Source: Xestospongia bergquistia (lineage: Eukaryota > Porifera > Demospongiae > Haplosclerida > Petrosiidae). Taken from it: DNA of 64,000 bases. The position numbers and the translations under genes are program-made. The notes beneath the pieces were generated by a model. It saw nothing but the letters and a program-made list of their open reading frames with translations, was not told the DNA's origin and did not search any database. The DNA lies in contig OZ014411.1 in NCBI GenBank assembly GCA_963965975.1, forward strand, positions 16,830,446 to 16,894,445. The letters run 5' to 3'. This document shows positions 1 to 64,000 of the stretch, one piece after another (positions within the stretch are counted from its first letter, which is position 1; every line of letters starts with the position of its first letter).

Positions 1-230
1 CAACCGATCATATCCTCAACCAGATGTAATTTACAGAAAACGTTATACCATATAGTATGGCTGTAAAGTCCTGTATGTGTGGGATTAGATAGTGATCAAG
101 GATGGTGGGATTGTTAAAAAAATGATAGTCTTCACAATGACACCAGGCACCAGAGCATTTCCTTGGCACCATATGAAGCAGAGAGGACCAGTTGCTATAT
201 GATGGAAAAAGAGTACCCACTTATATCATA
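1..230 (-). pseudogene. Ty3/gypsy reverse-transcriptase fragment (copy A)
   Basis: On the minus strand an open stretch (220 to 8) reads like the start of a Ty3/gypsy reverse transcriptase. It has a C-G-x-W block, then an N-N-x-x-I-L-D segment and the conserved I-P-H-I-Q-D-F run that precedes the first catalytic region. It lacks the residues needed for activity and continues left out of the window. The copy-B homologue at 31835-32305 extends further into the RT domain and supports the family call. It is an old retroelement remnant carried along in the segmental duplication. Confidence 0.6.
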
Positions 231-689
231 TGTTTGAAATCACGATGTGCAATATTTAGTTGTTCTCGTGCTAATTGCCAGGTGTGTTCAAAGCCAGGTG
301 ACTCAATAGTACTGATGTGATGTGTCACATAATGTTTCATAGGTTCATTTCTGCTGTAAGGTTGTATTATTAGAGGAAACTCAGATAAGATTGCTTCAAA
401 AGTATTTGCAAATTTCTAGAAAAAAGGGTAGGGCTGAGTGTGGCTCTTGATATGCTGTATCTTAAACATCAACAATGATGAAAACCCATCGAAACATGGA
501 TCAAATTTGAGATCAAGTATGAAGTCTTCTGCTGATGTTTCCATTCAGCTAAAGAAGGAGCAATAATACTCATTTTAGGAGAGTGTCAGCAAGAATGTGA
601 ACACCAGAGTGATTTGTACATAAAATAAGCAACTTAGTATTAGGCAAGCAACATCTATCACCACTAGTGGCTGCCCTGTCATTTCCAAG

Positions 690-1016
690 ATATTCACTTT
701 CAACATCATTGATAATACCAGTACACATCTAAAGACAATATTGGGGATGCTGGGTTCAGGTGAATCAGAACAACAAGAGTTGCCTTTCTTAGCTGAGTCT
801 TAGCTGAGAGTGTCTTAATAAGCTTCTTGCAGCTAGTGATCTCAGTAAAAGTTTGCTACATTTGTACGACATGTTGGGATGAATCAATGCAAAGACTCAT
901 GGTACAACAGCCACTATTAGTATCTTAACAGCAAGGCTAACCAATTCTTCAAGACTTCCAGAATCTCCATTTGAAGCTAATATCATTATAATATCAGACA
1001 TTAGCTGGAGGCATTG
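690..1016 (-). pseudogene. Gag-like remnant of the same Ty3/gypsy element (copy A)
   Basis: This is the counterpart of 32857-33230. The B copy is better preserved and reads, on the minus strand, a segment resembling the end of Ty3/gypsy gag (P-x-N-V-x-M-I-L-A-S, then S-L-E-E-L-V-S-L-A). In A small indels break the frame; for example, extra bases near 795 duplicate 'ttagctgag'. Gag to the right and RT to the left gives one minus-strand element. It is called by family resemblance only. The DNA between (231-689) shows no readable gene. Confidence 0.35.
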
Positions 1017-1207
1017 AAGAGACGACCACGCCTATTTCATTTCTTTAACTTAATAAATACAAGATTCAAGAGAAAATAGGGGGATTCTTTAACGAAAACA
1101 ACCAGCGTATGCATGCTTGAATGTCTGTTTTCTCAATACCAAATTGCTTTAGGCGGTTAACCACTATGGTATGTTTGTTGTTCTTTCTTATGAGGCCATT
1201 GCATGGA

Positions 1208-1215
1208 CACGCATG
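1208..1215. repeat. Left target-site duplication of the hAT element
   Basis: CACGCATG sits directly outside the left inverted repeat. The right flank (3590-3597) is CACACATG, matching at 7 of 8 positions. Eight-base target duplications are typical of hAT transposons. The uninterrupted site survives at 33409-33416 in unit B. Confidence 0.8.
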
Positions 1216-1374
1216 CAGGGATGTGGAAATAGCCGGTCATGGCGGACATTGTCCGTTTTTTTCTACAAATTGTCCAAGATTTTCAACTAGAAAAAAAGGA
1301 CATTTGTCCGATTTTTAACCCTTCAGCCACTGCGGAAACGGACAACATACCCACACCCATAATAGTTAAGCCAT

Positions 1375-3236
1375 ATGCATGCAGTCATGTGGAGATATCT
1401 GCCAGGAGTAAAACGGCCCCAAATAGCTACTGTGTCGTCCAAACGAACAAGATATGATGATGAAGCTGATAGCAGACAGTTTGTGAGATCTTGGTTGGAA
1501 GATTTTTCGTGGCTTTTCTACGACAGCAGTACCAAGATTATGTACTGTAAGCTCTGTCAAAAACATCATAAGAAGAATGTTTTTGCTACATGTGGGTCAA
1601 CTAATTTTAGAATGTCGGCTTTAGTTGATCATGGTATATCACTAGAACATACTGATGCCATTAAAGCAGACCAAGACTCTCTCAATGCTGCTCCAATTTT
1701 CACTTCTGCCACAGATCTAGCTGACAAAGCAATGATCACACTTCTTGAAGCTGCATATTTCCTTGCTCAAGAAGATTTAGCCATTTTAAAGTTTCAAAGT
1801 GTTACCAATTTGCTGGAGCTTTGTGAGTGTCCTCATCTACCCAAAAAGATATATCGAAACAGAAATGGCTGTCATGACATCATCATGGCTATGGCTGATT
1901 ATATGGAGTCCAACGTAATTCAGTTAATGCAAGAGAGCCCTTTCCTTGGAATCATGATCGATGAATCCACTGACCTTAGGGTCAGAAAAAATCTGATCAT
2001 CTACATTAATTTGCTTATGAATGAAAGATTGGAAAGTTTCTTTGTTCATATTAATGAATTGAAGAAGTGTGATGCAGATTGTCTTACACGAGCCATTGCT
2101 ACCTACCTTGAGGAGAATGATGTCTGTATTGCAAAGGTTGCTGGACTTGAAAGTGACGGAGCGAGAATTATTGTCGGGAGGTATAATGGTGTTGGGGCCA
2201 AACTGAAGAAACAGAACCCTTTCATGTTATCAATGCATTGTGTGACTCATAAACTACCACTAGCCAGTCAAAGTGCTATAGCATCAGTACCTTATTATAA
2301 TGAACACCATTCTATACTTAAAGGCGTTTACAACTATTTCCACACCTTCTCAGTGCATTACTCAGCTTTACGAGAAGTAATGGAAGTTCTTAACGATCCT
2401 GTCATGCAGATACAACAAGTTCATTCAATTCATTGGTTAACTATGCACAAAGCAGTAGAAGCCATTCAAAAGAGTTTCAGGGCACTTCTCACTTTTTCTA
2501 ATCTCGCAACTGAGAATGCTGATGTTGTGGCACAGGGACTATACAAGTCAATATGCTCATACAAGTTCATTGTTTTTACAAACTTTCTTTGTGATATTCT
2601 TGGTCATCTCACTTACCTTAGCTGCTTTTTCCAGCAAGACCATCTTGACTTTTCTCAAGTAAAATGTGTTGTCAATGCTACAATTGCTACTGTTCAGGAG
2701 AATTACTTGGATTGTGATAAATTAGGTGGAGAGCATTTGAACACTACCCTTGAGGAATTAAGCAATCCACTAATTTATGAAGGTCATGAAATAAAGAAAA
2801 GGCCAATGGATGAGCAAGAGTGTTTTTCTAGTATACGTCAATTTGCTGAGGAGGTAGTGTAAGATTTCCTGACCTTCCTGTCTGGTCTTCTATGAAGATA
2901 TTTGATCCACAATCTTATCCTACCAAGTCAACCATGTTGCGTAGCTTTGGAACTGAGGAAATAGAGACGTTGATTGACCATTTTGGTAAAGCTAAAGTTG
3001 TTGATTGTGTGTCATACAAGGAGTTAGTTGATCCTACCTGTATTCAGAGAGAGTGGCCTGTCTTCAAGAGAACTGTTTTTGACAATTATAGGAGCCTTTC
3101 TTTTAGAGAATTGGCAAAAGAAATAATTTCAAAAAAGAAAGCCTTGTTTCCAAACATTTCAAAGTCCCTTCAATTTATTAGTGTATTGCCAATGTCATCA
3201 GTTCCTTGTGAGAGAGGTTTTTCTGCACACAACTGA
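1375..3236 (+). pseudogene. hAT transposase, frameshifted, with a premature stop
   Basis: The first block (1375-2862, about 495 codons) has an N-terminal zinc-finger-like region (Y-C-K-L-C with distal histidines, about residues 55-100). The hAT catalytic core follows: first aspartate in I-M-I-D-E-S-T-D (~195), second in L-E-S-D-G-A-R with a downstream C-x2-H (~260-290), and the conserved tryptophan in H-W-L (~355). A second block (2892-3236) carries the C-terminal dimerisation region with P-C-E-R-G-F-S. The frame shifts by one between about 2855 and 2870. A TGA at 3234-3236 stops translation inside the dimerisation domain; homology to that domain continues for about 25 codons beyond it. The architecture resembles the ZNF862/KIAA1586-like hAT group. 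The Met at 1375 is the first in frame; the true start is uncertain. Confidence 0.85.
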
Positions 3237-3532
3237 ATCAGGGTCAAATTTAGACAACAGCTCACTGTCAAGACTGTTAATTCACTACTGTTCATATGAG
3301 TTAATGACCTGAGCCTGAATTATTTGATTTTCCTGAGGTTCTTTCACATTGGAAATGTCGGAAGAATTACAGACACATCTACTCATCAATGACATCTAAG
3401 CTAAACTTAACTGCTGTAACTCATTACTCTATCCATATTATCATTTATTAAGAAAATGTTTTGAGTAAAGCATAAATTCATTATGATGAACATATCCAAA
3501 CACAAAAGTATCAAAACAGACATGTCTGGCAC

Positions 3533-3574
3533 ATATTTTCAGTCTTAGGACAATTGTCCTAAGACTGAAAATAT
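3533..3574. repeat. 42-bp perfect palindrome inside the right end of the hAT element
   Basis: The arms ATATTTTCAGTCTTAGGACA and its reverse complement meet without a spacer at AATT (3552-3555). The centre is the same GGACA-TGTCC motif found twice near the left end, so it probably forms part of the transposase recognition region. Confidence 0.85.
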
Positions 3575-3589
3575 ATTTCCACATCCCTG

Positions 3590-5755
3590 CACACATGCTG
3601 TCACAAGCGACAAGTAAAGGTTAGTAGGTTTTTTAACTTGTGTATTAATGAGAATATATCATATATGAAAGGCTACGATTGATGAGTTTAAGTCAAACAT
3701 AGCATTTTTAAAAACATTCACGTGAACACAACAACCTGTAAGACTTCATTATCCAATCCAGTTCATCATCACTACTATAGTTATAATTGTACCTGCTCTC
3801 TCACTCTGTTTTAATATCTGACTGATTTTGAAACACCAGATCAAAATTACTTGCTATTCTGTAGTAGTAATAATTATTTAATGAACTTTTTATAGAGATG
3901 TCAGGCAAAAATTGAAAACAGAAATTCAAGCATACATTCCTGGAAAGAAGATGTGTTTATTCTAACAATAACCAATTTGGTGTGACTTTTTTACGTTTTC
4001 AACTAGAAAATGATTTTTGTGTATAATTCCATTTCTCAATTTACAAACAGTTTGGTATGTCCATGTACTATTTCTTTCCTTGAAATCATACAAATCTAGT
4101 ATCAATTGATTAGTAACACAGTCAATCTCTTGAAGAATGTCTAGTGACCCTTTATTGACTTCTAGTAGGTAGTGTTTTGTAGTGATACCAAGTTTACTGG
4201 AGTACTGAAGAGACATTGCTAAACAATAAAATTAATGACAGAAAATACTATATTATTGTAAATATAAAGAATGTGTTATAATTAAATTTATTTTTATAGT
4301 TCAGTTACAGCTTCAAACATTTGAAACAATGAATTTTAAAGTTATCAAACCAATTACGTTTGCCAATGGAAAACTGTTAGTAGAAACTTAAGAGAAAAAC
4401 ACTACACTTAATAATAACTTAACCAGGAAAAGTATTAAAATACAGAACCCTCGGCACAGTAGTTGCTGAAATACATTGAGTGATGATAGTCATACTGCCA
4501 TGTGTACTACAAGATAACTTACTAAAAAATGTAATACAAAGATATGACAACTGACAAGATAAGAAAATAGTCATGACTTTAGAAAGAAACATTAATAAGA
4601 AATCAAAGCACAGTATGGCAACTGCATGCATGCATAAAGTAGGTGATAATACGATTAATTAGATTTTAAATACAATTTTATTTTTTGTAAGACAGAGAAC
4701 ACATAATTCATACATAATAATAGTCACATTGCTTATAATTTACAGTACCAATAATAAATCCATACACTGCATGACTAAAGGAGCATATTAACAACATACA
4801 ATTTAGAATTCTACAGTGAACTGCTCGTGCATTTTTAAAAGCATAATGTAGCTTTAATATGATAAACAAAACAGATTATATAAGTTTCCAATTAATTCTA
4901 TTTGAGATTGAAAATGCTGAGTTGAGTATACAATTTACAGAAAATAAGAGATACAAAATTGTTATAGTAAAAACCGATATCAAAATGAAATTCAGCATAT
5001 TTACTAACCTAAGAATCAGTCAACTGGACACAATAGACACTGCTCTTACACAATCACTTTATGTGCCGTTATTTCTATTAAAGCGAATGGAGAGGAAAAA
5101 ATTTGGCTTTCGACGTCGCTACTTTTTACAAACATTAAAAGGTAAAAACTTTTAAGAACAAGTAAATAGAAAACATTTTTTAATTGCCAAAAAAGTCATG
5201 ACTGTTGTTTTTATCAAAATTATATTTATATTAGACTCAGTTCTTTGTAATTTAAATCCTCTTCCCGTAAATTAAGTAGTGTGACAGTTATAACAAATAA
5301 ATTTTGATATGTAAGTTCAGTAAATAAAATATCAACATATACTCAATGGTTGAAGTCATGAATATTGACAATTATATTATATGATAGTACAGAAGAACTT
5401 TGTGAAAATAATCTATGTTATAGATAAGCTATCATAACATAATAGTATTATCAATCAATCACTTTTGTAAACATTAATGTCTTTCTAAAATGCTATAGAA
5501 ATCATCCAAAGGCTTGGGATTGTCTTTGAACCACCTATCTAGACAAGATTAATAAGGTATTTTGTTTTAAGCTTCTTTTTGTAATTGACATGTGACCACA
5601 CCCATATATTACAAAACATGACCCAAGCTATATTATTGTGCATTCATTTGAATTGTAATCTTAATTATTACAAGACTACGATAACATTACCACAATCAAA
5701 ACAATTAACATTTTTTCTGGCAAAACTAGGACTATAGTAATTGTTGGGTTATCTA
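3590..5755. other. Duplicated intergenic DNA without a convincing gene
   Basis: AT-rich sequence matching 33.42-36.24 kb in unit B. An 84-codon minus-strand ORF (4216-3962) is open in A. In B its region is split by an insertion of about 500 bp near 33852 and altered by small indels. I recognise no domain in it, and treat it as non-coding or a lost exon. Other short ORFs here (4419-4631, 4859-5155) are also not conserved as frames between the copies. Confidence 0.5.
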
Positions 5756-5940
5756 TATATATTACGTAAGCCTCAGATGGACATTCCAATTCCTATTCCT
5801 TATTTCTTCCGTGAACCTTGGAGCACTTAAAAATCCCAATTAACGACCCAGTTGATGAGTTCCAATTTCTTATTCCTAATTTCATTTTTTCCATGTGTGC
5901 CATTTCTAGGCTTTTCTTGTTACTTAATAAAACAAATGAG
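5756..5940. mobile_element. Partial MITE-like segment
   Basis: The left border reads TTACGTAAGCC then a cagatggacattcc block. The right border of the related segment in unit B (36528-36555) carries the inverse, ggaatgtccatctgcggcttctgtaa. The internal text 'cccaattaac..cccagttgatgagttcc' is shared by A (from ~5837) and B (from ~36248). I infer a short terminal-inverted-repeat element of which A keeps mainly the left end and B mainly the right end. Confidence 0.45.
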
Positions 5941-7950
5941 TTGTTTACTTTACCTGTAAATTCTAGTTATAGTACAATGTGGTCTAAGTGGTTTCCTTGG
6001 CATACTATGTACTCCAGGCACAGTAGTACAATAACAGATTGCACAACAGTGCTGAACAAACAAAATACCATATTGATAGTGACAGTTAAGCATATAGATT
6101 AAAAATTTTAGTGATTAGTTTTTCTGCCAAACTAGGAATATAGTAATTGTAGGAGTATCTATATATTTTTAATTCTGTTCATATTTCTATAATGAAGTAT
6201 ACATTTATGTTTGTATGTGTAGTACAAAAATAAGCTATACAAATAGGCCAAAGGACATGCATTATCTTACCTAACTATGTATCTAGTCAACTATTGTTAT
6301 AATTGTAAAGTGTTATTAATTTTGTGATAATCAATTAATAATTTCTTTGCAATATAGACATGTGACTACACTCATTGCATTATATCACGATATTGTATTT
6401 AAAATAATGGCATCAACTGATACTAATATTATGTATTAATTTACTGTGATATATATTTATTTATATTGCTTTTATGGACATATTGGAAGTTCATTCATTT
6501 TTTTACAACAATAATACAAATATCATAATTAGTGATACTGGACTGAACTAAGACAAAGATAATCAAGGAGATATACAAAAAGAAGCAAAATGGAATCATT
6601 CATGGCAACATTGTTTTACCTGAGGTAGAAACACATCAAAATGTAATATCAATGCTATTGGACACTTTGTAAGTGGAAAATAGACCTCATATATATATAA
6701 ACATTTTAACTACATCAGTAGAAAAATATCTAGTCATATGTATGAGGACAAATGAGTCGTTTATTTTACCTATAAATTCTAGTCATAGTACAATGTGGTC
6801 TAAGTGGATTGCTTGGCATACTATGTACTCCAGGCACAGTAGTACAATAACAGATTGCACAAAAGTGCTGAACAAACAAAATACCATATTGATAGTGACA
6901 GTTAAGCACTGATTACACTTTTAGTGATTAGTTTTGCTAACATTGTAATCTTCATTATTACAATATTACTATAACCTTGTCACAATCCAAACAAATAACA
7001 TTTTCTGCCAAACTAGGAATATAGCAATTGTAGGAGTATCTATATATTTTTAATTCTGTTCATATTTCTATAATGAAGTATACATCTATGTTTGTATGTG
7101 TAGTACAAAAATAAGCTATACAAATAGGCCAAAGGACATGCATTATCTTACCTAACTATGTATCTAGTCAACTATTGTTATAATTGTAAAGTGTTATTAA
7201 TTTTGTGATAATCAATTAATAATTTCTTTGCAATATAGACATGTGACTACACTCATTGCATTATATCACGATATTGTATTTAAAATAATGGTATCAACTG
7301 ATACTAATATTATGTATTAATTTACTGTGATATATATTTATTTATATTGCTTTTACGGACATATTGAAATAATATGGAAGTTCATTCATTTTTTTACAAC
7401 AATAATACAAATATCATAATTAGTGATACTGGACTGAACTAAGACAAAGATAATCAAGGAGATATACAAAAAGAAGCAAAATGGAATCATTCATGGCAAC
7501 ATTGTTTTACCTGAGGTAGAAGCACATCAAAATGTAATATCAATACTATTGGACACTTTGTAAGTGGAAAGTAGACCTCATATATATATAAACATTTTAA
7601 CTACATCAGTAGAAAAATATCTAGTCATATGTATGAGGACAAATGAGTCGTTTATTTTACCTATAAATTCTAGTTATAGTACAATGTGGTCTAAGTGGAT
7701 TGCTTGGCATACTATGTACTCCAGGCACAGTAGTACAATAACAGATTGCACAACAGTGCTGAACAAACAAAATACCATATTGATAGTGACAGTTAAGCAC
7801 TGATTACACTTTTAGTGATTAGTTTTGCTAACATTGTAACCTTCATTATTACAATATTACTATAACATTGCCACAATCCAAACAAATAACATTTTCTGCC
7901 AAACTAGGAATATAGCAATTGTAGGAGTATCTATATATTTTTAATTCTGT
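5940..7950 (+). repeat. Tandem ~890-bp repeats, two full units plus partial (unit A)
   Basis: The marker 'tttctgccaaactaggaatatag' occurs at about 6120, 7003 and 7894, giving periods near 884 and 891 bp. The two full units are almost identical. Each contains a roughly 79-codon ORF (6673-6912 and 7564-7803) opened only by GTG, with no recognisable domain; a related stretch lies at 5818-6102. In unit B the same array has more, shorter units and the frame is broken, so I read these ORFs as by-products of the repeat. Confidence 0.85.
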
Positions 7951-9090
7951 TCATATTTCTATAATGATGTATACATCTATGTTTGTATGTGTATTACAAA
8001 AATAAACTATACAAATAGGTCAAAGGGCATGAATTATATTACATTACAATACATTAATAATTTTTCAAATGAATTGTATATTTCCTTCATCACATTATCT
8101 GTTTAGAGTTGGAACCAATGACATTTTGCATCAGTACACATAAAGAGCTAAAAAAGGAGATAATAAAGAGATAATATGGGGATAAGTTTAACTAATGCTT
8201 ATCTTCAATAAAATTATAAACTTGCAGAGCTGTCTTTGTTAACTATTACTTAACCAGGTTGTATAAACTTTATTTGGTAGTAAAATAGATCATTTAACTT
8301 TCACGCTATACAACAAGTATATTAGTACTATAATCTCAGTTATGGCCACACCATTAACAAAGTTTACTTCATTTGTAAAAGTAACAAAGGTGACGTAAAT
8401 CTTAGAGTAAGAAGATAGCATTAATAATTATTGCTTTTCAAAAATGTATGCTATATATAAGTGAGTGCAATTCTTAAACTATCATTACATGATGTATTAG
8501 AGAAATAGTCAGAGGATTACACTCACTAGTGTACTTCTGAATGGTTCATTAGTATATTATATCATATTTTGTTTGTGTGTGTTGTGTGTTCAGAAAACAC
8601 TCACAAATATACTAAAAATAAAAAAGAGTTAAAATATAATTATTAAAATACAGCAGCTAATGTCTAACATAAAACAATGTAGTTCATACCATTCCATATC
8701 ACGAACGGGACAGAATAACACATGACAGATATAGTCACTTCTACTAAAAAGTTGAGACTACCACTCTAAATTATACTAACTTACTGTGACACGCGTTTTT
8801 TGTTAGAGTTTAGGGAGTGGGAACTGGGTTTGAACTTGCTGGCTATCAGTCTAGCGTGCTAGCCCCTCCTCCTTTAGAGGTGACGGGGGAGGAGGCTATT
8901 GGAATGTATGACAGTGCCGTAACGTTTTCCTGGACTACCTTATTCGATCGAGTCTAAGGATAACAAATGCACCAAAAACTCTTGGGTTTACGAATAACTG
9001 TTATGTTAACTGTGTAAAAATTGCAATACAGCTCCACATTCCAATGGGGGAGTAAGTCTAGTTCGCCTCTAACCTCTCCTCCGCCTGTCA
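7951..9090. other. Duplicated upstream region of chitin synthase A
   Basis: No gene is seen. The sequence is well conserved with 39.46-40.48 kb. It includes a GC-richer block at about 8790-8930 with a short hairpin of C-rich and G-rich arms (tagcccctcctcc ... gggggaggaggct), which stands out from the AT-rich surroundings. Position and conservation suggest it contains promoter elements for the downstream gene. No TATA box or initiator could be assigned with confidence. Confidence 0.4.
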
Positions 9091-9192
9091 TCTTAATTAT
9101 AAAAAAGAGATGAGCTAGCTCGCAGATTACCGGACAATTAAGCAGTGCTTTCAACTAAAGCTAAGCGTATGTGAGCTTCATCAGATTGTAAG
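9090..9192 (+). promoter_or_regulatory. Putative non-coding first exon of chitin synthase A
   Basis: A strong 5' splice site, AAG|GTAAGTATG, falls after 9192. It is preserved exactly in unit B after 40582, while the following intron has diverged, including loss of a TA microsatellite. The first coding exon begins with ATG directly after an AG (ttatag|ATGGC at 11187), so splicing from 9192 to 11187 would place the start codon at the exon edge. The left end of this exon is a guess. Inference from splice-site conservation only. Confidence 0.45.
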
Positions 9193-9224
9193 GTAAGTAT
9201 GTTGCAAGTATCTTAATAATAATA

Positions 9225-9228
<4 letters not shown>

Positions 9229-9269
<41 letters not shown>
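9229..9269. repeat. (TA)n microsatellite
   Basis: About 20 uninterrupted TA dinucleotides. The equivalent place in unit B (near 40619) has only a short tatgtatgtatg stretch, so the tract expanded in A or contracted in B. Confidence 0.95.
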
Positions 9270-9273
<4 letters not shown>

Positions 9274-9670
9274 GTATAAATAGACATAATGTACGTACGT
9301 ATTTAAATTATATATAATTTCAATTCAACTGGTTCTATAATTATAAACAACAGTAGCAGTATATAGTTTGTACTAGCACTAGCCATTAAAAGTTGACATA
9401 AAACATGATCTTTAAACTGTCCTTATATTAGAACAACACTTAGTTGTTTTAGCTGATATCATTGTCACTCAGGCTAACTACATTTATTGAAAAATATATG
9501 TGTTATGGCCTTCTTTGAAACACTCTTAAAGACAACCAGTAATGGCGAATGACCCAATTTTAAACTAATCCATCCTGCTTTACAACTAACTCCACACTAG
9601 TGAAAGTGTTAACTACTATTTTTATTTATGTGATATTGATCTCAAAGGAAACAATTTTTATGTTATGGCT

Positions 9671-10245
9671 TAGTCTCGTCCGCAGACCTACTAGCAAGCT
9701 AAAGTAGGTCTGGTCACACGAGTTGACTTGTGTTCTCAGTAAGGAATGTGGCGCGGGTGTTGGTATGCAATTAGAGGTAGTGTGAAATACGAATATTATT
9801 AAATTGAAGTGTTTAAAGCGTGGAGATTTGTCTACTGCAAACGTTGTCTTTGAAATCAACGAAATTGCCAAAGAATTTGGATTTACTCTCAAAGAGAAAC
9901 AAAAAAATTTACAAAACAGTTTATCTATTTTTGGTGAATCTTCTCTGGTTGCATTTCAAGTTTCTCATTGTTTAGCACATCTACAACTATGGAGTATAGA
10001 CAGGAATATTCATCGTTCTTGTTTCTTATAATGACAGGAACTTTGGGTTCACTGCTTAGGTCAGAGCAGCTGGAGTAGCAGATTTCGTGCATACACTTCC
10101 ACACCTACTTCAATTTAATGTTTCATATTTCACACTACCTTTAATTGCATACCAACATCCGCGCCACATTCCTTACTGAGACACAAAAGTCAACTCGTGT
10201 GACCAGACCTACTTTAGCTTGCTAGTAGGTCTGGGGACGAGACTA
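9671..10245 (+). mobile_element. 575-bp element with ~130-bp terminal inverted repeats and 9-bp target duplication
   Basis: The ends TAGTCTCGTCC and GGACGAGACTA begin long inverted arms (9671-~9805 and ~10112-10245). The arms share blocks such as cctactagcaagctaaagta and gtaaggaatgtggcgcgg in opposite orientation. The flanks repeat GTTATGGCT (9662-9670 and 10246-10254). Unit B has a single uninterrupted gttatggtt at ~40978, a clear empty site. Long arms plus a 9-bp duplication fit a Mutator-like (MULE) non-autonomous element. A 75-codon ORF (9804-10031) starts inside the left arm. Its E-F-G-F-T-L-K-E-K-Q stretch faintly recalls RecQ-type helicase Q motifs, so it could be captured gene sequence; that is speculative. 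Confidence 0.85.
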
Positions 10246-10254
10246 GTTATGGCT

Positions 10255-11186
10255 AAGAAAGTGTAGGAAAAAGTACAACTTAGCAATTTGTTTGTGACCT
10301 TCATCTTGTCAATAGAATTGCGTGTACACGTGATGGCGATTTTGTAATGTTTTACTTCCATGTATACAACACTCTTAAAATATTTTTGTATGTTTATAAC
10401 GGTAGATTTTAATTTTGAGCTAGATTACCACCTTATGTTTTAAAGATATTATTCGTTTTCTTTAAGCTCCTTCACGGGTATTTATGTTGAAAAATTGGCC
10501 CGTTTTAAAAGCCACACTGATTCGAAGCCAATTAATTGCCCATTCTGAATGGGCTGATGTTTGCATGCAATCGGATATATATATATGACAAAAAATCGTA
10601 TGTTGATAGCGTAATATTGTTACATAAAAGTAATAGAACTCAAAAGGTTCGATCTGCCAAACCAGATTTAAAGCAATCTTGTCATATAAAATAAATATTC
10701 ATTGCATGCAAAAACAATGTTTCTGCAAGTAGGTTACGTTAATCTCAAAAGTTCGAAACAAAAAATGATTATACGGAGATACCATACTATCATGTAAGTA
10801 GAAATACCGCTGTGGCTAGATTCCCGTTAGAATAAAACCATACTTACTGTGTGTGCCATATAGAAAATACTGTTTTGATTTTAAATTGCATTCTTTAACT
10901 CAGCAATGCAGCTTATCAAAAAGAATGTTGACTTAATATCAATTTTACACTGCATACATATTCGAAATAAAACTGTGCATTGTTTACCTTGTCACTAAAT
11001 TGAACAAAAATATGCTTAAAAAACAATTTATGTTTACAATAGTATTTATAAATGTTATTCCAGAGTATGTCAACAATTCTTTTAAGATTATGTTCATAAA
11101 TGTACTCATAGTATATCCATACATTAAAATGGATGGCAATTGTCAGTGTTATTTTTTGCATTCTCCCACAACTAATAGAATTATAG
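10255..11186. other. Putative 5' intron of chitin synthase A
   Basis: No independent gene is seen. The sequence is alignable with 40.98-41.93 kb. Short ORFs on both strands (10916-11161, 11000-11200) overlap each other and the true start of the gene, and look incidental. The 3' end reads tagaattatag|ATG, a plausible acceptor. Confidence 0.45.
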
Positions 11187-14100
11187 ATGGCAACCAGTGA
11201 ACTTGTAGAGATTCACTATGAGAGGTTTGAAAGCAACACAGTAGCAACATCTGACAATGAAATCATCTCTACTTCCGACATTGAAGCCAGCGATAATGAA
11301 ATTTCATCATCGAAACAACATAAACGTGTCTTTCAATCAAAGAAAGGCACCATCAGAGCCCTTGTTTGGTTTGTAAAATTCTTATTATTTGGTGGAGTAC
11401 TCACTTGTCTAGTTTTCAGCAAGCTCACCATTATCAAGATCATTTCAGAATTGCATCGATTAAGCAACTTCAGTATCCACCATTTTGAAGATAATTTTGA
11501 TACAAACAAATCAATTGCACGTGCTGCTAACCTTTACTGGATGCTGTTCTTTATTGTAATGATACCCAATTTGATTGCATGGATAAGAGCAATATTGAGT
11601 GGGTTACTAAAGAAATCTTCAAGTCATCCTTGGCCCAAGTGGTCTGCACTTTTAGGAGTAAGTAAAGATATGTACTTTCACTAGCACACCATTATACATT
11701 ACTGTTATGTTCATGTAACTAATATGAGAATTTTTCTCTACAGGGTGCATTTAATGCTGGCATGGAGGCAGTTGCGGAATCATGTCTTTTATTTTATGTC
11801 TTCATTACTCTTCCTCCTGAAGTGTCTGTTGTTTTGATGTGTGGAGTGGTCAGCATACATTCCATTATTCAAGCTATAATTTACATCTACTATTATTTCA
11901 AGTCTAATGGGCAAGAAAGAAGGTTCTCTTTAATTGGGAGCAATAAAATGGTTCTTAAATTTGGAAAGTGTCACCATACCTTTGTAAATTTTATTTCAAT
12001 ATGTGCTATTATATGTCAAATACTTGGACTACTCAGTGCGACAGCATTTCTGATAAAAGAGTACGAAAATGCAGAGCTGGGCAGAATTTTAGGGCCAGTG
12101 CTAGCTATACCATGTTTACTAATTCTCTCATTTACTTGGTCTAGCCTAATACAAAAGCTAACCTTCTTTCCAAATTCAAAATTCATGCAAAGTGCAACGA
12201 TAAGAGAAAATGAAAACAGGGATGACACAACTATAACAGCCAGATGGAAAACAAGTAAGTGATGTCATAAGAAAGTAATAACTCTTTATAACTAGTGAGT
12301 AGGTGCGGCTATGACGAGTAATTACTCGTAAATTCCGCGAGCCTATAGATACTTCCGCTGAGACCGTTCTCGATTAAATGGTACAACAAAGGCGAGGCGA
12401 TAGTCACGCATTTATTTGATGGCCAGTTGTACCATGCTAAAAGGCAATGAGTTTTCATGTTAAACAAGCTCACAAAAAGGCGCTCTAAATATTGTGATAA
12501 AGATATTATTTTTGAATAATTAAATGACGTGATTACATGAAATAACTGGAGGTTGGAATTGGACAACAAGAATGCTCTACAGAAACTACAAATCAAACCT
12601 TATTAACTGTTTTTGTCTGTTCTTAAATTACTTATTCATAAAAATGGCTTCTCTTGAAGCACTAAAGGTGAAACCTACAAAATTTGATCACGTTAGCTCT
12701 GTAAGTTTGGTATCCAGTCTGTTCATATTAGCAAGTTATTATGAACTGAAAAGCAGTAAGATGAAGATCCAACATTTTAACAATTGTGCATGTCACGCTT
12801 ATAGAAAACTTTGTCTTAATCTATAACAAAGTTATAATGAATGATTGATATGGAAAAAAATATTCCAAACAATTGAAAAATTTTGATCAGTTTTGAGTAT
12901 TGTTTTTTTCAATACATTTTAATGGATCCAGACAATCCAGGTCATCCCTACATAGATACTGCTATTATGTGCCAATTCTACGTTAAAGTTGTCTAATGCA
13001 AATTTATCTCATTTTCTAATTGATATTTCAGGTTTTGTAACAACATCTGTTCGTCTCCTCGTTTATCCAATAGCTAGTTATATTTTTTTTCGATTTACTT
13101 ACGATTTGCAGACAAATGAAGGAGTTGATCCATGGGTCACCAAAGCAGATACATCTCTCTCCATCACACAAGCTTTCAACTGGAACAATTTCTACATTGA
13201 AGTTTTCTCTGTTCATGTTGTTACTAGTTTCTTGGCATATGTTTTGTCATGGCTGTCTTGTTATATGACTCTACATGTATTTGGACTAGGGCTACCAATA
13301 CTACTTGCTACACCTGTTACATTAGCTGTCTATTTTTTGTCTAATTACTCGGTAGCTTTGTTTGGAAAGAACATTGTCTTGTTTCCATTTGAAGCAACAG
13401 ATGCAACTTCATTCAATTTGAAAGACACCTTTGTACCAAAATGGTATATTTTTGCTTTTGGTTTCTCTTTCTTACTTTGGGCTGGACAACAATTTGCATC
13501 AGCTTTCAACCTTTTCAGAGCCAAGAATGCCATTCTTGCTACTGATGCAAATATGTTTGTGAGGCCTTACTATAATAGTATTTTCTTGGAGCAGTACTTG
13601 ATTGTCAATAGAAATGTGTCAAACTATGCACAAGTAAGTATAGATGGTAGTCGTGAACCTTGTCATGTTTTTATCTGTTCAACAATGTTTCGAGAGAACC
13701 CTACAGAGATGAAGCAAATGTTGTATTCTATTAATCGTGTTGCTAAGTATTACAAGAGCAAAATGAATGTAATACATGACAATTTTGAGTCCCATATCTT
13801 TTTTGATGGTGGTTGCCGTGAAGATGAGATCTCAGCATTTGCAATACAACTTATGAGTTTAGTACCTAGAGCTCTGCATGTGAAATTGAAAGATGCAGAA
13901 AGACAGAAGACACCTTATGGTTATCGTTTTACATGGACACTTCAAGGATGTATGCCATTTGTTGTTCATCTCAAGGATAATTTGAAAGTTCGGAACAAAA
14001 AGAGATGGAGTCAAGTCATGTACATGAACTATGTGCTTGATCATCGCTCTGAAAAAGATGGATTTGATCTTAATAATACTTTTATACTTACTACAGATGC

Positions 14101-16524
14101 TGACATTGACTTCAAAGCTGAGTCAGCTATTGTTTTATTAGATATGTTAGCTCGTGATCCACAAGTTGGTGCTGTATGTTCACGTACTCATCCACTTGGC
14201 AGCGGTCCTATTTACTGGTATCAAATCTTCGACTATGCTGTAGGTCATTGGCTACAGAAAAGCACCGAACATATCTTGGGCTCTGTTTTATGCTGTCCAG
14301 GTTGTTTTAGTATATTTCGTTGTTCAGCACTTCAAGATTGTTTACCTACATATTCTAGTGAAGTGAAAAATGCAGTTGAGTTCTTAATGAAGGATATGGG
14401 TGAAGATAGGTGGTTGTGTACACTTCTTGTTGAAAAGGGTTGGCGATTGGAGTACTGTGCTATTTCTAATGATTACACATACTGTCCTGTAGAATTTGAT
14501 GAATTCTACAAGCAACGTCGTCGTTGGATTCCATCAACTATTGCTAATCTGTGGCTATTAATATCTAAAGCAACTAAAATTACAACTAAAAATGAGACAA
14601 TTAGCTGGCTATTTATCATTTACCAAATTTTGGTGATAATCTCAACTATAATATCTCCAGCTACTGTTATCCTAATTGTTGCTGATGGTTTATCAGCTGC
14701 CTTTAATTTGAATGGTGTTTATTTAACCATGACTCTTTTTGTAATAGCTGTCATCTATGGAGTCATCTGTGTTTTTACAAGTCAAAAAACACAATTAGAT
14801 ATAGCAAAACTTCTGACCTTTTTCTTTTCAGTTGTTATGGCCATTGTGATTGCTGAACTTATTAAAGATACTGTTAATGATATTGTTGTGCTAGGACAAA
14901 CTAATAACATAGGCAATGAGTCACTGTCCATTTATGAACTACCTGTTACTGAGAATATTGTTTATATTAGTCTGTTTGGATTAGTTTTTATTATAGCTGC
15001 TGTTCTGCATATCTTTGAAAGTTTTGCTATTTTTCATTCCTTGTGGTATCTTTTGGGTTTACCTTCTGGCTATCTTTTACTTTTAATATATTCCACTGCT
15101 AATCTCAACAGCAGGAGCTGGGGGACACGAGAAGAATCTGTTAAGACACAAAGTGTACTCTCTGTTCTGTGGAAAATTATCAAACGTTTTATATTAAAAC
15201 TTTTAAACAGAAGCAAAGGAAATAAAGAAAACACTCAAGAACAGATACAAACAGAAATAATCACTCATCAAAAGCCTTTAGAAGAATCTGTTTATCAATG
15301 GCATGGTGAATCATTTTTAAATTAAATCATGTATTCCTTAAAACAATGACCTTTTTTAGACACTTGTAGAGAATATCCATGGCTAAGGAAGTGGCTAAAG
15401 GACAACAATAGTGAGGTGAATTGGCTGATAATTACTACTCTGTTTTGAAGTTTATTTATTAATATTTTTATGTAAATACAGCAATTTTATGATTTGTTTG
15501 CAAGAGATGGTTACACAGAAGAATGGTTTCTGTCAAGCATGACTACAAAAGTGAGTGAAATGTTATACCAGTATAGGTGGAAAATTTATTATTAAAAATA
15601 TATTTAGGACTTAACTAATATTGGAGTGGAACCACAAGGATATGTTCGCCACTTGGATAAGGCTATCAAAAAACTTCCTAAAACATCAATTAAAATTGGA
15701 GTACCTGTAATAATCATATAAATACAATATAATATGTACATTTTATTTTCTATTAATTATGTAGAAGTCTATTGAAAGTTGGATCACTGATCTGAAAATG
15801 GATGCTGAAGAAGATGGATATTGTGAAAAATTTCATAAAGCAGGTTATTATGGAACAGAAGATGTTGAAAATCTTGTACACATAACTGAACAAGAACTTA
15901 CTAAAGATATAGGTGTCTTTAAAAAAGGTATATTACAATTAAATGTTGAACACAAAGGATAATGAACATTCCACAGCTCATATTAAGAGATTTCTACAAG
16001 GACTTCAGAGGTTAAAATTGAGAAATGAAGGTTAAAAAAATAATCATTGTAGACTTTTATAACATTATTCTTTTGTAGATGAAGAGAGAATTGCTGAGGC
16101 AGAAATGGCGTTAACCAATGATCAAGTGGATAGTTGTCTTGATGATGATGAGGAGGCATTTTGGTTACATACTATTGAAACTGTCCTTAAACCTACTCCT
16201 GATAGTTTGACACGTGTCAATGAATTACGTCATGATCTCAATAGCCTTCGCAATCATGCACTGATAGCAATGCTTTTGATTAATCTTATCTGGCTTATTG
16301 TTTTCAGTCTCTTCACATTCAATCAATTGAAAGGTTTTGGTTTTGGTAATCAGGGTCTTGGCTTACTATTCTTAGTTGTATATGGTGTATTACTGTTAGT
16401 ACAGTTGATTGGCATGCTACTTCATAGACTTGTGACTTTGGCTCACTATATTGCTCGTCTCAGTCAAGCTTTACCGACTGAACGTACAAGGACACAAACA
16501 ATGTCACGTAGTAGTTACTTTTGA
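11187..16524 (+). CDS. Chitin synthase with two SAM domains, copy A (nine coding exons, 1380 aa)
   Basis: Membrane glycosyltransferase (GT2) that polymerises UDP-GlcNAc into chitin. Coding exons: 11187-11657, 11744-12254, 13032-15305, 15360-15415, 15482-15550, 15608-15706, 15765-15927, 15977-16030, 16079-16524. All junctions are GT/AG and in phase, total 4143 nt. Exons 1-2 encode an acidic N-terminus and several membrane spans. Exon 3 carries the catalytic domain: T-D-A-D-I-D (D682, D684), G-E-D-R-W (D785), Q-R-R-R-W (821-825), then membrane spans and the metazoan S-W-G-T-R-E motif (1022-1027). Exons 4-6 and 7-8 form two SAM domains (~1095-1160 and ~1161-1232), and exon 9 adds two C-terminal spans. 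SAM-bearing chitin synthases are known from sponges. The exon-8 donor is GTTAAA, weaker than GTAAAA in copy B. The Met was chosen as the first codon after a plausible acceptor. Confidence 0.93.
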
Positions 16525-17671
16525 GTAAGCTTTGTTCTTATAATTAAAGACTATGAGTGAATTCCATATATTTATATAATGTTATTTTATTGTAATTTGT
16601 GTTACTTTTGTTACAAGACATTTTTTATTAGACTTGCTCTTAAATAGTACTGTGTGTTAGATTATTGGATATTCAACATTTGATATAAACTTTATACATA
16701 ATGTGAATGTCTTTTGATGGTTCTTTGTTCTTATAAAATAGATAAAATTACTGGCATTTTACCTGAGTTATTGCATAGTTACCATGACAACCAGCTTCAA
16801 CTTCAGAACAATGGTATTGAATCAGACTTTTATGATGTAACTATTGGTATTTGACTCTATTGGACTCTTGATCAATCAGCACTTTCAATTGATGATCATA
16901 ATGTTTTTCCTAATAATTCTTGCATAATAATTCTTAAAGTATTTATTAGAAATTTTGTATAGATTTGTGTGTACAATATATTTTACCTACATTGATTCTT
17001 TGGCATTTTGTCACTCTATCCACTTTAATTTTTTTAACTGTTTGTTATTGTTAGTATTTTTGTTAAGTGTTGGACTGTTTACTTAATAATACAGGCTTCA
17101 ATTCTAATAATATTCTTCTTGTGTCTTCTTTACTAGTCAGTGGATTACACTGTATGTACTTTAAACCATCTTACATAAATCAATATTAAAACATGTGCAT
17201 GCACTCACAACATAAATACTGAAGTAGTAATTATGGTCATATCTTAGATGTATCACATGATTATGTAGACAATGTACAAGTTTAGTGTGTTATATCATAG
17301 TAAAGTGGACAAATATAAAACATAAGATGCTTATACGGTGTCTGTGTATGTTTGTACTGTTATTGTTGTGTGTTAGTGATATAATTTGACAGTTAATAGT
17401 TAGTTAGCATAGATATTATAATGATACAAGACTACTGTACCTACTTTAACAAGTACATGTACTACAATTGTATTACATTAGTAATGAGAAGGTAAACCAA
17501 AGCACTAGATCCTCTTTTTAAGATTTACATGAACACAGTAAATCATAGCAAACACATAGTCTAACATAAAGGGACATAACAAAATTAATTGACCCTGGAT
17601 ATATTTAATAGCCAAACTTAATGATTTAACCTTGTGATTAAAAGTTAATAGTTTGTTTGTTTTAATAATAG
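16525..17671. other. 3' flank of chitin synthase A, then unit-specific spacer
   Basis: No gene is seen. An ATTAAA at about 16541 is a possible polyadenylation signal. Homology with unit B (47306-~47730) continues to about 16920 and then stops abruptly. From there to about 25.6 kb the two units share no obvious sequence. Confidence 0.6.
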
Positions 17672-17769
17672 GATGGATGGGAAGTCCTTCATTATGAAGT
17701 TTTAATGGACATGCAGACATTGTAGAAATATTTGTCAATCATGGAGCTGATGTCAATGTTGTTACTAAG
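17672..17769 (+). pseudogene. Orphan ankyrin-repeat exon with 1-bp deletion
   Basis: The exon is bounded by an acceptor (ttttaataatag|GATGG) and a donor (ACTAAG|GTAACT). The sequence encodes one 33-residue ankyrin repeat. It begins D-G-W-E-V-L-H-Y and, after a one-base loss around 17692-17698, continues G-H-A-D-I-V-E-I-F-V-N-H-G-A-D-V-N in the next frame. The length is 98 bp, one less than an exact 99-bp repeat exon. No neighbouring ankyrin exons were found, so it is a relic of a larger ankyrin gene, plausibly related to the ankyrin gene at 62.8-64 kb. Confidence 0.75.
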
Positions 17770-18049
17770 GTAACTCAGATCATAAGAATTCATGAGTTTT
17801 ATTCTAATCTTTGAGCTTCAAGTGTGAACAGATTTTAACTAGACATAGCATAGTTATTATAATGATACAAGACTAATAATGTATATGTACTACAATTTAT
17901 TACATTATCAATAAGAGTGACTAAACCTCATGATACTCTTCTTAACATAGTAAAGCATAGCAAATATATATCCTAAAATTTTTGTGTAACTTTTAACATG
18001 ATGTAATACTATGTTGTTATCTTGTTTACTTTAATATCTTTTGTTTCCA

Positions 18050-20300
18050 AATTTATGGTAACATAATAACTTGTCACCGTACTATGTTCATTGGAATATA
18101 ATAGAAAGTAAGTATGATATAATGTAATACAATTTCTAATTGTAAATGATACATTGTCGTTTTCTTTATTTTATTATATTCATTTGTACATTTGTGGTGC
18201 TGTAATGATTTGTCATGTGAACATGTCTTTTACAAAATAATAGGACGTAAGTATTATATAATTTTAATATGATTTCTAACTTTATTCAATGTGTTATTGT
18301 CATTTTGTTTACTCTAACCTTTTTATTTCCACATTTGTGGTGTACTAATAATATAATTTCTAATTTGATTCAATCCATTGTTGTTGTTTTGTTTACACCA
18401 TTATTATTTTTGTTTCCACTTTGTGGTGATGTAATAACTTATCATCTAAATGTATACTGTGCAATATTATAGTGGGTAAGTATGATAAAGTTACTATAAT
18501 TTCTAATTTGATTCAATCCATTGTTGTTATTTTGTTTATACCATTATCGTTTTCGTTTCCACTTTGTGGTGATGTAATAACTTATCATCTAAATGTATAC
18601 TGTGCAATATTATAGTGGGTAAGTATGATAAAGTTACTATAATTTCTAATTTTATTCAATCCATTGTTGTTATTTTGTTTACACTATTATTGTTTTTGTT
18701 TACACTATTATGATGATGTGATAAAGTTTACTCTGAATCTGTCTTGTACAAAACAATAGGAGGTAAGTGTAATATAATTTTTTAATTTATTGAATTTGTG
18801 ATATTGTTCTTGTATTTACATTTGTGTTGTTGTACTAACTTGTCATCTTAATGTGTTGTACAATATAATAATTGGTAAGTCTATTATAATATAATGTAAT
18901 TTCTAATTTTTTTCAATGCGTTGTTATTATTTCATTTACTCTATTGTTTCATTTCCACATTTATGGTGCTGTAATAACCTGTTACCTAAATGTGTCCTTC
19001 ACAATATAATAGCAGGTAAGTGTAGCATAATGTAATGTAATTTCAAATTTAATTCAATGCATCATTGTCATTTTGTCTACTCTATTGTATTCATTTCCAC
19101 ATTTGTAATGCTGCAATAACTTTTCATCTGAATGTGTCCTTTACAATATATTAGGAGGTTAGTGTGATTTAATGCAATGTAATTTCTTTAACTTATTGTT
19201 ATCGTTTTATTTACACTGTTATTTTCTCTCTCCAAATTTATGGTGCTGTAATTACTTGATTTTGGATTGTGTCTTTTGTAATATAATAGCAGGTAAGTGT
19301 GATATAATATAATATAATTTCTAATTTAATCCATTGTATTGTTGTTATTTTCTTTAATCTATTTTTTCTAATTTATGGTGCTGTAATTACATGATATCTG
19401 ATTGTGTCCTTTGTAACATAATAGGTTGTAAGTGCGAGATAATGTAATATACTTTCTAATTTTATTTAATGCATAGTTGTCATTTTCTTTATTCTATTAT
19501 TTTCTTTTTCCAAATTTATGGTGCTGTAATTACGTGTTATTGGATCATGTCATTTGTAATACAATAGGAGATAAGTGTGAAATAATGTGATCTAATTTCT
19601 AGGTTTTTTTTCCATGCATGCTATTTATTTTGTTTACTCTATTATTTTCTGTCTACATATTCATGTTGCTGTAATTATTTGTTATATAATTATCTCATTT
19701 GTAATATAATAGCAGGTAAGTATGATATAATGTAATATCATTTTCTAATTTAATTCAACACATTGTTGTCATATTCTTTAATCTATTTCTCCAAATTTAT
19801 TGTTCTGTAATTACATGTTATCTCGTTGTGTCCTTTTTAATATAATAGGAAGTAAGTGTGAGATAATGTAATATAATTTCCAATTTTCTTTAATGCTTTG
19901 TTGTCATTTTCTTTAATCTATTATTTTCTTTCTCCAAATTTATGGTTCTGTAATTACGTATTATTGGATTGTGTCCTTTGTAATATAATAGAAGGTAAGT
20001 GTGAGATAATGCAATATTTTAACTAAACTTATTCAATGCATACTTGTCATTTGCTATTATTTTTTTCCAATTTAATGGTGTTATAATTACTTGTTATCGG
20101 ATCATGTCCTTTGTAATATAATAGTGGGTAAGTGCAATATAATATATTTTCTAATTTCATTCAATACTTTTTCGTTGTCTTGTTTACTCTATTTTTCTGT
20201 TACCAAATTGTTTGTGCTTAAATAACTTGTCATCTAATTCTGTCATTTACTATATTACAGCCAGTAAGTGAGATATAATATAATGTAATTTCTAATCTTA
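18050..20300 (+). repeat. Minisatellite, ~16 diverged units of about 140 bp, each with a splice-site-like motif
   Basis: A motif of the form TAATATAATAG-nnn-GTAAGTGTGATATAATG recurs. Its GTAAGT (or variant) begins at 18108, 18247, 18476, 18619, 18763, 18875, 19016, 19159, 19293, 19428, 19571, 19716, 19852, 19995, 20128 and 20264, with spacing mostly 133-145 bp. Between these, each unit carries a TTTCTAATTT..ATTCAATGC block and an AATTTATGGTGCTGTAATTAC block. Units are diverged from one another, so the array is old. It is absent from unit B. The only ORF of note (18269-18472) is built from the repeat. Confidence 0.9.
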
Positions 20301-20600
20301 GTCAATGCATGGTAATTATGATATAATGTATTATATATTTTAAAATTTATTCTGCCATTTTGGTAAAGAAGCTCTTTGTTGAAAATTGTTTATATATATA
20401 AGAAAGATAAATAAGTGTTTTCTCAAAAGGTTTGGGCAAGTACTCATTTTAAGAACCACTAGTTCTTCCTATATGCTACTAAGAAATAAGTAATTTTTTA
20501 TAGTCACAGAATAACATGTCTTGTCAAATTTATATTTATAATACTATGCCAGTTATTATGTAAAATGTCTCAATTATGAAGTAATTACTATGTATATTTG

Positions 20601-21466
20601 TGAATTTAAGAGTGTTATTGTTTATGATGACATTGTTGTAAAAGTTACTTGGAGTGGTTTGTTTAAAGTAAGAGTGGTTAATGTGGACTGATATTTTGTA
20701 ATATTGTATATGTTTGATATACTTTGACAAAATATATCTTAGTTAGAATGGTTTACAATTTTATTAATTGCTTATTAGAATTCTACATTATTGTTTGTTG
20801 CTTATGGTACATAGTCCATTATTGAACGAGTGTGTAAAATACCTAAGATAATATTGATAGCAGTCCTATGAATATATTATATTAGTAATTTCATAATATT
20901 GTTTATCAATATATTATTAGCTGGTAATAATGAAGATATGTGATCATTTAGCCTTGTACAATGTAAAATTTAAATTAATTAAGTGCATGTGAGCAAAGTA
21001 GTTTCATTAATTAAAGATTCTATATTGTTATTAATTGAGAGTGTGGGTCTTTTCTAAAGAAAGTACATCTTTCTTACTTGTACTGCGAAATTGTTTATAT
21101 TGTTTGAAGACTTAAAGAACCTTTGTGCTTGTTCAAGTTTGTTTTTTGAAAACAACTTATAGAATTGATAACAATTGTACATTTGTTTGCCTTTATCGAA
21201 AGAAACTATTGCGTGAATTGCTTTTGGTCAAAAAGGCAAAGAAATATATGTTATAACCTTTTTCTAAAAAGTTGAAAGCTCATTGTCTTTATCAAGGAAA
21301 TTACTTCTATCCTATATGCAACTAAGAAATAACTAATTTTGTTATGTTCACAGGCTAATGTCAAGTGTGAACTTTACAATGTATTGTCAACAATGTATTT
21401 ATTTGTTTAAGAGTGTTGTTTGTCTTGATGGCAATATTGTTACAATAATAATTAAAAAATAAGATT
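20601..21466 (+). repeat. Direct repeat, left copy (partner at 23848-24597)
   Basis: From 'gaatttaagagtgttattg' to 'acaataataatt' this stretch recurs at 23848-24597 with few substitutions. The right copy lacks about 110 bp corresponding to roughly 20977-21090. A third short piece ('aatgtattgtcaacaatgta') is at about 24833. No coding potential is seen. Origin unknown; it may be a mobile-element body without recognisable ends. Confidence 0.85.
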
Positions 21467-21512
21467 AAGGAAAAGAATGTCATATCCAAAATACATGGGA
21501 TAAAACTACAGC

Positions 21513-21514
<2 letters not shown>

Positions 21515-21542
<28 letters not shown>
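21515..21542. repeat. (TG)n microsatellite
   Basis: About 14 tandem GT dinucleotides inside AT-rich spacer. Confidence 0.95.
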
Positions 21543-21543
<1 letters not shown>

Positions 21544-22806
21544 GAGTGTACAATGTTATAGTAAAGATTAGTTTCTATTGATAATATATAGTGTTATATA
21601 AAGTATTGAAAGGGGAATAGAAAGATGATAAACATCATCAGAACGTATGGAAAACTTCAATATGTTAACTCAATTATATTGCATTCTCTAGGCACAAGTT
21701 AACTAAATAGATGTATAACATTTTCTGGTATACCAATACTTCATATTTTATAGTACAAAGAAAATGTATTACATAACTTGTCTGCCAATATTACTACTAG
21801 ACATAATATATACCATTATTGTCTATCTATGTAAAAGATGGATGAGAAACACTATACATATAGTTATTATAATAAGTATGAGTGGGCTAATTTATTGTAA
21901 TCATAATGAGTAGACTATAGTATGTGAGACACAGAGATGTATAAACATAGTGCTTATGTGCGAGTGCTGAAGTGGTAAATACTATAAACTGTTGGGGATA
22001 ATTCATTAAATAATTATTAGCTGTATTTATAATTTCTACATGGGAAACATTACTTTTCTCTCTCTTTCTTTCTCTTTGGCTCGGCCAGCCCCAACAATCA
22101 TTTTATTAATTGCTTTAAAAGACTGGCCTTGTTAAGGTGTCCTCCATTAATATATCTTTCCACTCTTTCATAAATTTTACACTATTAGTCAACAGTCAGA
22201 GCTCCTGGTACAATATGTTTGAATCAGTTGTAGACTATTTATCAGGTACATAGGTCTTACTACATACAAGCATAATTATACATACACTAGAAATAGCATT
22301 GGTAGGTCTGTGTATTACAAAGCTACTAGTCCATCATAAGTACAGGCAAATTTAAATGGAGACTACATATCAATCAATTGTTACACATACATCTAGTTAT
22401 ATGTTCATCTTATATAAATAAAAAGTGGTGTCATTTGAACGTCAACATCTACTAACAGACTAAGAATATGTACTCACCTCTTGTTGTCTAAAATCCTCCA
22501 ATTAGCTACCTAGTAGAAACTTAACGCTATAAGAAGTTGCAATTGTTAACTTGAATGTGACAGCACTCCCACAAACCGAAATGAGGGTGGGTCTCTTTTG
22601 TAAGGTACAAAGATGGAGTCATGTACTTTTAAAAATAACATACCACGTAGTTGACTACTTGATATAAATTGTACTCATTACTATAGAACTAAACTAAAAC
22701 AAAAGACTAGTAAAGTAAAAATCTGAGATTTATAGACTACAATAAAATGTAAATATATATATTATATAGAGAGGTCCAATCAAAAACAAAGGAAACTGAA
22801 AGAATA
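21543..22806. other. Unit A spacer, no gene seen
   Basis: AT-rich with a short pyrimidine-rich run at about 22055-22078 (ctctctctttctttctc). No ORF of note and no match in unit B. Confidence 0.5.
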
Positions 22807-23103
22807 TCAAACAATAATATACACAAAACCAGGTTTATCATCTGCATTGCTGACATCATGATCATTTAATTTAAAACTTTTTTGTTTCAATAACCTATTT
22901 TCAGCTTTTTTCATACTGGTAGGAGTCTTCCAGCAATACATAACTCGCTTCCCAAACAGATCCAAATTTCTTTCATGTTGTTTGGCCCGTCCTTTTGGAT
23001 CTGCTGCTGCACCTGCATATAATCCATTTTTTATATATTCATAAAGTTCTTTCTCCGTCCGTACAGGTTCCACAACAATTGAGAGAGCAGCACGACTGGC
23101 CAT
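22807..23103 (-). CDS. Small GIY-YIG-nuclease-like protein, 98 aa, single exon
   Basis: The ORF runs from ATG (23103) to a stop at 22807. Residues ~28-45 read G-L-Y-A-G-A-A-x-D-P-K-G-R-A-K-Q-H, close to the second strand and R-x3-H segment of GIY-YIG endonucleases. K-K-A-E-N-R-L-L (~66-73) matches the region holding the metal-binding glutamate. The C-terminus ends P-G-F-V-Y-I-I-V, which resembles the first (GIY) strand and is expected at the N-terminus of a normal domain. The gene may therefore be partial, permuted, or joined to an unseen exon. A TATAAAAAG sequence lies about 20 bp upstream of the ATG. It is specific to unit A, with no visible partner gene. Family assignment is by motif only. 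Confidence 0.55.
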   Translation of the reverse strand: MASRAALSIVVEPVRTEKELYEYIKNGLYAGAAADPKGRAKQHERNLDLFGKRVMYCWKTPTSMKKAENRLLKQKSFKLNDHDVSNADDKPGFVYIIV

Positions 23104-23589
23104 AACCTGACTTTAGATAGCTTTTTATAGTGGTAGCCTAGATGAGGAATATCTGTATGGAATATTCAAGGAAACTCTATTGGCTCAGTCTGTGGAGAAG
23201 TAAAATACACTTACAACTTCGCTTGACTAAAATTTAAAAATTGTCAAGGGGAGGGCTCCTTTTAATTATTCAGAAATAACCTACCTATTTTACTAATTAC
23301 TATGGAATTAACAGTTCATTTCCTTAAACACGCGAAAAATCAGAAAATAGAAGTACATGTGTGTGGAACTATTCTATTATGAATTCTATAGTGACAACCT
23401 TCACAAGTATACTCAACATCTGTGATAATTTCATAATATATAATAAGAAACTTAAACAAAGTCTTCACAGCTCTTGCAATTAACTACTATATGACTACCA
23501 AGTATCAGCCAATATATTAGTTATTATTAGTATATTAGTTATGCATGCTCTATTACTGCTAAAAGTGATATGTCAGGAACAACAAATAC

Positions 23590-23658
23590 CTTAGGTTCAG
23601 CAACAAAACCAAAATCAATAAGTTTAATATTAGAATCATCATCCAACAGTAAGTTCTC
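23590..23658 (-). pseudogene. Orphan protein-kinase exon (subdomains VIb-VII)
   Basis: The exon is flanked by an acceptor (ttcttctctag|GAG) and a donor (CCTAAG|GTATTT). It encodes 23 in-frame residues: E-N-L-L-L-D-D-D-S-N-I-K-L-I-D-F-G-F-V-A-E-P-K. E-N-L-L is the end of the catalytic loop and D-F-G the magnesium-binding motif, with wording near that of MELK/AMPK-type Ser/Thr kinases. No flanking kinase exons were found within several kilobases on either side. It is more likely a stranded fragment than a live gene. Confidence 0.75.
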
Positions 23659-23847
23659 CTAGAGAAGAATGAAGATATGTACCTTGACCTTTAAAAATCA
23701 CAAACATAAAACTATTTAAAACATTCTACCCTCAACTATTCCCTTAATTATACTAATGGGAATACTGTCTACTGTTATCTAGTACAGACAATGTCACCAA
23801 CATGCATGAATTATTAATAAACGTATTGAAAATGTCAAATAATAATC

Positions 23848-24597
23848 GAATTTAAGAGTGTTATTGTTTATGATGACATTGTTGTAAAAGTTACTTGGAG
23901 TGGTTTGTTTAAAGTAAGAGTGGTTAATGTGGACTGATATTTTGCAATATTGTATATGTTTGATATACTTTGTCAAATGTATCTTAGTTAGAATGGTTTA
24001 CAATTTTATTAATTGCTTATTAGAATTCTACATTATTGTTTGTTACAATAATGGTACATAGTCCATTATTGAACGAGTGTGTGAAATACCTAAGATAATA
24101 TTAATAGCAGTCCTATGAATATATTATATTAGTAATTTCATAATATTGTTTATCAATATATTATTAGCTGGTAATAATGAAGATATGTGATCATTTAGCC
24201 TTGTACAATGTAAAATGTAAATTATACAGCAAAATTGTTTATATTGTTTGAAGACTTAAAGAACCTTTGTGCTTGTTCAAGTTTGTTTTTTGAAAACAAC
24301 TTATAGAATTGATAACAATTGTACATTTGTTTGCCTTTATCGAAAGAAACTATTGCGTGAACTGCTTTTGGTCAAAAAGGCAAAGAAATATATGTTATAA
24401 GCCTTTTCTAAAAAGATGAAAGCTCATTGTCTTTGTCAAGGAAACTACCTCTGTTATATATGCAACTAAGAAACAACTAATTTTGTTATGTTCACAGGCT
24501 AATGTCAAGCATGAACTTTATAATGTATTGTCAACAATGTATTTATTTGTTTAAGAGTGTTGTTTGTCTTAATGGCAATGTTGTTACAATAATAATT
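23848..24597 (+). repeat. Direct repeat, right copy (partner at 20601-21466)
   Basis: Same text and orientation as the left copy, with an internal loss of about 110 bp. The 2.4 kb between the copies contains the GIY-YIG-like gene and the kinase exon, so these two relics sit inside a direct-repeat pair. Confidence 0.85.
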
Positions 24598-24701
24598 GTT
24601 GAGAGTAGTTAGATACTTTGCTTGACTAGATATAAAGTTGTCTAGGTTTGTAATTTAGATAATGTACAATATTACAATATATTCTATTGGTTCATATTAT
24701 T

Positions 24702-24720
24702 GGGGGGGGGGGGGGGGGGG
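24702..24720. repeat. Homopolymer of 19 G
   Basis: Uninterrupted G19 in strongly AT-rich surroundings. A run of this length can form a G-quadruplex and its length is unreliable in assembly. Confidence 0.95.
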
Positions 24721-27700
24721 TTTAATATATTTAGGAGGGATCTACTCCAGTCTTGATAGCAGCAAATATATGACACAAAGAGGTTGCTTTGATATTATCA
24801 CAGAAAGGAGCCAATCTAAATTTTATCTTTATAATGTATTGTCAACAATGTATTAATTTGTTTAAGTGTTATTTTGTTGTATTAGCACAATAAACTAATA
24901 ATAAATAATAAAGTTTTACTTAAACGTAACATTAAACTAGTGCCTGAAGCTGGTTCTCTATCTAGTAATCTTGTTCTACTCAATAAGACTCATCACTCAT
25001 AACAAAACATCTAATTTCACTTAGTGAAATTGTACCTATAACCTGACTATAAGTAAAAGTATAAGTTAAACCACACCTCTAATTGTCTCCTACAAAGCTC
25101 TTTACATTCTATCAAAAATACTATTGAATTGTTGTTATAACAGTACAAAGATAGAAAAACATTTTGATAAGTGTTGTTAGCTTGGTCATAACTTATAACA
25201 CCAATAAGAAGAGTGAATAAGCTGTTATTGAATGACATCATCATTACAATGACCACAACTCTCTTCAATAGGTCACATATACACTATAACTATATCCTTA
25301 TTATACACAAGTGAATTCTCTCAGTTTTGAGTGTAATAAATATATCTCAGCAAATATGACATAGCAGTTTTAATTATAAAATTTATGAATAAATAAAATT
25401 AAGACTTAACAATTAATAATGCTGTAGTATGTAAAACTGGTCTGCTATTTACAATCATAATCTAACAGGTAACATGTTTCATTTAAAAGTACGGATTTTA
25501 AATAGTTCATTTCTGTTATTATGTCTAATGTCTGGTGCTGGACAAGAGGACTACATGGCAAGCATATTTTTACATGTAGTAAATTTTAGTTATGATGATT
25601 TAGTGTAACTTGATTTTTAAAACACTAAATTCTAAAGTTTATTGTAGGATTATATATATAATTTTATATATATATAGTACATACTATAAATAGCTGTTAT
25701 TGTATATAATACTAATCAAAACTATTTTCTTTATTATTTCAACAATCACCAATTTACAAGCAAGACACACAGTATGCTATGTATTTTGATTTCAAAGTGG
25801 TTGGCAGGAACAAGTGAAAACACAAGTTGCCAATGATTATTAGCCAATTCAAAGCCACTCCTCTTGTACTAAATTATCATTAATGTCAATTAACAGTTAA
25901 GAACTAGTATAGTCACCAAAAGACATGTTTAAACATGTCTGAGGTATTTAGTTATAAGAATTCAAGGTGGAGAACTAGGGGGGGCAGGGGGGGCTCTCCC
26001 CCTTGCTGTTTGATTTTTGACTGTGTGATATACAAGTATGCATGATGAATTCCATTCCTCACTAACAAACTGGGTGAAAAATAATTTGATTAATCAAACA
26101 ATCAACCAGCTATATATGAATCAATGACATTCACGATTTGGTATGCTAAAGTTAATTGCTCAAAGAAGCTAAGTGTGCAAGGTTGTTAAGAGAGTATGAC
26201 ATTATTTAATAATTGTTCAAAGTGATCTTATGGGATGAACCCATTTACAAAATACATTATGCTATCACATGTGGTTATTAGGAGGCAGCTGGCTAAGTTA
26301 AAGAATGACTGAGAGATATAATGGCAAAAAGGCAAAGACAACAAAGTTTGCTTTCTGTCTGGTCTGGCAAGAGGGTAAGATCTGAGGTTAGATTAAAGAA
26401 ATATCACATGCAATTTGCAATGAACATGTGAACTTCATACATATACTTTCTTCCAGATATGGTTCAATGTGTTATAAGCTATAAACATATAGCCACTTAC
26501 TAGCTCATCACTTTTGTGTTGTCCATATGTTACTTATTTTAAAATACTAACATATAGCAAGGTTGTTTACCTCATTATATGGTCAGTCATAAAAGCACTG
26601 CTATCATATCATACTCACATGTACCACTTGTCAATTTAGCAGTAAAAATCATCTATATATCTTGTCATTTCAATAATACTTTTACTTACTGTAATGTTAT
26701 CTGTGTCATATTCTGTGGTTATAGCTGGATCCAATGATAATTTGTACCATTATACATAAATAGCTAAACAAAGGAATGACAAAGAGATAAATTGTTGTCT
26801 CCTTTAATAAAACTATAAACTTGCTGAGCTGTCTTGATGCATAAACTAAAGAATTACCAGATCATGTAATAAACACTATTCAGTTAGTAAACAGGTTATT
26901 AGTAACTATACAACAAATAACATTAGTTGTACTCTCAATTATGCACATGAACTAACAGAATTGGTTTCACATGTAAAAACAAGAAGGGCACCTTTGACTA
27001 ATAGCTCAATAAGATCTTACTTAACATGAGAGAATAGCATGCACACTTACAAATCAAGGATATGAGTAAGTGTGATCCTTGACCATTTCTTTGATTCACT
27101 ATATTCATAAAACGATTACAGATACACCAGACAATAACAAACTCTATAAAGAAAAAATATAAAACATAAACATTAAAAGCGTAGCTTACCCAGTTAGTGA
27201 TAACCAGTCACTCCTACAATAACATACAATAACGTCATCTAATTGCTTACCTAGTTACAGTCGCAGTTTTTATGTAGTGATAACCATAAGTGGGCTAGTC
27301 AATACAATAATATTGACTACCCCACTTATGAATTTTAATAAGAAATTATGCATTGTGTAGGTGCACTTTTGCATTAATTGATACTCTAACACAAATGTAA
27401 TCTTTTATAACATTGGCTTTTGCATACTAGTTTCTGTAGTACAATATTTATATATAAACACAGCTTCAATTAATATAATCTACAATCATTTTATCAATCT
27501 TATAATTAATAAGATTCTCAAGACGTTTAACTAACAGAGATTTTAGAGTGAGTATGGAAGTGTATTGTCTAAAAATGTTGTACTTTTACTAATGACTATG
27601 AGCCACAACACTAATTGTATAAATATATGCAGCATATGGTGCAATCAAGATAACTTTTAGTCAGTTTAGCATACACTAGCTTAATTTTTTTTAAATACAA

Positions 27701-28050
27701 ACTTTTCAACCTCTGTAATTTCAATGTAACATATACAGCACTTAAAAACAGATTACTGTACTGGACACCAACTCATATATTTTATGGTCAGTCAGTCTTC
27801 AATACTTTTTCCACTAGACATACATGTTGATAACTCAGTTCTGGCGTAATCCAGTGTAGATACTGTCCTATCCAAGGCAGTATTATCTAGTGAAGACAGG
27901 CCAGACTTTGAAAAATAGAATAAATAGCCATCAACACACCATCTGGTCAAAAACAGACAGATTTCAGTAGGAGGTCTTTTCTCACGAGCGAGAGGGACAC
28001 TCAGACAAGAACCTCAAGGTCTTTGTCCTATATATAACATCACCTCTAAG
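24721..28050. other. AT-rich spacer; from ~25.65 kb homologous to 51.78-53.4 kb
   Basis: No gene is recognised. A G-rich run at about 25977-26000 (ctagggggggcaggggggg) is notable. The segment 27068-27560 matches the right inverted-repeat arm of unit B (52751-53152), here present only once. The segment 27830-28060 has no clear partner in B. Confidence 0.55.
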
Positions 28051-28059
28051 AGGACTCAT

Positions 28060-28270
28060 AAACAACAGTAACCTGATTTGGAATAAGGTACTGCTTCTGT
28101 CAAAACAGAACTACTGTTAAAGCACCTTAAAAACAGTTTTGTATGCATGCATACAGTTACTGTGCATGATAGTTATGTGTATATATATATATATATATAT
28201 ATAACATATATACTGTGTAATGTTTTAACAGTATTATTTTTTCATAAATCATGTCCAAAAGTTTTGTCAA
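28060..28270. mobile_element. Decayed relative of the 240-bp MITE at 34610
   Basis: The left end 'taacctgatttgg' plus 'cttctgtcaaaac' and the right part 'ttttaacagt...ttttttcataaatcatgtcc' match the left end and interior of the unit-B MITE. The right inverted repeat is eroded. It contains a (TA)n tract at about 28181-28203. Confidence 0.6.
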
Positions 28271-28352
28271 ACAATATATAAGTACAATATTTAAGTCCTT
28301 GGCAAGCTTACTCCACTGAAAGAATGAACAAACGTTCCAGTTGACTTATATC

Positions 28353-29131
28353 ATGCCTGATAAAATATCCAAAGAACATGAAGATATAAATGAGATTACA
28401 AGATTCATAGAGGTACACTTTCTTATGGTTGTGCCTGTCAGTATTCAAATGTTCCTTAGACCAAATTTAAGGACCAATATCAAGTCCATCTTTGAGTTTC
28501 ACAATCCCAGTTGAATAACAGTGATTTTGATATTGTACTGTACACTGAGTAATAAATTTTACTTATTTCTTGATTATTATATCTATATTGATTAATTAAG
28601 ACATTTCCTATGAGATGTTACTACTGTCAACCCAAGAAATCTAAGAATTATTGTGAAATAATAACACAAATCTTTCAGAAAGACTTCCTTTCATGCATGA
28701 TTTCATATTTTAAAGACTGATCATGTTAGATATATGAAGTTTAAATTTTTATCATTATATGGACAAAATAGTCCAAATTAGAGAAGCAATGCTGACTTCC
28801 TTGGGTACCTTAAAAATATTCCCAGCCTTTTTTTGTGCAATCTGCTGAAAAGTAAGTGAGAATGTTAGTACGATTTGATATAAATCTTCCTGGTTCAGGT
28901 GTACAGGTGCACAGTGGAATGCCTATTTCTTTGAAAAGTTGCACTCTAAAGTGAGTTTCTAATCTGGTGGTGTTGGTTCCTTTATTGGAAAATTCAGGTA
29001 AAAAATTGTTTGTAAAGTCAAATATGGTACTCTAAAATCTACAATTTGAAGACTGACATTGGAATTGCAAAATGCTATTACTTTCACTCTTGAGCTTGCA
29101 AACTTGCTTCTGCAAACAAATATCCAGATGA
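28353..29131 (+). pseudogene. OAS-like gene, copy A, inactivated
   Basis: Homologue of the intact gene at 54388-55811, and the exon layout is still visible. Damage seen: a TGA where copy B has the first glycine of its G-G-S motif, and loss of about 9 bp just after it. A deletion of about 27 bp in the third exon removes the V-D-I-F segment with the third catalytic aspartate. There is an in-frame TAG shortly after, and the exon-5 donor changed from GATGA|GTAAG to GATGACTAAG. Exons 6-7 were not found. The S-D-F-D-I-V block survives. Several independent lesions mean it cannot make the enzyme. Confidence 0.88.
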
Positions 29132-30210
29132 CTAAGTTAATACGTAAAGGTATTAAAGGTATATTATGTGTTTAGATTGGTAAATAACCAAATAATCATT
29201 ATAGTACTACATGCTACATTGCATGATTGTACATCACTGGAGAGCTTCAAACAGAATTATAAAACTGGAAAATAACCTAACTCTTTAACATATGTGTGTG
29301 TGTGTTATGTATTTTATCACAGGACATTACTGAAAACCAGTGTTTATTACTGATGTAATTATCCTGTTTAAACATTTCACTAAAAAATGTTTCATTTAGT
29401 TAACTAAAACTTGAACATAAAAGCATGTTTAACTAAAACTAAATGAAAAGAAAAATTATAAAATTAAAACAAAAACTAAAATGCTCTGAAGTTCAAGGTT
29501 ACATATTCAACCGTTGAAAGCATTTAACTATACTACTGTGTCAATACGCTAATGGCTACAGTTGGCATTACATAGTAATGTTACTAACAGTATATACCTC
29601 ATAGTTGTAAGCATATCAAATAAGTCATATTGTTGTTGTTTTTTACAGTGACTATAAAAACGACAAACAATGTGAACCACTAATAATGACTACACATTCT
29701 ATTTGTCTTTTTCAATTAATTTTTTGTACTTAGAGTAAATTACGCATTATCGGACAGGTCGCTTCCGGACGCTCACATCAACCAAACACAGCACAGCACC
29801 AAGCACTATTAAGTATCTAAAAAATTCACTGATTTAGAACCGACAAATATCAGAAGAATTGAACAGTAGCCACAGTCATTTTTGTAAAATTTTCTGGCAA
29901 AGGGGTAAACGTACCAACATTGATGCAAATACGTTCGAAGGTCTGATTTTCACCAGAAAGAAATGTATATTTACTAACTTCACATACATTCCACATAATA
30001 AATTACAAAACTACCAATTATTTTATAATTCTAATATCCTTCTAAACATTAACAGCCAAAATTCATTGAGAGGTGTGGCTATTTAAGTTCGTCGGGAAGA
30101 AAAATTTATTAATTATAAACAGTACGAGCACAACCAGTCATCTTTCTTAGACCTGCACAATTAAAATGCCACCAGCCAATAAGACAGTTTGCATCAATAC
30201 AATAAATTAT
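29132..30210. other. End of unit A and start of unique sequence
   Basis: Homology to B is lost at about 29195 and returns at 29590-29725, matching 61.2-61.34 kb, then ends. A 75-codon ORF at 29859-30086 starts without support and has no domain. No gene is recognised. Confidence 0.5.
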
Positions 30211-30216
30211 CATTTT

Positions 30217-30318
30217 TTACTCTTCTTCTCCAAGCAAGCGGTAAGTTTTCTCATCACATTCAGTAATTCCTACAAACTGTAGTTCACATTCAAAATAAAG
30301 TAATATGTTATTATCCAT
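30217..30318 (-). CDS. Short open frame, possible terminal exon
   Basis: The frame reads 33 residues from ATG (30318) to TAA: M-D-N-N-I-L-L-Y-F-E-C-E-L-Q-F-V-G-I-T-E and a charged tail ending L-G-E-E-E. Composition is more protein-like than the surroundings. No homologue is recognised. It lies downstream of the transposon-like remnant at 30.9-31.7 kb on the same strand and may be its last exon. Confidence 0.25.
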   Translation of the reverse strand: MDNNILLYFECELQFVGITECDEKTYRLLGEEE

Positions 30319-30899
30319 TCTGTGGGCTAGCAAATTTTCCTTTCTGTTAGTTTTAGCATTGGATGCATGCATACAAAATCCATCTAATGTATAGTAAATG
30401 TACTACTAGTCTAGTTCAAATTCTTACAACCTAATATTGAAATCTTTTTTCATTAACAGAAACAGTAGCTAATTTAAATAGTATACTTTAATACAAACTC
30501 CACTTACCTTACCACAGTTCTGTTGTTTATTCCCTCTTTTCACTACAGTTTCCTTACTACAAGTCTTCCTTTTTCCATTTTTATTAACAGTAGCATGCAA
30601 TACATAAAAAATGATAATACAATTTTAACAAGAAAAAGATACTGGTGTACATGGCACATCCTGGAAATCAATTGAAGATTCCAGGAAGTGATGGAATAAA
30701 ATCACTTGTTGTTACAAATCTGCTTTCACAATTAGCATTGTGTTAAACAGAATTGTGTATACTTGGTATGTACTCTTAACTTACAATTCTCTTTCTTCCT
30801 TTTTGCTTGCGCTATCAAGATACAAGAAAAAAAGTACAAACATTATTAATGATTGAAATTCACAACATAAGTAAATTCAATTTATGATTTCCACCTTGA

Positions 30900-31714
30900 G
30901 CCTTTTTGTCCTCTTTCTTCTTTCTTTCTTCCTCTATTTTCTTCTCATTTCTTCAATGACTTCTAAATTTTCAATAGTAGTTAACACTTTTCCAGACTTT
31001 TTGGGTGGGATATTTGGAGTTTTAATATCAGGATCTTGTTGCAAAACTTAGACATAATTGAAGTTTTTTGAAGGGGGACAGCAGGTTGTTGTAATGGCAT
31101 CCCATTCCCATATTGCATCCTGTAATTGAACAAAAATATGGCTCAAAAGCTCCATCCATGCTACAGTTGCCACCAAGTTCAATTTGAGAAGAGTAATACC
31201 CAGGTGCTGAAAAATAGTAAGAATGTGGTAATAGTAGGGATAAGGAGCAGAAGACATATTGGCACAAGAACAATCAAAATCAATTGAAGAGGAATTTAAA
31301 TTAACGGTAGGGTCATCAGAAAAAGAGTGATTTGCTTAATGGCGAAATCATCAAAATGGAAAGGATTAACATTACAAGAACTGTCAGCAATACAAGAAGA
31401 GGGACCTGTATTGATTAAAGTGGCATTAATTGGATTAAAAGAGGCAATGCCATCTACTAAGTGAAATGGCGAGATGTGGGAATGAGTAGATATCGATACA
31501 AGAGAATTATCAGAAGATTTCTTATCTAAATGTGGATGGTACATCCTCTTCCATGAATTGTATCTTTTATCAGTTTTAATATCATAACATTCTTCATCTC
31601 TCTTTTGAAAATTGATTTATTCTTTTTCAGAAAGACAATCACATCAAAAGATCTAAGTCTGGCTTTTTCAGGGCTATATAATAGAATGAACGTTAGCCCT
31701 AGATGTTTTACCAA
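30900..31714 (-). pseudogene. Transposon-derived coding remnant, possibly pogo/Tigger tail
   Basis: On the minus strand several adjoining open stretches change frame. One (31544-31296) begins M-Y-H-P-H-L-D. Another reads A-P-G-Y-Y-S-S-Q-I-E-L-G-G-N-C (within 31273-31028). A third gives K-S-G-K-V-L-T-T-I-E-N-L-E-V-I-E-E followed by a lysine/glutamate-rich run (about 31000-30900). The last resembles the tail that follows the DDE domain in pogo/Tigger transposases (…K-x-L-T…E, then K/E-rich). The catalytic core was not found and the frames are broken. Family is tentative. Confidence 0.35.
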
Positions 31715-31834
31715 ACTAGTGCTTTTTCTTCTGTTTTCACTGGTACAACAACGCTTCTGTCAAATAATGGATAAATCCCTGTACAATAAAAACCAAGAGG
31801 ATGGACACCACAAGTATTAACCTGGTGTGTAGCT

Positions 31835-32305
31835 AAGTGACACTACTCACATTTGATATGATTGATGACAATCACATGGTCATTGAGGTTTTCAAACACT
31901 CGTCACAGGTGATGTTTGTGTTCTAGAGTAGTAAAGGCAATGAACATATTATCTATCCAGGTATAGCTGAAATGCAAGCCATATAGGATGTGAAAATGAA
32001 TCTTTGAAACTAAATAGGATCCAGAGATATTCAAAGAGACCAAATGGAGTATTCACTGTCTTAGGTACATCCTCAGGTTCAATAGTCAACCAATGATATC
32101 CTCATACCAGATTTAATTTACAGAAAACGTTATACCATATAGTATGGTTGTAAAGTCCTGTACGTGTGGGATTAGATAGCAATCAAGGATGGGAGGATTG
32201 TTAAAAGAATGATAGTTTTCACAATGACACCAGGTACCAGAGCATTTCCTTGGCAAGCAGAGTGGACCAGTTGTTATATATGAAGGAAAAAGTGTACCCA
32301 CGTAT
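31835..32305 (-). pseudogene. Ty3/gypsy reverse-transcriptase remnant (copy B)
   Basis: Reading right to left on the minus strand, the order of RT blocks is recognisable. The I-P-H-V-Q-D-F block (~32165) comes first, then I-E-P-E-D-V-P-K-T with T-P-F-G-L-F-E (~32075-32040). A degraded Y-x-D-D region reading W-I-D-N (~31960) and an I-N-H-I-K-C-E block (~31865) follow. Frames shift at least twice and stops interrupt, so it is inactive. The first part is duplicated at 1-230; the rest corresponds to sequence left of the window. Confidence 0.7.
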
Positions 32306-32856
32306 ATAATATGTTTGAAATCTTAATGTGCAATATTTAGTTGTTCTGGTGCTAATCGCCAGGTGTGTTCACAACCAGGTGACCCAATAGTACTGATGTG
32401 ATGTGTCACATTGTGTTTCATAGGTTGATTTCTGCTGTAAGATTGTGTTATTAGAGGACACTCAGACAAGACTGCTTCAAAAGTATTTGCAGATTTCTAG
32501 GAAAATGGGTAGGGCTGAGTGTGCCTCTTGATATGCCGTATCATGAACTTTTTAATTGTGTCATATATCTAAACGTTTCTTGCAAACCACACCTACTGAG
32601 AGACTACTGTAAGAAAACTGCACCTAAATACAATTTTGAACATCAACAATAATGAAAACTCATTGAAACATGCATCATAATTTGAGATCATGTATAAACT
32701 TATAAAGTCTTACACCATCTCTTGATGTTTCCATTCAGCTAAAGAAGGAGCAATAATACTCATTTTAGGAGAGTGTCAGCAAGAATGTGAACACCAGAGT
32801 GATTTGTACATAAAATAAGCAACTTAGTATTAGGCAAGCAACATCTATCACCACTA
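32306..32856. other. Interior of the retroelement remnant
   Basis: About 550 bp between the RT-like and gag-like blocks. It should contain protease and zinc-knuckle coding sequence but none can be read. It matches 231-689 of unit A, with an extra segment in B at about 32545-32640. Confidence 0.4.
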
Positions 32857-33230
32857 GTGGCTGCCCTGTCATTTTCCAAGATACTCACTTTCAAGATGAG
32901 TCCCTACATTATTGATAATACCAGTACACATCTAAAGACAATATTGAGGATGCTGGGTTCAGGTGAATCACAACAACAAGAGTTGCTTTTCTTAGCTGAA
33001 TGTCTTAATAAGCTTCTTGCAGCTAGTGATCTCAGTAAAAGTTTGCTACATTTGTACGACATATTGGGATGAATCAATGGCAAAGACTCGTGGTCCAACA
33101 CAGGACCAACAGCCACTATTGCTATCTTAACAGCAAGGCTAACCAATTCTTCAAGACTGCCAGAATCTCCATTTGAAGCTAATATCATGCAGACATTAGC
33201 TGGAGGCATTGAAGAGAAAGTTAAACCTTA
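32857..33230 (-). pseudogene. Gag-like remnant of the Ty3/gypsy element (copy B)
   Basis: A minus-strand open stretch from 33209 reads M-P-P-A-N-V-C-M-I-L-A-S then S-L-E-E-L-V-S-L-A, like the C-terminal part of Ty3/gypsy gag before the zinc knuckle. The downstream frame is degraded. It lies in the expected order and strand relative to the RT remnant. Family inference only. Confidence 0.4.
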
Positions 33231-33408
33231 GACGACCACACCTATTTCATTTCTTTAACTTAAGATCAAGAGAAAATAGGGAGATTCGTTGACGAAAACA
33301 ACCAGTGTAACCATGCTTGAATGTCTGCTTTCTCAATAGCAAATTGCTTTAGGCGGTCAACCACTATGGTATGTTTGTTGTTCTTTGCTATGACGCCATT
33401 GCCATGGG

Positions 33409-33416
33409 CACATGTG
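33409..33416. other. Empty target site corresponding to the unit-A hAT insertion
   Basis: The sequence gccatgggCACATGTGctgtcac joins directly what in unit A is split between 1215 and 3590. There is no trace of the element or of a second target copy, so this represents the pre-insertion state. Confidence 0.85.
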
Positions 33417-33851
33417 CTGTCACTAGCAACAAGTAAAGGTTAGTAGGTTTTTTAAACTTGTGTATTAATGAGAATATATCATATATGAAAGGCTACGATT
33501 GATGAGTTTAAGTCAAACATGGCATTTTTAAAAAAACACAACAATCTGTAGGACTTCATTATCCAATCCAGTTCATCATCACTACTATAGTTATAATTGT
33601 AACATATCTCTCACTCTGTTTTAATATCTGACCGATTTTCAAAAACCAGATAAAATTTACTTGCCGTTCTATAGTAGTACTTATTTACTGAACTTTTCAT
33701 AGAGACGTCAGGAAAAATTGAAAACAGAAATTTAAGCAATATTGTATACATACCTGGAAAGATGTTGTTCATTCTAACAATATCCAATTTGGTGTGACGT
33801 CTTTACGTTTTCAACTAGAAAATGATTTTTGTATTATAATTACATTTCTCA

Positions 33852-34355
33852 GCATGAACTAACGGGGGGGACGTCACAACGCTCTTTTGTTCTGCTGTGT
33901 TGTTTACGCACACACTGGACAATGGCAATGACAAAAATAAAGAATTTCAAGCACAATTATGAGTTGAGGATACACAAATTATATATATTTGTCATTATGA
34001 TTAATACTCAAAAAACTTTTTGTTGTCATTTTTTTGTTGCTCTGTATTTAATGAGGATAGTTTAGTGACTTCTCAACAAAGTTTAAAGTTCACATTTTTT
34101 ATGGTAACTAGCTCACAAGATGGTTTTCTAATAGGTTTCAGTTGTCTAAAGTGCACAATACTACCTCTATGAAGTGCAATGGTTGGAACTTTATATTCTT
34201 CCTTGAAAAATTCAGTAATAACCTGTTTTTTTTCTCTCCTTTAGGTAATTTTTTAAAGCCTACTCCTTTTTTGAATTCAGGCATTCAAAACGTCATTGAA
34301 TTGATTGAGGTGTGATGTTCCCCTATCTGGCTAGCGATTTTCATGCAACTGGACT
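33852..34355. mobile_element. ~500-bp insertion specific to unit B
   Basis: Unit A reads continuously 'catttctca|atttacaaacag' at ~4030-4050. In B the two halves are separated by about 500 bp starting 'gcatgaactaacggggggg' and ending 'caactggactagccg'. I could not find convincing inverted repeats or a target duplication, so class is unknown. A 78-codon ORF at 33829-34065 crosses the left border and is not considered a gene. Confidence 0.55.
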
Positions 34356-34609
34356 AGCCGTTTACAAACAGTTTAGTATGCGCATGTACTATTTCTTCCT
34401 TGAAATCATACAAATCTAGTATCAATTGATTAGTAGCACAGTCAATCTCTTGAAGAACATCTAATGACCCTTATTGACCTCTAGGTGTTCTGTAGTGATA
34501 CCAAGTTTACTGGAGTACTGAAGAGACATTGCTAAACAATAAAATTGATGACAGAAAACATTATATTATTGTGAATATAAAGGATGTCTTATAATTAAAT
34601 TTATTTATA

Positions 34610-34849
34610 TGTGACCTGATTTGGAAAAAGGGACCACTTCTGTCAAAACACTTGTCACCTGACTTTTGCACAAACAACTGTTAAAATATCTCAAACATCT
34701 CAGTTTTGTATACATACAGTTGGTACATATACATAACTATTCTACATGTATGTAAAACTGTTTATTGTTATGTTTTAACAGTGTTTTTTTCACAAATCAG
34801 GTCACAAATGTTGTGACAGAAGTGGTCCCTTTTTGCAAATCAGGTCACA
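34610..34849. mobile_element. 240-bp MITE with ~36-bp inverted repeats, TA target
   Basis: The left end TGTGACCTGATTTGG..AAAAGGGACCACTTCTGTCA and the right end are inverted copies with about one mismatch. It is flanked by TA on both sides, and the matching place in unit A (~4300) reads straight through (ttatttttatagttcag). A TA duplication suggests a Tc1/mariner-type non-autonomous element. A decayed relative is at 28060-28270. Confidence 0.88.
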
Positions 34850-36590
34850 TATAGTTCAGTTACGCCTTCAAACATTTGAAACAATGAATTTTGAAGTTAT
34901 TAAATCAATTACGTTTGCCAATGGTAAACTGTTATAGTAAAAACTTAAGAGACAAACACTATATCTAATAATAACTTAATCAGGAAAAGCATTAAAATAC
35001 AGAACCCTCAACACAGTAGTAGCTGAAATACACTGAGTGATGATTGTCATACTGCCATGTGTACTACAAGATAACTTACTAAAAAACATAATACATAGAT
35101 ATGACAACTGACAAGACAAAGAAACATTAATAAGAAATCAAAACACAGTATGACAACTGCATGCATGCATAAAGTAGGTGATAATAAGACTGTAGGCAAT
35201 AAAATGCAGTTAATTAGATTTTAAATACAAATTGACTTTTTGTAAGACAGAGAACACATGATTCATACATAATAGTCAGATCACTTATAATTTACAGTAC
35301 CAATAATATATCCATACACTGTATGACTAAAGGAGCATATTAACAACATACAATTTAGAATTCTACTGTGAATTGCTCGTGCATTTTTAAAAGCATAATC
35401 TACCTTTAATATGAAAAACAAAACAGGTTATATAAGTTTCCAATTAATTGTAATATTTTTTGAGATTGAAAATGCTGAGTTGAGTATATAACTTACAGAA
35501 AATAAAAGATACAAAATTGTTATAGTAAAAACCGATATCAAAATGAAATTCAGCATATTTACTAACCTAAGAACCAGTCAACTGCCTTTTATGGACACAA
35601 TAAACACTGCTCTTGCACTATAAAAGAAGTCATGCCGTTATTTCTATTAAAGCGAATGGAGAGGAAAAAATTTGGCTTTCGACGTCGCTACTTTTTACAA
35701 AAATTAAAACGTAAAACTTTATGAACAAGTAAATAGAAAACATTTTTTAATTACCAAAAAAAAAGTCGTGACTGTTATTTTTATCAAAATTATATTTATA
35801 TTAGACTCAGTTCTTTGTAATTTAAATCCTCTTCCCGTAAATTAAGTAGCTTGACAGTTATAGCAGAAATTTTGATAAGTAAGTTCAGTAAGTAAAATAT
35901 CAACATATACTCAATGGTTGAAGTCATGAATATTGACAATTATATTATATGATAGTATAGAAGAACTTTGTCAAAATAATCTATGTTATAGATAAGCTAT
36001 GATAACATAATAGTATTATCAATCAATCACTATTGTAGACATGAGTGTCTTTCTAAAATGCTATAGAAATCATCCAAAGGATTGTCTTTGAACCACCTAT
36101 CTAGACAAGATTAATAAGGTATTTTGTTTTAAGCTACTTTTTGTAATTGACATGTGACCACACTCATATATTACAAAACACAACCCAAACTATATTATTG
36201 TGTATTCATTTGAATTGTAATCTTAATTATTAAAAGACTACTTAACAATCCCAATTAACAACCCAGTTGATGAGTTCCAATTTCTTATTCCTAATTCAAA
36301 ATTTTGCATGTGCGTCATTTCTAGGCTTTTCTTGTTGCTTAATAAAATGTGGAGACTGACTACCACAAGCTATCTCTTAGAATCAAGCATCAGTGAGATG
36401 TTTGCAGTTGGGTTGGCTCCCTGACTTTGGTTATAATATTATGTTGTAGTTCTATTATTTAGGAAAGCCAAAGACAGACATTTAAGCTCCATATAACCCT
36501 GTTTAATTGAAATTGAAAATAGGAATTGGAATGTCCATCTGCGGCTTCTGTAATATATTTTTAATTCTGTTCATATTTCTATAATGAAGT
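34850..36590. other. Duplicated intergenic DNA, unit B
   Basis: Matches 4306-5940 of unit A with indels. It includes the right end of the MITE-like segment (terminal ggcttctgtaa at ~36545). No gene seen. Confidence 0.5.
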
Positions 36591-39450
36591 ATACATCTAT
36601 GTTTGTATGTATATTACAAAATAAGCTATACAAATAGGCCAACATAAAACATTTTAACTACATCAGTAGAAAAATATCTAGTCATATGTATGAGGACAAA
36701 TGAGTTGTTTATTTTACCTGTAAATTCTAGTTGTAGTACATTGTGGTCTAAGTGGATTGCTTAGCATACTATGTACTCCAGGGACAGTAGTAAATATAAC
36801 AGATTGTGCAACAGTGCTGAACAAACAAAATACCATATTGATAGTGACAGTTAAGCACTGATTACACTTTTAGTGATTAGTTTTGCTAACATTGTAACCT
36901 TCATTATTACAATATTACTATAACCTTGCCACAATCCAAACTAATAACATTTTCTGCCAAACTAGGAATATAGCAATTGTAGGAGTATCTATATATTTTT
37001 AATTCTGTTCATATTTCTATAATGAAGTATACATCTATGTTTGTAGGTGTATTACAAAAGTAAACTATACAAATAGCCCAAAGGGCATGAATTATCTTAA
37101 GTAACTATGTATCTAGTCAACTATTGTTGCAATTGTTTTATCATTTTTGTTATAATCTAATAATAATTTCTTTGCAATATAGACATGTGACTACACCCAC
37201 AACATTATATTGCAATATTGTATATGAAATAACAGCATCAACTGGTACTAATATAATGTATTAATTTACTGTGATATATATTTACTGACATATTGAAAAT
37301 ATGGATGTTCACCATTTTTTACGAAAACATGAACACAATGGAATCATTCATGGCAACATTGTTTTACCTGAGATAGAAGTACAACAAAAGTTGACAAAGA
37401 CTAGCCATGGGACAAACATCAATTAAGTATAACATCAATGCTATTGGACACTTTGTAAGGGGAAAATAGACCTCATATATAAAACATTTTAACTACATCA
37501 GTAGAAAAATATCTAGTCATATGTATGAGGACAAATGAGTTGTTTATTTTACCTGTAAATTCTAGTTATAGTACAATGTGGTCTAAGTGGATTGCTTAGC
37601 ATACTATGTACTCCAGGGACAGTAGTAAATATAACAGATTGTGCAACAGTGCTGAACAAACAAAATACCATAATTATTGATAGTGACAGTTAAGCACTGA
37701 TTACACTTTTAGTGATTAGTTTTGCTAACATTGTAATCTTCATTATTACAATATTACTATAACCTTGCCACAATCCAAACTAATAACATTTTCTGCCAAA
37801 CTAGGAATATAGCAATTGTAGGAGTATCTATATAATTATTTTTAATTCTGTTCATATTTCTATAATGAAGTATACATCTATGTTTGTATGTGTATTACAA
37901 AAGTAAGCTATACAAATAGGCCAAAGGGCATGAATTATCTTAAGTAACTATGTATCTAGTCAACTATTGTTACAATTGTAAAGTGTTATTAATTTTGTGA
38001 TAATCAATTAATAATTTCTTTGCAATATAGATATGTGACTACACCCATTGCAATATTTCTCGATATTGTATATAAAATAATAGCATCAACTGGTACTAAT
38101 ATTATGTATTAATTTACTGAGATATATATTTATTCATATTGCTTTTACGGATATATTGAAAAAATATGGAAGTTTATTCATTTTTAAAAACATTGATGCA
38201 AATATCATAATTAGTGATACTGGACTGAACTAAGAGAAAAATAACCAAGGAGATATACAAAAAGATAAACAAAATGGAATCATTCATGGCAACATTGTTT
38301 TACCAGAGATATAAGCACAACAAAAGTTGACAAAGACTAGCCATGGGACAAACATTGAGTCAGTGTAATATCAATGTTAGTGGACACTTTGTAGTAAATA
38401 TAACAGATTGCGCAACAGTGCTGAACAAACAAAACACCATATTGATAGTGACAGTTAAGCACTGATTACACTTTTAGTGATTAGTTTTGCTAACATTGTA
38501 ACCTTCATTATTACAATATTACTATAACATTGCCACAATCCAAACTAATAACATTTTCTGCCAAACTAGGAATATAGCAATTGTAGGAGTATCTATATAT
38601 TTTTAATTCTGTTCATATTTCTATAATGAAGTATACATCTATGTTTGTATGTGTATTACAAAAGTAAGCTATACAAATAGGCCAAAGGGCATGAATTATC
38701 TTAAGTAACTATGTATCTAGTCAACTATTGTTACAATTGTAAAGTGTTATTAATTTTGTGATAATCAATTAATAATTTCTTTGCAATATAGATATGTGAC
38801 TACACCCATTGCAATATTTCTCGATATTGTATATAAAATAATAGCATCAACTGGTACTAATATTATGTATTAATTTACTGAGATATATATTTATTCATAT
38901 TGCTTTTACGGATATATTGAAAAAATATGGAAGTTTATTCATTTTTAAAAACATTGATGCAAATATCATAATTAGTGATACTGGACTGAACTAAGAGAAA
39001 AATAACCAAGGAGATATACAAAAAGATAAACAAAATGGAATCATTCATGGCAACATTGTTTTACCAGAGATATAAGCACAACAAAAGTTGACAAAGACTA
39101 GCCATGGGACAAACATTGAGTCAGTGTAATATCAATGTTAGTGGACACTTTGTAGTAAATATAACAGATTGCGCAACAGTGCTGAACAAACAAAACACCA
39201 TATTGATAGTGACAGTTAAGCACTGATTACACTTTTAGTGATTAGTTTTGCTAACATTGTAACCTTCATTATTACAATATTACTATAACATTGCCACAAT
39301 CCAAACTAATAACATTTTCTGCCAAACTAGGAATATAGCAATTGTAGGAGTATCTATATATTTTTAATTCTGTTCATATTTCTATAATGAAGTATACATC
39401 TATGTTTCTATGTGTATTACAAAAATAAGCTATACAAATAGGCCAAAGGA
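36590..39450 (+). repeat. Tandem ~760-840-bp repeats, about three and a half units (unit B)
   Basis: The marker 'ttttctgccaaactagg' occurs at about 36950, 37791, 38557 and 39315, giving periods of about 841, 766 and 758 bp. The stretches 37741-38480 and 38499-39238 look nearly identical, so a recent local duplication added a unit. Unit A has only two full units with period near 890. The ORF seen in the A units is broken here. Confidence 0.88.
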
Positions 39451-40489
39451 CATGCATTACAATACATTAATAATTATTCAAACGAATTGTATGTTTCTTT
39501 CATCACATTTTCTGTTTAGAGTTGGAACTAATGACATTTTGCATCGTTACATATAAAGAGCTAAATAAGGAGATAGTAAAGAGATAATATGGGGATAAGC
39601 TCAACTAATGCTTATCTTCAATAAAATTATAAACTTGCAGAGCTGTCTTTGTTAACTATTACTTAACCAGGTTATATAAACTTTATTTGGTAGTAAAATA
39701 GATCATTTAGCTTTCACGCTATACAACAAGTACATTAGTAGCAATCTCAGTTATGGCCACACCATTAACAAAGTTTACTTCATTTGTAAAAGTAACAAAG
39801 GTGACGTAAATCTTAGAGTAAGAAGATAGCATCAATATTCATTGCTTTTCAAAAACGTACATTATATATAAATGAGTGCAATTCTTAAACTATCATTACA
39901 TGATGTATTAGAGAAATAGTCAGAGGATTAAACTCACTAGTGTACTTCTTAATGGTTCATTAGTATATTATATCATATTTTGTTTGTGTGTGTTGTGTAT
40001 TCAGAAAACACTCACAAATATACTAAAAATAAAAAAGAGTTAAAATATAATTATTAAAATACAGCAGCTAATGTCTAACCTAAAACAATGTAGTTCATAC
40101 CATTCCATATCACGAACGGGACAGAATAACACATGACAGATATAGTCACTTCTACTAAAAAGTTGAGACTACCACTCTAAATTATACTAACTTACTGTGT
40201 CACGCGTTTTTTGTTAGAGTTTAGGGAGTGGGAACTGGCTTTGAACTTGCTGGCTATTAGTCCAGCGTGCTAGCCCCTCCTTCTTTTAGAGAAGGCGTGG
40301 GAGGAGGTTATTGACAGTGCCGTAACGTTTTCCTGTTATTCGATTTAGTCTAAGGATAACAAATACACAAAGAACTCTTGGGATTATGAATAACTGTTAT
40401 ATAACCACTGTGTAAACATTGCAATACAGTTTCACATTCCAATGGGGGAGTAAGTCTAGTTCGCCTCTAGCCTCTCCTCCGCCTAATTA
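39451..40489. other. Duplicated upstream region of chitin synthase B
   Basis: Close match to 8040-9100, including the GC-richer hairpin block near 40250-40310. No gene seen. Confidence 0.45.
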
Positions 40490-40582
40490 TAAAAAGGAGA
40501 TGGGCTAGCTCGCAGACTACCGGACAATTAAGCAGTGTTTTCAACTAAAGCTAAACGTATGTGAGCTTCATCATATTGTAAG
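40490..40582 (+). promoter_or_regulatory. Putative non-coding first exon of chitin synthase B
   Basis: The conserved donor TGTAAG|GTAAGTATG ends at 40582, as at 9192 in unit A. The likely splice partner is the acceptor immediately before the ATG at 41935. The start of the exon is not defined. Confidence 0.45.
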
Positions 40583-41934
40583 GTAAGTATGTTGCAAGTA
40601 TCTTAATAATAATAGTGATATATGTATGTATGTACGTATTTAAATTATATATAATTTCAATTCAATTAAAATTAAAAGTTGACATAAGACATAATCTTTA
40701 AACTGTCCTTATAAAGAACAATACTGTTTAAATAAATTAGTTGTTTTAGCTGTTATCATTGTCACTCAGGCTAGCTACATGCATATTTGTAACATATTGA
40801 AAAATATATGTGTTATGGCCTTCTTTGAAACACTCTTAAAGACAACCAGCCTGCTTTAATGCCGAATGACCCAATTTTAAACGAATCCATTCTGCTTTAC
40901 AACTAACTCAACACTAGTGAAAGAGTTAACTACTATTTTTATTTATGTCATATTGATCTCAAAGGAAATAATTTTTATGTTATGGTTAATAAAGTGTAGG
41001 AACAAGAACAACTTAGCAATTTGTTTATGACCTTCATCTTGTCTATAGAATTGCGTGTCCAGGTGATGGCGATTTTTGTAATCTTTTACTTGTATGTATA
41101 TAATGCTTTTAAAATATTTTTGCATACGGTAGACTTTATTAATTTTGAGCTAGATTACCACCTTCTGTTTTTAAGATGTTATTCGCTTTCTTTAAGCTCC
41201 TTCACGGGTATTTGTTTTGAAAAATTGGCCCGTTTTAAAAGCCACAAGGTTTCGAAGCCAATTGCCCATTCGGAATGGGCTAAAGTTTGCATGCAATCGG
41301 GTAGTTATGTATATATAGATAATAGACAAAAAAAAATCGTATGTTGATGACGTAATATTGCTACATAAAAGTAATAGAACTCAAAAGGTTTGATCTGCCA
41401 AACCAGATTTAAGGCAATATCGTCATATAAAATAAATGCAAAAACAATGTTTCTGCAAGTAGGTTACGCTAATCTCGAAAGTTCGAAACAAAAATGATTA
41501 AACAGAGATACCATACTATCATGTAAGTAAAAAAACCACTGTGGCTAGATTCCCGTTAGAATAAAACCATACTTGTTGTGTCTGCCATATATAAAATACT
41601 GTTTTTAAATTGCAAAGTTGCATACTTTAACTCAGCAATGCAGCTTATCAAAAAGGATGTTGCATAATATCTAGACTTGACTTAATATCAATTTTGCACT
41701 GCATACATATTCGAAATAAAACTGTGCATTGTTTACTTTGTCACCAAATTGAACAAAAATATACTAAAAAACAATTTATGTTTACAATAGTATTTATAAA
41801 TGTTATTTCAGAGTATGCCAACAATTCTTTTAAGATTATGCTCATAAATGTACTCATAGTATATCCATACATTAAAATGGATAGCAATTGTCAGTGTTAT
41901 TTTTTGCATTCTCCCACAACTAATAGAATTATAG
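40583..41934. other. Putative 5' intron of chitin synthase B
   Basis: Aligns with 9193-11186 of unit A but lacks the 575-bp element; the empty site is at ~40978. ORFs at 41021-41347 and 41694-41948 are not conserved in frame and are disregarded. Confidence 0.5.
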
Positions 41935-44900
41935 ATGGCAACCAGTGAACTTGAAGAAATTCACTATGAGAGGTTTGAAAGCAACACAGTAGCAACATCT
42001 GACAATGAAATCATCTCTATTTCCGACATTGAAGCCAGCGATAATGAAATTTCACCATTGAATCAACATAAACTTGTCTTTCAATCAAAGAAAGGCACTA
42101 TCAGAGCCCTTGTTTGGTTTGTAAAATTCTTATTATTTGGTGGAGTACTCACTTGTCTAGTTTTCAGCAAGCTCACCATTATCAAGATCATTTCAGAATT
42201 GCATCGATTAAGCAACTTCAGTATCCACCATTTTGGAAATAATTTTGATACAAACAAATCAATTGCACGTGCTGCTAACCTTTACTGGATGCTTCTCTTT
42301 ATTGTAATGATACCCAATTTGATCGCATGGATAAGAGCAATATTGAGTGGGTTACTAAAAAAATCTTCAAGTCATCCTTGGCCCAATTGGTCTGCACTTT
42401 TAGGAGTAAGTAAAGATATGTACTTTCATTAGCACACACTAATACATTACTATTATGTTCATGCAGCTAATATGAGAATTTTTCTCTACAGGGTGCATTT
42501 AATGCTGGCATGGAGGCAGTTGCAGAATCATGTCTTTTATTTTATGTCTTCATTACTCTTCCTCCTGAAGTGTCTGTTGTTTTGATGTGTGGAGTGGTCA
42601 GCATACATTCCATTATTCAAGCTATTATTTATATTTACTATTATGTCAAGTCTAATGGGCAAGAAAACAACTTACCTTTAATTGGAAGCAATAAAGTGGT
42701 TCTAAAATTTGGAAAGTGTCACCATACCTTTGTAAATTTTATTTCAATATGTGCTATTATATGTCAAATACTTGGACTACTCAGTGCAATAGCATTTCTG
42801 ATAAAAGAGTATGAAAATGCAGAGCTGGGCAGAATTTTAGGACCAGTGCTAGCTATACCATGTCTACTAATTCTCTCATTTACTTGGTCTAGCCTAATAC
42901 AAAAGCTAACCTTCTTTCCAAATTCAAAATCTATGCAAAGTGCAACGATAAGAGAAAATGAAAACAGGGATGACACAACTATAACAGCCAGATGGAAAAC
43001 AAGTAAGTGATGTCATAAGAAAGTAATAACTCTTTATAACTAGTGAGTAGGTGCGGCTATGACGAGTAATTACTCGTAAATTTGCGAGCTTATACATACT
43101 TCCGCTGAGACCGTTCTTAATCAACAAAGGCAAGGCGATAGTCACGCAATCATTTGATGGCCAATAGAGAAAGTTGTACCATGCTAAAAGGCAATGAGTT
43201 TTCATGTTAAACAAGCTCACAAAAAGGCGTTCTAAATAATGTGATAAAGACATTATTTTGGAATAATTAAATGACGTGATTACATGAAAATAACTGGAGG
43301 TTGGAATTGGACAACAAGAATGCTCTACAGAAACTACAAATCAAACCTTATTAACTGTTTTTGTCTGTTCTTAAATTACTTATTCATAAAAATGGCTTCT
43401 CTTAAGAGTAACTCTACACAGCACACACTTTGTTTTTGAAGCACTAAAGGTGAAGCCTACAAAAGTTTAGCATATTAGCTCTGTAAGTTTGGTATCCAGT
43501 CTGTTAATGTTAGCAAGTTATTGTGAACTGAAAAGCAGTAACATGAAAAATCCAACATTTTAACAATTGTGCATGTCACGCTTATAGAAAACTTTGCCTT
43601 AATCTATAACAAAGTTATAATGAATGATTGATATGGAAAAAAAATATTCCAAACAATTGAAAAATTTTTAAAAGTTTTGAGTATTGTTTTTTTCAATATA
43701 TTTTAATGGATCCAGACAATCCAGGTCATCCCTACATAGGTACTGCTATTATGTGCCAATTCTACGTTAAAGTTGTCTAATGCAAATTTATCTCATTTTC
43801 TAATTGATATTTCAGGTTTTATAACAACATCTGTTCGTCTCCTCGTTTATCCAATAGCTAGTTATATTTTTTTTCGATTTACTTACGATTTGCAGACAAA
43901 TGAAGGAGTTGATCCATGGGTCACCAAAGCAGATACATCTCTCTCCATCACACAAGCTTTCAACTGGAACAATTTCTACATTGAAGTTTTCTCTGCTCAT
44001 GTTGTTACTAGTTTCTTGGCATACGTTTTGTCATGGCTTTCTTGTTATATGACTCTACATGTATTTGGACTAGGGTTACCAATACTACTTGCTACACCTG
44101 TTACATTAGCTGTCTATTTTTTGTCTAATTACTCGGTAGATTCATTTGGAAAGAACATTGTCTTGTTTCCATTTGAAGCAACAGATGTAGCTTCAGTTGA
44201 TTGGAAAGACACTATTGAATCAAAATGGTATATTTTTGCTTTTGGTTTCTCTTTCTTACTTTGGGCTGGACAACAATTTGCATCAGCTTTCAACCTTTTC
44301 AGAGCCAAGAATGCCATTCTTGCTACTGATGCAAATATGTTTGTGAGGCCTTACTATAACAGTATTTTCTTGGAGCAGTACTTGATTGTCAATAGAAATG
44401 TGTCAAACTATGCACAGGTAAGTATAGATGGTAGTCGTGAACCTTGTCATGTTTTCATTTGTTCAACAATGTTTCGAGAGAACCCTACAGAGATGAAGCA
44501 AATGTTGTATTCTATTAATCGTGTTGCTAAGTATTACAAGAGCAAAATGAATATAATACATGACAATTTTGAGTCTCATATCTTTTTTGATGATGGTTGT
44601 CGTGAAGATGAGCTCTCAGCATTTGCAATACAACTTATGAGTTTAGTACCTAGAGCTCTGCATGTGGAATTGAAAGATGCAGAAAAACAGAAGACACCTT
44701 ATGGTTATCGTTTTACATGGACACTTCAAGGATGTATGCCATTTGTTGTTCATCTCAAGGACAATTTGAAAGTTCGGAATAAAAAGAGATGGAGTCAAGT
44801 CATGTACATGAACTATGTGCTTGATCATCGCTCTGAAAAAGATGGATTTGATCTTAACAATACTTTTATACTTACTACAGATGCTGACATTGACTTCAAA

Positions 44901-47305
44901 GCTGAGTCAGCTGTTGTTTTATTAGATATGTTAGCTCGTGATCCACAAGTAGGTGCTGTATGTTCACGTACTCATCCACTTGGCAGCGGTCCTATTTACT
45001 GGTATCAAATCTTCGACTATGCTGTAGGTCATTGGCTACAGAAAAGCACTGAACACATCTTAGGCTCTGTTTTATGCTGTCCAGGTTGTTTTAGTATATT
45101 TCGTTGTTCAGCACTTCAAGATTGTTTACCTACATATTCTAGTGAAGTAAAAAATGCAATTGAGTTCTTAATGAAGGATATGGGTGAAGATAGGTGGTTG
45201 TGTACACTTCTTGTTGAAAAGGGTTGGCGATTAGAGTACTGTGCTATTTCTAATGATTACACCTACTGTCCTGTTGAATTTGATGAATTCTACAAGCAAC
45301 GTCGTCGTTGGATTCCATCAACTATTGCTAATCTGTGGCTATTAATATCTAAAGCAACTAAAATTACAACTAGAAATGAGACAATTAGCTGGCTATTTAT
45401 CATTTACCAAATTTTGGTGATAATCTCAACTGTAATATCTCCAGCTACTGTTATTCTAATTATTGCTGCTGGTTTATCAACTGCCTTTGAGTTGAACGGT
45501 GTCTATTTAACCATAACTCTTTTTGTAATAGCTGTCATCTATGGAGTCATCTGTGTTTTTACAAGTCAAAAAACACAACTAGATATTGCAAAACTTCTGA
45601 CCTTCTTGTTTTCAGTTGTTATGGCCATTGTGATTGCTGAACTTATTAAAGATACTGTTAATGATATTGTTGTGCTAGGACAAACTAATAATATAGGCAA
45701 TGAGTCACTGTCCATTTATGAACTACCTGTTACTGAGAATATTGTTTATATTGGTCTGTTTGGATTAGTTTTTATTATAGCTGCTGTTCTGCATATCTTT
45801 GAGAGTTTTGCTGTTTTAAATTCCTTGTGGTATCTTTTGGGTTTACCTTCTGGCTATCTTTTACTTCTCATATATTCCACTGCTAATCTTAACAGCAGGA
45901 GCTGGGGGACACGAGAAGAATCTGTTAAGACACAAAGTGTACTCTCTGTTCTGTGGAAAATTACTAAACGTTTTATTCTAAAACTTTTAAACAGAAGCAA
46001 AGGAGATACAGAAAACACTCAAGAACAGGTACTAACAGAAATAATCACTGATCAAAAACCTTTAGAACAATCTGTTTATCAATGTCATGGTGAGCCATTT
46101 GTAAATTTAATCATATATTCCTTAAAACAATGACCTTTTTAGATACTTGTAGAGAATATCCATGGCTAAGGAAGTGGCTAAAGGACAACAATAGTGAGGT
46201 GAATTAGCTGATAATTACTAATCTGTTTTGAAGTTTACTTATTAATATTTTTATGTAAATACAGCAATTTTATGATTTGTTTGCAAGAGATGGTTACACA
46301 GAAGAATGGTTTCTATCAAGCATGACTACAAAAGTGAGTGAAATGTTATACCATTATAGGTGGAAAATTTATTATTAAAAATATATTTAGGACTTAACTA
46401 ATATTGGAGTGGAACCACAAGGATATGTTCGCCACTTGGATAAGGCTATCAAAAAACTTCCTAAAACATCAATTAAAATTGGAATACCTGTAATAATTAT
46501 ATAAATACAATATAATGTGTACACTTTATTTTCCATTCATTATGTAGAAGTCTATTGAAAGTTGGATCACTGATTTAAAAATGGATGCTGAAGAAGATGG
46601 ATATTGTGAAAAATTTCATAAAGCAGGTTATCATGGAACAGAAGATGTTGAAAATCTTGTACACATAACTGAACAAGAACTTACTAAAGATATAGGTGTC
46701 TTTAAAAAAGGTATATTGCAATTAAATGATAACACAAATGATATTGAACATTCTACAGCTCATATTAAGAGATTTCTACAAGGACTTCAGAGATTAAAAT
46801 TGAGAAATGAAGGTAAAAAAATAATCATTATAGACTTTTATAACATTATTCTTTTGTAGATGAAGAGAGAATTGCTGAGGCAGAAATGGCGTTAACCAAT
46901 GATCAAGTGGATAGTTGTCTTGAGGATGATGAGGAGGGATTTTGGTTACATACTATTGAAACTGTTCTTAAACCTACTCCTGATAGTTTGACACGTGTCA
47001 ATGAATTACGTCATGATCTCAATAGCCTTCGCTATCATGCACTGATAGCAATGCTTTTGATTAATCTTATCTGGCTTATTGTTTTCAGTCTCTTCACATT
47101 CGATGAATTGAAAGGTTTTGGTTTTGGTAATCAGGCTCTTGGCTTACTATTCTTAGTTGTATATGGTGTATTACTGTTAGTACAGTTTATTGGCATGCTA
47201 CTTCATAGACTTGTGACTTTGGCTCACTATATTGCTCGTCTCAGTCAGGCTTTACCAACTGAATATACAAGGACACAAACAATGCTACGTAGTAGTTACT
47301 TTTGA
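41935..47305 (+). CDS. Chitin synthase with two SAM domains, copy B (nine coding exons, 1380 aa)
   Basis: Paralogue of copy A with identical exon sizes. Exons: 41935-42405, 42492-43002, 43816-46089, 46143-46198, 46265-46333, 46391-46489, 46548-46710, 46759-46812, 46860-47305. All junctions are GT/AG and in phase. The catalytic motifs T-D-A-D-I-D, G-E-D-R-W, Q-R-R-R-W and the S-W-G-T-R-E motif are unchanged, as are both SAM domains and the C-terminal membrane pair. Over exon 3 I count about 39 amino-acid differences in ~757 (about 95% identity). Eight of them fall within 14 residues (~449-462), in a loop between predicted membrane spans. The end of exon 3 is also variable. The exon-8 donor here is GTAAAA. 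No lesion seen; likely functional. Confidence 0.93.
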
Positions 47306-48492
47306 GAATGGTTTGTTCGTAAAATTAAAGACTATGAGTGAAATCCAAATATTTGTATAATGCTATTTTATTGTAATTTGTGTTATTAATGGTACCACTA
47401 GTAATGAAATTTTTAATTAGACGTGCTCTTATATCTATTATACTTTGTGTTAGATAATTGGATATTCAACTTTTGACATAAACTTTATTCATAAAGTGGT
47501 GTTCATAAATATCTTTTGATGGTTCTTTGTTCTTATAAAATAGATAAAATTAGTGGCATTTTACTTGAGTTATTGCATAGTTACCATGACAACCAGCTTT
47601 GACTCCAGAAGTTTATCCAACAATGTTATTGAATCAGGCTGTTCTGATGTAACTATTGGTATTTCACTGTACTGGACTCTTGATCAATGAGCACTTTCAA
47701 TTGATGATCATAAACGTTTCTCCTAATAATGAAAATAAATAGTAATGAAAATATATAATGAATTTGTCTTCATCTATTGAAGTCCAATGACAATGTTTAT
47801 TTACCAGCTCTCACATTACAAACCTCTTAATTTGTACCAATGATTTGATATAGAGTTGTGGCATTCAAGTTTATTAAATATACTTGTTGTAAGGTTGTAG
47901 GACAAGAATAATATTGTCTTTGATCTTCTAGAATGTAAATTCCATATTGTTCCATGCATGACTCAAGTAAGATATAATGATAATTATATCACAATAATCA
48001 TTATTTGATTTTAATAATAAGAAATTTGAAATTCTAATGATAGTCACTTTGAAATGAACCCACTTTGCTATGTAATACACATTTAAATGATTCATTTCAA
48101 TATTGTTGAATAGTATAGATAGAAATATGAATTTCATTTTAAAAATAAAATAACACTTCACAACAAACAAATTGCAACCTAAGATGAATATCTAACAAAC
48201 AAAAAAAGCCTTTTATAGTATTAAGGAACATACTGAAAACATACAGTAACTTGTGTTTATATTCTATTCATGCTCAAATTTTATCGATTGTTGCATGTTT
48301 TTTTTTATGGAAATCATTTAAACAAATTGTTATACTATCAAAAAATATTTGAAAGCTCATACATACATTTTACATAATATGTACACATATTATGAAAAAT
48401 AAATGTTGGCATACAATCAAAATATTGCAATTTTGGACAAAATATATAATATATAAAAATTATGTCAGCATGTATTCTACCTATGAACATAA
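47306..48492. other. 3' flank of chitin synthase B, then unit-specific spacer
   Basis: Homologous to 16525-16920 up to about 47730, then unrelated to unit A. No gene seen. Minus-strand ORF 47928-48170 is AT-biased and unconvincing. Confidence 0.55.
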
Positions 48493-48740
48493 CAGGCTCT
48501 TGGTTCATTGTTCTTGGTTGTATACACATATTACTACTAATATACAATTTGTTGGCATTGTGTTTCTCAGAATTGTGACATTGGCTCAATATATGCCTTG
48601 TCTCAGTTAGGGCAGCTTTACCAACTTAACATAAAATGGTACAAATCATACTTATTTTAATGATCTTTATTTTTACAATTAAAAAGTATGTGCAGTTTAT
48701 TTTTGTAAATGCTACTTTCTTGTAGTTGATATTTCAAAAA
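48493..48740 (+). pseudogene. Decayed third copy of chitin synthase exon 9 and its 3' flank
   Basis: The text 'caggctcttggttcattgttcttggttgtatac...' follows exon 9 of copy B (from ~47133) for about 250 bp, through the sequence encoding the second C-terminal membrane span and the S-Q-A-L-P-T region into the 3' flank. Identity is much lower than between copies A and B, and stops and indels break the frame. No other exon is detectable nearby. It implies an older chitin synthase copy preceded the A/B duplication. Confidence 0.78.
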
Positions 48741-50381
48741 AATTTTGAGCACTATTGAGTGCTCATTAATTTTGTTTGTTCTTACGTTTTGGATACTAAC
48801 ATTTAATGATATCATTGTAAATGTTATTTGTAAAGCATATGGGAAGACAATTCATGAAGTCAAAATCTTCAATTTAACTAAATGAACAAAAACTAGTACA
48901 AGAATACATTGGTATAGAGGCATAGTTTTAACATTATGAAGAACCAAACATAAATAAAAAATTACTGAGTTCATCATTGCTTAAATTTATATTTTGCTAT
49001 GTTACATTGAGGTTACAATCACCAATACACAATTGTATGTTGTTTGTTGTTATAGCTAAAACTACACTTGCACTAGCAGCTTAGTGGTTAGAGAGTTTAT
49101 CAATTCTCTCAACTGTGTTGCTATTTAAAACAATTCAATTTAGATATGGTAAATTAATATTATGTGTAAACATATAATATATATAATTTTTTTATATAGA
49201 CCACATAATTGATACAATAATATGTTATGCATACATATATACAGTATACTTACTTGTATTTTCCATGCATGTATCTTTATATAATATTGTGTATTATTTG
49301 CACTATCTGAGTAGACATTTTAAAGTTATATACCGAAAAAAAGACACTTATGATCTTTGGGATGATTGGGCACTAGTTACAACTTACAAGTAATTGCATG
49401 AAGCCTATCATACAATAAAAAATAGTTATTGTAGCTGTGTAACAAGATGATTTTTAAAACGTATCAAATGTTTGCTGCAAAAACAGAATATAGTCTGTGA
49501 AATCAAACAGTTGGACACTGGATCGTTTGGACAACTCAAACAAATTTTGATAGTCCTCTGAAATTGCTTTAAGGTCTGGGTATTGTCAAATCTGTCATAT
49601 ATATATATATATTACCATTACATGTATACCACTTTATGGACTTGATAGTTTACATATATATAATCATTGCTATGTAATAAATGATAGTAGTGTGGCTTAC
49701 AAAGCATCATTGCACGAGTGTCATCAAGGTTATCACTAGTACTAGTCATGAGCCTAACATACAAGCTACCTCAATAGCTGTACAAATATTTGTTGTTGTA
49801 ATGTTAGACTTAAAAAGAAGATACATATCTTCTTGATAAAAACAATTTCTTTTTTTCCAGCATGGCAGATATTATGGATTCTTAATACCATTTTGTAACA
49901 AACTAGGCTTGACTTAGAGCCAACAACTCAAGATAGAATAATAGTATGGCAACTCTATGTACAAAATGATAACTACTTAAATAGATAAATACAGAGTTCT
50001 AGAAAGTTCTGAAGGGTACAAGTTCCTGTTCAATATAATAATTACATATTTTATGATTATCAGTTCCAAAGTGTTTACATTGAGGTCAAGGCTGCCTTCA
50101 CACATACTGTACAGACCTATATAGTCATTTACATCAATATCCTCAAGAGCAAGAAAATTTTCTTTAGATTACTACTCCAGTGGATTGAATGAGCATAGTA
50201 TTAGTAGCTGGTGTGACCACACAATACTGGGTCCACACATTTATCGTACATTAATTATCTTCTTTATTGACATAGAGTCTGCAATTTAAGTGTAAATATC
50301 AATAATACAGATTACTTAGTATTTCATTCATACCGTATTGCAAAAATATCTTTTGTATTTTTTTTAAACTTCTGTTATATC
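48741..50381. other. Unit B spacer, no gene seen
   Basis: AT-rich sequence. A short stretch at ~49076 resembles a tRNA box A (gcttagtggttagag) but has no matching box B. A short (TA)n occurs near 49602. Confidence 0.5.
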
Positions 50382-50783
50382 TAATAGTCATTAGTAAAAT
50401 TACAATAGTTAAATGCACTTCAACACTCAATCTAAAATCTCAGTCAGTTAAATGTCTTAAGTATCCCATTAATTATAAGATTGACAAATTATTATAGACT
50501 ATGTCAATTGTCGCTATTTTTGTTGCACATATTGTACTACAGAACTAGTATGCAAAACTATTATTATAATTTTATTTGTGATTGTGCACATCCATTGATT
50601 TCTTATTAAAATTCATGATTGGGTTAGTCAATGTTATTGTCACTACATAGAGATTGCGACTCTTAGTAGGTTAGCCATTAGATGACGTTTTGTAGTGTTT
50701 ATATTTTAACTTTTTTTTATAGAGTTCGTTATTGTCTAGTCTGTCTGCAAATATTTCGTATATATTTTATCTCAAAGAAATGG
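50382..50783 (-). repeat. Left arm of a 402-bp inverted repeat
   Basis: Near-identical reverse complement of 52751-53152. Unit A has one copy only, in the orientation of the right arm (~27085-27560), so the left arm is the new, inverted copy. It ends about 60 bp before the start codon of the two-exon gene at 50845. Confidence 0.9.
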
Positions 50784-50844
50784 TTACAGCTGTAACATTA
50801 TAAAGAAAACCAGGCTAACAAACTCTATTGCTGAGACTACAGTG

Positions 50845-51288
50845 ATGGCTGTACCTCTTGACACAAAAATAACACATGTAAGTCAGGCAAAATGAAAACA
50901 TAACGTAGCTGAGGTACCCAGGTCTCTCTATTTTGCTCAACTAACAGCACACGAAAGAAGTGCAGTGATCATAAGCTAGCCTACCCATGCATGTTGTTAG
51001 ATAAATAATTTTGTTTGTGCATTATACACAATTTATATAAACTTCCAGTACAATGGCCCGATGACTGCTTGTATTGAGGAAGGCCTCATCAAAAACATTT
51101 TGAGCCTTAAGGAAAGAAATGTATATAGTAGCCCTGCTATTTATATTTCATGCAGTTACAAGGAATCTCACTCATTTATAGTAACATTGTACTTTGAGAC
51201 ATCTGACCTTACTCCAAGGCAGATGGAATTCATGATCACTACAGGCCATTGTGTTATAATTCTTTTCTTCGATCAAGAGAAACACTAA
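50845..51288 (+). CDS. Two-exon small protein, 90 aa, family not recognised
   Basis: Exon 1 (50845-50877) encodes M-A-V-P-L-D-T-K-I-T-H and ends at a strong donor CAT|GTAAGT. Exon 2 (51049-51288) begins after tataaacttccag| and stays in the same phase. It contains C-I-E-E-G-L-I-K-N-I-L near the start and a hydrophobic end, G-H-C-V-I-I-L-F-F, before the stop. The protein has balanced composition, unlike random AT-rich ORFs. I recognise no domain. It is found only in unit B, between the two inverted-repeat arms, so its promoter probably lies in the left arm. A further exon beyond the apparent stop cannot be excluded. Confidence 0.5.
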
Positions 51289-52750
51289 CAAAATAATCAG
51301 TTTAATCCATTCTCTCTAACAACAAAATTGCTCTTAACTAGAAGTGGTAAAACATTGCTAGACATCAATTCTATGGAAATATGCTGTAGTTACTAGCATC
51401 AGTTTAAGACAAAACGTCAGTCATCAAAGGTCCTGGGTTTAGATCAATCATACTTGATAAAATAAGGAGGAATAGAAGAATTACCTTTGACACTAGAGAG
51501 AAAGATGAGTCACTTCCATTACATCTTGATCCTTTGGGTTAAAATAACTCCAACTATCATGCGTAATCAAAACATGGACTCTTTTTATAGTAATACTATA
51601 ATTATAACTCAATACTAACTTTTTATTGACAAATGTCAAACATGACTATGACTTGATAGAGTTACATTCACCAATCAAACTATCTTTGATTTACAACCAT
51701 TTTTTTAAAAATTGATTAAAATTTCAAAATTATTATTGTTCCTTAAATCAACATTTATTCATACTATAAATTTTCACATTATATATACAGTACATAGTAT
51801 ATATATCTGTTATTGTATATAGTATAGTACTAATCACTATTTTTTAATTATTATAACAATCATCAATTTGTATTTTGTAGTATGTATATGTATTTTGATT
51901 TCAAAGTGGTTGGCAAAAACAAGTGTAAACATAAGCTCCTAATAATGTATTATTAGCCAATTCAAAGCCACTCTCCTTGTATTAAATTATCAATTATGTC
52001 AATTAAAAGTTAAGAACCTGTAGTTACCAAAACAAATATTTAAATTTGTCTAAAAAGTTGTTTAGTTATAAGAGTAACAAAATATCACATGCAATTTGTA
52101 TTAAACAAGTAAACTTCATACATACACGTCGTTCCAGATATGGTTCAATGGGTAATAAGCTATAAACAAATAACCACTTACTATACTAGTTCATCACTTT
52201 TGTGTTGTCCATATGTTAGTTAATTTAAAATAATAAGATTTAGCAAGTCTGTTTTCCTCGTTATATGCTATGTCGTAAAAACACTGCTACAATATCATAC
52301 TCACATGTACCACTTGTCAACTTAGCAGTACAATTTATTTATATATATTGTCATTTAAATAATACTTTAACTTACTGCAACACTTTCTGTGTCATATTCT
52401 GCGGTTATAGCTGGATCCATTGATAATTTGTACCACTACAAATAAACAGCTAAACAAAGGAATGTTGAAGATAATTTTTTTGGCCTTTCAAGAAATCATA
52501 AACTGGCTGAGCTGTCTTCATAAACTAAACCAATATAAGGTCATATAATAAATACTAATCTGGTAGCAAACAAGTTATTTAATAACCATACAATAAGTGA
52601 GATCAGTTTTACTCTCAATTATGCACACAAAACTAACAGAATTGGTTTCACACATAAAAACAAGAAGGGCATCTTTGACAAAATTGTTACTTAGCATGAG
52701 AGAATACGATGCACACTTACAAATCAAGATATGTGTAAGTATGTCCCTGT
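51289..52750. other. Spacer between the inverted-repeat arms
   Basis: From about 51780 it matches unit A from about 25670 onward; earlier sequence is unit-specific. The minus-strand ORF 52778-52575 starts at the edge of the right arm but its B/A conservation is poor, so it is not called. Confidence 0.5.
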
Positions 52751-53152
52751 CCATTTCTTTGAGATAAAATATATACAAAATATTGCAGACAGACTAGACA
52801 ATAACGAACTCTGTAAAGAAAAGTTAAAATATAAACACTACAAAACGTCATCTAATGGCTAACCTACTAAGAGTCGCAATCTCTATGTAGTGACAATAAC
52901 ATTGACTAGCCCAATCATGAATTTTAATAAGAAATCAATGGGTGTGCATAATCATAAATAAAATTATAATAATAGTTTTGCATACTAGTTCTGTAGTACA
53001 ATATGTGCAACAAAAATAGCGACAATTGACATAGTCTATAATAATTTGTCAATCTTATAATTAATGGGATACTTAAGACATTCAACTGACTGAGATTTTA
53101 GGTTGAGTGTAGAAGTGCATTTAACTATTGTAATTTTACTAATGACTATTAG
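52751..53152 (+). repeat. Right arm of the 402-bp inverted repeat
   Basis: Reverse complement of 50382-50783 with few mismatches. It corresponds to the ancestral copy seen in unit A near 27.1-27.6 kb. Confidence 0.9.
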
Positions 53153-54387
53153 CTATAACACTAGAGTAACATCAGAGAAATTGTCTATTAGTAACTGTAA
53201 CTTATTTATAAACATATGCAGCTAGGTGCAACCGTGATGAGTTTTAATCAGTTTTTATAAACTAGTTTAACACATTTGGTTATAAAAACGAAAGTTATTA
53301 ACCTCTGTGACTTCAATGCAGTATATATAGCATTTAAAACAGATTACTGTTCGACAAATTAGTGGGGATGTAATGTAACAACTGGACACCAACTCAAACA
53401 TTTTGAGGTCAGTCTGTATTCAGTTTTTTTTCCACTTGACATATATAGGAGACTTCAGTTCTTGAATTAATTATAATGTTATTACTATACCCTCACATGG
53501 TTTGACCATTTCCATTCATTTCATAATAAATGAGAGCCTAAAATCTTATGTATATATATATATTAAAACACAGTTAATTGCCATCAACCCCAAGTTTGGT
53601 AGTACTGAATACAACTGACTTGGTAACTACTAATTTTCACACATATCAGTTTGTTAAAAACTAGGTCCTTTGACTGCTGCCTCAACTTCATTCATTAAGA
53701 ATCTAATCTCTTAATTATGCTCATTAACTGGAAAATGTTTCACTACAAAGAGGAGGCAGACATACTATAGGAAACATGCTGAGCACTAACTAGTACCAGG
53801 CAGTAATTCTATTCTTTTAATATCACTACAGCTCCATAAACCTATATGATAAGTATTCATTTTCAGTCAATATAATGAATTCTATATATCCCTGTTATCA
53901 AAATGTTTTAATAACTAGTCCTTCAATCTCCTTTTGCAACTGTCATCCATTCAACGTTATCTTAAACTATAATATAGAGATCTACATACATTTTAACTTA
54001 AAAACAGAACCAAATTGTGACCTTTTTGAAGACAGATTTGAAGTAACAGCTGACATATTGATTATGTGATGAATTTATAAGAGTTGTTTAACAATAATTG
54101 AGATTGCATATTTTGTGTCTTTCAAGCTACTATGGGAAAATTACAAGCATTATCACTTTACGTGGGAAATGCATAAGCAATTCTCGACCTATATATTACA
54201 GTGGTAAAATTATGTAATGTATAAGCATGTGAAAAGAACAGGCATTTCCCACAATTGCATGCTTGAGGATTGACATTAAGCATTTTTCTTTCTCAAGTAG
54301 TAATTATAAATATATATGTATGTATAAGTACAGTACTTTGCAAGCTTACTTTCCTGAAGAAATAACTGCTTCCAGTTGGCTCATGTC
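53153..54387. other. Upstream region of OAS-like gene B
   Basis: Partly homologous to 27.6-28.35 kb. No gene called. A 64-codon ORF at 53875-54069 has no homologue in A and no known domain. Confidence 0.45.
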
Positions 54388-55811
54388 ATGGCTGCTAAAA
54401 TATCCAAAGAACTTGAAGATATAAAAGAGATTACAACTTTCATTAAGGTACATTTTCTTAAATATGTACCTGTCAGTAGCCAATCTTTCCTTAGACCAAA
54501 TTTAGGGACCTGTATGAAGTCTATCTTGGAGGGTCACGATCCCAAGGAACACATTTGGATAACAGTGATTTTGATATCGTACTGTACACTAAAAGTAATA
54601 AATATGACTTTATTCATAATGATTATATGCATATATATTTGATTATTTAAGATATTTCACCTGAGATGTTACTTTCAAGTCCAGAAATTAAGAATTACCG
54701 TGAAATAATAGAAATCTTTCAGAAACACTTCCATTCAAGATTTCATGTACTAATGACTGATCATCTTAGATATATGAAGTTTACATTTATATCATTACAA
54801 GGACAAAACATACATGTTGATATATTTTTTAGTCCAAATTGGAGAAGCAATGCTGACTTCCTTGGGTATCTTAAAACTATTCCTCCCAGTTTGGTTGAGC
54901 AATCTGCTGAAAGGTAAGTAACAATGTTAGTATAATTTCCATATTTATACATAGTCTTTCAGATTTAGGTACACGGGTGCAAAGTGGAATGCCTATTTCT
55001 TTGAAAAGCAGCACCCCAAAGTGAGTTTCTATGCCTGGCAGTGTCAGTTCTTTTATTATAACTTCAGGTGAAAGAGTATATTCGTAAGGCTAAAATATGG
55101 CGTTCTAAAGTCTGGATTTTGAAAAGTGATGTGGGAATTCCAAAATGCTATTTACTCTCACTCTTGGTTATCAGAGCTTGTGAACTTGCATCTCCAAACA
55201 AACATCCCGATGAGTAAGTTAATATGTGAAAGTAATAATGGTATATGAACTGTATAGATTTGTAAATAACCAATTAATTCACAGAAATCAAAATGTAATT
55301 AGGTATAGGCAAAGATGACTTTAGCTTTCACATTTTAGAGCCTTCTCTTATGAAGACATCACTGTATTATAGCAAACATTTTCCTTTCATGCTTTCTACA
55401 CCCCTCCCCCTAATTATACCCTTGTTACTAGTGGCATTCCCATTACACGAACAATAGAGAGAAAATAAGTTGCAATATTAGTTTTCATACTGTTAGGTCT
55501 TATCATTACTATTTCTATGATTTCAGGGTAAAGCAACAGATTATTCATTTGGTTGAAAATTATCCTAAGATGAAGTGAGATTTTGATTATGCCATAATGT
55601 TACATCTACTATCTGCAACTATAGTATATATTGGGAAGTGTTCTACAATATTAGAGACTTTCCTAATGTACCCAAAACTTATCCACGACTTCTGTGTCCT
55701 TGGAACCCTTATGACAACATTGCTAACGGTGCATTTCTAGATGGTACTGAAGATGGAAAAAGCGATTGGCCAGCATTTGTCTATAAAATACATCATATTG
55801 AACTTAACTAG
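54388..55811 (+). CDS. 2'-5'-oligoadenylate-synthetase-like nucleotidyltransferase (seven exons, 286 aa)
   Basis: Exons 54388-54447, 54495-54594, 54652-54913, 54963-55020, 55068-55213, 55527-55574 and 55625-55811 join in phase with GT/AG introns, several near 50 bp. Exon 2 encodes Y-L-G-G-S-R-S-Q-G-T and S-D-F-D-I-V, the GS..DxD active site of this fold. Exon 3 gives V-D-I-F with the third acidic residue. Exons 4-6 carry the helical OAS region (I-P-K-C-Y-L-L-S-L-L-V-I-R-A-C-E-L). Exon 7 has I-Y-W-E-V-F-Y and the P-R-L-L-C-P-W-N-P-Y-D-N-I-A block, equivalent to P-x-I-L-D-P-A-D-P in OAS. Such enzymes make 2'-5' oligonucleotides or cyclic dinucleotides, often after sensing dsRNA; sponges are known to encode OAS relatives. 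It is shorter than vertebrate OAS1 (about 350 aa). Intron 1 also reads open in another frame, so the N-terminus is the least certain part. The start is the first Met in phase. Confidence 0.85.
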
Positions 55812-56289
55812 TACATTATGTAAAATGTGTATGCACAAAATGTTTGTAGTGATAATTCTAAGTAATAAGCACCAACCTGTATGGTTTTATATTTTAAGCT
55901 TAACATTTATTATATTGATGTTTGTAAATAACCTATATATATTATATAGTAGTAGAAACTGCTTTATTTGTGACCTTTTAATGTCAAATTAAACTTATTT
56001 TCTGCCAAAGGCAAAATATTTTTCATGTATAAACAATTCTCATATTTTGGTACTGACATAGTTATGGCACAACAAACAAAACCATACCAAGCATTTCTCT
56101 CAAGCTTTTCAGTACCTTTCAGTGTAAATGAGTTCAGCAGGCTCCATTGTTCTGCCATATGCAAAAAGCCATGAAGTTTATTGGTATAAAGCAGTATATC
56201 TGGCAGGCTTTTTTGTAGTCCCATTTCTGTCGTTACCAATAATTCCCTATTCAGTAGCAGTTGGTTAGATTTGTGCTTTATTCCAATTA
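55812..56289. other. 3' flank of OAS-like gene B
   Basis: AT-rich; short ORFs on both strands (55741-55992 overlaps the last exon in another frame; 56239-55964 minus) have no domain. An inverted-repeat piece at ~56097-56140 pairs with ~56712-56756. Confidence 0.45.
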
Positions 56290-56560
56290 TGGCTAGTGTA
56301 ATGTTTGAACAGTGTCTCTTGTGTAAAAGTGATGTCAGTCAAGGAACAAATAAAGTGAAAAAATTTATTGTTCAAAAGTAGGCAAAATTTGTAAAATTGT
56401 AGATAATTTACTTAGGGAGCAGTTTCAATCTGACGAGTCTAAATGTGGGATGCAAGCAGATAGTTACATTTTTCATAAGTGTATGTAGTGAGCTGAAGGA
56501 TTACCACAGCTCTCACAAAGGACAGAAAAGGAGAAGAAGGCTGTTATAGATATGGTAGAT
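56290..56560 (+). pseudogene. Degenerate zinc-finger-like ORF between inverted repeats
   Basis: From the ATG at 56290 the frame reads M-A-S-V-M-F-E-Q-C-L-L-C-K-S-D and continues to a stop at ~56380. A shifted frame then gives D-N-L-L-R-E-Q-F and K-C-G-M..H-K-C. The C-x2-C…C…H-x-C order resembles a zinc finger at the start of some transposase or THAP-like proteins. At least one frameshift and a later TAG make it non-functional. It sits between inverted segments at ~56.1 and ~56.7 kb, suggesting a mobile element. Confidence 0.35.
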
Positions 56561-56690
56561 TCAAGCATTGTAATCACAAGGCAAAGTAAATTGAAACATA
56601 AAAGGCTGTATTCAGATGATCTAGGGAAAACAAGATCAGAGATAACTCAATAATCATCAGAAGTGCTAGAATCAAGTAAAGAAGGAGCTC

Positions 56691-56740
56691 CTTCAGTGTA
56701 CAGTAAATAAGTTCAGCTGAACTCATTTACTGTACACTGA
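56691..56740. repeat. ~50-bp near-perfect palindrome
   Basis: The arms ttcagtgtacagtaaat.. and ..atttactgtacactgaa surround a central AAGTTCAGCTGAACTC with a mismatch pair. The right arm also pairs with 56.10-56.14 kb. Confidence 0.8.
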
Positions 56741-57211
56741 AAAGCTTGAGAGAACTGCTTCATGTATCTGGCATTGTGTTTCTCTTGAGTCACCCAATTT
56801 TAAAGTGAATATTTGCCGTCCTACCTCTATTAACACCACTTATCGACTACCGGATTTCCGGTAGTTCTCTACCAGACCCTCCCGATAGAGGGAGGGGCTG
56901 GCAACGCAAGACTATGTCAGTACATCAAACTGCTTCTCAGATGAATGAACGAGATATTCCAGTTGGGTTTGGGTTCCTGATTTTGGTTGTATATTGCAAT
57001 GTCCAATGAAGCACCGTCAGTAAACTATATACGTTACTTTTTCATATTCTATAATGCTGTTATGTTTTACTATAATATTGTCATGCTATATCATAGTATA
57101 CGATACTAGCAGTATGCATATTTTACAGATGGCACTTCAAAGATGATGCTAGTGTTATATAATATGATACACGCATAGGGAGTAACGACATCTTATATGT
57201 AACGATATTTC

Positions 57212-57653
57212 ACGGAAGCCGAAGGAGGCCATCCATTTCTACTTCGTAATTTCATATTCTACTTTGAAGTTTTCCAAAAATATTCAACTTCTACTATGCA
57301 GTTTTCCCAATTGCAATTCTGTTTTCTATCCTTCGATGGAATATTTAACAACTAAAATCCTATATCCCCACCCTAACCGGAAACATGACGCTTTGCTCCA
57401 TTCTAAGAAACTGCTCGCTTCACTTTAATACAGTGAAGCGCAAGCACCGCGAGCTGTCTCTCAGAATGGAACGAAGCGACATGTTTCCAGTTAGGGTGGG
57501 GAGTATAGGATTTATTTATTAAATATTCCATTGTAGAATAGAAAATAGAATTGGGATTGGAATATTCTTGGAAAACTTCAAAGTAAAATATGAAATTACG
57601 AAGTAGAATTGGAAATTACGAAGCAGAAATGGATGGCCGCCTTAGGCTTCTGT
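57212..57653. mobile_element. ~440-bp foldback element
   Basis: The whole segment is an inverted repeat. Both arms carry GAAGCC..AAGG..GGCCATCCATTTC at the tip, cgtaatttcatattctactttgaagttttcc within, and cctaaccggaaacatg / catgtttccagttagg near the centre, in opposite orientation. The loop is at about 57425-57440 (cactttaatacagtg). There is no coding capacity. The tips resemble the ends of the MITE-like segments near 5.76 and 36.54 kb. No target duplication could be fixed. Specific to this side of the duplication. Confidence 0.85.
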
Positions 57654-58480
57654 AATTTACTTATATATTATAACGCATGCACAGTGAAAAGTATCATATT
57701 GTTTTACCATTTAGGGATTATGAAGGTTTAGGTATAGGAGATAATATTAAACGCTATTACATTACTCAATGGATATGCATCATAGTATACGATTGCTAGA
57801 CACACTCAATGTATATATAGCAATAATAATAATGGAGAATTAAAAATAAGAACACAAGTAATAGAGTCAAGTGAGTGAGTTGCAGACTTAATGTAGTGGC
57901 CATTCTGTTGTCACAGAGGGCACACATCAATAGCATCTCAGGCATCAATGGGTGGACAGAGTGATTGATATGGATGACCATGACCCAAACAGAGCTAAAC
58001 TTAGTCAGCATCTAAGCCAGTTGAGTGTTTGACAGTAGGATTAGTTGTACTTGATTGATGATTACAATCATAGAGGCCAGATTTTAGTAAAAAACTTTGG
58101 CCGTTCGTTACTAGCTGTTAATAGAAAACAAATGGCGAAAAACAACCGTGTTCATCTCTTACTCATTGGGCATAAGTTCTCTCTTCTCTTGCAAATTTCA
58201 TCTGTAGCATATGGTCAAAGGGAGAGATAGAAATAAATAAGTGCCAAGGGGATTGAAAACCCTAATATCAAAAATACAGACTGTTGATCACTTCCCCAAT
58301 AACCATGTACTATGACATTGAAGCATGCTTCATATTCACTGTTAGCTGTTCAATGATTGAGTTTTTCATCTGTAATCAGCTGTAGAGTAGGTTCAATTCT
58401 AACAATGTGGCACACATCATTCACAAGATGGGCTGTGATAGCTCCAATTTAATTATGGTGGATTGAAGAAAAATATCAAA
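57654..58480. other. Spacer and decayed 3' end of the piggyBac element
   Basis: The minus-strand reading shows faint continuation of the piggyBac C-terminal part to about 58250, with many stops. I could not find the left terminal repeat. ORFs at 57796-58011 and 58045-58230 are not supported. Confidence 0.4.
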
Positions 58481-58489
58481 GGGACATCA

Positions 58490-60079
58490 TCACTTGATAC
58501 TCCTCCTTCCAAATGAATAGTAACATCCATACTGATCAGCTATATCAACTCCACCCATGCTCTGGTTGTACTTGTCAACAACCAGAGGTTTCTCCCTGGT
58601 TTCTCCACGGCGACCTCGAACTGTCGTCATTGACCCCTGATAGACAGTGGAGATCATTACTGTTGGCTTCCCTTTGTCCCTCCATGCCAACACCAATTTC
58701 TTTCCATCTCTCCACGCCTTAGTTTCTCCCTTGTTCAATTTGAAACTTTTGCCTCTTACCACACTTGGAAGCTGTTGCCGAGTCCTAACTAATGTCCCAG
58801 TGTAACCAGTGTTTCACCTCTCTAGCTCATCAACCAAAGGGACACTAGAATAGAGCCGGTCAGCATAAATATGATGACCCTTGTGAAGATAATTTTCAAC
58901 AAGAACCAAAACTATCTGGGTGAGGCTTGGGAGTTCAGGGTTACAATTTGACAGATATATGTCCTTTGTCTCACTTTCAGTGTACAGGATTATATTGAGA
59001 ATAAACCCTGTAGCACTATCAGCAAGAACAAAGGACTTGAGGCCCCATTAAATCGGTTTCAGTGGACAATATTGGCGGAAACCAACCCTACCCTTGAATC
59101 CAACCATTGTTTCGTCCACTGAAATCTCACGTCCAGGGTAGAAAACACTCTGGAATGTTGTAAGCAGTTGATCGAGAAGAGGCTTAACTTTGTCAATTCG
59201 TCGTAGTCTTGTTGATGTTGTGTCTTCTTGTAGATGTAACATCCAGAAGATCTCTTCAAACCTGTTACGTGGAAGAACATCATGGAAGAACGGTATATAA
59301 CTCTAGCATGACGTCTTCCAATAGCTAGCTCGTTCCAGGCAGTGCATTACTCCCATGTTTATAATAACCGCCAGGACCACCTTCATCTCTTCTGTGGTGA
59401 CTGGTCTCCACTTCACCCATCTGGATTTTGGAGTTAATTTTCCACCTCTCTCCTTCTCAGCAATAACATCACCAGCATACTCATTTGTACCATCAACAAG
59501 CATCTGAATTATTACGTCATTAAAGAAAAGAGAAAAGAAATCCAGTGGGGAAGAGTCTGCCGATAGTGAAATTTTTGGTCCTAGCTGTTCCATGAATGGG
59601 ATAGCTGTTGGTGGAATGTCAGCTTGGAGGTCATCCACTGGTATCCACGGTTCAGCTCCATCACCTCCTTTCCCGTTACTACTACAACCACCTCGTCCCC
59701 TAACACCACTGTAACAACCATCTCGTCCTCTACCACAACCTCCACGTCCCCTGCCACGCCTATCACGACCTCCACATACACTTCCACTACCACTTACTAT
59801 TACAGGTAAGTTTTATAATGATAATACAATATATTGCAAAGTAATTTTTATCTTACCATTCAATTGTTCTTTTTCAGTCTCATCAACCACAACAATATTA
59901 TCAGGTACTACATCAATTTCATCATCTATCTATATATATAATTTTTTTGCTTTATTGTAATAATTATAATTAAATATTATAATACCTAAGTCTTCATCAA
60001 AAATGTCACTAAAATCGCTCTCATCGTCATCACTAAACAGCCTTACCATAACATCCTCTGTGGTTAACTTATCAGCCAT
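58490..60079 (-). pseudogene. piggyBac transposase (PGBD-like), with at least five in-frame stops
   Basis: The frame starts at ATG 60079 with an acidic segment (S-D-D-D-E-S-D-F-S-D). Two short introns seem to follow (near 59986-59935 and 59862-59811), then a Gly/Arg-rich stretch, then the DDE domain. D-E-T-M-V-G-F-K-G-R lies near 59120, Y-A-D-R-L-Y-S-S near 58875 and G-G-V-D-I-A-D-Q-Y near 58530; these contain the three catalytic aspartates. Stops interrupt it at 59305-59303 (TAG), 59050-59048 (TAA), 58816-58814 (TGA), 58492-58490 and 58489-58487 (TGA TGA). The last two fall where the family has W-W. Apart from these the frame is maintained, so decay is recent and by substitution. Confidence 0.85.
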
Positions 60080-60264
60080 TGTTTAATGTTTTCACAGCTG
60101 CTAACTAAGGTGTTTTACGGTATAAGGGAGTGGTTTATTAAAGTAAAATTGGAAAAAAGGTCATGTTCTGTGAAATACTAAAGTTTCTGGGTAAATCGAT
60201 CAACGTACGAGATGTTATATACACGAAACGCATAAATGCGTCGTCGGCGCTGGTGGACAATCAG

Positions 60265-60290
60265 CCACCGACGCATAAATGCGTCGGTGG
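60265..60290. repeat. 26-bp palindrome in the piggyBac end
   Basis: CCACCGACGCAT and ATGCGTCGGTGG flank AA. It is the subterminal part of the transposon end and CpG-rich compared with the surroundings. Confidence 0.9.
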
Positions 60291-60301
60291 CGCGGAAAGG
60301 G

Positions 60302-61345
60302 TTAGAGCATGTTGAACATTGAAGGTCTTGTCAAATACACATGAGATGGTAGTAGCAAAGATTGTCATCCATATTAGACACAGAGAGCATCTTCTTTACG
60401 AAGACAAAAAACCATGTTCGCAATCGGCAGGGCAGTTAGCCAGATAGCTGTTCTACTCTCATTGACAATTCCACAGTTCTTGTAATTCTTGTAAAGAATA
60501 TGGAAGAGTGTGATGCATATCTTGGTAGGAGTGGTTTGTGCCTTATGTTTAGCTTGGTAGACTGCATTTTTGCTTGAATTTGTCTGTCAATGGGTTCTAA
60601 TGGATAATCTTTAGATTGCTCAATGATTAGATTGACAAGTGGTACTGTTACCTCGTGGGAGGTATGGTATTAAGTTAGTTCTTTCTATCAAGTATTCATC
60701 TTAATATGCTCACTTTGCATGGCCAGAAAGTATCTGCATATGATAATGGCAGCATGCATAACTTACAGATTGTGCTTCATAAATATGGAGTTTGGGTATA
60801 GGATGTTATGAAGCTCCATCTGTACATAATATTACTCATATATTTGAACACATGTGCAATAAAAACATCATGTACTTTTACTAATTAGGTTTAGGGTTGG
60901 GGATAGGAATCAGTCTATTATGTTTCTCACTGCGCATGTAGTATATGATACTAGCAGTACATAGTTTATAGATGACAAATCATAGGATGTAGGGTCTAAG
61001 GTCTGTTGGTTTGGGAACAAGCTATGGATATCACTAATAATTCTATGCACATGTGCTAATAGCTAAAGTTCGCATTATATACCTAAATGCACACGAGTTC
61101 TGCTTAGTGCTTAGATATTGCTAACATACTTACGAAGCTGTAAATAGGTTTAACTATACTGTAGTATGTGCTATGTTAGCATTATACAGAAGTGTTATGA
61201 ATAGTACTTCATAGTTGAAAGAATATCAACATAGTTGAATGTAAAAATTGTTTTCTTTTTCAGTAACTATAAAAATGACAAAAATGTAAACCATTTGATA
61301 AAGACTACACATTCTATTGGCTACTTTCATTTGATCTTTAGTATT
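60302..61345. other. Right end of unit B, no gene seen
   Basis: Contains three related short segments around 60735, 60945 and (outside) 57093 sharing 'agtatacgatactagcagtatgcat..ttacagat', an uncharacterised dispersed repeat. The last 130 bp (61200-61345) match the end of unit A. Confidence 0.5.
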
Positions 61346-61561
61346 TAATCTAATACAGTCTGTTATTCCAACTTAAAATAAACTTCTAAAGTTTTAAGCA
61401 AAATAATGCAAACAAGTTAAAAAACAACGTAAGTAGTATCTATAGAAAATGTAGCATAAACTAAGTTGCATGTAACACTTAAAGTACATTTGTTTCAATC
61501 ATGACTATAAAAACATTTGTAACCCACATATTACTTTAATAGCTAATTGCATATTTGCAAG

Positions 61562-64000
61562 TTAGAGCACTTGAACTCGCCAGTTTGATTTGTCACATAT
61601 ATATAGATATCCATCAGGATCAATAGCTAATCCTGAAGGATTTTTGAAAAGTCCCTTTTCATATCGCTCTCCTTTTCCACCAAATTTCCTCATAAACTTT
61701 CCATCAAGGGTAAACTCAGCAATGGTGTGATCACGACAGTCACTCACATAAACATATTCTTTACTAATGGCAATCCCTTCTGGACTATAAAGATGATCTA
61801 CACCAAACTCAGTTAGAAAATTGCCTTTGATAGAAAGTTTCTGAATACGCTTGTTAAATTTGTCTACAACATAAATATTCCCACTTTCATCAAAGTCAAT
61901 TGAGTATGGACGACGGAACTCCTTAGGTCTTATGCCAGCAGTGCTACCAATCTGGTGAGAAAATGTCAAATCCTCGTTGAGTACTTGAATGCGGTGATTT
62001 TCTGCATCACAGACATATATTTGACCTGATATTGGATGAACACCAATTCCAACTGGTAATTTGAATTCCAGAGGAGCACTACCAGACATACCAACAGATG
62101 TGATATATTTGATATACTCTCCTCTATCTCCTACAGCAATTGTGAATTCTCGAATACACTGGTTGTTCTGATCAACCAACAAAATCCGATCATTTCTTGT
62201 GACAGCAACACCAGCAGGACAAGATAACATTTCTTCGTTTATTTTGTGTGCAAAGAAACAAACATTTCTTCCTTCATTATCAAATACAGTAACACGATTT
62301 CCATAATATTCTGTCATAATAATATAACCTTTGTTGTTGGTCAATGCAATCCCCCAAGGATGATCAAGATGTGATATAGTTGTAATCCATCTATCTTGTT
62401 GTAGAGGTGAAGGAACCATAGGTATCATTTCAGCAGTGTGATCAAGATCTAACTTTACAAGAAGCTGATGCTCACAAGATAACTCTGGTTTGTACTCTAT
62501 CATGTAGGTATCAGCAGCTCTGCGAAGAGGTACTATTAATTATAAAAAAATAGCTCCAAACAAGAAGCAATAATGACATGCATACCAATTCTGTTAGAAC
62601 TTGAGTCTGCATACTTCATTTTTTCTGTATGTTCATAATATATAAATTGTAATGTGTATACAATTAAGATATTTACCATTTACATATGATCTTTCTTTAT
62701 TCAACACTTCATTGTTTTTTTCAATCAGTGATGGAGCATCAATACTGAATTCAGTCACGATTGATGATCCTACAGCTAAACATAAATTAAAAATGAACAT
62801 CAATTTGTACATGTCAGTCCTTACCAGAGTCATCAGAGAACACAGATGAACTGTCGTCATTTTTGTGAATTTCATCCAATTGTATTGAATGAGAACCTAA
62901 ATTTGTAATCAAGGAATGAAAACAAAGAAGGTCTACTTTAAAACTAAATTGCACTTTTTCTTCACATAATTTCTCAATAAATGCTATGAATGTACTAATG
63001 ATGTTTGGTTGCCCCATTTTGGATGCTTCTATAAGCTCTGGTAAGAAATTATTATGTTTCGGAAGTAATGCTTCTATTAATTTATATGAATTGTCGCGAA
63101 GAGAAACTGTTAAGGCTGTATCTCCACCTTTAGTGGTTTGAGATAAATTAGTATCGAATTCAAGCAGAAGTTTTACCATTTCCAAATGCTTATTTTCACA
63201 AGCTATTATGAGAGCTGTTTTACCATCCTGTCTCTGAATGTTAGGATTAGCATTAGCGTTGAGTAAGTGTCGAGCAATCAAGTATTCATTTTTTTCACTG
63301 GCTATCATGAGAGCTGTAGACCCTCTATAATCTTGAATGTCTGGTGTAGTAATTTTGTCCTCTTTACATTCAGGTGTGGCAATTAGTGCTATTTTCCCTT
63401 CTTCATCTTGGTAGTTAATGTTAATTTCTAATTGAAGTAGGAAACAAGCTGCTTCAGTGTTAGCAACTTTTACAGCTTGCAGAATAGCGAAGTCAAAAGT
63501 AAAGTTATTATTTTCTTCTCCTTCTAGAATTAGTTTGCCATTGATGATAAGTTGAAAGATTCCAATAAGGTGCATAAATTGAAGCTTTTCTTGAGTATGA
63601 GCTATAAGAGAGTCAACTTGAGTATCTTGAACTGCATATTCAATACAAACTGACCCTGAAAATATTTGAATATGATTCCAAAGAGATTGACCTTCAAGAC
63701 GAGGCAATAAATGAGATATCAAAGTTTTGAAATGTTTTATAGCAACATTACTCCATGGTTTGTTGAAGAAAATAGCTACCTCAGGTGATTCAGAGTTCGA
63801 AAATGGAGAAACATAAACACTTCTCAAATATTCACGCAATGCAATTACAGATTGTGTCTCTCGAAAAGTTTCAGCTGATGTTGAATGAGCTTGGAGCTCT
63901 GTCACGAGATTTCCTTTTACAAACTTCTCAGTGATTACTTCAATCACTTCACAGTCAAGAAAATCAGAGTAACGTTCCAGTCTTTGAAAGAGTTGCATAA
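61562..64000 (-). CDS. Ankyrin-repeat / NHL-repeat protein, 3' part of gene (runs off the right edge)
   Basis: Minus-strand exons: ≥63998-62825, 62775-62677, 62624-62586, 62532-61562, all GT/AG and in phase, with a TAA at 61564. The first visible exon has an N-terminal region I do not recognise (L-D-C-E-V-I-E-V-I). About four ankyrin repeats follow (T-A-L-M-I-A-S, T-A-L-I-I-A-C and others). Three small segments form a Ser/acid-rich linker. The last exon encodes six NHL repeats (such as P-V-G-I-G-V, P-S-G-L-A-I-D-P-D-G-Y-L-Y-I-C-D), expected to fold as a six-bladed propeller. NHL propellers bind RNA or protein in TRIM-NHL proteins, but no RING or B-box is visible. A Met occurs at 63998, but the exon probably continues beyond the window. 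It lies outside the tandem duplication. Confidence 0.85.

Follow-up and report, generated by a model that had tools for sequence, protein, structure and literature searches.

The window analysed here, a stretch of 64,000 nucleotides from the sponge Xestospongia bergquistia, contains a locus that raises two linked questions: does it hold a genuine gene of the OAS family, whose enzymes link ATP into short chains used as signals, and what would such an enzyme make? The first-pass annotation had proposed seven in-phase exons at positions 54388-55811. Joining these exons indeed yields 861 nucleotides that encode 286 amino acids plus a stop codon, with all six introns bounded by GT and AG and with phases that agree throughout. 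A nearer acceptor for exon 2, at 54506, was rejected as it breaks the frame, and the acceptor at 54495 gives the 861-nucleotide product. The warning that an open stretch across exons 1-2 is in the wrong frame also held: read unspliced from the ATG, 84 codons stay open across intron 1 and exon 2 until a stop at 54640, and the catalytic motif is not among them.

All seven exons lie on the plus strand and were assigned by splice joining together with alignment, to which Pfam matches contribute for exon 5 and a profile for exon 7. Exon 1 (54388..54447) carries the ATG and ends in phase 0; the 21-amino-acid first exon of C7a, one of the paralogues described below, ends in the same phase and at the same alignment column. 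The GGS motif and the first two catalytic aspartates (D45 and D47) are encoded by exon 2 (54495..54594), and the third (D110, within VDIF) by exon 3 (54652..54913), which also encodes R93, the residue aligned with R129 of pig OAS1. Exon 4 (54963..55020) supplies the bulk of the acceptor-pocket segment FRYTGAKWN, and exon 5 (55068..55213) the OAS1_C helices, including VKEYIRKAKIW. Exon 6 (55527..55574) is preceded by intron 5, which is absent in the C7 paralogues, and exon 7 (55625..55811) contains the P-x-x-L-x-P-x-x-P block and the stop codon. By motif match only, ATTAAA at 55988..55993 (plus strand) is a possible polyadenylation signal, with AATAAA at 56349 as a second candidate.

The exon borders were examined with a spliced protein-to-DNA aligner (our own script) that allows introns and favours GT-AG, and so is not blind to splice signals, and that permits insertions of up to 12 codons. 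With the C7a protein (30% identical) as query, all internal exon borders of the focal gene were recovered at a score of 308.7. The reverse strand of the same DNA scored 69, and the maximum among 66 control alignments was 99.8; these controls were 33 window stretches aligned on both strands, what remained of 40 randomly drawn 1.6-kb stretches after skipping seven near OAS copies. The C7d query likewise gave back every internal border (C7a and C7d share 28-30% identity with the focal protein), and the C7b alignment, which begins within exon 2, recovered all later ones. The C7a-based alignment places the start of exon 1 at 54376, four codons ahead of the focal ATG, and positions focal intron 1 at C7a residue 25 rather than 21. 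The latter is a matter of gap placement, as these introns coincide in a MAFFT alignment. Five of the six focal introns match C7a in position and phase (20/0, 54/1, 141/2, 160/0 and 225/2, given as residue/phase), and the extra focal intron is at 209/2. From sequence comparisons of this kind, we consider it confirmed that this locus is a genuine OAS gene, to all appearances intact.

The paralogues used as queries form a second OAS gene group, located by a protein query of the genome (146 Mb, 21 contigs) to roughly 57.7-65.3 kb of contig C7. Four genes (C7a-d) without stops or frameshifts, and one fragment, were modelled with the spliced aligner and C7a as query. Stops and a frameshift in C7d, and implausible first exons for C7b and C7c, had appeared with the focal protein as query and were gone with C7a. 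The C7b and C7c models have no located start in exon 1, and that of C7d starts at query residue 3. C7d was also given one more intron near its end, which may be an aligner artefact given that the frame stays open through this intron and that longer insertions exceed the 12-codon limit. Spliced alignment with the focal protein produced no gene from a fifth stretch at C7:65.5-69.9k, and the genome query returned one weak match on contig C14 (E 0.43). An exon-by-exon search of the whole genome for PF10421 returned neither a match nor a control match; the protein query did find the OAS copies.

The focal protein is 28-34% identical to the four C7 paralogues. An alignment of all five OASs of this genome has 314 columns, of which 48 are invariant, among them S34, D45, D47, D110, K169 and P250-x-N-P. 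The introns common to C7a-d lie at 21/0, 61/1, 139/2, 158/0 and 223/2 (residue/phase, C7a numbering). The gene structures of Geodia and Amphimedon OAS were reportedly described by Reintamm in 2008; as regards the sponge subgroup, our comparison of intron patterns covered C7a-d of the same genome, with five of six focal introns shared.

Animal cGAS/cGLR proteins and OAS belong to one NTase superfamily, and the next question is on which side the focal protein falls. The annotation had favoured OAS membership and named a profile search as a check. In that search, both OAS1_C (PF10421; 1.9e-9, 37.8 bits against a cut-off of 19.9) and NTP_transf_2 (1.3e-7, 32.4 bits against 21) exceed their Pfam cut-offs, and MTPAP-like_central and Polbeta match below theirs. 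The motifs that had been read from the DNA, namely GGS, D45, D47, D110 in VDIF and the P-x-x-L-x-P-x-x-P block, are all present in the joined protein. A phmmer search of the PDB with the focal protein gives eight matches, led by OAS2 (9h1z, 1.9e-11) and including OAS1 (4ig8, 2.5e-7). A profile of the five own-genome OASs, whose matches cover most of the OAS unit, finds OAS2 at 3.7e-36, OAS1 at 1.5e-21 and the bacterial enzyme CdnC (6p80) at 1.1e-10. There is no cGAS among the 10 PDB matches of this profile or the eight of the focal protein. We therefore regard assignment to the OAS family as very nearly certain.

This assignment bears on the annotation's suggestion that the enzyme could be either a 2'-5' synthetase or a cyclic-dinucleotide synthase. 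Most eukaryotic CD-NTases are reported to split into a cGLR (Mab21) and an OAS (OAS1_C) superfamily (PMC10732462). By this criterion the focal protein is an OAS and not a cGLR, since OAS1_C is present and a Mab-21 match is absent at E<=1, a level reached by four Pfam families. The synthetase half of the suggestion gains from this result, and a cyclic product becomes less likely because the protein lies on the OAS1_C side. A cyclic di- or trinucleotide synthase resembling bacterial CD-NTases or cGLRs would fit the profile match to CdnC, as well as a published tree in which OAS is nested within bacterial clade C (PMC10732462). It would also fit the matches of C7d to PADLOC CBASS cyclase models (best 2e-13) and of C7a to an NCBIfam CBASS cyclase model (6e-14), although the latter reaches 51.8 bits, far under its cut-off of 200. 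However, the focal protein itself matches the PADLOC cyclase models weakly (best 3e-5), and neither STING_LBD nor a control match for it was found in the genome, a weak negative that is no proof of absence. Mab-21_C gave a single genomic match (E 0.87, below cut-off), likewise a weak negative. On balance, we judge a cyclase to be very improbable.

What product might be expected from an OAS in this lineage? Sponge OASs have been demonstrated and cloned, one has been expressed and characterised, and they are classed as a subgroup of their own whose gene structure differs (PMC2852836). The same paper reports that sponge OAS makes 2',5'-linked oligomers and uses GTP, UTP, CTP and NAD+, and that 2-5A and 2',5'-heteronucleotides are present in vivo in two sponges. 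Going by the title of a paper cited there, Geodia OAS does not require dsRNA. PMC6307210 reports OAS from four sponges in which IFN, IFN receptor, STAT1/2 and RNase L are absent, and these four OASs are said to retain 3'-product synthesis. Large amounts of 2',5'-oligonucleotides occur in certain sponges even though interferon and RNase L are reported absent, and their OAS has no established role (PMC2852836, PMC6307210). The annotation's statement that product, activator and receptor are unknown in this lineage stands for the receptor; for product and activator it is too strong in view of the 2',5' oligomers and the Geodia title (PMC2852836).

The catalytic set of the focal protein is intact (G32-G33-S34, D45, D47 and D110), and its three acidic residues occupy the alignment positions of pig D74, D76 and D147. 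Equivalents of pig OAS1 V78, R129, R209, K212 and Y230 are also kept; R129 falls in a gap in the C7 paralogues, and the third catalytic motif reads VDIFF in the focal protein versus VDLLP in the four C7 copies. The acceptor pocket differs. S186, T187, T190, Q193 and L149 of pig OAS1 are replaced by R, Y, A, N and F, so that V78 alone is kept among the listed acceptor-adenine residues (S186, T187, T190 and Q193, with V78 and L149), a list taken from PMC6307210. None of the five OASs of this genome keeps T187 or T190, which are likewise replaced in the four sponge OASs of that report (PMC6307210). S186, Q193 and L149 are kept in C7b, C7c and C7d, and C7a keeps L149. In addition, Q229 has become C and K65 has become Q, and, like the changes in the acceptor pocket, these substitutions might reflect an activity that has been altered or lost. 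In human OAS, dsRNA is contacted by the basic residues R195, K199 and K204. Pig R194, R198 and K203 correspond to A, E and K in the focal protein and to K/K/K/V, Q/L/L/K and E/Q/Q/E in C7a-d.

Because the acceptor-pocket residues S186, T187, T190, Q193 and L149 are replaced, acceptor or product specificity may differ. One reading is that the OAS fold has been given a changed acceptor, such that NMP is placed on another 2'-OH (that of NAD+, a tRNA or another nucleotide), or that mixed 2'/3' links are formed in place of 2-5A. The loss of all four acceptor-adenine contacts and L149, set against retention of S186 and Q193 in three of four C7 paralogues and of L149 in all four, speaks for this reading, as do the broad substrate use of sponge OASs (PMC2852836) and the 3'-product synthesis reported for four of them (PMC6307210). 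Against this, the residue mapping depends on a single alignment, in which identity to the solved OASs is 23-25%, and R129 is kept in the focal protein and gapped in the C7 paralogues. We consider a changed acceptor of this type unlikely, though the most serious of the rivals discussed here.

We favour, as the probable reading, a single-domain OAS of the sponge type that acts as a 2'-nucleotidyltransferase, probably independent of dsRNA and with a changed acceptor pocket, and with slightly less confidence we expect it to be an active 2',5'-synthetase. Such a protein would adopt a DNA-polymerase-beta-type nucleotidyltransferase fold joined to the OAS helical domain. The donor NTP would be bound via the GGS loop, with Mg2+ held by D45, D47 and D110, and NMP would be passed to the 2'-OH (perhaps also the 3'-OH) of the acceptor nucleotide. 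The predicted products are short linear oligonucleotides, mainly 2',5'-linked. As with Geodia OAS, activity would not depend on dsRNA, and the replacement of all four acceptor-adenine contacts may give the enzyme a different choice of acceptor from that of its C7 paralogues.

Has this gene nevertheless begun to decay? Four OAS copies were found on the contig that carries the window (C1), and of these only the focal one is intact. The other three (at about 16806.9, 16827.3 and 16858.8 kb) were considered as living genes and rejected, as each has at least three frameshifts as well as stops as aligned, lacks alignable exons 6-7 (identity 44-56%) and shares a 21-nucleotide deletion over VDIF that removes the third catalytic aspartate. 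The last of them lies within the window (28273..29196, plus strand) and was identified by alignment as a copy of exons 1-5. The decayed copies are 91.5-96.9% identical to one another, and an already dead copy was probably duplicated, since these sequences are alike, all lack exons 6-7 and share the deletion.

The death of three of four copies on this contig is what could be expected if the focal gene were recently inactivated or dying, the last of a decaying array. However, its 861 nucleotides are free of stops and frameshifts, its splice sites are unbroken, and its catalytic triad is intact. Divergence from the decayed copies is 15.5-16.6% in exons 1-5 and 23.9-24.5% in introns 1-4 (Fisher p 0.009-0.03 for three copies that are not independent), which implies that the exons were or are constrained. 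Differences at codon positions 1/2/3 number 32/25/40, 34/25/32 and 36/25/36 for the three comparisons. There is no clear third-position excess, and this weakness is the other point in favour of a dying gene. Although changes on the decayed branch also enter into them, these counts argue against the focal branch being under strong purifying selection, and for the living copy purifying selection is not proven. Overall, we find a dying gene improbable, and retain the reading of a functional sponge-type OAS.

The window also carries a tandem segmental duplication, pairing 1-16917 with 32087-47730 (85-95% identity in colinear pieces) and 25667-29196 with 51780-55278. Within the tandem segment, self-comparison of the window shows that 25667..27182 (plus strand) is repeated at 51780-52848. 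Each half of the first pair has a chitin-synthase-like open frame, at 12989-15322 (PF03142, 3e-26) and 43773-46133, with Pfam run on the first of these frames. Elsewhere, an NHL-repeat frame (PF01436, 4e-35; 61562-62503) adjoins an ankyrin-repeat frame (Ank_2, 9e-19; 62814-63998), and a DDE_Tnp_1_7 transposase fragment (2.5e-14) lies at 59306-59638, all on the minus strand. Diverged low-GC internal repeats, 73-75% identical and with strong AT skew, occupy 18348-20300. On contig C9 near 3186.4k (L051, L054), a silicatein-like exon reads CGCSYAF (CGCSYAFAAVGALEG), with Ser for the active-site Cys. Other papain-fold sites keep Cys among the best 30 of 76 matches of a pattern search, and Ser for Cys in a papain-fold exon is a silicatein signature. 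The sponge origin proposed in the annotation is consistent with this exon, which fits a demosponge.

Candidate receptors for such oligonucleotides might be sought among KEN endonucleases. A C-terminal KEN (PF06479) exon occurs at no fewer than eight places (C5:7736-7835k, C4:8994k, C7:2084k and C12:2017k), five of them on C5, where two have internal stops, and HRD-type kinase motifs lie near the KEN exons of C12, C5 and C7. This number exceeds what one IRE1 would need; RNase L is reported absent in four sponges (PMC6307210). No ankyrin pattern was found at the eight KEN loci (about 1.5 kb on each side, both strands, frames of more than 35 codons). Coverage of the stretches further upstream (L083 and L084) consisted of open-frame lists. 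On the minus strand of C7:2082.6-2089.7k, a 290-codon open frame contains two z-alpha stretches (PF02295, 2e-9); it lies about 1.5 kb upstream of kinase motifs on the same strand, with KEN exons further on and a possible splice donor present. The frame, motifs and exons may form one Z-alpha/kinase/KEN gene for a nucleic-acid-sensing RNase.

A more far-reaching proposal is that the focal OAS and the C7 paralogues feed a nucleotide-signal pathway with kinase-KEN endonucleases as receptors, in which the focal enzyme makes a second, chemically distinct oligonucleotide via its rebuilt acceptor pocket. We regard this as a long shot. If true, it would constitute a 2',5'-oligonucleotide/KEN axis without an ankyrin receptor, because RNase L is reported absent from four sponges (PMC6307210).

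The focal gene alone extends a known family without changing the picture. Two separate OAS loci in one genome, one a divergent lone survivor and the other a group of four, nonetheless provide defined enzymes for comparison of product and function. No paper on this gene was found in the literature searched, whose coverage excludes most subscription papers, and the terms sponge, Porifera and Amphimedon are absent from the main text of a cGLR survey (PMC9980059). The gene is a new, unusually divergent relative of known sponge OASs and not a new kind of system. It resembles the sponge subgroup of Geodia cydonium and Amphimedon queenslandica in being a sponge OAS gene with T187 and T190 replaced (PMC6307210); it stands apart in its 28-34% identity to the four C7 OASs of its own genome and in the additional lack of S186, Q193 and L149. 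With vertebrate OAS1 (PDB 1px5, 4rwn and 4ig8) the protein shares GGS and the equivalents of D74, D76, D147, R129, R209, K212 and Y230, but it is 23-25% identical, has a loop past the third aspartate that is eight residues shorter, and carries A and E for R194 and R198 and C for Q229. Animal cGAS/cGLR proteins differ in both the Mab-21 and PDB comparisons above. The bacterial clade C enzyme CdnC (6p80), which the five-sequence profile matches more weakly than OAS, is not among the eight PDB matches of the focal protein alone, whose gene, moreover, bears introns.
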